Below, in pieces: positions 1 to 44,603 of a stretch of 44,603 bases of DNA. The translations under genes and the position numbers were made by a program. Numbering within the stretch: the first letter of the stretch is position 1; every line of letters begins with the position of its first letter. The stretch comes from Desulfobacterales bacterium (GTDB lineage Bacteria; Desulfobacterota; Desulfobacteria; Desulfobacterales; SpSt-501): positions 1 through 44,603 of the forward strand of contig JAUQXK010000040.1 of assembly GCA_030834695.1 (NCBI GenBank). Direction: 5' to 3'. The notes below the pieces were generated by a model, which was given only the letters and a program-made list of their open reading frames with translations, did not search any database and had not been told where the DNA came from.

Positions 1-1
1 C

Positions 2-103
2 ACCATGCCGGAGGTGAAGAAGATCATCGTCGAGAAGCACGGCGCCGAGGGCGAGGCCATGATGAAGGCCTTCCTGGAGGCGATCGACGCAGCCTCGAAG
101 TAG
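2..103 (+). CDS. C-terminal end of an unidentified protein (partial)
   Basis: An open frame enters from the left edge and ends at TAG 101-103, giving 33 residues that end in FLEAIDAASK. The tail is charged and helical in character. It is followed directly by a strong hairpin, as expected for the last gene of an operon. I do not recognise the family from so short a tail. An internal ATG at position 5 exists, but the frame is open to the edge, so this is more likely the end of a longer gene than a 32-residue protein. Confidence 0.5.
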   Translation, partial: TMPEVKKIIVEKHGAEGEAMMKAFLEAIDAASK

Positions 104-132
104 CGGCTTTCAAACGCTATTCGGCCCCGCAG

Positions 133-168
133 CGGGGCCTCTCCCGGTTATAGGCCGGGGAGGCCCCG
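133..168 (+). terminator. Rho-independent terminator hairpin
   Basis: CGGGGCCTC (133-141) pairs with GAGGCCCCG (160-168). The stem continues as CCC/GGG past a single bulged T and is followed by TTTCTATTT. It lies between the end of the plus-strand gene at 103 and the convergent end of the minus-strand transporter operon at 172, so it probably serves both directions. An overlapping GGCCCCGCAGCGGGGCC palindrome (123-139) may add to minus-strand termination. Confidence 0.75.
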
Positions 169-171
169 TTT

Positions 172-990
172 CTATTTGATGCCGGAGCGCATGAAGCTTT
201 GGACGAACTGGCGTTGGAAGAGCAGGAAGGCGATCAGGAGCGGGGAGACGGCGAGCAGGGTGCCGGCTGAGATGACCGAGAAGTTGACCCCCGACTCGGG
301 CGCGCCGAAGATGGAGAGCCCGACGGTGAGGGGCCGGGTGGTGGTGGAGTTGGTGATGACGACCGGCCACAGGAAGTTGTTCCAGTGGTAGCTCACCGAA
401 ACCAGGCCGTAGGCCAGGTAGGTCGGCCGCGCGAGCGGCACATACACTTTGAGCAGGATGGAGAGCCAGCCGGCCCCTTCGACGCGCGCCGCGTCCTCCA
501 GCTCCTTGGGCACCTGCTTGAACGCCTGGCGCAGCAGGAAGATGCCGAAGGCCGAACCCATGTAGGGCAGGCCGATGCCGAGGATCGTGTCCACCAGGCC
601 GAGCTTGCTCGTCGTGAGGTAGTTCTGGACGATCAGCACGTCCGGCATGATCATGATCTGGATCAGCACGAGGATGAAGGCGATGTTCTTGCCCGGAAAC
701 TCGAAGCGCGCAAAGGAATATGCTGCCAGGGTGCACAAGACCAGCTGCCCGGCGAGCGTCATGCAGACCAGCATGAACGTGTTCAGAAAGTAGCGCGCAA
801 AAGGTGCTACTTTCCACGCCGCGCGGAAGTTGTCCAGGGTGAGCGCTGCCGTCAGATCGAAGCGGCTCACGAAATCCATGGGATGGAAGGCCGCCCAGGT
901 GGCATAGAGCAGGGGCGCCGCCCACAGAAAGGCCAGAAACCAGGCCGCCGCCATTTCCAGGCGCTGTCCCCAGTCCACCCCGCGGATCAT
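172..990 (-). CDS. ABC sugar-type transporter permease (MalG/UgpE family)
   Basis: This is a 272-residue inner-membrane permease, the second of the pair in this importer. It has about six hydrophobic segments, beginning with AAAWFLAFLWAAPLLYATW. The cytoplasmic coupling loop typical of binding-protein-dependent permeases (EAA loop) is seen as EDAARVEGAGW followed by LPLARP-like VPLARP around residue 190. Length fits the MalG/UgpE family. Its ATG overlaps the stop of the upstream permease (ATGA at 990-987), showing translational coupling. It is the last gene of a four-gene minus-strand operon and ends 4 bases before a terminator. The substrate cannot be read from the permease; the neighbouring binding protein suggests a sugar or glycerol phosphate. 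Confidence 0.93.
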   Translation of the reverse strand: MIRGVDWGQRLEMAAAWFLAFLWAAPLLYATWAAFHPMDFVSRFDLTAALTLDNFRAAWKVAPFARYFLNTFMLVCMTLAGQLVLCTLAAYSFARFEFPGKNIAFILVLIQIMIMPDVLIVQNYLTTSKLGLVDTILGIGLPYMGSAFGIFLLRQAFKQVPKELEDAARVEGAGWLSILLKVYVPLARPTYLAYGLVSVSYHWNNFLWPVVITNSTTTRPLTVGLSIFGAPESGVNFSVISAGTLLAVSPLLIAFLLFQRQFVQSFMRSGIK

Positions 991-1898
991 TGGTAATGCA
1001 CCCTTTTTTCAAGATAGGCGAACTGCGTGACGGCCAGTCCGCCCAGAATCGCCAGGAGCACCACGGTCAGCGTCGACGCGTAGGCCGTGTCCCAGAAACC
1101 GAAGGCAACTTCGTAAATATAGTAGAGCAACAGCGACGAGGCGTTGTCCGGACCGCCCTTGGTCAGGATGAAGATGTGGTCCACCAGCTTGAAGGAGTTG
1201 ATGGTGGCGTTGACCACGACGAAAAGCGTGGTCGGCATGAGCAGCGGCAGCGTCACCCGCCGGAAGAAATACCAGCGGCCGGCCCCCTCGATGACGGCGG
1301 CCTCTTCAAGCTCCGGCGATATGCCCTGCAGCGCCGCCAGGTAAAAGATCATGAAGAACCCGGCATCCTTCCAGACCGCCAGCACCATCAGGCAGGCCAG
1401 GGCCGTGCCGGGATCGCCCAGCCAGCTGTGGCTGGCCAGCCCGAAGAGGCCGCGGATCTTGTCGAGCAGGCCGATCTGGGGCGTGTAGAAGAAGAGCCAG
1501 ATATTGGCCACGGCAATCATCGGCAGGATGGTCGGTGTAAAATAGGCGGTGCGGACCACGGCCCGGCCGAAAAGCCGGCCGTTGACCCACACCGCCATCA
1601 GCAGCGCCAGGCCGACGCTTAACGGTATGGTTCCCATGGCATAAAGAAAATTGTTCCCCAGCACCTGCCAGAACACGGGGTCGTTCAGCATGTAGCTGTA
1701 GTTGTCCAGGCCCACGAACTTGCTCGGCCGCCCCTGGCGGGCCGTTGAGAAGAAACTTGCAAAGAAACCGCCCACGATGGGAAAGTGGGTGAAGGCGACC
1801 ATCAGCACCGCCGCCGGCAGCAGCAGCAGCCACGCATTCACCCAGCGGGCGGTTTTAGAGTCGATGCGCATCGTTTTCTTTGGTCTGATAGAATGCAT
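987..1898 (-). CDS. ABC sugar-type transporter permease (MalF/UgpA family)
   Basis: This inner-membrane permease partners the MalG-like subunit encoded just downstream. It shows several transmembrane segments, starting with WLLLLPAAVLMVAFTHFPIV, and the EAA coupling loop ELEEAAVIEGAGRW followed by VTLPLLMP. The start is uncertain: a TTG at 1931, ATG at 1898 and ATG at 1871 are all in frame and none has a strong ribosome-binding site. I list ATG 1898 (303 residues), which leaves a normal short N-tail before the first membrane helix. The stop overlaps the next start by four bases. The 158-base gap to the binding-protein gene upstream contains two stable hairpins, which could lower permease expression relative to the binding protein. 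Confidence 0.9.
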   Translation of the reverse strand: MHSIRPKKTMRIDSKTARWVNAWLLLLPAAVLMVAFTHFPIVGGFFASFFSTARQGRPSKFVGLDNYSYMLNDPVFWQVLGNNFLYAMGTIPLSVGLALLMAVWVNGRLFGRAVVRTAYFTPTILPMIAVANIWLFFYTPQIGLLDKIRGLFGLASHSWLGDPGTALACLMVLAVWKDAGFFMIFYLAALQGISPELEEAAVIEGAGRWYFFRRVTLPLLMPTTLFVVVNATINSFKLVDHIFILTKGGPDNASSLLLYYIYEVAFGFWDTAYASTLTVVLLAILGGLAVTQFAYLEKRVHYQ

Positions 1899-1956
1899 AC
1901 CGCTGCCTGTTACCGTACTGCGTATTCCCAACTTGCGCCTGCTTCCTGGCGCATGG

Positions 1957-2026
1957 ATTCCGGCTTAAAGACTGCCGGAATGACGGAGCATGGCGCATGT
2001 CCCTTCCCCTTTCGTCAGGGGAAGGG
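1957..2026. repeat. Two palindromes between binding-protein and permease genes
   Basis: ATTCCGGC (1957-1964) pairs with GCCGGAAT (1974-1981) and is followed by GACGG, the same unit found near 4.7 and 14.7 kb. A second, perfect 10-bp stem CCCTTCCCCT/AGGGGAAGGG (2001-2010 with 2017-2026) has a 6-base loop. Neither has a long T-run in the minus direction, so they look like mRNA-stabilising or attenuating hairpins rather than full terminators. Intergenic REP sequences between malE and malF in enteric bacteria are the known parallel. Confidence 0.7.
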
Positions 2027-2056
2027 AACACATGAGATCAGCGCAAGCCGATTTCA

Positions 2057-3343
2057 TCAGCGGTAGGGCTTGAGCAGGCGCTCGGCCTGCTGCTGGGCGC
2101 CGCCGAGGGCATCTTTGGGCGACTTGGCGCCGGTGAGTACACTCTGAATGGCGTCATCCAGGAATTTCTTCACGCGCGCGTTCTCGTGCACCGCGAGTTC
2201 GGCCACCGAATATTGGAACTGGTCGCGCGCCACGGCCGCCGCCGGAAAATCGGCAACATACTTCTCAAGCGTCGCCGTCTTGTATGCGGCCGGGCTGGTG
2301 GCCACATAGCCGGTGGCCATGGACCAGCGGGCGCTCAGCTCCGGCGAGGTCATGAACTGGATGAACTTCAACGAGGCCTTGCGCTCCTCGGCGGAAGCAT
2401 TCTTGAAGATGTAGAAATTGCCGCCGCCGGTGGGCGAGCCGCGGCGCTTGCTGGCCGGCAGCATGCTCACGCCGAAGTCGAACTTGGCGCCCTCGCGCAC
2501 GGCCGTGAGGTTGCCGGTGGTGTGCCACATGATCGCGGTGGCGCCTTCGAGGAACTTCTGGCGCAGCGTGCCCCAGTCGATGGTCCCCTCGGGCATCACC
2601 TTGTACTTCGCCGCAAGATCCCGCCAGTACTGCAGGGCTTCGACGACTTCGGGCTTATCGAAGTAAGTCTGGTCGCCGTCCTGGTTCATGAGCTCGAGTC
2701 CGTTCTGGATGCAGAGCGCCTGGAACATCCAGTAGGCATATCCGGTGGACGGGATCTGCACGCCCCAGCGCGTGACATTGCCGGACGCGTCCTTCTTGGT
2801 CAGCTTCTGGGCCATTTCGGCCATCTCCTGCCAGGTGACCGGCGGCTTGTTGGGGTCGAGGCCGGCTTCCTTGAAGGCGTCCTTGTTGTAGTACATGACG
2901 ATGGTCGAACGCTGGAACGGGACCCCCCAGATCTTGCCCTTGGCCTTGGAGTTCTGCATCAGCGAAGGATAGAAGGAGGACAGCCACTGCTTGTCCTCGG
3001 CCGAGGTCGCTACTTCGTCGAACGGCACGATGGCGTCCTGGTCCATGAGCTCGAACAGGTCGATCGAAAACAGCACGCTCAGCTGCACCGGCTGGTTGGC
3101 CTTGACGGCGGCCAGGGCCTTGACGCGCGTGTCGTCATAGTTGCCGGCATAAACGGCCTTGACCTTGATGCCTGGGTTGGCCTTTTCGAACTCGGCGATC
3201 ATGTCGTCGATGACCTTGGTGATCGGCCCGCCCACGGCAACCGGGTAGTACATGTTCAGTTCGACGGCGGCCTGGGCCGCGGTTCCGCCCAGGATGACGG
3301 CCAACGCAACCCCACATAACACCCTGATCCACATCTGTTTCAT
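2057..3343 (-). CDS. ABC transporter extracellular solute-binding protein (UgpB-like)
   Basis: This 428-residue periplasmic binding protein of family 1 delivers substrate to the two permeases. A Sec signal peptide is visible: basic MKQMWIRV, a hydrophobic core, then cleavage near GTAAQA-AV. The body has family hallmarks: EFEKANPGIKVKAVYAGNY near residue 60, GVPFQRSTIVMYYNKDAF near 140, and a late FIQFMTSPE segment. The AVYAGNY stretch resembles UgpB more than MalE, which hints at glycerol-3-phosphate or a related compound. The start is well supported: AAAGGAGGAGGG lies 5-15 bases before ATG 3343. The ATPase gene ends 76 bases upstream. Substrate is inferred, not shown. Confidence 0.92.
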   Translation of the reverse strand: MKQMWIRVLCGVALAVILGGTAAQAAVELNMYYPVAVGGPITKVIDDMIAEFEKANPGIKVKAVYAGNYDDTRVKALAAVKANQPVQLSVLFSIDLFELMDQDAIVPFDEVATSAEDKQWLSSFYPSLMQNSKAKGKIWGVPFQRSTIVMYYNKDAFKEAGLDPNKPPVTWQEMAEMAQKLTKKDASGNVTRWGVQIPSTGYAYWMFQALCIQNGLELMNQDGDQTYFDKPEVVEALQYWRDLAAKYKVMPEGTIDWGTLRQKFLEGATAIMWHTTGNLTAVREGAKFDFGVSMLPASKRRGSPTGGGNFYIFKNASAEERKASLKFIQFMTSPELSARWSMATGYVATSPAAYKTATLEKYVADFPAAAVARDQFQYSVAELAVHENARVKKFLDDAIQSVLTGAKSPKDALGGAQQQAERLLKPYR

Positions 3344-3418
3344 GATGACCCTCCTCCTTTTGGTTCATATCGACCCGGCCCGCACATCGTCCGGTGCGGT
3401 CCGGGAGTAGTCCGGCTG

Positions 3419-4462
3419 TCAACGGTCCCGGCGTTTTCCGGTCTTGGCCTCGAACCAATGGGTTTCAGCCGCCGGCCAGGTCAGATGGATGCGGGCATTG
3501 GCGGCGACCTTGATCTTGCCGCTCTGGCGGACAATCCATTCACGGCTGCCCACCCGGCAGGCAATGAGGCTGTCGGCTCCGAGGTATTCCAGGCCGAGCA
3601 CGTCCGCAGGAAGGCCGGAATCCGCCAGGCTGATCTTCTCCGGGCGGACCCCCAGGACTCGTTCGTCGAGAGGCCCTCTCGCAAATCCGTTGATCGGGTG
3701 CGAGCGGATCCAGCGCGCCGCATCCGAATCGTCCATGGGCAGCAGGTTCATCGGCGGGGTTCCGATGAATCCAGCCGAAAAGAGCGTGGCCGGGCGGGCG
3801 TAGAGTTCGTCGGGCGGCGCGAATTGTTCGATGTGGCCGGCGTCGAGCAGCACAATTTTGTCGGCCATGGTCATGGCTTCGACCTGATCGTGGGTGACGT
3901 AGACCATGGTGATCCCCAGACGCTGCTGCAGCGTGCGGATCTCGCGCCTCATCTCGTGGCGCAGCTTGGCGTCCAGGTTGGAAAGCGGCTCGTCCATCAG
4001 GCAGACCGGGGCCTCGCTGACGATGGCCCGGCCCAGGGCGACCCGCTGGCGCTGGCCCCCGGACAGCTCGGCCGGCTTGCGCTGCAGCAGCCCCTGCAGG
4101 CCCAGCAGCTCGACCGCCCGGTCCAGCCGCCGCCGCCGTTCGGCCGGTTGGAGCTTGCGCACTTTGAGGCCGAAGACGATGTTTTCGGCCACGTTCAAAT
4201 GGGGAAACAAGGCATAGGACTGGAAAACCATGGAGACGTTGCGGCCGGCCGGAGGCAGATGGGTGACGTCCCGGCCGCCGATGCGAACCACGCCCTCGGT
4301 CACGGTCTCGAGCCCGGCGACCAACCTTAAAATGGTGGACTTGCCGCATCCCGACGGACCGAGCACCACCAGCAGCTCGCCCTCCTCCGCTGTGAAGCTC
4401 ACCCCGTTCACCGCCCGTACATCGCCCCAGGCCTTGACGATCTTTTCAAGTTCGATCCGCAT
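3419..4462 (-). CDS. ABC transporter ATP-binding protein (UgpC/MalK family)
   Basis: This is the cytoplasmic ATPase of the importer, 347 residues, first gene of the operon. Walker A GPSGCGKST is at residues 35-43. It also has a Q-loop, the signature LSGGQRQRVALGRA, Walker B VCLMDEPLSNLD and the switch histidine in VTHDQ. The roughly 100-residue C-terminal part, including LGVRPEKISL, is the TOBE/MalK-type regulatory region. The frame stays open upstream to 4633, but those residues look untranslated. ATG 4462 starts the protein exactly at the conserved family N-terminus (MRIELEKIVKAWGD), with AGGGA upstream. MalK-type ATPases often serve several sugar importers, so substrate remains open. Confidence 0.93.
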   Translation of the reverse strand: MRIELEKIVKAWGDVRAVNGVSFTAEEGELLVVLGPSGCGKSTILRLVAGLETVTEGVVRIGGRDVTHLPPAGRNVSMVFQSYALFPHLNVAENIVFGLKVRKLQPAERRRRLDRAVELLGLQGLLQRKPAELSGGQRQRVALGRAIVSEAPVCLMDEPLSNLDAKLRHEMRREIRTLQQRLGITMVYVTHDQVEAMTMADKIVLLDAGHIEQFAPPDELYARPATLFSAGFIGTPPMNLLPMDDSDAARWIRSHPINGFARGPLDERVLGVRPEKISLADSGLPADVLGLEYLGADSLIACRVGSREWIVRQSGKIKVAANARIHLTWPAAETHWFEAKTGKRRDR

Positions 4463-4651
4463 CGCGCAATCCCTAACATTCGGATACCCACGCGTCAAGC
4501 TGATCCGTGTCGATGGCATCATGAAGCCGCCTGGGCGTGGATGCATAAATATCGTGTCATTTTGAATAGTTGTTGTATCTTGCCGCGGACACTTTGCCAG
4601 CGGCGGGATAGCGGAACATCGGTATCGAGCCATTTTAGAAGCTATTTAGTT

Positions 4652-4788
4652 TTGATGAACTCGTAAGAAGTCTTTCAGGCGGTCACCCCGGCGGACGCCG
4701 GGGTCCAGAACACCTTGAAACAACTTGAACCCGGCTTTCGCCGGAATGACAGAAAAAAGAAAAACCAGAGTTATTACGAGTTCATCAA
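4652..4788. mobile_element. MITE-like element with 15-bp terminal inverted repeats
   Basis: TTGATGAACTCGTAA (4652-4666) is repeated exactly in inverse orientation as TTACGAGTTCATCAA (4774-4788), enclosing 107 bases. Inside is a palindromic unit, 4682-4750, that begins GTCACCCCGGCG, contains an 8-9 bp hairpin (4685-4704) and ends GCCGGAATGAC, relating it to the palindromes near 1.96 and 14.7 kb. There is no coding capacity. It lies in the divergent gap between the transporter ATPase and the deacetylase gene. No clear target-site duplication is visible, so mobility is inferred from the inverted ends only. Confidence 0.65.
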
Positions 4789-4818
4789 GTTTTTAGGTTT
4801 TAGGTCGATTAGGAGATC

Positions 4819-5619
4819 ATGAGATTCGCGATAGCCGTTTTCGCTTGCCTTTTGGCCTGGATCAGCCCATCAGGGCCGGCGTCTGCCGCAGGGATACCCA
4901 TTCTGCTCTATCACCGCTTCGGTCCCGTGGTAGCCGACAGCATGACCATCACCACCCCGGTTTTCGAGTCCCATCTGAAATATCTCGGCGAAAACGGGTA
5001 CCGGGTCGTCCCGCTGAGGGATCTCATGGATATGTATTTCGGCAAAGGGATTCCGCCTGATTCCCGTTATGCGGTGCTGGTTGCCGACGACGCCCACATC
5101 TCCGTCTACACCACCGCCTATCCCCTGCTGAAAAAATACAACGCCCACATGACCCTGTTTGTCTATCCCTCCGCCGTTTCGAACGCCTCCTATGCCATGA
5201 CCTGGGATCAGCTGCGCGAACTGAAGTCCACCGGCCTGTTTGATTTCCAGTCCCACACGTACTGGCACCCCAATTTCAATAAGGAACGCACGCGGCTGGC
5301 TCCGGCGGAGTTCGAGAAGCTGGTCCACCTGCAGTTCACCAAGTCCAGGGAAAAACTGGAGAAGGAACTGGGAGTGAAAGTCGACCTTCTGGCCTGGCCC
5401 TTCGGCATATTTGACCCCTGGCTGATGGCCAAGGCGGCCGAAGCCGGATACGCCGCCGCTTTCACGATCGAGCGGCATGCGGTCACGCGAGACGACCCGC
5501 CCATGGCGCTGCCCCGTTTCCTGCTGACCGATAAAGACCGTGGCAAAGCCTTTGAAGGCATTTTGAATTCATCGCATATCGTCGCCAAGAGGGAGAGCAA
5601 GAATGAGAAAGGCAACTAG
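4819..5619 (+). CDS. Exported polysaccharide deacetylase family protein
   Basis: This 266-residue carbohydrate esterase family 4 protein is predicted to remove acetyl groups from an N-acetylated polysaccharide in the periplasm. It has a signal peptide (MRFAIAVFACLLAW, cleavage near GPASAA). The NodB-type domain starts at ILLYHRFG. Motif 1 is LVADDAH, with the acid pair in an unusual ADDAH setting instead of TFDDG. Motif 2 is SHTYWHP, providing the metal-binding histidines, and a late LAWPFG fits the WPxG-type motif. The start is preceded by TAGGAGATC. The 3' end overlaps the next gene by 17 bases, so the two are co-expressed. The closest functional analogue is the deacetylase half of PgaB. 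The exact polymer is unknown. Confidence 0.88.
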   Translation: MRFAIAVFACLLAWISPSGPASAAGIPILLYHRFGPVVADSMTITTPVFESHLKYLGENGYRVVPLRDLMDMYFGKGIPPDSRYAVLVADDAHISVYTTAYPLLKKYNAHMTLFVYPSAVSNASYAMTWDQLRELKSTGLFDFQSHTYWHPNFNKERTRLAPAEFEKLVHLQFTKSREKLEKELGVKVDLLAWPFGIFDPWLMAKAAEAGYAAAFTIERHAVTRDDPPMALPRFLLTDKDRGKAFEGILNSSHIVAKRESKNEKGN

Positions 5620-6919
5620 TAGATTGATTTGGGTTGCGTTATGGGTGTTGATCTTTCCGGCGATCGGCTGGTCGGGTAGCTTCGGCGGCGTAAAAGTGGT
5701 CGACCAAAATACCGGGCAGGCGATCGAGGACGTCGCGGTGGTGCTGGACGGGAAGAGCCTGGCGGCCGACGACCAGGGGGTTTTCTCCTTTTCCACCTCA
5801 AAAGGCGGCGGAAAGCTGGGGGTGAAGGCTCCCGGCTACAATCGGGTCGAACAGGCCTTGACCGACCCATTGCCCGAAGGGCTCGTCGAAATCCGGCTGG
5901 CGCCGTTTTCGCCCCGGGCGCTGTATCTCTCCTTTTACGGAGTCGGGTCCAAGGCCCTGCGGGATCCGGCGCTGAAGCTGATCGAGGAAACCGAACTGAA
6001 TGCACTGGTCATCGACGTCAAGGGTGATCGGGGCATGATTCCCTACCGCAGCACCGTTCCCCTGGCGGCCGAGGTGGGCGGCCAACGCATCATCACCGTG
6101 CGCGACATCGACGGCCTGCTGGCGTCCTTCAAGGAAAAAGGCATTTACACCATCGCCCGCATCGTGGTCTTCAAGGACGATTTGCTGGCGACCGCCCGAC
6201 CGGATCTGGCGGTGAAGACTCCGAACGGAGACCCCTGGCGCGACCGCGAGCGTCTGGCCTGGGTCGACCCGTTCCGCAAGGAAGTCTGGAACTACAACAT
6301 CCAGATCGCCGAAGAAGCGGCGAAACTCGGCTTCGACGAAATTCAATTCGATTATGTGCGCTTTCCGGATTCGCGCTCTCCGCGGTTTTCCCAGCCGAGC
6401 ACGGAGGAAGGCCGGGTGAAGGCCATCGCGGGGTTCCTGCAGGAGGCCAGGGCCCGGCTGGCGCCCTACAATGTGTTTGTGGCGGCGGACATCTTCGGCT
6501 ACGTCTGTTGGAATCTGAACGATACCGACATCGGGCAGAAACTCGACCCGATCGCTTCGGCGGTCGACTACCTTTCGCCCATGCTGTACCCGTCCGGATT
6601 CCAGTTCGGCATCCCCGGCTACCGCAACCCCGTCCAGAACCCATATGAGATCGTCTATCTTTCACTCAAGAAAGCCCAGGAGCGCACGAAAATCTCCCCC
6701 CTGCGCTTCCGCCCCTGGCTGCAGGCGTTCAAGGATTACGCTTTCGACCGCCGGCAATTCAACGGCAAGGAGCTCCGCGACCAGATCAGCGCCACCGAAA
6801 AATTCGGCTCACAGGGATGGATGCTCTGGAATCCGGTCAATCAATACACGACGGCTGCCGAATCCCTCAAGAAGGATATCCGGACCGCCAGCGTCGGCCC
6901 GATTGCCTCGAATCCGTGA
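5603..6919 (+). CDS. DUF4015 putative glycoside hydrolase with N-terminal carboxypeptidase-regulatory-like domain
   Basis: This 438-residue exported protein has a signal peptide (VALWVLIFPAIGWSGS). A small beta domain at about residues 25-105 (VKVVDQNTGQAIEDVAVVLD) resembles CarboxypepD_reg folds. A TIM-barrel-like domain of the DUF4015 putative glycosyl hydrolase family runs to the end. Diagnostic stretches are LYLSFYGVGSK, NALVIDVKGDRG, IQFDYVRFPDS and DYLSPMLYPSGF. Acidic residues in IQFDYVRFPD and VAADIFGY are candidates for catalysis. The ATG lies inside the preceding deacetylase gene, after GGGAGAGCAAGA. A deacetylase coupled to a hydrolase mirrors the two halves of PgaB, suggesting joint action on an exported amino-sugar polymer; this is inference. 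Confidence 0.82.
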   Translation: MRKATSRLIWVALWVLIFPAIGWSGSFGGVKVVDQNTGQAIEDVAVVLDGKSLAADDQGVFSFSTSKGGGKLGVKAPGYNRVEQALTDPLPEGLVEIRLAPFSPRALYLSFYGVGSKALRDPALKLIEETELNALVIDVKGDRGMIPYRSTVPLAAEVGGQRIITVRDIDGLLASFKEKGIYTIARIVVFKDDLLATARPDLAVKTPNGDPWRDRERLAWVDPFRKEVWNYNIQIAEEAAKLGFDEIQFDYVRFPDSRSPRFSQPSTEEGRVKAIAGFLQEARARLAPYNVFVAADIFGYVCWNLNDTDIGQKLDPIASAVDYLSPMLYPSGFQFGIPGYRNPVQNPYEIVYLSLKKAQERTKISPLRFRPWLQAFKDYAFDRRQFNGKELRDQISATEKFGSQGWMLWNPVNQYTTAAESLKKDIRTASVGPIASNP

Positions 6920-6965
6920 AACCCGTAAGATACCTTTGGCTCTTCAGTGAGGTTGATTTTTTTCA

Positions 6966-7018
6966 TGTGGGAGCGGCATCTTGCCGCGATATGGTCGTGG
7001 CTGAAAGCCACTCCCACA
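6966..7018. repeat. BIME-like cruciform palindrome
   Basis: Outer arms TGTGGGAG (6966-6973) and CTCCCACA (7011-7018) enclose two smaller hairpins: GCGGCA/TGCCGC (6973-6978 with 6982-6987) and GTGGCT/AGCCAC (6997-7002 with 7006-7011). The first half, GCGGCATCTTGCCGCGATC-like, recurs at 14739-14753. It resembles the TGTGGGAGCGG REP type known from Pseudomonas. It separates the DUF4015 gene from the beta-lactamase/NamZ gene. Confidence 0.65.
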
Positions 7019-7096
7019 ATAGCGACGATTCATCGACGGTTGAGATAACGTGGCGTCCTATCATCCATCTGGTTGGTGTTTTAGGGATCAAGGCAT

Positions 7097-9412
7097 GTGA
7101 AGAAAAAGGGGTGGCATCCAATCCATTTTGTGTTGACGGCCGTGGCGGCCGTCATGGTGTCGGCATCAATCGCCGCCGCCGCCCTCCTGCCGGAGCCGCT
7201 CGCTGCCATCCCCGCGACCGTCGAAGATGCCATCCGTGCGGGTGAAACGCCCGGCGCCGTCATTGTCGTCGGGCACCAGGGTCAAGTGGCTCTGCGCCAG
7301 GCTTTCGGCCATCGCCGCCTCGCGCCTCCCCAGCCCATGACGCCGGAAGCCGTCTTCGACGTTGCGTCTCTAACCAAGGTCCTCGCCACCACCCCGGCCG
7401 TCCTGCAGCTCGTGGAGCAGGGCCGGCTGCAATTGGACGCTCCGGTGAATCGCTACTGGCCGCCCTTCAAGGGTCACGGCAAGGACCGCATCACCGTCCG
7501 CCAGCTGCTGACGCATTACTCCGGCCTCAGGCCCGGCTTGCTGCCCAAGCCGGCGTGGTCGGGGTACGACGCCGCTTTGAAACAAATCGCCGCGGACACT
7601 CCTCCGCATCCGCCGGACGCGCGCTTCACTTACAGCGATCTCAATTTCATCATCCTGGGCGAGCTCATCCGGCGCGTGGGAGGACTGCCTATTGAGGATT
7701 ACTGTCGGCAGCACATTTTCGATCCGCTCGGAATGAACGACACGGGGTTCAAGCCGCCGCGTTCTCTATACCAGCGCCTGGCGCCCACCATGGAGGGCAG
7801 CCAGGGCGTGGTGCACGATCCAAATACCCGACGCATGGGCGGCATTTCAGGTGCGGCCGGGCTCTTCGCATCCGCCGACGATCTGGCGCGCTTTGCGCAA
7901 GCCGTCCTGGACGGAGGACGCCATTCTGGCGGCAAGATTCTGACCCCGGATACGGTCAAGGTCATGGTCCAGGCCAACTCTCCCGCCGGAAAATTACCCT
8001 CCAGGGGCCTGGGCTGGGCCATCAGCTCCCCCTCGGGCAACTGGAGCGAGATGCTGCCGGGCGGATCTTTCGGTCATAAAGGGTTCACGGGCACCATGCT
8101 GTGGATCGACCCCGAAACCCAGACCTATCTGATCGTGCTGAGCAACCGGGTGTATCCCGACGGAGAGGCCCGGCCGGAAACCCTGCGTGACAAGGTGTTC
8201 GCGCTGGCGGTCCAGGCCGCCGGCCGGCCGGCACCCCAGTTGCCTCCGGAGACAAACCCAAGATCCGCCCCCGCCCGATCCCAAAACGGGATCATGGCCG
8301 GCGTGGATGTCCTGGCCGCCCGCAAGTTCGCTCCGCTTTCCGGCAAACGGGTCGGCCTGATCACCAATCACACCGGTTTGGACGCCGCCGGAAGGCGGAC
8401 GATCGACCTTCTGGCCGGGGCGCCCGGCGTTAAGCTGCGGGCTGTCTTCAGCCCGGAACACGGCCTTTCGGGTCTGGTGGATGCAAAGATTCCTTCCGGC
8501 CGCGACCCGGCGACGAGCCTGCCGGTGTACAGTCTTTACGGCGAAACCCGGCGGCCGACATCCGACATGCTGAAGGACTTGGACGCCCTGGTCTTCGACG
8601 TGCAGGACGCCGGTGCCCGCTTTTATACTTACATGGCCACGATGGGCTACGCGATGGAGGCGGCTGCCAAAAAGGGGATCGACTTCATCGTGCTGGACCG
8701 ACCCAACCCGGTTACCGCCTCGCGCGTGGAGGGACCGGTCATGGACCCCGGCCTCACATCCTTCACCGGCTATTTCCCGCTGCCGGTCCGCCACGGCATG
8801 ACGCTGGGGGAGCTGGCGCGGATGTTCAACGCCGAGCATAAGATCGGAGTCCGGCTCACCGTGGTCCCGATGCAAGGCTACCGGCGGGACATGTGGTTCG
8901 ACGAGACCGGGATCGCCTGGGTGAACCCTTCGCCCAACCTCCGTTCCCTGACCCAGGCGATTTTCTATTCCGGAGTGGCGCTGGCCGAGGCTTCCAACGT
9001 GAGCGTGGGGCGAGGCACCGAGTCCCCTTTCGAGGTAATCGGCGCGCCGTGGATCGAGGCGGCTGCGCTGGCCGAGTATCTGCAGGGCCGACCCATGCAC
9101 GCAGTGGAATTTGAACCGGCAACCTTCAGGCCGGCCTCCAGCCGCTTCAAAGGCGAAGTCTGCAAGGGCGTGCGCATGATCCTGAAAGACCGGGACCGCT
9201 TGGATGCCGTCGGGCTCGGGATCGAGATCCTCTGCGCCCTCCAGCATCTGTTCCCAGGCCGATTTGAAATCGACAAGGCGCTTCACCTGATCGGCTCGCG
9301 CGCGGCGCTGCAGGGAATCAGGGAAGGCCTGGACCCGGAAGCGATCGCCGCTGCCTGGCAGCCGCAGCTCGACGAGTTCCGCCGGATGCGCGCACGCTAC
9401 CTGCTTTACTAG
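7097..9412 (+). CDS. Fusion of serine beta-lactamase-like hydrolase and DUF1343 (NamZ-type exo-beta-N-acetylmuramidase)
   Basis: This 771-residue exported protein has two enzymes in one chain. After a signal peptide (FVLTAVAAVMVSASIAAA), residues 40-375 form a class C beta-lactamase-like domain with nucleophile motif S91-L-T-K94, Y179-S-D181 and a late GHKG motif. Residues from about 397 form a DUF1343 domain starting GVDVLAARKF, with LITNHTGLD, FSPEHGLSG near 454 and FYTYMATMGYAME. DUF1343 is the family of NamZ (GH171), which releases N-acetylmuramic acid from peptidoglycan fragments. In Bacillus, the namZ neighbour amiE encodes a beta-lactamase-family amidase, so this fusion plausibly does both steps of muropeptide recycling. 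The start is GTG 7097 after AGGGATCAAGG; the overlapping ATG at 7095 runs straight into TGA. Confidence 0.88.
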   Translation: MKKKGWHPIHFVLTAVAAVMVSASIAAAALLPEPLAAIPATVEDAIRAGETPGAVIVVGHQGQVALRQAFGHRRLAPPQPMTPEAVFDVASLTKVLATTPAVLQLVEQGRLQLDAPVNRYWPPFKGHGKDRITVRQLLTHYSGLRPGLLPKPAWSGYDAALKQIAADTPPHPPDARFTYSDLNFIILGELIRRVGGLPIEDYCRQHIFDPLGMNDTGFKPPRSLYQRLAPTMEGSQGVVHDPNTRRMGGISGAAGLFASADDLARFAQAVLDGGRHSGGKILTPDTVKVMVQANSPAGKLPSRGLGWAISSPSGNWSEMLPGGSFGHKGFTGTMLWIDPETQTYLIVLSNRVYPDGEARPETLRDKVFALAVQAAGRPAPQLPPETNPRSAPARSQNGIMAGVDVLAARKFAPLSGKRVGLITNHTGLDAAGRRTIDLLAGAPGVKLRAVFSPEHGLSGLVDAKIPSGRDPATSLPVYSLYGETRRPTSDMLKDLDALVFDVQDAGARFYTYMATMGYAMEAAAKKGIDFIVLDRPNPVTASRVEGPVMDPGLTSFTGYFPLPVRHGMTLGELARMFNAEHKIGVRLTVVPMQGYRRDMWFDETGIAWVNPSPNLRSLTQAIFYSGVALAEASNVSVGRGTESPFEVIGAPWIEAAALAEYLQGRPMHAVEFEPATFRPASSRFKGEVCKGVRMILKDRDRLDAVGLGIEILCALQHLFPGRFEIDKALHLIGSRAALQGIREGLDPEAIAAAWQPQLDEFRRMRARYLLY

Positions 9413-9745
9413 ATGGCACTCCCTCATCTGCCGATTTCAATGCCCCGACCGGTTATGACAGTTCTCGAATTCCCAAAACAGCCGATAGGCGAAGGTGTTT
9501 CGGTCGACCGATGAGCGACACTGGATGGACCGGCAAACAGCGCATGAATGACCTCTCTTGTTTAAGACGCCAAAGCGCTTATGTTCGAGAGGCGGCAACG
9601 TTTAGCCAGCTCCCTGCCATCGGGGCACGCATGGCCCATCTGCTTTAGGAGCGAGGCGGACGCATTCACGCCGCAATTGAAAAACAACCGGCGGCCGGGC
9701 ACGGAACTGCATCTCCCGGTCCTGCCGGCTTCGGAGGTTTCAATC
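9413..9745. other. Intergenic gap without a supported gene
   Basis: These 333 bases separate the NamZ fusion from the aldehyde dehydrogenase. The dehydrogenase frame stays open back to 9581, but the 55 extra residues do not resemble the family and are followed by a proper ribosome-binding site (GGAGG, 9733-9737). The promoter of the dehydrogenase is presumably here, but no clear -35/-10 pair or operator could be picked out. Confidence 0.5.
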
Positions 9746-11239
9746 ATGAACGCTTTCTACGGCCGCGAACACGCGGAGGTTCCGGAATTCATTTTGGACA
9801 AGAATCTTTTCCGCTCGCGCTGCTACATCGGCGGCGAATGGGCGGCGGCGCGCGAGGGGGGTGCGATTCCCGTCTTCAACCCGTCCACCGGCAAGTGCAT
9901 CGGCAGCGTCCCGAAACTGAGCCAGGAGGAGGTCCGGCAGGCCATCGAAGAGGCCCACGCCGCATTCCCGTCCTGGCGCGCCCGGACGGCCAAGGAGCGA
10001 GCGGCGGCATTGCGCCGCTGGCACGATCTGATGATGGCCGCCCAGGAGGATCTGGCGCGGTTGATGACCGCCGAGCAGGGCAAGCCGCTGGCGGAGGCAC
10101 GCGGGGAAATTGCATACGCGGCATCCTTCGTGGAGTGGTTTGCCGAAGAGGCCAAGCGGGTATACGGCGACGTCATTCCGGCGCCCCAGGCCGACAAACG
10201 CATTCTGGTGCTGAAGGAACCGGTCGGGGTCTGCGCGGCGATCACGCCCTGGAATTTTCCGGCGGCCATGATCACCCGCAAGACGGCCCCGGCCCTGGCC
10301 GCCGGCTGCACGGTGGTGCTCAAACCCGCCTCAGCAACCCCGTTCTCGGCGCTGGCGCTGGCCGAACTGGCCGACCGTGCCGGGATCCCGCGCGGGGTCT
10401 TCAACGTGGTGACCGGAGACGCTGCGGCGATCGGCGCCGAGCTCGCCGCCAATCCGCTGGTGCGCAAGCTGACTTTCACCGGCTCCACCGAAACCGGCAA
10501 AAACCTGATGCGGCAGTGCGCCGGGACCGTGAAGAAGCTTTCGCTCGAGCTCGGCGGCCACGCGCCCTTCATCGTCTTCGATGACGCCGACCTGGAGGCC
10601 GCCGCCGACGGCGCGCTGCAGTCCAAGTACCGCAACGCCGGGCAGACCTGCGTCTGCGCCAACCGGATTCTGGTGCAGGAAAACGTCTATGAGGATTTTG
10701 CCGCCAAACTGACCGAGCGCGTCCGCTCGCTGCGGCTGGGAGACGGAATGGAGCCCGGGGTGACGACGGGTCCTCTCATCAGCCCCGAGGCGCTCGCCAA
10801 GGTCGAAGACCATGTCGCCGACGCAGTGAGCCGGGGCGCGCACATTCTGATCGGCGGAAAGCGCCCTGCGCGCGGGGGGCTGTTTTACGAGCCCACCGTC
10901 CTGGCCGACGTCGACCCCGCCATGAAAATCACCCGGGAGGAAACCTTCGGCCCGGTTGCGCCGCTTTACCGCTTCAGCGACGACCGCGAGGCGGTCGCCA
11001 TGGCGAACGACACCCCCTACGGTCTGGCCGCCTATTTCTACTCCCGTGACGTCGGCCGGATTTTCCGCGCCGCCGAAGCCCTGGAATACGGCATTATCGG
11101 CATCAACACCGGCATCATCTCGACCGAAGTCGCGCCCTTCGGCGGGATGAAAGAATCCGGCATAGGACGGGAAGGCGGGAAATACGGGATCGAGGAGTTT
11201 CTCGAGATCAAATACCTCTACCTGGGCGGGCTGCTGTAA
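9746..11239 (+). CDS. gabD: NAD(P)-dependent succinate-semialdehyde dehydrogenase type aldehyde dehydrogenase
   Basis: This 497-residue cytoplasmic dehydrogenase oxidises an aldehyde to the acid, most likely succinate semialdehyde to succinate. Family features are the N-terminal YIGGEW, AITPWNFPAAMITRK with its cofactor-binding surroundings, FTGSTETGK, the general-base glutamate in LELGGHAPF (near 268), the nucleophile in GQTCVCANR (near 302) and ETFGPVAPLYRF. The CVCANR wording and the closing GGMKESGIGREGGKYGI are characteristic of the GabD branch. ATG 9746 is chosen because GGAGG lies 8 bases upstream and the protein then has normal family length. No gabT or other GABA-pathway gene is adjacent, so the physiological aldehyde is uncertain. 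It ends at a bidirectional terminator. Confidence 0.9.
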   Translation: MNAFYGREHAEVPEFILDKNLFRSRCYIGGEWAAAREGGAIPVFNPSTGKCIGSVPKLSQEEVRQAIEEAHAAFPSWRARTAKERAAALRRWHDLMMAAQEDLARLMTAEQGKPLAEARGEIAYAASFVEWFAEEAKRVYGDVIPAPQADKRILVLKEPVGVCAAITPWNFPAAMITRKTAPALAAGCTVVLKPASATPFSALALAELADRAGIPRGVFNVVTGDAAAIGAELAANPLVRKLTFTGSTETGKNLMRQCAGTVKKLSLELGGHAPFIVFDDADLEAAADGALQSKYRNAGQTCVCANRILVQENVYEDFAAKLTERVRSLRLGDGMEPGVTTGPLISPEALAKVEDHVADAVSRGAHILIGGKRPARGGLFYEPTVLADVDPAMKITREETFGPVAPLYRFSDDREAVAMANDTPYGLAAYFYSRDVGRIFRAAEALEYGIIGINTGIISTEVAPFGGMKESGIGREGGKYGIEEFLEIKYLYLGGLL

Positions 11240-11264
11240 CTGTTGCTCCGCGGAAATCGATTCT

Positions 11265-11310
11265 AAAATCCCCCCAACCTTCTTTGCCACAGAGGGGTCG
11301 GGGGGATTTT
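11265..11310. terminator. Bidirectional rho-independent terminator
   Basis: AAAATCCCCCC (11265-11275) pairs with GGGGGGATTTT (11300-11310), giving an A-tract on one side and a T-tract on the other. It sits between the convergent aldehyde dehydrogenase (ends 11239) and dienelactone hydrolase (ends 11329), so it can terminate both transcripts. Confidence 0.88.
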
Positions 11311-11328
11311 ATTCCATCTGCGGAGCCG

Positions 11329-12210
11329 TCAGGCTTTCAGATACTCGTTGAACCACGCCAGGCAGCGCGCCCAGGCATCCTTGGCCGCGTTTTCGCGGTA
11401 GCTGGGCCGGTAGTCCGCGTGGAAGGCATGCGGCGCATCCGGGTAGATCACGAACTCGGCGGTCTTGCCGGCCGCCCTGAGTGCGGACTCCATTTCCTTG
11501 GCGTCGGCCACCGGGATACCCTGGTCGGCCTCGCCGTAAAGCCCGAGGACGGGCGCCTGGATCCGCGCCGCCACATCCAGCGGCCCGACCGTGCGGATCT
11601 CCGCCGTCTTCGCGGGCTTGATCGGGCCGTACCAGGCCACGGCGGCTTTCACGTCGGCGCTCCGTGCGGCGAAGAGCAGGGTGTAAAGTCCGCCGCGGCA
11701 GAATCCCGTCACACCGATGCGGTCGGCCCGCGCGTCCGGAAGTTTTTTCGCGTAGGCGACGATGGCGTCGAGATCGGCCATGGCCTGGGCGTCCGGGACG
11801 GCATTGACCACTTTGAGCAGAGCCTGCTGATCCGGCAAGTTCAGCACACCGCCGGTGCGGGCGTAGGGCTCGAAGGTGATGGCGAGGAATCCGCGCCGGG
11901 CGAAGCGGCGCACCACGTCCTTGATGTACTCGTGCATCCCCCAGATTTCAGGAATGACGACCACCACTGGATATTTCCCGGCCCCGGCCGGCTGCGCTTG
12001 GAAGATCGGCAGCCGGAAGCCGCCGGAGTCCACTTGACCGTCGGCGACTTTCAGGCCGTCCGTAGGCGTCTTGATGATTTCACCCGCCACCGCCTTCGAG
12101 GCGATCGCAAACCCCGCGACGGCCACCCCGGCCGCGGACATCTGCGCCAGAAACTGGCGCCGGGACATGCCTGCGTAGGCATTGGCAATCCAGTCTTTCT
12201 CCAGGTCCAT
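11329..12210 (-). CDS. Tat-exported dienelactone hydrolase family protein
   Basis: This 293-residue alpha/beta hydrolase hydrolyses cyclic or aryl esters in the model family. A twin-arginine signal is visible near residue 15: SRRQFLAQMSAAGVAVAGFA, then SKAVAGE. The mature part shows VVVIPEIWGMHEYIKD and the cysteine nucleophile motif GFCRGG where serine hydrolases have GxSxG. The acid lies near LYGEADQGIP and the histidine in DAPHAFHADYRPSY, giving the Cys-Asp-His triad of dienelactone hydrolases. ATG 12210 is preceded by GGAGGTGCGC; an upstream in-frame extension to 12294 lacks such support. It is a stand-alone gene with no chlorocatechol pathway partners, so the natural substrate is unknown. 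Confidence 0.88.
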   Translation of the reverse strand: MDLEKDWIANAYAGMSRRQFLAQMSAAGVAVAGFAIASKAVAGEIIKTPTDGLKVADGQVDSGGFRLPIFQAQPAGAGKYPVVVVIPEIWGMHEYIKDVVRRFARRGFLAITFEPYARTGGVLNLPDQQALLKVVNAVPDAQAMADLDAIVAYAKKLPDARADRIGVTGFCRGGLYTLLFAARSADVKAAVAWYGPIKPAKTAEIRTVGPLDVAARIQAPVLGLYGEADQGIPVADAKEMESALRAAGKTAEFVIYPDAPHAFHADYRPSYRENAAKDAWARCLAWFNEYLKA

Positions 12211-12550
12211 GCGCACCTCCTTTGTTCGTTCAGTTGATAGGGTATTGATCTTGCGGTACTTAGGGAGCATACTAATTGATAGGGTTGGCATCAATATCCG
12301 ATTTCAATCTTCTTTTCAGTCGGCTGAAAAAGGCCTCTCGGCGCATAGAGGCCTTTCCGGGCACGCCCGGTTGACTCGCCTCCGTCAGGATGCTGCGCTC
12401 TCGCTCCCTTTCCCGTTGCCTTCGCATGCGCCGATGATTAGCCTGGCTGTATCCACTCTGCTTGCATAAGCAAGTACCAAAAGCTGCTGCACCAAGGACC
12501 AATCACGGCCGCAAGCACCGAACCGCTTCGCCACAGGGAGGTAATCACCC
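12211..12550. promoter_or_regulatory. Divergent intergenic region upstream of the hydrolase and prkA
   Basis: These 340 bases lie between two divergent starts and must hold promoters for both. TTGATAGGGT occurs twice, about 42 bases apart (near 12234 and 12276), on the hydrolase side, and could be an operator repeat. A perfect hairpin (12329-12356) lies in the middle. The prkA ribosome-binding site is AGGGAGG about 8 bases before its ATG. No consensus sigma-70 or sigma-54 promoter could be named with confidence, and the short Arg/Glu-rich open frame on the minus strand here is not convincing. Confidence 0.4.
12329..12356 (-). terminator. Perfect 10-bp hairpin, terminator-like on the minus strand
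   Basis: AAAGGCCTCT (12329-12338) pairs perfectly with AGAGGCCTTT (12347-12356) across an 8-base loop. Read on the minus strand it ends CCTTTTTCAG, a short T-run. There is no obvious gene for it to terminate, so it could protect the hydrolase from antisense read-through, or act as an attenuator or protein-binding palindrome. Confidence 0.45.
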
Positions 12551-14608
12551 ATGGCCACCAGCATTCATTCGCTGATCCAGCATATCAAAGCGGTCAAAAA
12601 GGGACAACGCCGCTTTGAAAACGCCTTCAAGGGAGTCTCGCGGATGATCTTCGAGGGCGGGATCGAAAAGACCACGGTGAACGGGAAGACGACTTACGAT
12701 TTCAAGGTGTTCCGCAGCGGGTCCAAGCATGTCATCGGCATGTACGATGAAATCAACAGCTTCGTGTCCTACGTGAAAGACGCCGCCGAAGGCGGGTCCT
12801 CGAAGGAGATGGCGTTTGTTTTGGTCGGAGAGCCGGGAAACGGAAAAACCTTCTTCGTGGATTTCCTGGCCGGCCGGTATCGCAGCTTTCTCTCGCACGA
12901 CGAAAACCGGAAATACACGTTCAAATTTCAAAACCTCGACCGCCTGGGCACCTACGGCAAAATCAGTTCGGTCGAATCGCAGACCTATGAAGACCCCATG
13001 ATCCTGGCCATGAACCTGTTCGATTTCACCGACGACAACAAGACCTTCCTGTCGAAAGAAATCGGCTTTTCCGACGATGAGATCGAAGTCCTTTACAACG
13101 ACTACCGGCCCTTGGGGGCCTGCAGCGGCTACATCTGGAACGATATCCGCTCCCACTGCAGCGCCGAACTGGACCCGATGCTGGCGTTCGTGCAGGTCAT
13201 CCCCGTACCGCTCACCGAAAGCCTGGGAACCGTTACCGGAAAATACCCGGCGAAGGACAAGATCACGTCGTCCGCCGTGGACCTGCTGGGCGAAGAGTCC
13301 ATTCAGAGGCTGCTGCATATCTCGGATACGAACAACCCTTATCGATTCGATCTGCGGCGCGGCGCGCTGGCCCGGGTGGCCGGCGGCGGAATCCATTTCA
13401 GCGATGAGATCTTCAAGAACAAGAAGGATCTGGTCCAGGTTTACCTGGGCGTCATCCAGAACCGCAGCATCGAAATCGACGGCTACAAATGGCCGATCGA
13501 CACCTTGATCGTGGCGACCAGCAACAACATGGAGTTTCATCGGTTCCTGTCGGAGCGCGAAGAAGCGCCCATCGTGGACCGCTGCCGGCTGTGCTACGTC
13601 TCGCACAACACCAACTATAAGCTCCAAAAGGACCTGACCGGCTATACCATCGGCAGCGAGACCCGCACGACCCTTACCAAGGAGCGCCTGCACCAGGACC
13701 CGAACCTCAATTACGCGGCATCGGTGGGAGCGGTCCTCAGCCGGCTGCCGCGCTCGGAAAAGCTGACACCGGTTGAAACCATGAAACTCGCCGCCGGGGA
13801 GGTGGCCGGCGAAAAGAGCATTAAGACCCTCGCGGAAGTCATCGACACCCTCAATCAGGACCCGGAGATCATCAACCGCTTCGGTCAGAAAGGCCTCGGC
13901 CAGCGCAACCTCGGCCGCGCCATTCAGCTGCTGATCGAAAGCTCCGAGACCAACGAGGGTCAGTGCATGTTTGCCTGCGACGTGTTCAAGGCCCTGGATC
14001 GCATCGTTCTGGACTACGTCACCGAGGCCAACGACCGCGCCAAATACCTGGAAGACATCAAGACCGCCCGAGGCCTCTACCGCGAACGGATCATGACCGA
14101 GATGTTCAACGCCTACATGGATGAACCCATGGCCATCCGCAAGGATGTCATGAACTATGTCAACATGATCATCGGCATCGACGCCGAAAACCTGGGGCCG
14201 GACAAGATGTGGAAATACAAGGACCCCCAGACCGGCGACCTCCGGGCGCTCAAGATCGACGAACGCTACGTCAACAGCGTCGAAGAGCGTCTCGGCTTGA
14301 AAACCGAAGAACAGCGGGAATCCTTCCGGACCTCGATCCGCAAGATTTACGGCCAGAAGATCTCCATCGACCCCAACTACGACTTCATGGACAACCTGGA
14401 GCTGGTCAAAGCCGTCACCGACGTCCGCTTGAAATCCGATATTGCCGGCGCCGGCAGCCTGATCGGCGCGCTGGCCAACCGCACCAACGAAGAGAACCAG
14501 AAACTCTACGACCGCATGATCGACACCATGCTGAACAAACTCGGGTACTGCCGCACCTGCGCCCAGAAGACCATCGAGTACTTCTGCACCCAGGAGGACG
14601 AGAAGTGA
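12551..14608 (+). CDS. prkA: Serine protein kinase / AAA+ protein PrkA (YeaG)
   Basis: This 685-residue cytoplasmic protein of the PrkA family combines an AAA+ ATPase core with a C-terminal PrkA domain. Members are reported as stress- and sporulation-associated serine kinases or AAA+ proteases. Walker A GEPGNGKT is at residues 93-100; Walker B-like GGGIHFSDEIFKNKKD and sensor ATSNNMEFHRF follow. The C-terminal half, from about 440, contains LDRIVLDYV and IYGQKISIDPNYDFMDN. It opens the set prkA-yeaH-spoVR, the gene combination conserved in enterics and many other bacteria. The ribosome-binding site AGGGAGG precedes the ATG. Length is close to the family norm of about 640-690. Confidence 0.95.
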   Translation: MATSIHSLIQHIKAVKKGQRRFENAFKGVSRMIFEGGIEKTTVNGKTTYDFKVFRSGSKHVIGMYDEINSFVSYVKDAAEGGSSKEMAFVLVGEPGNGKTFFVDFLAGRYRSFLSHDENRKYTFKFQNLDRLGTYGKISSVESQTYEDPMILAMNLFDFTDDNKTFLSKEIGFSDDEIEVLYNDYRPLGACSGYIWNDIRSHCSAELDPMLAFVQVIPVPLTESLGTVTGKYPAKDKITSSAVDLLGEESIQRLLHISDTNNPYRFDLRRGALARVAGGGIHFSDEIFKNKKDLVQVYLGVIQNRSIEIDGYKWPIDTLIVATSNNMEFHRFLSEREEAPIVDRCRLCYVSHNTNYKLQKDLTGYTIGSETRTTLTKERLHQDPNLNYAASVGAVLSRLPRSEKLTPVETMKLAAGEVAGEKSIKTLAEVIDTLNQDPEIINRFGQKGLGQRNLGRAIQLLIESSETNEGQCMFACDVFKALDRIVLDYVTEANDRAKYLEDIKTARGLYRERIMTEMFNAYMDEPMAIRKDVMNYVNMIIGIDAENLGPDKMWKYKDPQTGDLRALKIDERYVNSVEERLGLKTEEQRESFRTSIRKIYGQKISIDPNYDFMDNLELVKAVTDVRLKSDIAGAGSLIGALANRTNEENQKLYDRMIDTMLNKLGYCRTCAQKTIEYFCTQEDEK

Positions 14609-14661
14609 CGGTTTCAATGGAATTGGGAACATATGAAACGTTTTATAGCAGTTGTTGCCGT

Positions 14662-14753
14662 GTCATTCCGGCGGAAACCGGAATCCAGTTGTTTTCTGGA
14701 TGCCGGATCAAGTCCGGCATGACGGACCTATTGGGGGGGCGGCATCTTGCCGC
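14662..14753. repeat. Palindromic repeat cluster between prkA and yeaH
   Basis: A 62-bp mirror unit, 14662-14723, starts GTCATTCCGG and ends CCGGCATGAC. Its hairpins are ATTCCGG/CCGGAAT and ATGCCGG/CCGGCAT, with CCAG/CTGG in the centre. A few bases later GCGGCA/TGCCGC (14739-14744 with 14748-14753) repeats the first half of the 6966-7018 palindrome. The cluster fills the 168-base gap after prkA and ends 24 bases before the yeaH start, so it could change the ratio of PrkA to the downstream products. Confidence 0.72.
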
Positions 14754-14776
14754 GATCATCGCGGGGCGCATTCGCC

Positions 14777-16162
14777 ATGCCTATTCTCGAAGATGAAAAG
14801 CCATATGCGCGTTGGAAGGCAGCGGGGTTGAGCCCTGCCCAAGAAGTAAACATCCGGCGCGAGCTGGCAGCCGGCGGTTCGCACGATCTTCCCGAGCCGC
14901 TGGCGGCGGCGGGCAACTCCGCAGGAGCCCAGGGGCGCGATCTTTACAGCTATCACGACCTGGATGTCCTGCAGCACCTGACGGCCATGCAGGGCTCGGC
15001 CAGCGCCAGTATCCGCTCCATCGACGAGCTGCTGGAGCGCGACCGCCGGCGGGAGCAGGACGGCTTTCCCCGCAAGATCAACGTCGGCCGGCTGATCAAG
15101 CCCGGCAAGCGGGGCAAGGAAAAGGTGGTGATCGTGCCCACCACGGTGGAGGAAAAACTCCTGCACGACACCTCCTTCCGCGGCGAGGAGGAACCCTCTC
15201 AGGGAGGCTCCGGCGAGGGCGAGGCAGGCGAGGTGATCGGTGAGCAGCCCGTGCACGAGGAACAGCAGCCGGGCGGCACCGGCCCCGGTCAGGGCGAAGG
15301 CGGGTCCCATGAAATGGAGTCCAACGCCTATGACCTCGGCCGCATCCTGACCGAAAAGTTCAAGCTTCCCAACCTGAAAGACAAGGGCAAGAGGCGCTCG
15401 CTGACCCGCTACACGTATGATCTGACGGACCGCCACCGCGGGTTCGGCCAACTGCTCGACAAAAAGGCCACCTTGCGAAAGATACTGGAGACCAATCTGC
15501 ACCTGGGCAACATCCCGGACGTCGGCCGTATCGACCCGAGCCGGTTCCTGGTCGCACCCGATGACAAGGTCTATCGCGTGCTGTCGCCGGAGAAGGATTA
15601 CGAGTCTCAGGCGCTGGTTTTCTTTCTGCGGGATTATTCGGGCTCCATGGAGGGGCCGTCCACCGTGCTGGTGGTATCCCAGCACGTCATGATCTACAGC
15701 TGGCTGGTCTACCAGTACGCGATGCAGGTTGAAACCCGTTTCATCCTGCACGACACCGAGGCTAAGGAAGTTCCCGATTTTTACACCTATTACAACTCCA
15801 AGGTCGCCGGCGGCACCCAGGTGTCTTCCGCCTACCAGCTGGTGAACGACATCGTCGAGCGTGAGAACCTGACACGCGATTACAACATTTACATTTTTCA
15901 CGGCACGGACGGGGATGACTGGGATCACGAAGGCTCCCAGAGCATCCCGCAGCTCAAGAAGATGCTGAGCTACTCCAATCGCGTGGGGATCACCATCGCC
16001 CAGCATGCGCATGAGGAAGGACAACGCACCGAAGTTGAGAAATACATCCGTCGCTCCGGCCTGTTGGAAGACCGGCCGAAGCTTTTGCGCATGGACGTCC
16101 TGCGCGAGGACTCCGACGAGCCGCGACTGATCGAAGGCATTAAAACCCTGATCGCCGAATGA
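14777..16162 (+). CDS. yeaH: DUF444 / YeaH family protein with von Willebrand-type metal site
   Basis: This 461-residue cytoplasmic protein is the conserved genetic partner of PrkA. The N-terminal half is charged and linker-like, with an acidic Gly/Glu/Gln-rich stretch around residues 135-180. The C-terminal half is a VWA-like domain whose MIDAS motif reads RDYSGSMEG near residue 290, followed by VAGGTQVSSAYQL and FHGTDGDDWD. The frame is open to 14747, but ATG 14777 fits the family N-terminus (MPILEDEKPYARW). Its ribosome-binding site is poor and a palindrome lies directly upstream. The biochemical role of YeaH is not established; a substrate-adaptor function for the AAA+ partner is plausible from the VWA fold but inferred. 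Confidence 0.9.
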   Translation: MPILEDEKPYARWKAAGLSPAQEVNIRRELAAGGSHDLPEPLAAAGNSAGAQGRDLYSYHDLDVLQHLTAMQGSASASIRSIDELLERDRRREQDGFPRKINVGRLIKPGKRGKEKVVIVPTTVEEKLLHDTSFRGEEEPSQGGSGEGEAGEVIGEQPVHEEQQPGGTGPGQGEGGSHEMESNAYDLGRILTEKFKLPNLKDKGKRRSLTRYTYDLTDRHRGFGQLLDKKATLRKILETNLHLGNIPDVGRIDPSRFLVAPDDKVYRVLSPEKDYESQALVFFLRDYSGSMEGPSTVLVVSQHVMIYSWLVYQYAMQVETRFILHDTEAKEVPDFYTYYNSKVAGGTQVSSAYQLVNDIVERENLTRDYNIYIFHGTDGDDWDHEGSQSIPQLKKMLSYSNRVGITIAQHAHEEGQRTEVEKYIRRSGLLEDRPKLLRMDVLREDSDEPRLIEGIKTLIAE

Positions 16163-16182
16163 GGACCGGGAGGCCGGTCCTC
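16161..16182 (+). promoter_or_regulatory. Hairpin that presents the spoVR ribosome-binding site in its loop
   Basis: GAGGACCGG (16161-16169) and CCGGTCCTC (16174-16182) form a perfect 9-bp stem with tetraloop GAGG (16170-16173). The only good Shine-Dalgarno sequence for the spoVR TTG start at 16185, GGGAGG at 16168-16173, overlaps this loop. The hairpin begins inside the yeaH stop codon (16160-16162), so ribosomes finishing yeaH would melt it. This would couple spoVR translation to yeaH. There is no T-run, so a terminator is unlikely. Confidence 0.55.
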
Positions 16183-16184
16183 GT

Positions 16185-17876
16185 TTGAAGATCGGGCTTT
16201 ATCCGAAGCCGTCCGCCAGAACTATGGAACTGATCAGCCAGCACACCAAACGCATCATGGAGGGCTGCAAGCAGCGCGCGCTCGACGCCGGCCTGCGTTT
16301 TGACAGGGAAACGCTGGAGTACCTGGTGACGAACCGGGACCTCCTGGAGCTCACCCCCAAACTGATGATCCCGACCCTCTACGATTACTGGGTCCACGAC
16401 GTGGAGGTGCTCAAGGAAAGGGGGCGCTACGAGCTTTACCCGAGCAACCCTTACGAGACCGTCATCAACACGCGGCCGGCCATTTCCTATTACAACGACA
16501 ACAATCCGGACTGGATGAACGTGATGATCTTCTATCACGTCCTGGCCCACATCGACTTTTTCCAACACAACCTCTATTTCCGCCATACCTGGGACTACGA
16601 CTTCACCGGCCAGGCCCTCTCGGACAAGCGCATGATCGCCCAACTGCGGTCCGAGAAGGGCCGCTGGGTCGATTATGTCATCGAATTCGCGCGCGGCATC
16701 GACAACCTGGTGGGTTTTCATGCCGAACTGGGCCGCCTGAACCGCACGCCCGCAACGTCCGGTTCGCGCATGCTGGACTATTATTTCGACCATTTCCTGC
16801 AAAGCGTGCGCGCGCTGAGACCCAATAAATACATCAAGGAAATCGAACGCTACAATGCCTGCCTGCGGGAGTCTCCGGAGATGGGGGAGCAGGCTTTCTT
16901 CGCGGAGGTGCTGCGGAAATACCCTGAATTCGATTCGAACTATAAAAAAAGCCTCGACGCGAAACCGGTCGGCCGGCAGGACCTGATGCAGTTTATCCTC
17001 ACCCAGTCCGAGTTCTTGAACAAGGAGCGCAATCGCTGGATGAAACCGGTCGTCGAAGTCGTGCGCAAGACCTCGCTTTTTTTTCAGCCTCAGATCCGCA
17101 CCAAGATCATGAACGAAGGTTGGGCCAGCTACTGGCACGAGCGGCTCTTTTTGCAGGACGACCGGATACGCGGCCATGAGGTCGATTTCGCGCGCACGCA
17201 TGCCGGGGTCACCGCCATGCCGCGGGTCGGCCTGAATCCCTATGCACTGGGGATGCGGCTGTTTCAATACATTGCGGATCTGGGCGACGCGGGCCGGTAC
17301 GCCATGGATTTCCGCAAGCTGACCGATTCCCGGCAGCGCGAACATTATGACCGGCATACCGGCGGCGGCCGGGAGCTCCTGTTCAAGGTCCGCGAAAACC
17401 TGAACGACTTTCTATTCATCAATGCGTTCGTCGATCAGGACTTCGTCACCCGTTTTCGCCTGTTTGTCGCCGGCCGGCGGCTGAACCAGGCCAAAGGGGT
17501 CTGGGAGATTTACGTCAAAAGCCGCTCGGCCGAAAGCTATCGCGCCATGCTCCGGAACGGCCTCTATCATCCGCCCTGCATCGAGGTGGACCGGTCCCGG
17601 GCCGGCAACGGCGCGCTCTATCTCGTTCACCGCTTCGAGGGCAAACCGCTGGTGCGGGAATTCATCGCCAATACCCTGTTGGGCATCGAATACCTCTGGG
17701 GCAAGCCCGTGCAGCTCGAAACCAGTGAGTTCGTGCGCGGCGAACCGACGCCGGGCCCGGCGGCGCTTCCGGGCATGCAGATGTCTCTCGGCGAGGAGCG
17801 CGAGCAGCGGGAAATGCAATGGCAGCGGGTGCTCTATACCATGCAGGACCGCAAACTCACCCGCGAACTTCTCTGA
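16185..17876 (+). CDS. spoVR: SpoVR / YcgB family protein
   Basis: This 563-residue cytoplasmic protein is of the SpoVR family, named for a Bacillus spore-cortex gene but widespread in non-sporulating bacteria together with prkA and yeaH. Recognisable stretches are LISQHTKRIMEGCKQRA, YYNDNNPDWMNVMIFYHVLAH, ARGIDNLVGFH, IMNEGWASYWHE and YALGMRLFQYI. The histidines in FYHVLAHIDFFQHN and the NEGWASYWHE motif recall a metal site. The start is either TTG 16185, with GGGAGG about 11 bases upstream in a hairpin loop, or ATG 16224 without a ribosome-binding site; I prefer TTG. It lies 22 bases after yeaH and 5 bases before the next gene. Molecular function is not known. Confidence 0.92.
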   Translation: MKIGLYPKPSARTMELISQHTKRIMEGCKQRALDAGLRFDRETLEYLVTNRDLLELTPKLMIPTLYDYWVHDVEVLKERGRYELYPSNPYETVINTRPAISYYNDNNPDWMNVMIFYHVLAHIDFFQHNLYFRHTWDYDFTGQALSDKRMIAQLRSEKGRWVDYVIEFARGIDNLVGFHAELGRLNRTPATSGSRMLDYYFDHFLQSVRALRPNKYIKEIERYNACLRESPEMGEQAFFAEVLRKYPEFDSNYKKSLDAKPVGRQDLMQFILTQSEFLNKERNRWMKPVVEVVRKTSLFFQPQIRTKIMNEGWASYWHERLFLQDDRIRGHEVDFARTHAGVTAMPRVGLNPYALGMRLFQYIADLGDAGRYAMDFRKLTDSRQREHYDRHTGGGRELLFKVRENLNDFLFINAFVDQDFVTRFRLFVAGRRLNQAKGVWEIYVKSRSAESYRAMLRNGLYHPPCIEVDRSRAGNGALYLVHRFEGKPLVREFIANTLLGIEYLWGKPVQLETSEFVRGEPTPGPAALPGMQMSLGEEREQREMQWQRVLYTMQDRKLTRELL

Positions 17877-17881
17877 CAACC

Positions 17882-20245
17882 ATGGACAGCCGCAACGACC
17901 ATACGAACGACTCCGCGCAGCAAACCGATCCGGTCGAGGCCGCCCTGCGCGGTTTGAACCAGGCGGTCGGGACGATGGAAGCGCGCCTGCCCGTCCCCTT
18001 CGGGGAGTTTCTGAAGCATCTGGTCGCCAGCCCCTCGATCGTCATGCGCAACATCTTTCAGGTGTTCCACGACATGGTGGCCGCGTATGTCGGCGAGGGG
18101 GTCGACGAATACCCGGACGACCCCGAGTCGATTCATTATGTCAGCTATGACTGCAACCGTTTGTTTGTCGAGGACGTGGATCACCCGTTTTTCGCCGACC
18201 GGCTGTTCGCCAACCGTCTGGTAAGCCTGGTGGACACCATGAAGCGCGGCGCTCAGCAGAATAAGATCTACATCTTTCGCGGCCCTCCCGGCTGCGGCAA
18301 AAGCACGTTTTTGAATAATCTGCTGAAAAAATTCGAAACCTACACCGGCAGCGAGGCCGGCCGGCGGTACGAAGTCGTTTGGCGGTTCGATCGCCGCAAG
18401 TTCTGCGCAATGGCAACCGACGACGACCACCCGGTGATCGAGCGGCTGGCGCACCTGCTCGAAACCTTCCATCGCAGCGACGCGGAGGCGGCTCCGGCCT
18501 GCGACGAACCGGACCGCAGCGGCGACGGCATGCTGGATGCCGCCTATGCCAACGGTCAAACCATCGAGATCCCCTGCCCGAGCCACGACAACCCCGTGCT
18601 GATGATTCCCAAGGCCTTCCGCCGCGATTTCTTCGACGACCTGTTCAAGAACGACCAGTTCAAATACAAGCTGGCCACCGAGAAGGAATACGAATGGGTT
18701 TTCAAGGACCACCCCTGCACCGTTTGCAGTTCGCTCTATGACGCGCTGCTCTATCGTCTGAAAAGCCCTCACCGGGTTTTCGAATGCCTGTATGCCCGCC
18801 CCTACCACTTCAACCGCCGGCTGGGCGAGGGCATCAGCGTCTTCAGCCCCGGCGACCGCCCGCTGCGCCAGCCGGTGATCGGCCATCCGGTCATCCAGAA
18901 GCAGATCAACCGGATTCTGAACGACAGCTCCCCGGTCAAATACCTCTTCTCGCATTACGCCCGGACCAACAACGGCATCTACGCCCTGATGGATGTCAAA
19001 TCGCACAACGCCGAACGGCTGATCGAGCTTCACAATATCATCAGCGAAGGACTTCACAAGGTCGAAGACATCGAGGAAAACGTCAATTCTCTGCTGCTGG
19101 CGGTCATGAACCCGGAAGACCAGAAGAACATCGAGGGCTTTCAGAGCTTCCTGGACCGGGTGGAGTACATCAACATCCCTTACGTCATGGATCTCAACAC
19201 CGAGGTGGAAATCTACCGCAACATCTTCGGCCGGCACATCGACGAAAGTTTCCTGCCGCGGGTGCTCCACAACTTCGCCCGGGTGATCCTTTCCTCGCGG
19301 CTGAAACGGCGCTCCGAGACCATGCTGGAATGGATCAACGACCCGCAGAAATACCGCCTCTACTGCGACGAAAACCTGCAGCTGCTCAAAATGGAGATCT
19401 ACACGGGCTATATCCCCAAATGGCTGTCGGACGAGGACCGCAAGCGGCTGACCGCCAAGCGTCGGCGCAGCATCCTCGCGGACTCGGAAACGGAAGGCGA
19501 TTTCGGCATCTCCGGGCGGGACTCGATCAAGATCTTCAACGAGTTTTTTTCGACCTACGCCAAGGGAGACAAGCTGATCAACATGTCGGACCTCTGCAAA
19601 TTTTTCGTTAAAGTTCACAAGGAGGTGCGCGATCTCATCCCCCAGGGCTTCCTGGACTCCTTATTGCGGATGTACGACTACACCGTGCTTCAGGAAGTCA
19701 AGGAATCCCTCTACTACTACAACGAGGAGCAGATCGCGCGCGAAATCCAGAACTACCTGTTCGGCATCAACTTCGAGGCCGGCATGTCGGTGACCTGCAC
19801 CTATACCGGCGAGCGGCTGGAGATCACCGAGGAGTTCCTGAGCGGAATCGAATACCGCCTGATCGGCTCCGCCGCCACGCGCTTCCAGCGCCTCGAATTC
19901 CGCAAGGAGACCCAGCGCGAATACACCCGCCGCACCCTCACCCAGGAAATCCTGGTGGAACGGATACCGATTCAACGCACCCGCCTCTTTCAGGACCTGC
20001 GCGATCGTTACGTGCACAACCTCAAGGAGAAGGTATTGGACCCGCTGGTTGAAAACGAGAATTTCCGTCGCGGCATCAAGGATTTCAACGAGGAGGCGTT
20101 CAAGACTTACGACAACAGGATCCGGGAGGATGTCGCCTACCTGATCACCAATCTGGGCAAGAAATACCGCTATAGCGAGCAGGGTGCCAAGGAAGTCTGC
20201 ATCTACGTGATCGACAACGATCTGGCTAAAAAGTTCGCGGCGTGA
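17882..20245 (+). CDS. Second, divergent PrkA-like AAA+ protein
   Basis: This 787-residue protein has an AAA+ core with Walker A GPPGCGKST at 134-142 and a long insertion-rich ATPase region (VKYLFSHYARTNNGIYALMD, NEIEENVNSLLLAVMNPEDQ-like text near 395-420). Its PrkA-like C-terminal region contains FGISGRDSIKIFNEFFSTY near 550 and ends with IREDVAYLITNLGKKYRYS. Before the P-loop it has its own N-terminal region with PFGEFLKHLVASPSIVMRN. It is about 100 residues longer than PrkA at 12551 and clearly not a recent duplicate. The start at ATG 17882 lacks a good ribosome-binding site but lies 5 bases after spoVR, implying coupling; ATG 17819 inside spoVR is the alternative. Kinase or protease activity is unproven. 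Confidence 0.8.
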   Translation: MDSRNDHTNDSAQQTDPVEAALRGLNQAVGTMEARLPVPFGEFLKHLVASPSIVMRNIFQVFHDMVAAYVGEGVDEYPDDPESIHYVSYDCNRLFVEDVDHPFFADRLFANRLVSLVDTMKRGAQQNKIYIFRGPPGCGKSTFLNNLLKKFETYTGSEAGRRYEVVWRFDRRKFCAMATDDDHPVIERLAHLLETFHRSDAEAAPACDEPDRSGDGMLDAAYANGQTIEIPCPSHDNPVLMIPKAFRRDFFDDLFKNDQFKYKLATEKEYEWVFKDHPCTVCSSLYDALLYRLKSPHRVFECLYARPYHFNRRLGEGISVFSPGDRPLRQPVIGHPVIQKQINRILNDSSPVKYLFSHYARTNNGIYALMDVKSHNAERLIELHNIISEGLHKVEDIEENVNSLLLAVMNPEDQKNIEGFQSFLDRVEYINIPYVMDLNTEVEIYRNIFGRHIDESFLPRVLHNFARVILSSRLKRRSETMLEWINDPQKYRLYCDENLQLLKMEIYTGYIPKWLSDEDRKRLTAKRRRSILADSETEGDFGISGRDSIKIFNEFFSTYAKGDKLINMSDLCKFFVKVHKEVRDLIPQGFLDSLLRMYDYTVLQEVKESLYYYNEEQIAREIQNYLFGINFEAGMSVTCTYTGERLEITEEFLSGIEYRLIGSAATRFQRLEFRKETQREYTRRTLTQEILVERIPIQRTRLFQDLRDRYVHNLKEKVLDPLVENENFRRGIKDFNEEAFKTYDNRIREDVAYLITNLGKKYRYSEQGAKEVCIYVIDNDLAKKFAA

Positions 20246-20280
20246 ATTGGCCGGCCGGCGCACTCAAGCAGCCAACGGCA

Positions 20281-20472
20281 TCACGCGCCCGCCGCAGCGT
20301 TGAGCTGCGCTTTCAGGCAATCACAATACTCGTCAAAGATGAAGTACATGCACCGGTCGGCACGCCGCGCTTTTTCATAGAAGCTGCAGCCGGGTTGTTC
20401 TTTTTGCGTCGCGGCCGTACAGATGGATATCTGTTCGGACCGGCAGAAGTTAATCCCTTCCCCGTTGACCAT
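20281..20472 (-). CDS. Small cysteine-rich protein, unknown function
   Basis: This 63-residue protein is encoded antisense to its neighbours, in the gap between the PrkA-like gene and ftsH. Six cysteines fall in a compact pattern: FCRSEQISICT, GCSFYEK, DRCMYFIFDEYCDC. This looks like a zinc or iron-sulfur knuckle. The ATG at 20472 has an excellent ribosome-binding site, GGGGAGG six bases upstream on the minus strand, which argues that the gene is real. A possible promoter (TTGCTC, 18 bases, TAATAT on the minus strand, about 20530-20565) is weak. I do not recognise a named family, though small CxFYEK/CMY/CDC proteins of this look seem familiar from delta-proteobacteria. Function unknown. Confidence 0.62.
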   Translation of the reverse strand: MVNGEGINFCRSEQISICTAATQKEQPGCSFYEKARRADRCMYFIFDEYCDCLKAQLNAAAGA

Positions 20473-20714
20473 ACGGGCCTCCCCTTTTTCCGCCGTTCTC
20501 GCGGAAGCCGCTCGGTTCTATCGCCATATATTAAAGATATCGCAACATCGTGAGCAAACTTGAGGGGAAACTCCGATCTTTTGGGCGGAGTCGAAGCGAG
20601 CGGTCCGCCGGCGTTGCGATTTGTTTTCGTTTGATTATTTTGGAGGCGTAACGTAAGAATTAGAAACCAAATTTCACGCGTCTGAGATTCGGAAAGGGGC
20701 GACGAGGAGGATCG

Positions 20715-22556
20715 ATGGAAAAACACCATAAGTTCTCCATGTGGTATGTTCTGCTGGGCATCTGGGTGGTGCTGATCATTCAAAACGCGATTTTCTCGGC
20801 GTTTTCCATCAAGACCATCTCTTACAGCGAGTTTTTGAAGGCTCTTAACGAAGACCGGGTGACCGAAGTGGCCATCACCTCGAACATCATTCAAGGCCGT
20901 ATCAGGAGTCCCGGAGACACCAGCGAAGGGGGACAGCCGTTTCGGACCATCCGCGTGGACCCGGAGCTATCCAACCTCCTGTCCGGCCACAATGTTCAGT
21001 TCAAGGGCGAAATCGAATCCACCTTCCTGCGGGACTTGTTCTCATGGATCTTTCCGATTGTTCTCTTCGTAGGGATCTGGTTCTTCCTGATGAAGCGCAT
21101 GCAGGGCCAGCAGCCGGGATTCATGTCGCTGGGCAAGAACAAGGCCAAGATCTACATGGAAAACGAGGTGGGTGTGCGCTTCGAGGATGTCGCCGGCGTG
21201 GACGAGTCCAAGCAGGAGCTCCAAGAGGTGATCGAGTTCCTCAAGCAGCCGGAGCGCTTCACCCGGATCGGCGGCAAGATGCCGCGCGGGGTTCTGCTCG
21301 TCGGACCGCCGGGAACCGGCAAGACGCTGCTCGCCAAGGCCGTGGCCGGTGAGAGCGGGGTGCCCTTCTTCAGCATGAGCGGTTCGGAGTTCGTCGAAAT
21401 GTTCGTCGGCCTGGGCGCCGCGCGGGTGCGGGACCTGTTCACCCAGGCCAAGGCCAAGGCGCCCTGCATCATCTTCATCGACGAGTTGGACGCCCTCGGC
21501 AAGGCGCGGGGCATCGGGGGCATGGGCGGGCACGACGAACGGGAGCAAACGCTCAACCAGCTGCTGGTGGAGATGGACGGCTTCGACCCCCAGGTGGGCG
21601 TTATCCTGCTGGCGGCCACCAATCGGCCGGAAATCCTCGATCCGGCCCTGCTGCGCCCGGGACGCTTCGACCGGCAGGTGCTGGTGGACCGTCCCGACCG
21701 CAGGGGCCGCGAGGCCATCCTGAAGGTGCACCTCAAGAAGATCAAATATGACGAAGGTCTCGATATCGAAAAGCTCGCCAACATGACCCCGGGCATGGTC
21801 GGCGCGGACCTGGCCAACATCGTGAACGAGGCGGCGCTGCTCGCGGTGCGGCGCGACAAAGAACAGGCCGGCATGCCCGAGTTTCAGGAAGCCGTCGAAC
21901 GGGTGGTGGCGGGGCTGGAGAAGAAAAACCGTGTGATCAACCCCAAGGAGAAGAAGATCGTGGCTTACCACGAGCTCGGACACGCCATCGTGGCGATGTC
22001 GCTTCCGGGCACCGATCCGGTCCAGAAAATCACGGTCATCCCGCGCGGCATCGCAGCCCTGGGCTACACCATGCAGGTGCCCACCGAGGACCGCTTTCTC
22101 ATGAGCAAGACCGAATTGGAGAACAAAATCGCTACGCTGCTCGGGGGCCGCGCCGCCGAGGATATCGTCTCCGGAGACATCTCCACCGGCGCTCACAACG
22201 ATTTGTCCCGCGCGACCGACATCGCCCGCAGCATGGTCAAGGAATACGGTATGAGCAAGGTCGGCCAGGTATTCTACGCCTCCCAGCGACGCGCCCAGTT
22301 TCTCAGCCCCATTCCGGAAGGGCCGGGGGAGTACAGCGAGGCCACGGCCGAAGAGATCGACCACGAAATCAAGGGGATCATCGGCGCCCAGTACGAGCGC
22401 GCCCTGAACATTCTCAGAGGCCGTCGTGACATTCTGGAGGAGTCGGTGGCGGTGCTCCTCGAGAAAGAAACCATCGAGGGCGGTGAACTGAAGCAGCTCA
22501 TGGCCCGCGTGGCCGACACGCCGCCCGCCTTCGCGGAGCCGGCATCCGCGGCCTGA
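20715..22556 (+). CDS. ftsH: ATP-dependent zinc metalloprotease FtsH
   Basis: This 613-residue membrane-anchored AAA+ protease degrades misfolded membrane and regulatory proteins. The N-terminal helix [16 protein letters not shown] and a second helix [16 protein letters not shown] (near 115) flank a periplasmic domain. The AAA core has Walker A GPPGTGKT near 200, [15 protein letters not shown], and the second region of homology [15 protein letters not shown]. The zinc motif is HELGH near 418 rather than the usual HEAGH, and GGRAAED follows. Length is slightly shorter than E. coli FtsH, with a short Pro/Ala-rich tail. GAGGAGG lies just before the ATG. No heat-shock promoter or CIRCE element could be confirmed in the 240-base upstream gap. 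Confidence 0.96.
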
Positions 22557-22602
22557 GCGCACCGGGCATCCTGCATCGGACTGGACCGGATACGGAGTAC
22601 CC

Positions 22603-23421
22603 ATGCCACTGAGCAAAAAGACTTGGCTCGAGGATGACCAGCGCCGACGCCAGATCGATCCGGCGGACCCGGAAACGGCGGCGGCAGATGAAGCCTTCTT
22701 CGGTTTCGAGCGCGTCCAGGCCCGCGAAAAGGCCGAACGGGTGTTGAAGCACTTCAACTCGGTCGCCGCCGCCTACGACTTCATGAACACGCTGCTCAGC
22801 TTCGGGATCCACCACGCCTGGAAACGCGCCGGCGTGCGCATGCTGGACTTGCAGGCGGGGGAGCGCGTGCTGGACGTATGTGGGGGAACCGGCGACTTGG
22901 CGATCCTGGCCGCCCGGCGGCTCGGGCCTCGCGGACAGGTCGTCATCTACGATATCAACCGCGCCATGATCGAAGCCGGAACCCACAAAGTACGCGGCCG
23001 AACGCGGAGCGCCCCCATCCGGCATGTCCAGGGCGACGCCGAGCGGATCGCCTTCCCCGGCCGCAGTTTCGACGCCGCCATGGTGGGCTTCGGCATCCGC
23101 AATGTGGTCCGCATGCGGCAGGGGTTCGCCGAAATGCACCGCGTGCTCAAGCCCGGCGGCCGGCTCATGTGCCTGGAGTTTTCTCGTCCGGTCTGGCCGG
23201 TCTTCCGGTGGCTCTATGACCTCTATTCGTTCCACATCATGCCGTTTTTGGGAGAGCTGATCGCAGGCTCCCGCAAGGCCTACACCCACCTGCCGGAATC
23301 CATTCGCATGTTCCCGCTGCCGCACGAACTGGCCGACATGCTGCGGCAGGTCGGATTCCGCCGGGTGGATTACCGCAGCTTCACCAACGGCATTGCCGTG
23401 GTCCACCTGGCGGTGAAGTAA
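22603..23421 (+). CDS. ubiE: UbiE/MenG (COQ5) family C-methyltransferase
   Basis: This 272-residue SAM-dependent methyltransferase is expected to methylate the quinone ring, demethylmenaquinone to menaquinone in an organism of this kind. SAM motif I reads LDVCGGTGDLA near residue 90. YDINRAMIEAG, GDAERIAFPGRSFD and MHRVLKPGGRLMCLEFS follow in the order typical of UbiE, as does FNSVAAAYDFMNTLLSFG. About 35 extra charged residues precede the family N-terminus. GGAG lies four bases before ATG 22603, supporting this start. It sits 46 bases after ftsH and is probably co-transcribed. The C-terminal VDYRSFTNGIAVVH agrees with the family ending. Confidence 0.9.
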   Translation: MPLSKKTWLEDDQRRRQIDPADPETAAADEAFFGFERVQAREKAERVLKHFNSVAAAYDFMNTLLSFGIHHAWKRAGVRMLDLQAGERVLDVCGGTGDLAILAARRLGPRGQVVIYDINRAMIEAGTHKVRGRTRSAPIRHVQGDAERIAFPGRSFDAAMVGFGIRNVVRMRQGFAEMHRVLKPGGRLMCLEFSRPVWPVFRWLYDLYSFHIMPFLGELIAGSRKAYTHLPESIRMFPLPHELADMLRQVGFRRVDYRSFTNGIAVVHLAVK

Positions 23422-23520
23422 AGGCCGTCTTTTTATCCGGCAAGCAAACGCGCCGACACGTCATTGGAAGCAGCCACCTTGGCCCGCGGGGTCGTGGAGT
23501 GCCGGCCCTGGGTTGGACGG

Positions 23521-24156
23521 ATGAAGCTGGATCCGCTTGAACGCTGGTTCGTGAACAGCCCCATGCGTCAGGCCATGCTGGCGCTGGTGCTCCGGTGGTT
23601 CCGAGCGGTGTTGCCCCTGAATCCTGGAGCGGACATCCTCGAGATCGGCTGCGGTGCCGGCGCCGGCGCGCGGATGCTCGCCGAACAGTTCAAACCGCGG
23701 CGGCTCTTCCTGACCGATATCGATTTTCGCATGGTGTCGCTCACGCAAAAGCGCTTTTCCCAGGGGTCGCCTTCTCCGGCCCGGCTCTGCGTCGGCGACG
23801 CCGCCCGCCTGCCCTTCCGCAGCGAAACGGCCCACGCTGTTTTCGGCTTCGGCTTCCTCCACCACGTGCCCGCGTGGCGCGACGGCCTGGCCGAAATCCA
23901 TCGGGTTCTGAAACCGGATGGGCTTTATTACTTCGAGGAATACTACCCCTCGCTTTACCAGAATTTCATCACCCGCCGATTGGCGACACATCCGAAGCAC
24001 GACCGCTTCAACGGCTGCGAGCTGAGAAAGGAATTCGCAAAGGTGAAGCTCGATCTGCGCTGCACCCTCGAACTCAAACGCTTCGGCGTCTTGGGAGTGG
24101 GCGTAAAAATGGGCCGGAAGCATAGATCATCAGATGGCGGCGCATGTTTGCTCTAA
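23521..24156 (+). CDS. Class I SAM-dependent methyltransferase
   Basis: This 211-residue Rossmann-fold methyltransferase is of the Methyltransf_11 type. Motif I is ILEIGCGAGAGARML, the acidic residue after strand 2 is in LTDIDFRMVSL, GDAARLPFRSETAHAVFG follows, and then the post-motif EIHRVLKPDGLYYFEEYYP. The substrate cannot be deduced. A TTG at 23464 would add 19 residues. I prefer ATG 23521 because the protein then starts directly before the conserved domain, although no strong ribosome-binding site is seen for either. It lies 99 bases downstream of the ubiE-like gene, a common arrangement for a second small-molecule or quinone-related methyltransferase; the link is only positional. Confidence 0.8.
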   Translation: MKLDPLERWFVNSPMRQAMLALVLRWFRAVLPLNPGADILEIGCGAGAGARMLAEQFKPRRLFLTDIDFRMVSLTQKRFSQGSPSPARLCVGDAARLPFRSETAHAVFGFGFLHHVPAWRDGLAEIHRVLKPDGLYYFEEYYPSLYQNFITRRLATHPKHDRFNGCELRKEFAKVKLDLRCTLELKRFGVLGVGVKMGRKHRSSDGGACLL

Positions 24157-24794
24157 GCATAGCCGCTTCAAACTGTTAAAACGATATCTTCGTACTCGAA
24201 AAAAATTCAAGCCTTCTGAGCGCACGGCGGTCAGACACTTTATCATTCGTTGCGACTGCCTGCCGTGGCCCCGGCCCATGGCCCCTTGGACAGGGTCACC
24301 TTCCTCCCACACATCGGTCAGTCTGATAGACGCCACCTTGAAACGAGAAAGCTGAACGCAACCACTCCGGTGTTCGCCGCCATCGTCGCACATTTTTAAC
24401 TCGAGATGAAAAATGGACCGTAAACCGCCTGATCGGTGTACGGGTAGGGCGAGCGTCCGTGTCATCACCGGCCCGAGAGCGCTCCGAGGAGCCGGAACGA
24501 ACGTCTCGGTTCAACTACCCGTTCTCAGGGCTGCGGTTTGTTATTCGTCAGCTGGAATATACGGCAGGCGTTTCCGGCGTATGGGCCTGCACCCGTTCGT
24601 TGCCGCTGCCGGGCAGTTAAGGGCATCCACGATCATGCAGCTGCCGGTGGTGCTGGCGGTGACCATCTCAGGCGGCTCCCCATTCCGGCAGCGCCCATGG
24701 TGTTGGCGGTATTCGATCCTACACGTACTCAGCTACTATGGACAGGTCAATGGGAGGTTGATAAGATAAGGGCTTCACGGGAAGGAGAGACCGA
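24157..24794. other. Non-coding or decayed stretch
   Basis: These 638 bases hold only short, overlapping open frames with arginine/proline-rich, shadow-like translations and no ribosome-binding sites. A weak inverted repeat, ACGGGTAG (24440-24447) with CTACCCGT (24515-24522), is the only structure noticed. It marks the change from the compact, GC-rich ftsH region to the more AT-rich accessory segment, and may contain the promoter of the amidase. AAGGAGAG just before 24795 is the amidase ribosome-binding site. Confidence 0.5.
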
Positions 24795-26261
24795 ATGAAT
24801 CGAGAGTCGTTTTCGGCTGATGAAAAAGAGATCACAGGCATGGATGCTGTTGGTTTGTCCCATGCCATCCGTTCGAAACAGGTTTCCTGCCAGGAGGTTA
24901 TGGTAGCCTTTCTGGCCCGGATTGATCGCCTCAATCCGAAGGTCAACGCCATTGTTTCCCTTCAGGAGCGGGAGGGACTTCTGCGCCAGGCGAACGAAAG
25001 AGACCGGCAAATAGCCCGGGGGGATTACCTTGGCTGGATGCATGGATTTCCCCAGGCCCCGAAAGACCTGGCGCCGACTGCCGGCATTCCCACTACTTTG
25101 GGTTCGCTGATTTTTAAAGAGAACATTCCCACGCAGGACGCCATTATCGTCGAGCGGGTCAAACGGAACGGAGCGATCATTATAGGTAAAACCAATACCC
25201 CCGAGTTAGGTCTGGGATCCCAAACCTACAATTCCGTTTTCGGGACGACCTTCAATGCCTACGACCAGAGCAAGGCATCAGGCGGAAGCAGCGGTGGTGC
25301 AGCGGTGGCGCTGGCTCTGCACATGCTCCCCGTCGCCGACGGGAGCGACATGATGGGCTCTCTTCGAAATCCGGCGGCCTACAACAATCTTTTCGGTTTT
25401 CGTCCCTCCGCCGGGCGGGTGCCTTACGGCCCGACCAATGAACTGTTCTACCAGCAGCTTGCGACGGAAGGTCCCATGGGTCGGACGGTCTCGGACCTTG
25501 CCATGCTTCTTTCCGTACAGGCTGGGTTTGACGACCGCGTTCCCTTGTCTAACGGCGGAGACCCTGCTGTTTTTGGCCGATCCCTCCAAAAGGATTTTAA
25601 AGGTGCACGGATAGCCTGGCTGGGTGATTTTGGCGGCCACCTGGCGATGGAGCAGGGCGTCCTGGCTCTTTGCCAAAAGGCCCTGGCGGCATTTGAGACC
25701 ATCGGATGTATCATTGAAGAGAGCCTTCCCGATTTTTCTCCCGAGCATCTATGGCAGACATGGCTGACCCTGCGGGGATTTCTGGTCGCCGGGATCGCTG
25801 GACCTTTGTATGCAGCACCCCGATGGAGAGCCCTGATGAAACCCGAGGCGATATGGGAGGTTGAAAACGGCTTGAAGCTTCCCGCCGAAGCAGTTTTCAA
25901 GGCTTCCATCGACCGCAGCGCCTGGTATCTGGCTTTGAATGCCCTGTTCCAGAAATACGATTATCTGCTTTTGCCCAGCGCTCAAGTGTTCCCTTTCAAT
26001 GCCGAGACTCACTGGCCGCAAGAAATCGCCGGGAAGACCATGGATACGTATCACCGCTGGATGGAAGTGGTCATCGGACCGACTCTGGCCGGGCTGCCGG
26101 TGATCAGCGTGCCCGCAGGCTTCAGTGACGCCGGTTTGCCTATGGGCATCCAGATCATCGGGAAGACCAGAGCCGATCTGTCCGTCCTTCAACTTGCCTA
26201 CGCTTACGAGCAAGCCACGAAATGGGTGCAGCGGCGAAGACCAAGTTTGTTGAGCCAGTGA
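24795..26261 (+). CDS. Amidase-signature family amidase
   Basis: This 488-residue cytoplasmic amidase hydrolyses an amide to acid and ammonia. It belongs to the amidase-signature family with a Ser-Ser-Lys triad. The lysine is in PKDLAPTAG near residue 90. The Gly/Ser-rich signature is KASGGSSGGAAVALA near 160-170, and the nucleophile serine lies in GSDMMGSLRNPA near 188, where the usual GGS is MGS. The C-terminal GLPVISVPAGFSDAGLPMGIQIIG is a firm family marker. AAGGAGAG lies seven bases before the ATG. The gene stands alone, followed by an insertion-sequence remnant, so it may be part of horizontally gained DNA. The substrate is unknown; aryl-acyl amide, nitrile-derived amide and 6-aminohexanoate-type substrates are all seen in relatives. 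Confidence 0.92.
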   Translation: MNRESFSADEKEITGMDAVGLSHAIRSKQVSCQEVMVAFLARIDRLNPKVNAIVSLQEREGLLRQANERDRQIARGDYLGWMHGFPQAPKDLAPTAGIPTTLGSLIFKENIPTQDAIIVERVKRNGAIIIGKTNTPELGLGSQTYNSVFGTTFNAYDQSKASGGSSGGAAVALALHMLPVADGSDMMGSLRNPAAYNNLFGFRPSAGRVPYGPTNELFYQQLATEGPMGRTVSDLAMLLSVQAGFDDRVPLSNGGDPAVFGRSLQKDFKGARIAWLGDFGGHLAMEQGVLALCQKALAAFETIGCIIEESLPDFSPEHLWQTWLTLRGFLVAGIAGPLYAAPRWRALMKPEAIWEVENGLKLPAEAVFKASIDRSAWYLALNALFQKYDYLLLPSAQVFPFNAETHWPQEIAGKTMDTYHRWMEVVIGPTLAGLPVISVPAGFSDAGLPMGIQIIGKTRADLSVLQLAYAYEQATKWVQRRRPSLLSQ

Positions 26262-26315
26262 CGTGGGCGAGAACCGTTCAAGCGTCCGAGGAATATCCCT
26301 GATCCATTTATCAGG

Positions 26316-26610
26316 AATACATCTGACCTTTCGCGAGAGTCTGCGCGACATCCAAGCCTGTCTGCGGGCAGCCCCCTCCAGGCTCTATCATGCGGGCATT
26401 CGCGGCAAGGTATCCCGAAACACCCTGGCGCATGCGAATCAAGTCCGCGGCTGGCGCATCTATGCCGACTTCGCCCAGATACTGATTGCCAAGGCCAGAG
26501 CGCTTTATGTCAACGACGCCTTCGGAGTCGAGCTGGATTACGGGGTCTATGCACTGGCGGCTATCGAAAAGAAAACATTGAAACTGGAGCAAAGCCTTTG
26601 CACAATTTAA
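26316..26610 (+). pseudogene. Remnant of an IS4-family transposase
   Basis: The frame encodes LTFRESLRDIQACLRAAPSR followed by LYHAGIRGKVSRNTLAHAN and GWRIYADFAQILI. This matches the N-terminal third of IS4-type transposases (DUF4372 to DDE_Tnp_1 junction). Homology stops soon after VYALAA, where a full protein continues into the catalytic core, and none of the DDE domain is present. Neither the transposase start nor terminal inverted repeats are visible. It is therefore a truncated, non-functional relic that marks past insertion-sequence activity next to the amidase gene. Confidence 0.8.
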
Positions 26611-26819
26611 CAGATTTTAAGTGTCGCCGTATTTGAGAAAACGCCCAGAAAGCCGGTACTCGCAAGCACTGACTACACAGATCAGAACTACTCAACCTCT
26701 AACCAAATACAATTATTTGATTAACGTTGGGACAGCCCTGAGTCAATGCAAATACAAAATTGGTTGAATGCCATCTATCGTCTCTGACCTGCCTTGACAC
26801 CCGCTCGAAAGGATGAATT

Positions 26820-27539
26820 TTGAAGGACAAGACGATCGTAATCGAAAAGCGGTTTAATGGGCCACCGACATCCGGAAACGGAGGCTACGTTTGTGGACTT
26901 CTTTCACAGTTCGTTGATGGCCCCGCTGTCACTGTTCGACTCCTGCTGCCAACGCCGCTCGATACCGAGTTAGAGGTTCGAAAAACAGGAGGAGCTGTCG
27001 TTCTGCTCGACGGTGGCGTCGTTCTCGCCGAGGCACGACCCGCAAAGACCGTACTCAAACCACCTGCGTGCCCTAGCATCGAAGAGGCGGAGGAGGCGTC
27101 GCGCCGATACCGGGGGTTTACGTCACACTGGTTTCCATGCTGCTTTGTATGCGGTCCGGACCGTGGTGATGGTCTTCATGTATTTCCGGGACCCGTCAAA
27201 GGGGACAACCGAGTCGCCTGCCCTTGGATTCCCGATGCATCCGTCATCTCGGATGGGGGGTTCGTATCTACCGAGTTTTTGTGGGCCGTACTCGATTGCC
27301 CGGGATCCTTCACCTTTCCCCAGCCTGCAGGCAAAGCGATTGTTCTTGGAGAACTCCAGGTTGAAATTTTTGGAGACGTGTCCGTAGCTGAGCGTTGTGT
27401 GCTGGTCGCATGGCAGATTGCCAGTCGTGGCCGCAAACACCACACCGCCACAGCCCTCTTCGGCGATTCCGGGGCATGTCGCGCTCTTGGGCTTGCGACT
27501 TTTTTGACGGTTCCAGAACAGGGATGGAGGCAAACCTGA
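26820..27539 (+). CDS. Hotdog-fold thioesterase-like protein
   Basis: This 239-residue protein opens with VIEKRFNGPPTSGNGGYVCG, the wording seen in small acyl-CoA thioesterase-like hotdog proteins. The FNGPP..GNGGY motif is followed by VTVRLLLPTPLDTEL and an internal FVCGPDRGDGLHVFPG. The second half (EFLWAVLDCPGSFTF, GELQVEIFG) suggests a tandem, double-hotdog arrangement. The start is TTG 26820 with AAAGGATG a few bases upstream. It is flanked by the transposase relic and an unknown gene, in AT-richer DNA, so it may be accessory. Function beyond the fold guess is unknown. Confidence 0.62.
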   Translation: MKDKTIVIEKRFNGPPTSGNGGYVCGLLSQFVDGPAVTVRLLLPTPLDTELEVRKTGGAVVLLDGGVVLAEARPAKTVLKPPACPSIEEAEEASRRYRGFTSHWFPCCFVCGPDRGDGLHVFPGPVKGDNRVACPWIPDASVISDGGFVSTEFLWAVLDCPGSFTFPQPAGKAIVLGELQVEIFGDVSVAERCVLVAWQIASRGRKHHTATALFGDSGACRALGLATFLTVPEQGWRQT

Positions 27540-27771
27540 TATGGTTGCCATAGGCATAACGAGCGGATTCAGCCGACTCGTTGCACTTGCAACTGATCCA
27601 CAGGTTGAATATATCACCCTAAACTCGACCTCGAAGAAAGCCATGATACATGACAGCCCAACACAATTGTTCCGCGCCCCTATTTTGATTCGATCACGCA
27701 ATACGTTTCCGATTGTGTCATAGGTACGGAGGGTACCTTCGCTGTGCAACCCCAAACCGGGAAGGGGACCG

Positions 27772-28425
27772 ATGTCTACCGCAAAGAGTAAGCTTATGAA
27801 GACTAGGAGACCGGGCAAGGATCTTAACGATCCGCTGTTCTCAGACATCCTCGACTGGACCAACGACAATGCCTCTGATCTGATTTCAGGCTTTTTTCTG
27901 CAGGCAGCCGACTGGACCAAGGGCCAGATCGATGAGGCCCTCAACGACTTGCCTGGTGAAATCGAACATCCTCAAACTGCCCGCCGATACTTACGCGCGA
28001 GCCTTCCTTCCAAACCGCTTGTTTCCATCACCAACCGGGAGCTATCCAAGATCGTCTTCGCCCCTGCACATAAACCCAATCTCTCAACAAAGCCCAAAAC
28101 AATTGTCGCTAACATCGATCTTTACTGCCAGTTTCAGCTTGCAAAACTCGCCCTGTCCGACACGTCTCAGTTTAAAATGGCAATCGGGTGGGAGCACTCC
28201 CAGCATTTTGTATTCGACATCCGTACGAGCCTTGAGCACGCTGCGGCCATCCTGCTGGAGCTAAAGGAACTCAAGCACCACATACAAAAGGACAACACCA
28301 ACCGCATTCCAGATCCCGCCATTGCGGTCATATCTCCGGATGACCGCAATGCCCACCTGATTCGGGAGCAGGGTTATTATTTTTACCACTGCAAACAGTT
28401 CAAGCAGCGCAGGAGGCCACTTTAG
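27772..28425 (+). CDS. Hypothetical protein
   Basis: This 217-residue soluble protein is one whose family I do not recognise. The N-terminal half has balanced composition with acidic/aromatic stretches (DPLFSDILDWTNDNASDLIS), and the middle is LYCQFQLAKLALSDTS. It ends in a basic, aromatic tail, YYFYHCKQFKQRRRPL. No membrane segment or signal peptide is seen. GGAAGGGG lies four bases before ATG 27772, which supports expression. It is an orphan in an accessory stretch, 230 bases after the hotdog-like gene, with no conserved partner. A restriction- or toxin-type role would be guesswork. Confidence 0.55.
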   Translation: MSTAKSKLMKTRRPGKDLNDPLFSDILDWTNDNASDLISGFFLQAADWTKGQIDEALNDLPGEIEHPQTARRYLRASLPSKPLVSITNRELSKIVFAPAHKPNLSTKPKTIVANIDLYCQFQLAKLALSDTSQFKMAIGWEHSQHFVFDIRTSLEHAAAILLELKELKHHIQKDNTNRIPDPAIAVISPDDRNAHLIREQGYYFYHCKQFKQRRRPL

Positions 28426-29526
28426 AAGCCGTCCATGGCCGCCTAACCAGTTTTCCCACGCCGACCATCGACTGCCCCTGACCACGATGGAAATTGAGGT
28501 GTCCGAGGGAGGAGCTGAAAACATACATATCGATAAGATCCATCCCCCAACCCGCAGAGACATGATGGCCGATTGGGAACCGGGGGCGCGGGTCCTTTCC
28601 GGTGAACGTGCTTTACCCTATCGGATGTGTATTACCGCAACTGGTGGAGCACCTTTTTCCAGTTGGAATTGAGAAGGATGGCTCCACCGAGGTAAAACCA
28701 AGATAAGCGGAGCTAATCTGCTATCATTCGAGACGGTTGAATACCTGACTGATCATCCGACGTATCTCCGAACCACCATTTCTGAGATTGTTTCAGCGAA
28801 TCACGGCAGCCTGTTGCCCCCAGAACCCACGAGGGCCTGAACAAATCTGCAATTACCCGAATCGATACCCTTGATCTGCTAAACCAACCCCGCCTTCAGC
28901 CCAGGCAAGGTTTGGACTGAGGCACGCAGTCCAAACCGGAGGGGCTGCTATATATTCCAGTTTTTCAAATGCGCTTCATACTCAGGCTATAGCCATAACA
29001 TTGCATTCGAATCCGCCAAAGCCGTAGTCATGATTGCATTTAAAACCATTCTTTTAGCATTGGGAATTGATTCCAGGACTTTTAGGTCGCCAAGCAATGG
29101 CGTGTGGACGCCATGTGAGAGAATCAATCGAGACAGAATCAACAGACTCCTACTTGAGATGGTCGGTAATTGGAATGGGGTGAATCATGTATTCTCGGTG
29201 ACTATGGATGCTGTGTAAATAATTACAAAGTTAACGAATCTCGCGTTGCAGCCCTCGGCAGTGCCTTAGTATTTTGAAATACGCTATAGACCCCATTGTT
29301 CCGTATCCAATATATAATTATCATCCGTAGCACTAATGACCGTGGCGGTGTGGTGTGAGGAAACAGCGTCCTTCGTCATAGTCGATAAGGGTAACAATAC
29401 GGCAAGTTTAAGTAATAAACCCGTGTCCGCTTTTTCTTGACCATTTAAGGACCTTGGAAATCGATTAAAAATTTTTCCTCCTGACCCAGTTTCTTGAGAA
29501 AAAATTAGTTAATTCTGACAACCCTC
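28426..29526. other. 1.1-kb stretch without convincing genes
   Basis: This segment is more AT-rich than the rest of the window and carries only frames of about 60 codons without ribosome-binding sites (for example 28487-28672 and 29030-29218). It has A/T runs around 29460-29520 and one strong imperfect palindrome (28897-28947). It looks like decayed DNA between the accessory genes and the sugar-metabolism island. I see no tRNA, integrase or clear attachment site in it. Confidence 0.5.
28897..28947. repeat. Strong isolated palindrome
   Basis: GGTTTGGACTG (28909-28919) pairs perfectly with CAGTCCAAACC (28927-28937) across a 7-base loop. An outer stem CAGCCC/GGGCTG (28897-28902 with 28942-28947) extends it past asymmetric internal loops. 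No T-run follows on either strand. It could be a folded small RNA, a recombination site or a protein-binding palindrome; the sequence does not decide which. Confidence 0.55.
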
Positions 29527-29721
29527 ATGAGACGCAACATGCAGGCGCAACCGGAATTCAGAAGAAGCGGACGAATTGGCCACGAGTGTATAATCAAACT
29601 CGAAGACGACCTGACGTTATCTCCTTGCTATCCGGTATCCTATAATTTGAGCGAAACGGGTATGTATTTCAAGTCGCTATTTAATCTGAGGAGTGTAAGC
29701 TCAAATACGGGGTTGGAGTAA
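29527..29721 (+). pseudogene. 3'-truncated PilZ-domain gene
   Basis: The first 50 or so residues match the start of a PilZ c-di-GMP-binding domain. The RxxxR motif is R12-R-S-G-R16, and the (D/N)xSxxG motif appears as NLSETGM followed by YFKS. After FNL the match is lost and the frame ends SSNTGLE, five bases before the transketolase start. A complete PilZ domain needs about 50 more residues. The break therefore coincides with the left edge of the carbohydrate island, suggesting that the island's arrival or a deletion cut this gene. No ribosome-binding site is clear. Confidence 0.65.
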
Positions 29722-29725
29722 AGCC

Positions 29726-31810
29726 ATGATAGATCAAGCGCAACTCGACCAGCTTTGCATCAATACCATTCGCACGCTGTCCATCGACGCCATTCAGAAG
29801 GCGCAATCCGGTCATCCCGGCACCCCGATGGACGCCGCACCAACGATCTACTGCCTCTGGCAGCGCTTTCTGCGCTACGATCCGGATGCCCCCAACTGGC
29901 CGAACCGCGACCGCTTCGTGCTCTCGGTCGGCCACGCCTCGGCGCTACTCTACAGTCTGCTTTATCTTTGCGGGATAAAGGCGATGAACTCGACTGACGA
30001 GCAGCCCGGTCGCCTCGCAGTGACCCTCGACGATATCAAAGGCTTTCGCCAAGCCGGCAGCCGTTGTACGGGCCACCCGGAATACGGCTGGACCTCGGGT
30101 GTGGAGACGACCACGGGGCCGCTCGGACAAGGGGTGGCGACGAGCGTCGGGATGGCGATCGCGCAACGCTGGCTGGCGGCCACCTACAACCGCCCTGGCT
30201 ACGATCTGTTCGACCATAACGTGTATGCCCTGTGCGGCGATGGCGACATGATGGAGGGGGTCAGCAGTGAAGCGGCCTCCCTGGCAGGTCACCTCAAGCT
30301 TTCCAATCTCTGCTGGATCTACGACGATAACAACATCACCATCGAGGGTTCGACCAACCTTACCTTTACAGAGGATGTGGCGGCCCGTTTTCTTGGCTAC
30401 GGCTGGAATGTCACTCACGTCAGCGATGCCAACGATCTGGAGATGCTGATCCGTGGTTACCAGATCTTTCACAACACGCCTGATCGTCCCACCCTGATCA
30501 TCGTTAAAAGTCACATCGGCTATGGCGCTCCTCACAAGCAGGACACCCGGGAGGCCCACGGCGAGCCGCTTGGCTCCGAAGAGGTGCGGCTGGCGAAGCA
30601 GTTCTACGGCTGGGACCCTGACGCTCAGTTCTATGTGCCTGACGGCGTTCTGGAGCATTTCAGAGAGCAGCTTGGCCGTCGCGGCGCAACCGTTCGCTCA
30701 GCCTGGGAGAATTTGTTTGCGGCTTACCGCAAGCAGTATCCGGATCTCGCCGATCAGATCGATTGCATGCAGCGCCGTGACTTACCCGAAGGCTGGGACA
30801 GCGCGCTACCGACCTTCCCGGCAGATGAGAAGGGCATGGCTACGCGCGACTCGTCAGGCAAGGTGCTAAACGCCATCGCCGAGAAGGTGCCATGGCTGCT
30901 GGGCGGTGCGGCGGACCTCGCGCCGTCGACCAAAACTCATTTGAATTTCGAGTTTGCCGGCGAGTTCCAGGCACCAGGCCAGGAGAGCAATTACCGCGGA
31001 CGCAATTTCCACTTCGGCATTCGCGAGCATGGAATGTGCGCTATCGCCAATGGGCTGAGTCTGTCGAAGCTGCGACCGTATGCCTCGAGTTTCCTGATTT
31101 TCACCGACTACTGCCGCGGCGCGCTGCGGCTCAGCGCGATGATGGATCTCCCGGTTATCTACATCTGGACGCACGACTCGATCAGCATGGGCGAGGACGG
31201 GCCCACCCACCAGCCCATCGAACAACTCGCGTCTTTCCGCGCGATGCCTGGCATGATTGTGTTGCGCCCGGCTGACGCCAACGAGGTGGTCGAGGCCTGG
31301 CGGGTGATCATGCGGGTCAAGGATCGTCCTGTCAGCCTGGTGCTGACGCGGCAGGCGCTGGTGACCCTGGACCGCACCACGTACGCACCCGCAAGCGGCG
31401 TCTCGCGCGGCGCTTATGTCCTTGCCGATGCCCCAGACAACCGACCGGATGTTCTGCTGCTGGCGACCGGCAGCGAAGTCTCGCTTTGCATTGCGGCGTA
31501 TGAGCAACTCAAGTCGGAAGGGATCAAAGCGCGTGTGATCAGCATGCCGTCCTGGGAGCTGTTCGAGAGTCAGGGCCGGGAATACCGCGACCGCGTTCTG
31601 CCGCCGGGGATAACCGCACGCGTTGCGGTTGAAGAGGCATCCACCTTCGGTTGGGAACGCTATACCGGCCTCGATGGAACTATTCTTGGCCTGCATACCT
31701 TTGGGTTGTCTGCGCCAATGAAGGTCGTCGCGCAGCACTTCGGGTTCGATCCCACTCATGTGATCGCCGCCGCAAGGGAACAAATGGCGCGTCACGGTGC
31801 AAAGCAGTGA
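29726..31810 (+). CDS. tkt: Transketolase
   Basis: This 694-residue thiamine-diphosphate enzyme of the non-oxidative pentose phosphate pathway moves two-carbon units between sugar phosphates. The N-terminal domain has SIDAIQKAQSGHPGTPMDAA and the ThDP/metal site GDGDMMEGVSSEAASLAGH near residue 170. The pyrimidine domain carries WTHDSISMGEDGPTHQPIEQ near 480. The last domain has ATGSEVSLCIAAYEQL and VAVEEASTFGWERYTG. Length is normal for bacterial TktA. GGAG lies about 10 bases before the ATG. It heads the plus-strand island with gnd and zwf downstream, separated from gnd by a 212-base spacer that contains a pgm relic. Confidence 0.95.
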   Translation: MIDQAQLDQLCINTIRTLSIDAIQKAQSGHPGTPMDAAPTIYCLWQRFLRYDPDAPNWPNRDRFVLSVGHASALLYSLLYLCGIKAMNSTDEQPGRLAVTLDDIKGFRQAGSRCTGHPEYGWTSGVETTTGPLGQGVATSVGMAIAQRWLAATYNRPGYDLFDHNVYALCGDGDMMEGVSSEAASLAGHLKLSNLCWIYDDNNITIEGSTNLTFTEDVAARFLGYGWNVTHVSDANDLEMLIRGYQIFHNTPDRPTLIIVKSHIGYGAPHKQDTREAHGEPLGSEEVRLAKQFYGWDPDAQFYVPDGVLEHFREQLGRRGATVRSAWENLFAAYRKQYPDLADQIDCMQRRDLPEGWDSALPTFPADEKGMATRDSSGKVLNAIAEKVPWLLGGAADLAPSTKTHLNFEFAGEFQAPGQESNYRGRNFHFGIREHGMCAIANGLSLSKLRPYASSFLIFTDYCRGALRLSAMMDLPVIYIWTHDSISMGEDGPTHQPIEQLASFRAMPGMIVLRPADANEVVEAWRVIMRVKDRPVSLVLTRQALVTLDRTTYAPASGVSRGAYVLADAPDNRPDVLLLATGSEVSLCIAAYEQLKSEGIKARVISMPSWELFESQGREYRDRVLPPGITARVAVEEASTFGWERYTGLDGTILGLHTFGLSAPMKVVAQHFGFDPTHVIAAAREQMARHGAKQ

Positions 31811-31870
31811 ACCTGGTGGTACTGGACCAAGCCGTGGAGGCGCAGAATGAGAAGCACAAAAGAAACGGCA

Positions 31871-31966
31871 ATAAAAATAAATCCTCTGGCGGGAAAACCC
31901 GCCGAACCATCCTGCTGGCCAACGCACCAAAACTTGTCACTGCTTACTACACGGATGTCCCAGAGT
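31871..31966 (+). pseudogene. Frameshifted 5' fragment of a phosphoglucomutase gene
   Basis: This stretch aligns with the first 90-odd bases of the intact pgm gene at 40150. AGKPAEPS continues, after loss of one base near 31910, in another frame as [18 protein letters not shown], compared with [20 protein letters not shown] and YTEVPE in the intact copy. The match stops at about 31966. It is a relic of a second pgm that once followed transketolase. Divergence from the intact copy shows it is not a fresh duplication. Confidence 0.85.
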
Positions 31967-32022
31967 ATACGCTGCGGCCACAATTATATAGAGCCGCACC
32001 CGGCTAAGAAGGGAGATTTAAG

Positions 32023-33045
32023 ATGCAGCTTGGCATGATTGGATTAGGGCGTATGGGATCCAATATGGTGCGGCGCTTGGTCAAGGGTGGTCACGAATGC
32101 GTGGTCTATGACGTAAGCGCGAAAGCGGTTGAGACACTCATGGTCCAAGGCGCTGTCGGGGCGGATGCCCTCGGAGATTTGGTTTCGCAGCTGTCCAAAC
32201 CGCGTGCGATCTGGTTAATGGTACCGGCCGCCGTGGTTGATCAAGAGCTATCGGAGTTAGTTCCGCTGCTCGAATCGGGAGACATCGTTATTGATGGTGG
32301 TAACTCCTATTACCGCGACGATATTCGGCGCGGCACCGAGTTGAAACCGCGGGGAATTCATTACGTGGATGTGGGGACGAGCGGTGGCCTTGGCGGGCTC
32401 GAGCGGGGCTACTGCCTGATGATCGGTGGCGAAAGAGAGATCGTCCGGCACCTGGCTCCGATCTTTGCCACCCTCGCCCCCGGCATTGACGCGGCGCCAC
32501 GCACGCCCGGCCGGCAGAAACGCGATGGTACGGCCGAACAGGGCTTCCTGCACTGCGGGCCGCAAGGAGCCGGCCACTTCGTCAAGATGGTCCACAACGG
32601 CATCGAGTATGGCCTCATGGGGGCGTATGCCGAGGGACTGAACATCCTGCGCAACGCCGACGCCGGAAAGCGGCCACGCGCTGCGGATGCCGAGACGACG
32701 CCGATGCGGAACCCGGAGTATTACCAGTATGAACTGGACCTGCCCGAGATCGCGGAGGTCTGGCGCCGGGGCAGCGTGATCGGCTCGTGGTTGTTAGACC
32801 TCACCGCCATCGCGCTCCTCAATGACCCCGACTTGAAAAACTACGTGGGCCGCGTGTCGGATTCTGGCGAGGGGCGGTGGACGATCGCCGCCGCGGTCGA
32901 CGAGGGTGTGCCGGTGTCGGTGATCGGCGCGGCGCTCTTCGGGCGCTTTGAGTCTCGGGGCGACGCCGGCTACGCCGATCGGCTCCTCTCCGCCATGAGA
33001 AAGCAGTTTGGCGGGCATGACGAGAAGGAAAAGGGAGGAGGCTGA
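32023..33045 (+). CDS. gnd: 6-phosphogluconate dehydrogenase, decarboxylating (short GndA type)
   Basis: This 340-residue enzyme of the oxidative pentose phosphate pathway converts 6-phosphogluconate to ribulose-5-phosphate and CO2. The N-terminal Rossmann motif is [27 protein letters not shown], the signature [19 protein letters not shown], and the catalytic Lys/Asn region [20 protein letters not shown] near 185-205 follow. The length matches the short form found in many bacteria, not the 470-residue form of E. coli. AAGGGAG precedes the ATG. Zwf starts one base after the stop, so the two oxidative enzymes are made together. The last 90 bases of this gene have a near-copy at 38558. Confidence 0.94.
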
Positions 33046-33046
33046 T

Positions 33047-34459
33047 ATGGGCAAGGCCAACGGCAGAGCGGCCCGGTCCGACGCGCTGGTGCTCTTCGGT
33101 GTGACGGGCGATCTCGCCCACAAGATGATCTTCCCGGCGCTCTATGCGATGGCCAAACGAGGCGCATTGGGGGTTCCGATTATCGGCGTCGCCTCCTCAA
33201 AATGGAGTCTGGCGCATCTGGGACAGCGCGTGATGGACAGCATAAAGCGATCGGGCGGATTCGATGACCAGCGCGTTCTCAAGCATCTTCTCTCCCTGCT
33301 CCGGTACGTGGCGGGTGACTACAATGACCGGGGCACATTCACGGCGATAAAAAAAGCGCTGGGTAGTGCTCGGTGCCCGGCGCATTATCTTGCCATCCCG
33401 CCCTCGCTCTTCGCGACGGTCATCCAAGGGCTCGGCGCCGCTGGTCTGGCCCAGAATGCCCGCGTCATCGTCGAAAAGCCGTTTGGACGCGACCTGGCCT
33501 CCGCGCGGGAGCTCAACCGCATCGCCCAGTCGGTGTTCCCGGACGATTCGATCTTTCGCATCGACCATTTCCTCGGGAAGGAGGCGATTATGAATATTCT
33601 TTATTTTCGCTTCGCCAATTCTTTCCTGGAACCGATCTGGAACCGCAACTGCGTGGCCAGCGTCCAGATCACGCTGTCCGAGGATTTCGGCGTAGAGGGT
33701 CGCGGCACATTTTACGAAACCGCCGGTTGTCTGCGCGATGTAATCCAGAACCATCTCTTCCAGATCGTCGCGCTGCTCGCGATGGAACCGCCGGCCCATA
33801 GAGGCTATGGAGCCGTACATACTGAGAAAGCCAAGGTCTTCCAAGCCATGCGCCCTCTAAAACCAAACGACCTGGTGCGCGGCCAGTACGCCGGCTACCG
33901 AAAGGAGTCGAGCGTGGCGAAGCGCTCCGACGTCGAGACTTTTTGTGCGCTGAGGCTTTTCATCGATTCGTGGCGCTGGGAGGGGGTGCCGTGGTACCTG
34001 CGCTCCGGCAAGTTTCTGACTGAAACGGCGGCCGAGGTCCTGGTGGAGCTGAAGCCGCCGCCACAAAGGCTGTTCGCCGACTCAGCGCCGGCGACCGGGC
34101 GGACTAACTATTTGCGCTTTCGGCTCTCCCCCAGCTCCGCCGTCGCCCTCGCCGCTCGCGTCAAACGTGCAGGGAAGGAGTTCATCGGCGACCAGCGAGA
34201 GCTCTACCTGGTTGAAGAGCAACCGGGAGAGGAAGCGCCTTACGAGCGGCTTTTAGCAGATGCCATGGTTGGCGACGGAGCGCTTTTCACCCGTGAGGAT
34301 GCGGTTGAGGCCGCCTGGGCGGTGGTCGACCCAGTCCTCAAGACCCACCGCCGGGCCCGCACCTACAAGCGCGGCAGTTGGGGGCCGAAAGAGGCTGATG
34401 CGCTCATCGCAGCAGACGGCTTATGGCACAACCCCACACCGGAGCGGGCAAGAACATGA
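33047..34459 (+). CDS. zwf: Glucose-6-phosphate 1-dehydrogenase
   Basis: This 470-residue enzyme makes the first step of the oxidative pentose phosphate pathway, glucose-6-phosphate to 6-phosphogluconolactone with NADP or NAD. The N-terminal cofactor motif is [17 protein letters not shown]. The substrate motif [11 protein letters not shown] and the active-site [19 protein letters not shown] near 180 are intact. [21 protein letters not shown] and [16 protein letters not shown] follow. The frame opens earlier inside gnd, but ATG 33047 with GGGAGGAGG upstream is clearly the start. No 6-phosphogluconolactonase gene is seen in the window, so that step is either encoded elsewhere or spontaneous. 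The stop overlaps the next start as ATGA. Confidence 0.95.
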
Positions 34460-37400
34460 CATCGCCGACGGTAAAAGGAAATCAGAATATGATGAGCAGA
34501 GCCGATAACCAAGAACCGAGGGTGCGCGTTGTCGACTGCGCTAACACCGCGACCCCGGAGGTTCAATTACTGTCGAACGGTAAATACCACGTCATGGTCA
34601 CGAGCGCAGGCGGCGGCTATAGTCGCTGGCAAGACCTCGCACTCACACGCTGGCGCGAAGACGCTACCTGCGACAACTGGGGCGCCTTCTGTTACATCCG
34701 CGACCTTGCGAGCGGGAACGTCTGGTCAACCGCATATCAGCCGACGCTCAAGCGAGCGGACAGCTGCGAAGCGGTTTTCTCGGAAGGTCGGGCGACGCTC
34801 CGCCGTCGTGATCACGATATCGAGACGCAGACCCAAATCGCCGTTTCGCCGGAATATGACGTCGAGCTGCGCCGAGTCCACATCAGCAACTGTTCTGCCA
34901 GACGCAGGGTGGTCGATGTAACGAGTTACGCGGAAATCGTGCTCGCACTGCCTGCCACGGACGCGGCGCACCCGGCGTTCAGCAAACTGTTTGTCGAAAC
35001 CGAGATTCTCCGCGAGCGCCAGGCGATCCTGTGCACGCGCCGCGCGCGAGCCCCCGACGAGCCGACACCATGGATGTTTCACCTGCTGGGCTCGCATAAG
35101 CCGGCACGGGAGGAAGTCTCTTATGAGACGGACCGCCTGCGCTTCATAGGTCGCGGCCGCACCACGGCTGATCCGCAGGCGCTCTACGACAATGCGGCCT
35201 TGTCCGGGAGTGCAGGTCCCGTGCTCGATCCGGTGGCCGCGATCCGCTGTTGCATCACGATCGAGCCGGGTGAGACCGTAACCGTCGATCTGATCAGCGG
35301 CATCAGCGAGACACGCGAGGCCTGCATGGCACTGGTCGATAAATACCAGGATCGACAGCTTGCCGATCGCGTTCTCGCTGCGGCTCCGACTCATGACCAG
35401 GCGATCCTGACCCGGCTCCAAGCGAATGGGGCGGATGCGCAGCTCTATGCACGCCTTGCGGGTTCTGTCATCTACACCAACGCGTCGCTGCGCACCGACC
35501 CGAGCATTCTCGGCAAGAACCGCCAAGGCCAGTCCGGTCTATGGAGGTTCGCCATCTCCGGCGATTTGCCGATCGTGCTGCTGCGAATTGCGAATTCGGC
35601 GAATATCGAGCTGGTGCGCCAACTCCTGCAAGCCCACGCTTATTGGCGCCTGCAGGGGCTGGCAGTCGACCTGGTGATTCTCTGCGAGGATAGCGAAGGC
35701 CGCCCGTCCCCTCTGCACGAGCAGATAGCGAAGCTTATAGCCGCAGGCGGCGACGCCGACCGGGTCGACCAACCCGGCGGCATCTTCGTGCACCCAGCCG
35801 ATAAGATCGACGATGCGGACCGCATCCTGCTGCAGACGGTTGCCCGCGTCGTCATCAACGATAGCGGGGGGTCGCTGGCGGAGCAGCTTGATCGGAGTCG
35901 TGCTTCCTTGGCCTCGGTCCTACCACGGCCAAGCGCGCGCAGAAGTAGCAACGGCACCCCGGCACCCGTCGTGTCGACTCATCCCGGCCTGATCTTTTTC
36001 AACGGGCTGGGCGGGTTCACTCCGGATGGACGCGAGTACGTCATCACGAGCACGACAGGGCACATGACGCCAGCACCGTGGGTGAATGTCCTGGCCAACC
36101 CATCGTTTGGAACCCTCGTGTCCGAGAGCGGCAGCGCGACGACCTGGAGCGAAAACGCGCATGAGTTTCGTCTCACGCCGTGGTCGAATGACCCGGTCGG
36201 CGATCCGAACACCGAGGTGTATTACCTCCGTGACGAGGAAAGTGGCCGCTTTTGGTCGACCACCCTGCTGCCAAGTGGCGGCGCGACGCCTTATGTCACG
36301 CGCCACGGCTTCGGCTACAGCATTTTCGAACACAGCGAGCAGGGTATCGATTCGGAGTTATTCGTGTATGTGGCTATCGATGCGTCGGTCAAGTTCGCGG
36401 TGTTGAAGCTGCACAATCGTTCGGGTCGCGCGCGCCGGCTGTCCGTCACCGGCTACCTCGAATGGGTGCTCGGTGACGAGCGCACGAAAACGCACATGTA
36501 TGTGATCACCGAGCTTGATTCCGGCAGTGGCGCGCTGTTCGCACGCAATCCTTACCATACGGACTTTGCAGGGCGCACTGCATTCTTCGATGTCGATGAC
36601 GTTGCGGACCGCAGTTTTTGTGGTGATCGTGCCGAGTTCCTCGGGCGCAACGGCACGCTGCGCAATCCGGCCGCAATGTCTCGGTTTCAACTTTCCGGCA
36701 CGGTGGGTGCCGCGCTCGATCCGTGTGCCGCGATCCGAGTTCCATTCGAGTTGGCCGATGGGCAAAAGCGCGAGATCGTCTTCCGGCTCGGTGCCGGAGG
36801 CAACGTCGAGGAGGCCCGTGATTTGGTACGACACTGGCGAGGATCAATAGCTGCGCACGACGCGCTCGTCGCGGTGCAGCAATACTGGGGGCACACCCTG
36901 GAGGCCGTGCAGGTGGAAACGCCCGACCTGGCGCTCGATGTGCTCGCCAACGGATGGCTGGTGTACCAGATTCTCGCGTGCCGGGTGTGGGGGCGCAACG
37001 CGTTTTACCAGTCGAGTGGTGCGTTCGGGTTCCGCGATCAGCTACAGGACGCGATGGCGCTGATCCATACCGAGCCGAGCCTCGTACGTGAGCACCTTTT
37101 GAGCTGTGCGTCGCGGCAGTTCCCCGAAGGCGATGTCCAGCATTGGTGGCATCCGCCGTCGGGACGAGGTGTGCGGACGCATTGTTCGGATGATTACCTG
37201 TGGTTGCCGATAGCGACATGCCGCTACGTGCTGGCTACCGGCGACACCGACGTGCTCGACGAACCGGTCCATTTTCTCGAAGGCCGTGCGCTGAAGGATG
37301 GTGAGGCGTCGTGCTACGATCTGCCTACGCAGTCTGCAGAAGTGGCTAATGTATACGAGCACTGCGTGCGCGCCATCAATAGAGGCCTGCGCTTTGGCCA

Positions 37401-38400
37401 ACACGGCATGCCATTGATGGGCTCGGGTGATTGGAACGACGGCATGAACCTCGTCGGCGCCGGTGGCAAGGGCGAAAGCGTCTGGCTCGGCTTTTTCCTG
37501 TGCGCGGTGCTGGCACAGTTCGGGGAGCTGGCGCGGCTGCGCGGCGACCTGTCGTTCGCCCAGCGTTGCCGGAGCGATGCCGTTCGGCTACGCCAGAATA
37601 TCGAGCAGGGTGGCTGGGATGGTGCCTGGTACCGGCGAGCGTACTTCGACGATGGCTCGCCGCTGGGCTCCGCGGAAAACTCCGAATGCCGGATCGATTC
37701 GATTGCGCAGAGCTGGTCGATCCTTTCCGGCTCGGGCGAGGCGCCGCACGCTCGCATGGCCATGGAAGCGGTGGACAGAATACTTGTCCGCCGGGAAAGT
37801 GCGTTGGTCCAATTGCTGGATCCGCCGTTCGACCACTCCAAACCCGATCCCGGCTACATCAAAGGGTACTTGAAGGGCGTGCGCGAGAATGGTGGCCAGT
37901 ACACCCATGCCGCAGTGTGGGCTGCGATGGCGTTCGCGGCAATGGGCGACGCCGAGCGCGCGTTCGAGCTGTTTAACATGATCAATCCGGTCAATCACGC
38001 GAACTCGACGGATTCGATCGCAGTCTACAAGACGGAGCCCTATGTCCTCGCGTCCGACGTTTACGCCTTCCCACCGCATCGCGGCCGCGGTGGCTGGACG
38101 TGGTACACGGGTTCGGCCGGCTGGATGTACCGGCTCATCCTTGAATCACTCCTGGGCGTGAAACTCGACGTGGATAAGCTGCATTTTGAGCCGTGTCTAC
38201 CTGCGGACTGGACTACGTTCAAGCTGCACTACCGGTATCGGGAGACGATCTATCACATCACGGTCTCCCAAATCTGCACCGCAGACGGCAAGACGAGGGT
38301 AACGCTGGATGGCGTCGAGCGACACGACCAGGCCGTTCCTCTGGTTGACGACGGCCAGGAGCACGTGGTCGAGGTGAACATACATCGTGTACAAAGTTGA
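34456..38400 (+). CDS. GH94 family protein equal to the C-terminal half of cyclic beta-1,2-glucan synthase; probable beta-oligoglucan phosphorylase
   Basis: This 1314-residue soluble protein has no signal peptide. It has two beta-sandwich modules of the GH94/GT36 type, at about 20-300 ([19 protein letters not shown]) and 500-770 ([19 protein letters not shown]). An (alpha/alpha)6 barrel at about 840-1200 carries [23 protein letters not shown] near 989 with the likely general-acid Asp, and [11 protein letters not shown]. In cyclic glucan synthases (NdvB/ChvB) this part follows a membrane glycosyltransferase, which is absent here. Stand-alone GH94 enzymes phosphorolyse oligoglucans, and 1,2-beta-oligoglucan phosphorylase is the best-fitting activity. 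ATG 34456 overlaps the zwf stop (ATGA); ATG 34489 with AAAAGGAAA is an alternative. Confidence 0.88.
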
Positions 38401-38557
38401 TGAGAATTCGGCCGTTCCGGCGGAGAGGATGTTTCGCGGATTTTCCGGCCTGCATCCAGGACCGCCTACTGGTCACCACAGTTCAACGGCTGGCAGCCGC
38501 GATACGGACAGTGATGGCCGAGTGTCGAACTCAAATTCCGTACCGCGCGGAGCTCTG

Positions 38558-38690
38558 CGGGCGCTTTGAGTCTCGGGGCGACACCGGCTACGCCGATCGG
38601 CGGCTCCTCTGCGCCATGCGAAAGCAGTTTGGCGGGCATGACGAGAAGCAGGTTGAATCTGGCACCAGTCAGCTGCGTAAGGTGACGTGA
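38558..38690 (+). pseudogene. 3' fragment of a second gnd gene
   Basis: Bases 38558-38649 are almost the same as the end of gnd at 32940-33028. [20 protein letters not shown] followed by [10 protein letters not shown] compares with [19 protein letters not shown] then [10 protein letters not shown]. They differ by a few substitutions and one 3-base insertion. The open frame continues to TGA 38688-38690, which overlaps the next gene's ATG as TGATG. The rest of this gnd copy is missing. The preceding bases, 38401-38557, are open in the same frame but not recognisable. Confidence 0.88.
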
Positions 38691-40006
38691 TGGATCATAA
38701 GGATGGTGACACGAGACTACTGGAGGTTCTCCAACGCGAGGCGTTCGAATACTTCCTGCATGAGACCAACCCTGCCAATGGATTGGTGAGGGACAAGACT
38801 TGCGAGGGCTGGCCCGCGAGCATCGCCGCCGTCGGGCTGGCGCTGACGGCGTATCCCGTCGGAGTCGAGCGCGCTTTTCTCACGCGCGAGGAAGCCGTTA
38901 AGAGAACGCTCACGACGCTGCGGTTCTTCGCGCACAGCCCACAAGGACCGGAGCCCAATGCGACGGGTTACAAGGGCTTCTACTATCACTTTCTCGACAT
39001 GGAGACCGGCGAGCGCGTGTGGAGGTGCGAGCTGTCGACTGTGGACACGGCGCTGCTCCTCGCCGGAGCGCTGACGGCTGCCGCGTACTTTGATCGGCAG
39101 ACGACGGACGAACGCGACATCCGATCTCTCACCGAAGCCCTTTACGTGCAGGCCGACTGGCAGTGGGCGCAGAACGGCGCCGCCACGGTCACCCATGGGT
39201 GGAAGCCGGAGAGTGGTTTCCTGCCCTATCGATGGCAAGGCTACGATGAGGCGCTGATTCTTTATCTGCTCGGCCTCGGTTCGCCTACGCATCCGCTGCC
39301 CGCCGAGAGCTACACCGCGTGGGTTTCGACGTACGAGTGGAAGCGCATCTACGATTCCGAGCTGCTCTATGCCGGACCGCTCTTCACGCACCAACTCTCA
39401 CATGTATGGATCGATTTTCGCGGTATCCAGGACGAATTCATGCGTGGCCGCGGCATCGACTACTTCGAAAACACTCGTCGCGCCACCTACGTGCAACAAC
39501 AGTACGCGATGCGCAATCCGCAGCAGTTTAAGAATTACAGCGAGCACAGTTGGGGAATCACGGCCAGTGGCGGCCCTGGTGAAATGACGTGTCGGATCGA
39601 TGGCATCGAACGACGGTTCTTTGACTATCTGGCGCGCGGCGTCCCCTACGGCCCAGACGACGGCACGCTTGCCCCGTGGGCGGTGGTCGCTTCGCTGCCC
39701 TTCGCACCGGAGATCGTGATGCCGACCATCGGCTATTTCCAACGGCTCCGTCTGCGAGAGACCCATCCCTATGGGCTCAAGGCCAGCTTCAATCCGACTT
39801 TCCCGGATAAGTCGGGAAACGAGTACGGCTGGGTGTCTCCATGGCATTACGGAATCAATCTGGGGCCGATGATCGCGATGATCGAGAACTACCGTTCAGG
39901 ATTGGTCTGGGACTTGACGCGGCAGTGCCGTCCCATTGTCACAGGTCTGCGTTGTGCCGGATTCGCCAACGGCTGGTTATCCGGTCGACAGATGACAGGA
40001 CCATAA
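38690..40006 (+). CDS. GH144-type endo-beta-1,2-glucanase / glucoamylase-domain protein
   Basis: This 438-residue protein consists of one glucoamylase-like (PF10091) alpha/alpha barrel. Marker stretches are LQREAFEYFLHETNPANGLV at the start, TGYKGFYYHFLDMETGERVW, ELSTVDTALLLAGALTA, GYDEALILYLLGLGSPTHP, FTHQLSHVWIDFRGIQD, and NYSEHSWGITASGGP with candidate acidic catalytic residues. Close relatives are the GH144 endo-beta-1,2-glucanases, and the same fold forms the middle part of cyclic beta-1,2-glucan synthase. There is no signal peptide, so any substrate would be oligomeric and inside the cell, or export uses another route. ATG 38690 overlaps the stop of the gnd relic. With the GH94 gene upstream it suggests beta-1,2-glucan breakdown. 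Confidence 0.85.
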   Translation: MDHKDGDTRLLEVLQREAFEYFLHETNPANGLVRDKTCEGWPASIAAVGLALTAYPVGVERAFLTREEAVKRTLTTLRFFAHSPQGPEPNATGYKGFYYHFLDMETGERVWRCELSTVDTALLLAGALTAAAYFDRQTTDERDIRSLTEALYVQADWQWAQNGAATVTHGWKPESGFLPYRWQGYDEALILYLLGLGSPTHPLPAESYTAWVSTYEWKRIYDSELLYAGPLFTHQLSHVWIDFRGIQDEFMRGRGIDYFENTRRATYVQQQYAMRNPQQFKNYSEHSWGITASGGPGEMTCRIDGIERRFFDYLARGVPYGPDDGTLAPWAVVASLPFAPEIVMPTIGYFQRLRLRETHPYGLKASFNPTFPDKSGNEYGWVSPWHYGINLGPMIAMIENYRSGLVWDLTRQCRPIVTGLRCAGFANGWLSGRQMTGP

Positions 40007-40008
40007 AG

Positions 40009-40110
40009 AAAGCGTCTGCAGCCACCAGCCTGTTCCTGGATATCGGTGGCGTCTTGCTGACCGAAGATTAGGACCGTGACGCTCGCAAAGCTGTATACGG
40101 ATCATTCTAA
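40009..40110 (+). pseudogene. 5' fragment of a HAD-hydrolase gene with an in-frame stop
   Basis: The frame reads SLFLDIGGVLLTED, stop (TAG 40069-40071), then DRDARKAVYGSF. It is homologous to TLFLDIGGVLLTNGWDHHAR at the start of the intact HAD gene at 43090; the stop stands where that gene has Trp. Homology fades after about 40100 and another stop follows. No start codon is present. It lies between the glucanase gene and pgm and is the remains of a second HAD copy. Confidence 0.82.
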
Positions 40111-40149
40111 TACGGTGGCATACCCGCTGCCGTTATTGAGGAGCTTTCT

Positions 40150-41829
40150 ATGAAGGTAAGTCCACTTGCGGGTAAACCCGCCGGACCATCGATGCTGGTC
40201 AACGTCCCCAAACTTGTCACCGCCTACTACACGGAGGTCCCAGAGCCGTCAGTGCCCGAACAAAGGGTCGCATTCGGCACCTCGGGGCATCGTGGTTCCG
40301 CGTTCGACAAGAGCTTCAACGAATGGCACGTCCTTGCCATCAGTCAGGCCATTTGCCGGTACCGCAAGGAGCGGGGCATCGATGGCCCGCTGTTTCTGGG
40401 CATCGACACGCACGCACTTTCCGTACCGGCTCTTGCCAGCGCGCTCGAAGTGCTGGCGGCCAACGGCGTGGAGGTCATGATTGCCGAGAACGACGAATAC
40501 ACTCCCACGCCTGCGGTTTCTCACGCGATACTCACTTACAACCGCGGCCGCGATAAAGGAATGGCCGACGGCATTGTCATCACGCCTTCACACAATCCGC
40601 CACATGACGGCGGCTTCAAATACAATCCCCCAAACGGAGGGCCGGCGGATGCCGGCGTTACCGGATGGATCGGGGCGAAGGCCAATGAGTTTCTCGAAAG
40701 CAGTCTCCAGGGTGTGAAAAGAATCCCGTTCGAGCAGGCTTTGCGCGCCGCCACGACGCATCGACACGATTATCTCAACGCTTACGTGAGCGATCTTGGC
40801 AGTGTGCTCGATATGGAGGCGATTCACGGCGCGAGCATTCGAATGGGCGTAGATCCCCTCGGTGGCGCCGGGGTCCATTATTGGGCCCGGATTGCCGAGC
40901 GCTACAGCCTGAACCTTGCCGTCGTCAACGATGCTGTCGATCCGACATTCCGTTTCATGACGGTGGATTGGGACGGGCAGATCCGTATGGACCCATCCTC
41001 GGCCTATGCGATGCAGGGCTTGATAGGGATGAAGGACCGCTTTGATCTTTCCTTCGCCTGTGACACCGACCATGACCGGCACGGAATTGTAACCCGAAGT
41101 GCAGGGTTGCTGCCGCCCAATCACTACCTTTCCGTCGCTATCTTCTATCTTTTCCAACACCGACCGAAGTGGAGCAAGGCAGCGGCCGTCGGCAAGACGG
41201 TAGTAAGCAGCCAGATGATCGATCACGTCACGGCGAAGCTTGGTAGGAGGCTCTACGAGGTGCCCGTCGGCTTCAAGTGGTTTGTGGATGGCTTGCTCGA
41301 CGAGTCGTTGGGTTTTGGCGGGGAAGAGAGTGCGGGTGCGTCTTTCGTCCGTATGGATGGCAGCGTCTGGACGACGGACAAAGATGGCATCGTCCCGGCT
41401 TTGCTGTCGGCGGAGATCATAGCCCGGATGGGCCGGGATCCCGGTGAAATATACCGTGAGCTTACGCGCGAGTTCGGTGAGCCGCTATACGACCGTGTTG
41501 AGGCGCAAGCCACTCCGGATCAAAAGGAACTGTTAGCGAAACTCTCACCCCAGCAGGTTAAGCTCACTGATCTGGCGGGCGAAAAAATCCAGACCATCCT
41601 CACCCATGCGCCGGGCAACAGTGCACCCATTGGCGGCGTGAAGGTAATTGCGAAAAACGGATGGTTTGCGGCGCGCCCGTCCGGGACGGAAGACATCTAC
41701 AAGATTTATGCGGAGAGCTTCCGGGGAGCAGATCATCTGCGCCACCTTCTGGAGGAAGCCCAGGCGATTGTCAGTGATGCTTTGGCGACGCCGCCGGTGC
41801 CGGAGCGGGGCAAAGGTACCGCATCGTAG
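40150..41829 (+). CDS. pgm: Alpha-D-glucose phosphate-specific phosphoglucomutase
   Basis: This 559-residue cytoplasmic enzyme interconverts glucose-1-phosphate and glucose-6-phosphate. It has [12 protein letters not shown] at the start and the phosphoserine loop [17 protein letters not shown] near 147. The magnesium loop is CDTDHDRHG near 304, the sugar-binding loop is GEESAG near 391, and the phosphate-binding loop is [15 protein letters not shown] near 508. Length matches E. coli Pgm (about 546). GAGGAG lies six bases before ATG 40150. Its job here fits exactly between a phosphorylase that releases glucose-1-phosphate and zwf, which consumes glucose-6-phosphate. A damaged 5' piece of a second copy lies at 31871. 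Confidence 0.96.
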
Positions 41830-41945
41830 GTACTTCATCAGCAGACAGCAAGCGATACCAGGGAAGAGGGACCTAACGAGTAACGAGGAAAACCCTAACT
41901 GATGTATTCGAAGATTCGGTCCCGAACCAATTCGGAGGAGAAACC

Positions 41946-42122
41946 ATGAGCAAACAAACACGTGTCAGCCACCCAATCTACAACCTTCTGCCTACGGTAA
42001 TCGAGGGATTCGATTCACTGGCGGAGCTGGCCCTGGATATGCGCTGGTCGTGGAATCATGCTGGAGGAGAAATAATGATGAATAGGCGTCCATTACCAAA
42101 ACATAAAAGCGGGGTGGGCTGA
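41946..42122 (+). pseudogene. 5' fragment of an alpha-glucan (glycogen) phosphorylase gene
   Basis: This 58-residue frame has a perfect ribosome-binding site (GGAGGAG) and starts HPIYNLLPTVIEGFDSLAEL then ALDMRWSWNHA. This is the conserved N-terminus of GlgP-type alpha-glucan phosphorylases. After NHAGGE the homology ends and an unrelated tail (IMMNRRPLPKHKSGVG) leads to TGA 42120-42122. The remaining roughly 600-800 residues are gone. Translation of the stub may still occur and feed ribosomes to the next start two bases later. It indicates that the ancestral island also handled alpha-glucans. Confidence 0.85.
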
Positions 42123-42124
42123 CA

Positions 42125-43090
42125 ATGATCATGGTTCGACCAAAGGTTCTCTCCCATTGGGTTCCGTGGTTCTTTGGGCTGGGTCTTTTGGTCGCCGTGG
42201 TCATGTTCGCCACACACCACAGCCAGGAGATGGCCTTCGCCCAGCTCTTGCTCCACGCTTGGCCTGCTTGGCTGATCGTCGCCCTCTTGCTCCAGATGGG
42301 AACCTACGTGACGGACGCCCGGATCTGGCAGCGAGTCCTTTGTCGCGCGAATATTTCAAAGCCGATCCGCTCCTATGTCGGTTTGGGGTTGGCAAAGCTC
42401 TTCATGGACCAGGCCCTTCCTATCGCTGGCCTGAGCGGCACGTTAATCGTCATCCAAGCACTGGACCGCCGCGGAGTGCCACGCGGCGCAAGCATGACCG
42501 CGGTCGTCATCGACCTCGTGAGCTACTACGCCGCCTACACTCTGGCTATAGCCATCGCTCTTGTCATTGTCTGGGTACTCGGAGACCTCACCCCATTGAT
42601 AGCATTGCCAGCGTGCATCTTCGCACCCCTGGCAGCAGCCGTTCCCATTGCCCTCTTGTGGGTGAGCCGTGGTCGGACCTTGCCCGGTTGGCTCGAACGG
42701 TTACCCCTCATCAAGCCAGCAATTCGAGCGCTTGGTGAGGCGACGGCCACTATTTCTCATGATGTCTGGCTCATCACCCGGTGTACGGGCCTCCAGTTCG
42801 CGATCTTCACGCTCGATGCGGGGACACTCTGGATCATGCTGTGGGCCCTCGGCCTCGTGGTCAATTCAGCGCCGGTCTTTGCAAGCTTTATGCTCTCCAC
42901 GCTATTGCGGACGCTTGGAGTGATTCCTGGAGGCCTTGGGGTATTCGAATCCGTCTCCGTGGCCACCCTCAAGCTCATCGGAGTGCCGGTCGCCGCCGGT
43001 CTCGCGGCCACACTCCTCTTTCGCGTCTTCACCTTCTGGCTACCCATGGCGCCTGGGCTGATCCTCGCGCGGCGTGAGACGAGGGCCTGA
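42125..43090 (+). CDS. Flippase-like membrane protein (UPF0104 / LPG-synthase transmembrane family)
   Basis: This 321-residue inner-membrane protein has about seven or eight hydrophobic segments, such as WLIVALLLQMGTYVTDA and AAYTLAIAIALVIVWVLGDL. The motif PGGLGVFESVSVATLKLIG near residue 285 is diagnostic of the lysylphosphatidylglycerol-synthase transmembrane/UPF0104 family. These proteins resemble flippases for lipid-linked compounds; the actual cargo is unknown. ATG 42125 follows GGGGTGG and comes two bases after the glgP stub stop; ATG 42131 is a close alternative. The stop overlaps the HAD start (TGATG). Its reason for travelling with sugar-phosphate enzymes is not evident. Confidence 0.85.
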   Translation: MIMVRPKVLSHWVPWFFGLGLLVAVVMFATHHSQEMAFAQLLLHAWPAWLIVALLLQMGTYVTDARIWQRVLCRANISKPIRSYVGLGLAKLFMDQALPIAGLSGTLIVIQALDRRGVPRGASMTAVVIDLVSYYAAYTLAIAIALVIVWVLGDLTPLIALPACIFAPLAAAVPIALLWVSRGRTLPGWLERLPLIKPAIRALGEATATISHDVWLITRCTGLQFAIFTLDAGTLWIMLWALGLVVNSAPVFASFMLSTLLRTLGVIPGGLGVFESVSVATLKLIGVPVAAGLAATLLFRVFTFWLPMAPGLILARRETRA

Positions 43091-43773
43091 TGAGGACTGA
43101 ACACCGGAAACTCCGGGGGACCATCATGAAACACCCACCAAAGATTACAACGTTGTTTCTGGATATCGGCGGTGTCCTGCTCACCAATGGGTGGGATCAT
43201 CATGCCCGCAGACGGGCGGCGACGAACTTTAAGCTGGAGTTGGCCGAGATGGAGGATCGGCATCACCTGACCTTCGACACCTACGAGGAGGGGAAACTCA
43301 CGCTGGAAGAATATTTAAATCGGGTGGTCTTCTACAAAAAGCGACCGTTTACTCGCGCTCAGTTTCGGCGCTTCATGTTCGCGCAATCGAAACCATACCC
43401 CGAGATGATCGAGCTGGCCGCTCAGCTCAAGGTCCAGCACGGGCTGAAGATCGCAGTGGTCAGCAACGAAGCCCGAGAGCTGAATTCGCACCGAATTCGG
43501 AAGTTCAACCTTGATGGGTTCGTGGATTTTTTCATTTCCTCCTGCTTCGTCCACTTGCGAAAGCCTGATGCGGACATCTTTCGTATTGCGCTCGATATCG
43601 CGCAGGTTCCGGCCAATCAGGTAGTCTATATCGAAAACACCCCGATGTTCGTCCAGATCGCGGAAGGTTTAGGGATTCCAAGCATTCTTCACACGGATTA
43701 CCGGTCCACGTGCGCGAAACTTGCTTCGTTCGGATTGCAGAATAGCGAAGGAGTCATTCATGAAACCAGCTAA
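43090..43773 (+). CDS. HAD-family hydrolase (phosphoglycolate phosphatase / haloacid dehalogenase-like)
   Basis: This 227-residue hydrolase is probably a sugar-phosphate phosphatase. Motif I is LFLDIGGVLLTNG. In it the nucleophile Asp is present, but the usual second acidic residue (DxD) is replaced by Gly, as in YihX-like members. Motif II lies in IAVVSNEARELN, motif III in SCFVHLRKPDADIFRIALD, and motif IV in VYIENTPMFVQIAEGLG, where the usual DD is EN. The start is either ATG 43090, overlapping the previous stop (TGATG), or ATG 43126 with GGGGGACC before it. The 3' end overlaps ackA by 14 bases. Loss of acidic residues in motif IV makes full activity uncertain. Confidence 0.83.
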   Translation: MRTEHRKLRGTIMKHPPKITTLFLDIGGVLLTNGWDHHARRRAATNFKLELAEMEDRHHLTFDTYEEGKLTLEEYLNRVVFYKKRPFTRAQFRRFMFAQSKPYPEMIELAAQLKVQHGLKIAVVSNEARELNSHRIRKFNLDGFVDFFISSCFVHLRKPDADIFRIALDIAQVPANQVVYIENTPMFVQIAEGLGIPSILHTDYRSTCAKLASFGLQNSEGVIHETS

Positions 43774-44603
43774 CCCACGTATCCTCACCATCAATGGAGG
43801 CTCGTCGAGCATCAAGTTCGCTCTGTTCGAGGCCGGCGACTCGCTCCAACGGATTATGGAAGGCGGGATTGATCGAATTGGACTGCCGGAGCCCACCTTC
43901 CGGGTGAAAGGCTTGAACCAGGCGGACAACTTTTCGCGGTTCGTGACGGCGCCGGATCACACGGTGGCCGTGGGTTTTCTGATGGATTGGATCGAGGAAC
44001 GCAGTGGGGGGGATGCATTGACCGCGGTGGGGCATCGCATGGTGCATGGCGGGCCAAAGTATAAAAAACCGCAGCGAATCACTACGGAAATGATTGAGGA
44101 GCTGCACCGGCTCAGTCCATTCGATCCTGAGCACCTGCCGGAGGAGATCCTGTTGACTGAGGCGTTTCATCGCCGATTTCCTGACCTGCCCCAAGTTGCA
44201 TGTTTCGACACGGCTTTTCACCATGACCTGCCGTGCGTGGCGCGGCTGTTGCCGATCCCGCGCCGCTACGAAACGCAGGGCGTGCGGCGGTATGGGTTTC
44301 ATGGGTTGTCGTATGCGTTTCTAATGCGAGAGATGGCCCGCCTATCCGGAACAGAAGCGGCACAAGGCCGTGTCATCCTCGCCCACCTCGGCAATGGCGC
44401 GAGCCTGGCGGCGGTACGTGACGGCAAACCCGTGGACACAAGCATGAGTTTCACCCCTACAGCCGGGTTGCCGATGAGCACCCGATCAGGTGATCTCGAT
44501 CCTGGACTGCTTTGGTATTTTGTGCGCACCGAAGGCTTCGATGCAAAACAATTCAATGAGATGGTCAATTTCCAGTCCGGACTGCTCGGCGTGTCGGAGA
44601 CCA
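43760..44603 (+). CDS. ackA: Acetate kinase (3' end beyond the window)
   Basis: The first 281 residues of acetate kinase, which makes ATP and acetate from acetyl phosphate, are present. Seen are the N-terminal LTINGGSSSIKFALFEAG, VGHRMVHGG, the catalytic-site stretch ACFDTAFHHDLP, YGFHGLSYAFL, LAHLGNGASLAAV and TPTAGLPMSTRSGDLDPG. GAAGGAG lies 5 bases before ATG 43760, within the end of the HAD gene. The gene is cut by the window edge; about 110 residues are missing. In comparable islands acetate kinase accompanies phosphoketolase, which makes acetyl phosphate from pentose phosphates; no phosphoketolase is in this window, but one could follow downstream. Confidence 0.95.
   Translation, partial: MKPANPRILTINGGSSSIKFALFEAGDSLQRIMEGGIDRIGLPEPTFRVKGLNQADNFSRFVTAPDHTVAVGFLMDWIEERSGGDALTAVGHRMVHGGPKYKKPQRITTEMIEELHRLSPFDPEHLPEEILLTEAFHRRFPDLPQVACFDTAFHHDLPCVARLLPIPRRYETQGVRRYGFHGLSYAFLMREMARLSGTEAAQGRVILAHLGNGASLAAVRDGKPVDTSMSFTPTAGLPMSTRSGDLDPGLLWYFVRTEGFDAKQFNEMVNFQSGLLGVSET

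Follow-up and report, generated by a model that had tools for sequence, protein, structure and literature searches.

We found that the end of the window, i.e., the whole 44,603-nucleotide stretch of Desulfobacterales DNA that was analysed, carries on one strand genes for a GH144-type glucanase, a free GH94 protein, enzymes of the pentose phosphate pathway (PPP), phosphoglucomutase and acetate kinase (Table 1). The interpretation that we favor, and regard as fairly likely, is that this island is a catabolic set leading from the rare polymer beta-1,2-glucan via sugar phosphate to reducing power and ATP. Related sets recur in other hosts, which indicates that the combination is more than a product of chance.

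Table 1 Features of the island, in window coordinates
Feature	Position	Strand	Length (aa)	Product and profile match
tkt	29726-31810	+	694	Transketolase; TIGR00232, 790 bits
gnd	32023-33045	+	340	Short NAD-type 6-phosphogluconate dehydrogenase; TIGR00872, 406 bits; NF007161, 452 bits
zwf	33047-34459 (ORF listed from TTG 33008)	+		Glucose-6-phosphate dehydrogenase; TIGR00871, 474 bits
GH94	34456-38400 (ORF from ATG 34423)	+		Free C-terminal synthase half (by sequence); PF06165 (twice), PF17167
GH144	38690-40006 (GTG 38687 or ATG 38690)	+	439	PF10091, 277 bits
pgm	40150-41829	+	559	Phosphoglucomutase; TIGR01132, 879 bits
LPG_synthase_TM	42125-43090	+	321	Flippase-like membrane protein; PF03706, 100.6 bits
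HAD	43090-43773	+	227	HAD-family phosphatase; PF00702/PF13419
ackA	43760-44603 (cut by contig end)	+		Acetate kinase; PF00871, 262.5 bits, profile positions 2-277 of 392

Family profiles placed all genes named in an earlier note on this DNA together on the + strand within 29726-44603, with the tkt, gnd, zwf and pgm matches all above the NCBIfam cut-offs. The overlapping starts and stops described there were likewise borne out: the likely zwf start (ATG 33047, with a purine-rich stretch upstream) nearly abuts the gnd stop (33045), the alternative GH94 start (ATG 34456) overlaps the zwf stop (34459), the flippase-like gene ends where the HAD gene begins (ATG 43090), and the ackA start (ATG 43760), preceded by AAGGAG, overlaps the HAD stop (43773). 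Two genes between pgm and ackA, encoding the LPG_synthase_TM flippase-like protein and the HAD phosphatase, were absent from that description. The former had no tblastn match at E 1e-5 in 19 related island stretches, and a HAD query from the Variovorax island had no match in the window at E 1e-12; judged by sequence, the window HAD is a different HAD from that of the related islands.

According to the proposed scheme, a cytosolic GH144 would cut cyclic or linear beta-1,2-glucan to oligomers, from whose non-reducing ends the free GH94 would release glucose-1-phosphate by phosphorolysis with no ATP spent. Pgm would convert this product to glucose-6-phosphate, Zwf and Gnd would produce pentose phosphate along with NAD(P)H, Tkt together with probably a phosphoketolase would form acetyl phosphate, and AckA would turn the latter into ATP. 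The enzyme activities, their beta-1,2 specificity, the cytosolic location and co-transcription are predictions, as are the direction of flux and the notion that the glucan is the cell's own; no oligosaccharide importer was recognized in the island. The claim that the activities connect "without gaps" through a full oxidative branch was overstated, because zwf, gnd and tkt are present but a scan of the window ORFs, small ones excepted, turned up no 6-phosphogluconolactonase, pentose epimerase or isomerase (rpe, rpi), tal or xfp. Tal occurs in related islands. The question whether a phosphoketolase belongs to the set was answered by the relatives, in which the gene set recurs with phosphoketolase and acetate kinase and xfp adjoins ackA. 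The sole xfp match of the window genome is cut by the end of another contig (C78), and no overlap was found between that contig and the window contig; an ackA-xfp junction may exist in this genome.

The assignment of the glucanase to GH144 held up well, its best match being XCC2207 (XcSGL), a characterised GH144 beta-1,2-glucanase (405 bits). Equivalents of E239, F286 and Y367, the diagnostic residues named for XcSGL in a passage of PMC12102758, are kept in the window protein (hand mapping, constant offset 14). The XcSGL crystal chain has Gln where E239 is expected. We recognized neither a signal peptide nor a hydrophobic leader, and the upstream open frame offers only 2 codons more. As read by eye, an export signal is present in none of 14 GH144 relatives at 60-71% identity versus 5 of 6 at 35-50%, and the window GH144 groups with other forms that have no signal peptide. 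The enzyme is predicted to be an endo-hydrolase of beta-1,2-glucan and is probably cytosolic.

The free GH94 turned out to be of a different kind from the stand-alone phosphorylase that had been supposed: the beta-1,2-glucan lineage and the catalytic Asp were upheld, but not the SOGP type. Its frame spans 1333 aa. Residues 28-1284 of the protein align end to end with residues 1522-2787 of the ChvB chain (1014 bits), in the order GP1-RFL-GP2-GP3 and with the catalytic Asp in GDWNDGM (D1006 counted from ATG 34423, equivalent to ChvB D2528). GT84 and GH189 queries had no match in the window at E 1e-12. On this alignment, the window GH94 represents a cyclic glucan synthase's C-terminal half, with a predicted activity in phosphorolysis of beta-1,2-glucan. 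SOGP identity was rejected, since LpSOGP (5h3z) scored 34.2 bits versus 1014 bits for ChvB and the SOGP trait of having no RFL insert between GP1 and GP2 is lacking; the window GH94 aligns through the ChvB RFL region, whose limits we took from the part of PMC10901819 that also describes LpSOGP as devoid of this subdomain. The protein does group with synthases, yet we saw no sign of its being an inactive fragment. A GT84 gene, taken in the earlier note as a sign of biosynthesis, is absent from the window and present in several related islands, so that a synthase in the cluster need not mean a biosynthetic role only.

Similar islands were found in Variovorax (on a plasmid), Janthinobacterium (G292), Marinobacter (on contigs overlapping by 145 identical bases), Alcaligenaceae and genome G764. 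The Variovorax plasmid proteins are 76% (Tkt), 72% (Gnd) and 75% (Zwf) identical to those of the window. Among 120 loci collected by GH94 similarity, at least one of gnd, zwf, tal, tkt, pgm, xfp, ackA and pgi lay nearby in 11 and at least two in 7, although PPP neighbors of full synthases are undercounted here because the flanks reach only ~3-8 kb past the gene. Both of the 2 loci that carry the same detached GH94 are among the 7; the other 5 come from the remaining 118 loci and include L220, whose tkt and pgm are mere pieces of 54 and 53 residues. Elsewhere, whole synthases rather than only free GH94s lie inside the cluster, sharing it with GH144 and/or PPP and xfp genes (L176, L177, L174-175, L095+L169, L136, L220, L227). 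Loci L165, L169, L176, L177 and L174 were reached via GH144, so their GH144 link is not independent; for L071, L128, L140 and L254, GH94 similarity was the only route. No PPP, pgm, xfp or ackA gene was found in 6 of the 14 neighborhood stretches of GH144 relatives at 60-71% identity (L150-L153, L167, L172/L173); in L167, xfp lies ~18 kb away on the same contig.

The feeder enzyme varies among islands, and beta-1,2-glucan may therefore not be the only feedstock: a Criblamydia stretch has GH144 with glgP, xfp and ackA and no GH94, a Polaromonas stretch has GH144 without GH94, and the Variovorax island carries GH15 beside GH94. These variants, together with P-type ATPase, universal stress protein, phospholipase D or metal genes near several islands, would fit a core of pgm, PPP, phosphoketolase and AckA serving under stress or low oxygen, to which beta-1,2-glucan is one minor input. 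We think this unlikely for the window, where the run shows no glucan enzymes other than the two for beta-1,2-glucan, both of which stand among PPP genes.

The zwf tree, the sequence identities and the tetranucleotide composition suggest that the block was probably acquired horizontally from other bacteria. The window Zwf is 75% identical to that of the Variovorax island versus 39% to the second Zwf of its own genome. Positions 1-24 kb of the window correlate at 0.92-0.94 with host stretches C50a and C78a, whereas the island correlates at 0.81 with these two, 0.79-0.81 with window 1-24 kb, and 0.87-0.88 with host stretches C110a and C50b; C110a holds part of a synthase, and this shared coding content biases the figures. 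Contamination of the contig was considered and rejected. A same-genus genome carries a fragment of 83 residues that is 86% identical to the gene at 9.6-11.2 kb, although the best long matches of this gene (66-67%) fall in other families of the order. An ancestral location, with synthases of the class beside PPP genes, was rejected, as no convincing PPP neighbor was present in 20 class neighborhoods, two of them from the window genome. A weak partial tkt match (31.6%) was seen in L045 and an amidase match (29%) in L047.

The free GH94s of the window, the Variovorax plasmid, G292 (two copies) and G764 formed a clade with support of 99-100. With the Marinobacter and Alcaligenaceae rows added, support was 96, 94 and 87 in three trees: six rows were one clade in the first (96), and without long branches seven rows including G764 stood together with 94 (all columns) or 87 (GP2-GP3 only). 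The first tree was built from 77 of the 126 rows extracted (9 free GH94s, 6 PPP-cluster synthases and 62 of 89 other synthases; contig-cut frames excluded), the two later trees 63 rows, with long-branched rows excluded and other synthases thinned from 85. Adding the free GH94 of G955 (L255) drew the Marinobacter and Alcaligenaceae rows towards the long-branched rows, and once such rows are added, the free GH94s no longer all form one clade. In view of these long-branch effects and of the supports without them, we regard a clade of five free GH94s from pentose phosphate clusters as firm and one of seven as probable by sequence. In G955, tkt (53%), GH144 (52%) and a long-branched free GH94 (1327-aa frame, 46% identity) are followed by a synthase; this GH94 may be a separate detachment. 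Near a second free-GH94 group (L213, L214, L215), no PPP, pgm, xfp or ackA query matched. The GH94 searches scored at most 2 candidates per genome, and more free copies may exist. The trees place the host's own synthases elsewhere, and an origin of the window GH94 from them was therefore rejected.

Six free GH94s keep 139-144 of 146 catalytic-domain positions that are near-invariant in 90 synthases, and in GP2 and GP3 their identities match the values among synthases. In 14 of 15 pairs, which are not independent, RFL has diverged, and GP1 drifted too. Conservation of the catalytic core is about that of synthases, in contrast to the drift of RFL and GP1. This pattern bears on the idea that the free GH94 trims in trans, setting the chain length of glucan from the host's synthases so that the set serves synthesis. 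The window genome indeed has two full-length synthases (frames of 2947 and 2925 aa) and a ChvA-like exporter just below the family cut-off (568 versus 585 bits), chain-length control is the GH94 step of synthases in passages of PMC11842490, and the protein retains an RFL insert, albeit a drifted one. Trimming is nevertheless improbable: RFL, which contacts the N-terminal domain in Cgs according to part of PMC10901819, drifted most; the gene sits between zwf and GH144/pgm, with relatives occurring beside xfp/ackA; and its nearest kin are other free GH94s rather than the host synthases.

That the GH94 is a decaying, non-functional leftover, as the missing N-terminal ~1,500-1,600 residues and the lack of any GT84 trace in the window might imply, is very improbable, given that six rows representing five genomes or plasmids have uncut frames of 1301-1341 aa, that the catalytic residue is kept and that the core is conserved. 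Equally hard to credit is reverse flux, in which GH94 would store surplus carbon as beta-1,2-glucan made from glucose-1-phosphate, with pgm close by, because an endo-glucanase and the oxidative branch share the run and cytosolic phosphate normally favors phosphorolysis. Phosphorylases are reversible, and SOGP has been run in reverse for in vitro glucan synthesis, as a passage of PMC11842490 describes.

Catabolism of beta-1,2-glucan thus remains our preferred reading. Known roles of beta-1,2-glucans are those of secreted osmolytes and of symbiosis or virulence factors. As whole synthases share clusters with GH144 and/or PPP and xfp genes in several hosts, we tentatively raise the possibility that the polymer is an intracellular carbon and energy reserve, which a full synthase would make in the cytosol, the GH144 without signal peptide and the free GH94 would mobilize, and the PPP, phosphoketolase and acetate kinase module would burn. 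A missing exporter was dropped as evidence for a cytosolic reserve: no ChvA-like match near the cut-off was found in 8 of 10 island records, the same held for all 20 other synthase genomes (incompletely checked for islands; G623 holds GH144 pieces), and the window genome has one. Passages of the literature propose a storage role for acyclic oligohexoses of rhizobial nodules (PMC12423599) and contain none for beta-1,2-glucan, and phosphorolysis by the synthase is treated in part of PMC11842490 as merely one synthesis step. Among the open-licence papers listed, titles and abstract openings gave no description of such an island; Sinorhizobium salt-tolerance hits include a phosphoketolase and an NdvB orthologue, with no island in the part concerned (PMC12855168). 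That a free phosphorylase half recurs in transferable sets, together with energy genes and a beta-1,2-glucanase that is probably cytosolic, suggests that beta-1,2-glucan metabolism has a catabolic branch; whether the polymer can serve as an internal reserve could be tested directly using two enzymes and a single knockout.

Compared with known systems, the island GH144 resembles the GH144 enzymes XcSGL and CpSGL, with the residues kept and a 405-bit match to XcSGL, and differs in having no recognizable signal peptide. Like LiSOGP and LpSOGP, the GH94 would be expected to convert beta-1,2-gluco-oligomers to glucose-1-phosphate by phosphorolysis, but its sequence match to LpSOGP is only 34 bits, and LpSOGP has no RFL (PMC10901819, in part). 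With the cyclic glucan synthase ChvB it shares domain order and catalytic Asp; in contrast, it has no N-terminal domain, GT84, transmembrane helices or GH189 cyclase, its RFL and GP1 are diverged, and it sits in a catabolic-looking run. The overall logic is that of the known routes from glycogen phosphorylase via Pgm to the PPP and of the bifid-type phosphoketolase-AckA shunt, with a phosphorylase yielding glucose-1-phosphate at one end and ATP at the other, except that beta-1,2-glucan enzymes replace those of glycogen and that the set appears to be transferred. Under the more tentative reserve reading, the likeness would extend to a glycogen-like cycle built on a different polymer.

Pfam and NCBIfam scans of the window bore out the gene list of the earlier note, which had proposed an island for beta-1,2-glucan breakdown into the oxidative pentose phosphate pathway (PPP): all of the named genes are present within 29726-44603 on one strand, and two extra genes, coding for a flippase-like membrane protein and a HAD phosphatase, lie upstream of ackA. 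Likely start-stop junctions abut or overlap at gnd/zwf, zwf/GH94, flippase/HAD and HAD/ackA, and the flippase-like gene had no match across 19 related island stretches. The proposed chain of activities "without gaps" did not hold, because no lactonase, rpe, rpi, tal or xfp (phosphoketolase) was found in the scanned window ORFs.

Judged by its sequence, the GH94 protein is half of a cyclic glucan synthase. More specifically, in a PDB search its residues 28-1284 aligned with residues 1522-2787 of the ChvB chain (Cgs, Agrobacterium) at 1014 bits, versus 34 bits for the 1,2-beta-oligoglucan phosphorylase LpSOGP. The two supersandwich domains are present, as is the Rossmann-fold-like (RFL) insert, and D1006 aligns with D2528, given as the Cgs catalytic acid in PMC10901819 and PMC11842490. 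A GT84 synthase gene nearby, which the earlier note would have read as a sign of biosynthesis, is lacking in the window (no GT84 or GH189 match anywhere), whereas full synthases do occur in several related clusters. The host genome itself carries two full-length synthases (frames of 2947 and 2925 aa). GH94 matches were obtained in 41 of the 291 genomes of the class, with up to two candidates scored per genome; among the matches listed, the window copy alone is a frame of ~1300 aa spanning the GH94 region, and the shorter frames span only part of the query.

In a first GH94 tree of 77 rows, the six free GH94s of PPP islands formed one clade (SH-aLRT 96) whose sister was an island synthase (L176; support 98), and the host's own synthases grouped with their class, apart from this clade. 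The grouping of the window protein with those of L140, L165, L071 and L254 is firm (99-100), and adding L128 and L169 gave 94 or 87 with long-branched rows left out. As the joint group breaks once long-branched rows, L255 included, are added, a single origin of the island free GH94s is likely from these trees but unproven. Separate detachment events seem to lie behind L255 and the L213-L215 group. The latter is a second group of free GH94s (41-48% identity) with no PPP neighbours, and in L213 and L214 the GH94 match skips the RFL region. The L255 protein (46% identity, 1327-aa frame) is directly followed by a synthase, is preceded by a GH144 gene (52%), a 'mercuric reductase'-like gene and tkt, and is possibly an independent detachment.

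The six free GH94s were compared with 90 reference synthases for conservation. They keep 139-144 of 146 near-invariant catalytic-domain positions (synthase average, 99.5%), and mutual identities in GP2 (0.62 vs 0.62 in synthases) and GP3 (0.71 vs 0.70) are similar, whereas those in RFL (0.47 vs 0.64) and GP1 (0.56 vs 0.63) are lower. When pairs, which are non-independent, were matched on GP3 identity, 14 of 15 free-GH94 pairs had RFL identities under those of at least 99.5% of synthase pairs, and for GP1 12 of 15 lay in the lowest 5%; GP2 showed no comparable shift. Since RFL touches the N-terminal domain in Cgs, as described in PMC10901819, RFL drift would be expected of an active phosphorylase detached from its synthase; this contact does not account for the GP1 drift.

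The claim of a GH144-type glucanase was upheld: the PF10091 protein can be assigned to GH144 from its best structurally solved relative, XCC2207 (XcSGL; 405 bits), for which PMC12102758 reports specificity towards beta-1,2-glucan within the set of substrates assayed, and from retention of the clan-defining residues named there (E239, F286 and Y367), whose equivalents, mapped by hand, are Glu, Phe and Tyr at a single constant offset. By eye, no hydrophobic leader was seen in the window protein or in any of 14 relatives at 60-71% identity, in which the open frame extends 10-58 residues upstream; at 35-50% identity, a leader of hydrophobic or lipoprotein-like type is seen in five of six, and the sixth (L162) has a long extension. 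The leaderless forms make up one group of 18 rows (SH-aLRT 98), including three at 51-52% identity. These three, from three hosts, represent a second leaderless type, and each lies beside a match to the Variovorax island's 'mercuric reductase' gene. GH144 relatives are rare: in the window's class 2 of 291 genomes have one, and in the class to which the Marinobacter genome belongs 11 of 369 do, with the window's own genome and the Marinobacter genome included in these counts.

The cluster recurs in other hosts (see the table). L071, L128, L140 and L254 were reached by GH94 similarity alone, and L165 and L169 via GH144. Among 120 loci gathered by GH94 similarity, 11 have a PPP-type neighbour of any kind and 7 have two or more kinds, namely both island-type free GH94s (2/2) and 5/118 others. 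The full synthase itself lies inside the cluster in further genomes (L176, L177, L174-L175, L136, L227 and L220). In 6 of the 14 neighbourhoods of 60-71% GH144s (L150, L151, L152, L153, L167 and L172/L173), no PPP gene, pgm, xfp or ackA was found within the stretch read; on the contig of L167 xfp lies ~18 kb away, and L151 carries genes for ribose-phosphate pyrophosphokinase and thymidine phosphorylase. Genes for P-type cation ATPases are repeatedly found next to these islands or next to xfp.

Features of the window, its genome and related stretches (L numbers), with positions in the record named
Record	Position	Strand	Feature or genes	Basis or remark
Window	7097-9412	+	771-aa fusion: beta-lactamase-type serine hydrolase domain (43-361), both NamZ parts (419-771)	Domain match; NamZ named as exo-beta-N-acetylmuramidase
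Window	12545-14632	-	695-aa ORF	No Pfam or NCBIfam match; long ORF also on opposite strand
Window	14747-20245	+	Consecutive DUF444, SpoVR-like, PrkA-like genes; divergent yeaG/yeaH/spoVR-type set	SpoVR and PrkA well under NCBIfam cut-offs
Window	26263-26610	+	Transposase-type remnant, DUF4372	Between host-like part and island
Window	island	+	tkt	Pfam/NCBIfam
Window	island	+	gnd, short NAD-type	Pfam/NCBIfam
Window	island	+	zwf	Pfam/NCBIfam
Window	island	+	GH94 protein, 1325 aa	Pfam/NCBIfam
Window	island	+	PF10091 protein, 439 aa	Pfam/NCBIfam
Window	island	+	pgm	Pfam/NCBIfam
Window	island	+	ackA	Pfam/NCBIfam; truncated by contig end
Window genome, C62	28803-30527		ChvA-like glucan exporter match	568 bits, slightly below TIGR01192 cut-off
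Janthinobacterium MAG (G292), L071			HAD, tal, pgi, pgm, tkt, free GH94, zwf, xfp, class I aldolase
G292, second locus, L165			free GH94, gnd, zwf, tal, pgi, tkt, pgm, xfp piece
Marinobacter MAG, L128 + L168			free GH94, gnd, zwf, HAD, tal, pgi, tkt, pgm, GH144	Ends share 145 identical bases
Variovorax plasmid, L140			free GH94, gnd, zwf, GH15, HAD, tal, tkt, pgm; then second GH144, 'mercuric reductase', ackA, xfp, universal stress protein, GH144
L140	20001-23918 (NZ_LR594691.1 271464-275381)		free GH94	Uncut 1341-aa frame, missing from PLSDB gene table
L140	34402-35661		second-type GH144
L171	8293-9558		second-type GH144
L255	9065-10330		second-type GH144
L255 (G955)	C22:246001-266000		stretch with free GH94
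G764, L254			tal, short zwf-like stretch close to free GH94	Contig-cut
Alcaligenaceae contig, L169 + L095			tkt, GH144, pgm, tal, HAD, free GH94, pgi, zwf, gnd, full synthase	GH144: two stops counted in one match, yet frame open over 434 aa
L176			GH144, synthase, HAD, pgm
L177			pgm, GH144, gnd (31% identity), zwf (38% identity), synthase
L174-L175			ackA, interrupted synthase, GH144, aldolase, zwf, tal, tkt, gnd, pgm, xfp piece	gnd and zwf distant, as in L177
L136			synthase with zwf, HAD, tal, pgi, pgm
L227			synthase with gnd, zwf, HAD, tal
L220			synthase with zwf; tkt and pgm	tkt and pgm as pieces only
L220	1092-3725		P-type cation ATPase
L252	13824-19356		P-type cation ATPase
Polaromonas plasmid			tal, pgm, xfp, ackA, tkt, HAD, gnd, GH144	Without GH94
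Criblamydia sequanensis plasmid (chlamydial), L149			GH144, ackA, glgP, xfp	Without GH94; one run also with ribose-phosphate pyrophosphokinase, thymidine phosphorylase, P-type ATPase

The block looks foreign to its host. Its zwf shares 75% identity with that of the Variovorax plasmid versus 39% with the host genome's second zwf, and in a zwf tree a 100/100 split separates the nine related island rows from the genes of the host and of its genus. As the islands of two genomes (G400 and G543) have a different zwf, the clusters do not share all parts by descent. In tetranucleotide use, the initial 24 kb of the window compared at 0.92-0.94 with host stretches C50a and C78a, and the island less closely, at 0.81; with two further host stretches, one of which includes a synthase segment, the island gave 0.87-0.88. 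G+C drops to about 0.50 at 28-30 kb.

Phosphoketolase, which the earlier note suggested seeking downstream, was not found among the scanned ORFs of the window, whose contig stops within ackA; the host genome's sole xfp match is truncated by the end of another contig (C78), and xfp accompanies ackA in relatives. On C78 the inward side of xfp carries a pair of P-type ATPases and then, farther along, an ORF of 159 aa that by eye resembles universal stress proteins at its start. Because the two contigs do not overlap, the putative ackA-xfp junction in the host is drawn from the arrangement in relatives.

Most likely, GH144 would cut beta-1,2-glucan in the cytosol and GH94 would free glucose-1-phosphate, which pgm, zwf, gnd, tkt and probably xfp with AckA could convert to NAD(P)H, acetate and ATP. 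Within the synthase, phosphorolysis is merely one step of synthesis according to PMC11842490. The polymer may be a reserve made by the cell itself, a role favoured by the synthases in related clusters. Of 10 island records, two have a ChvA-like match near the cut-off, one of them being the window genome (on a different contig from its synthases), and the remaining records reached at most 306 bits; the exporter test does not discriminate, because 20 of 20 other synthase genomes score similarly low (best match, 308 bits). Among the open-licence papers listed in literature searches, none describes such an island, judging by titles and abstract openings. The proposed route would work like glycogen phosphorolysis feeding a phosphoketolase shunt.
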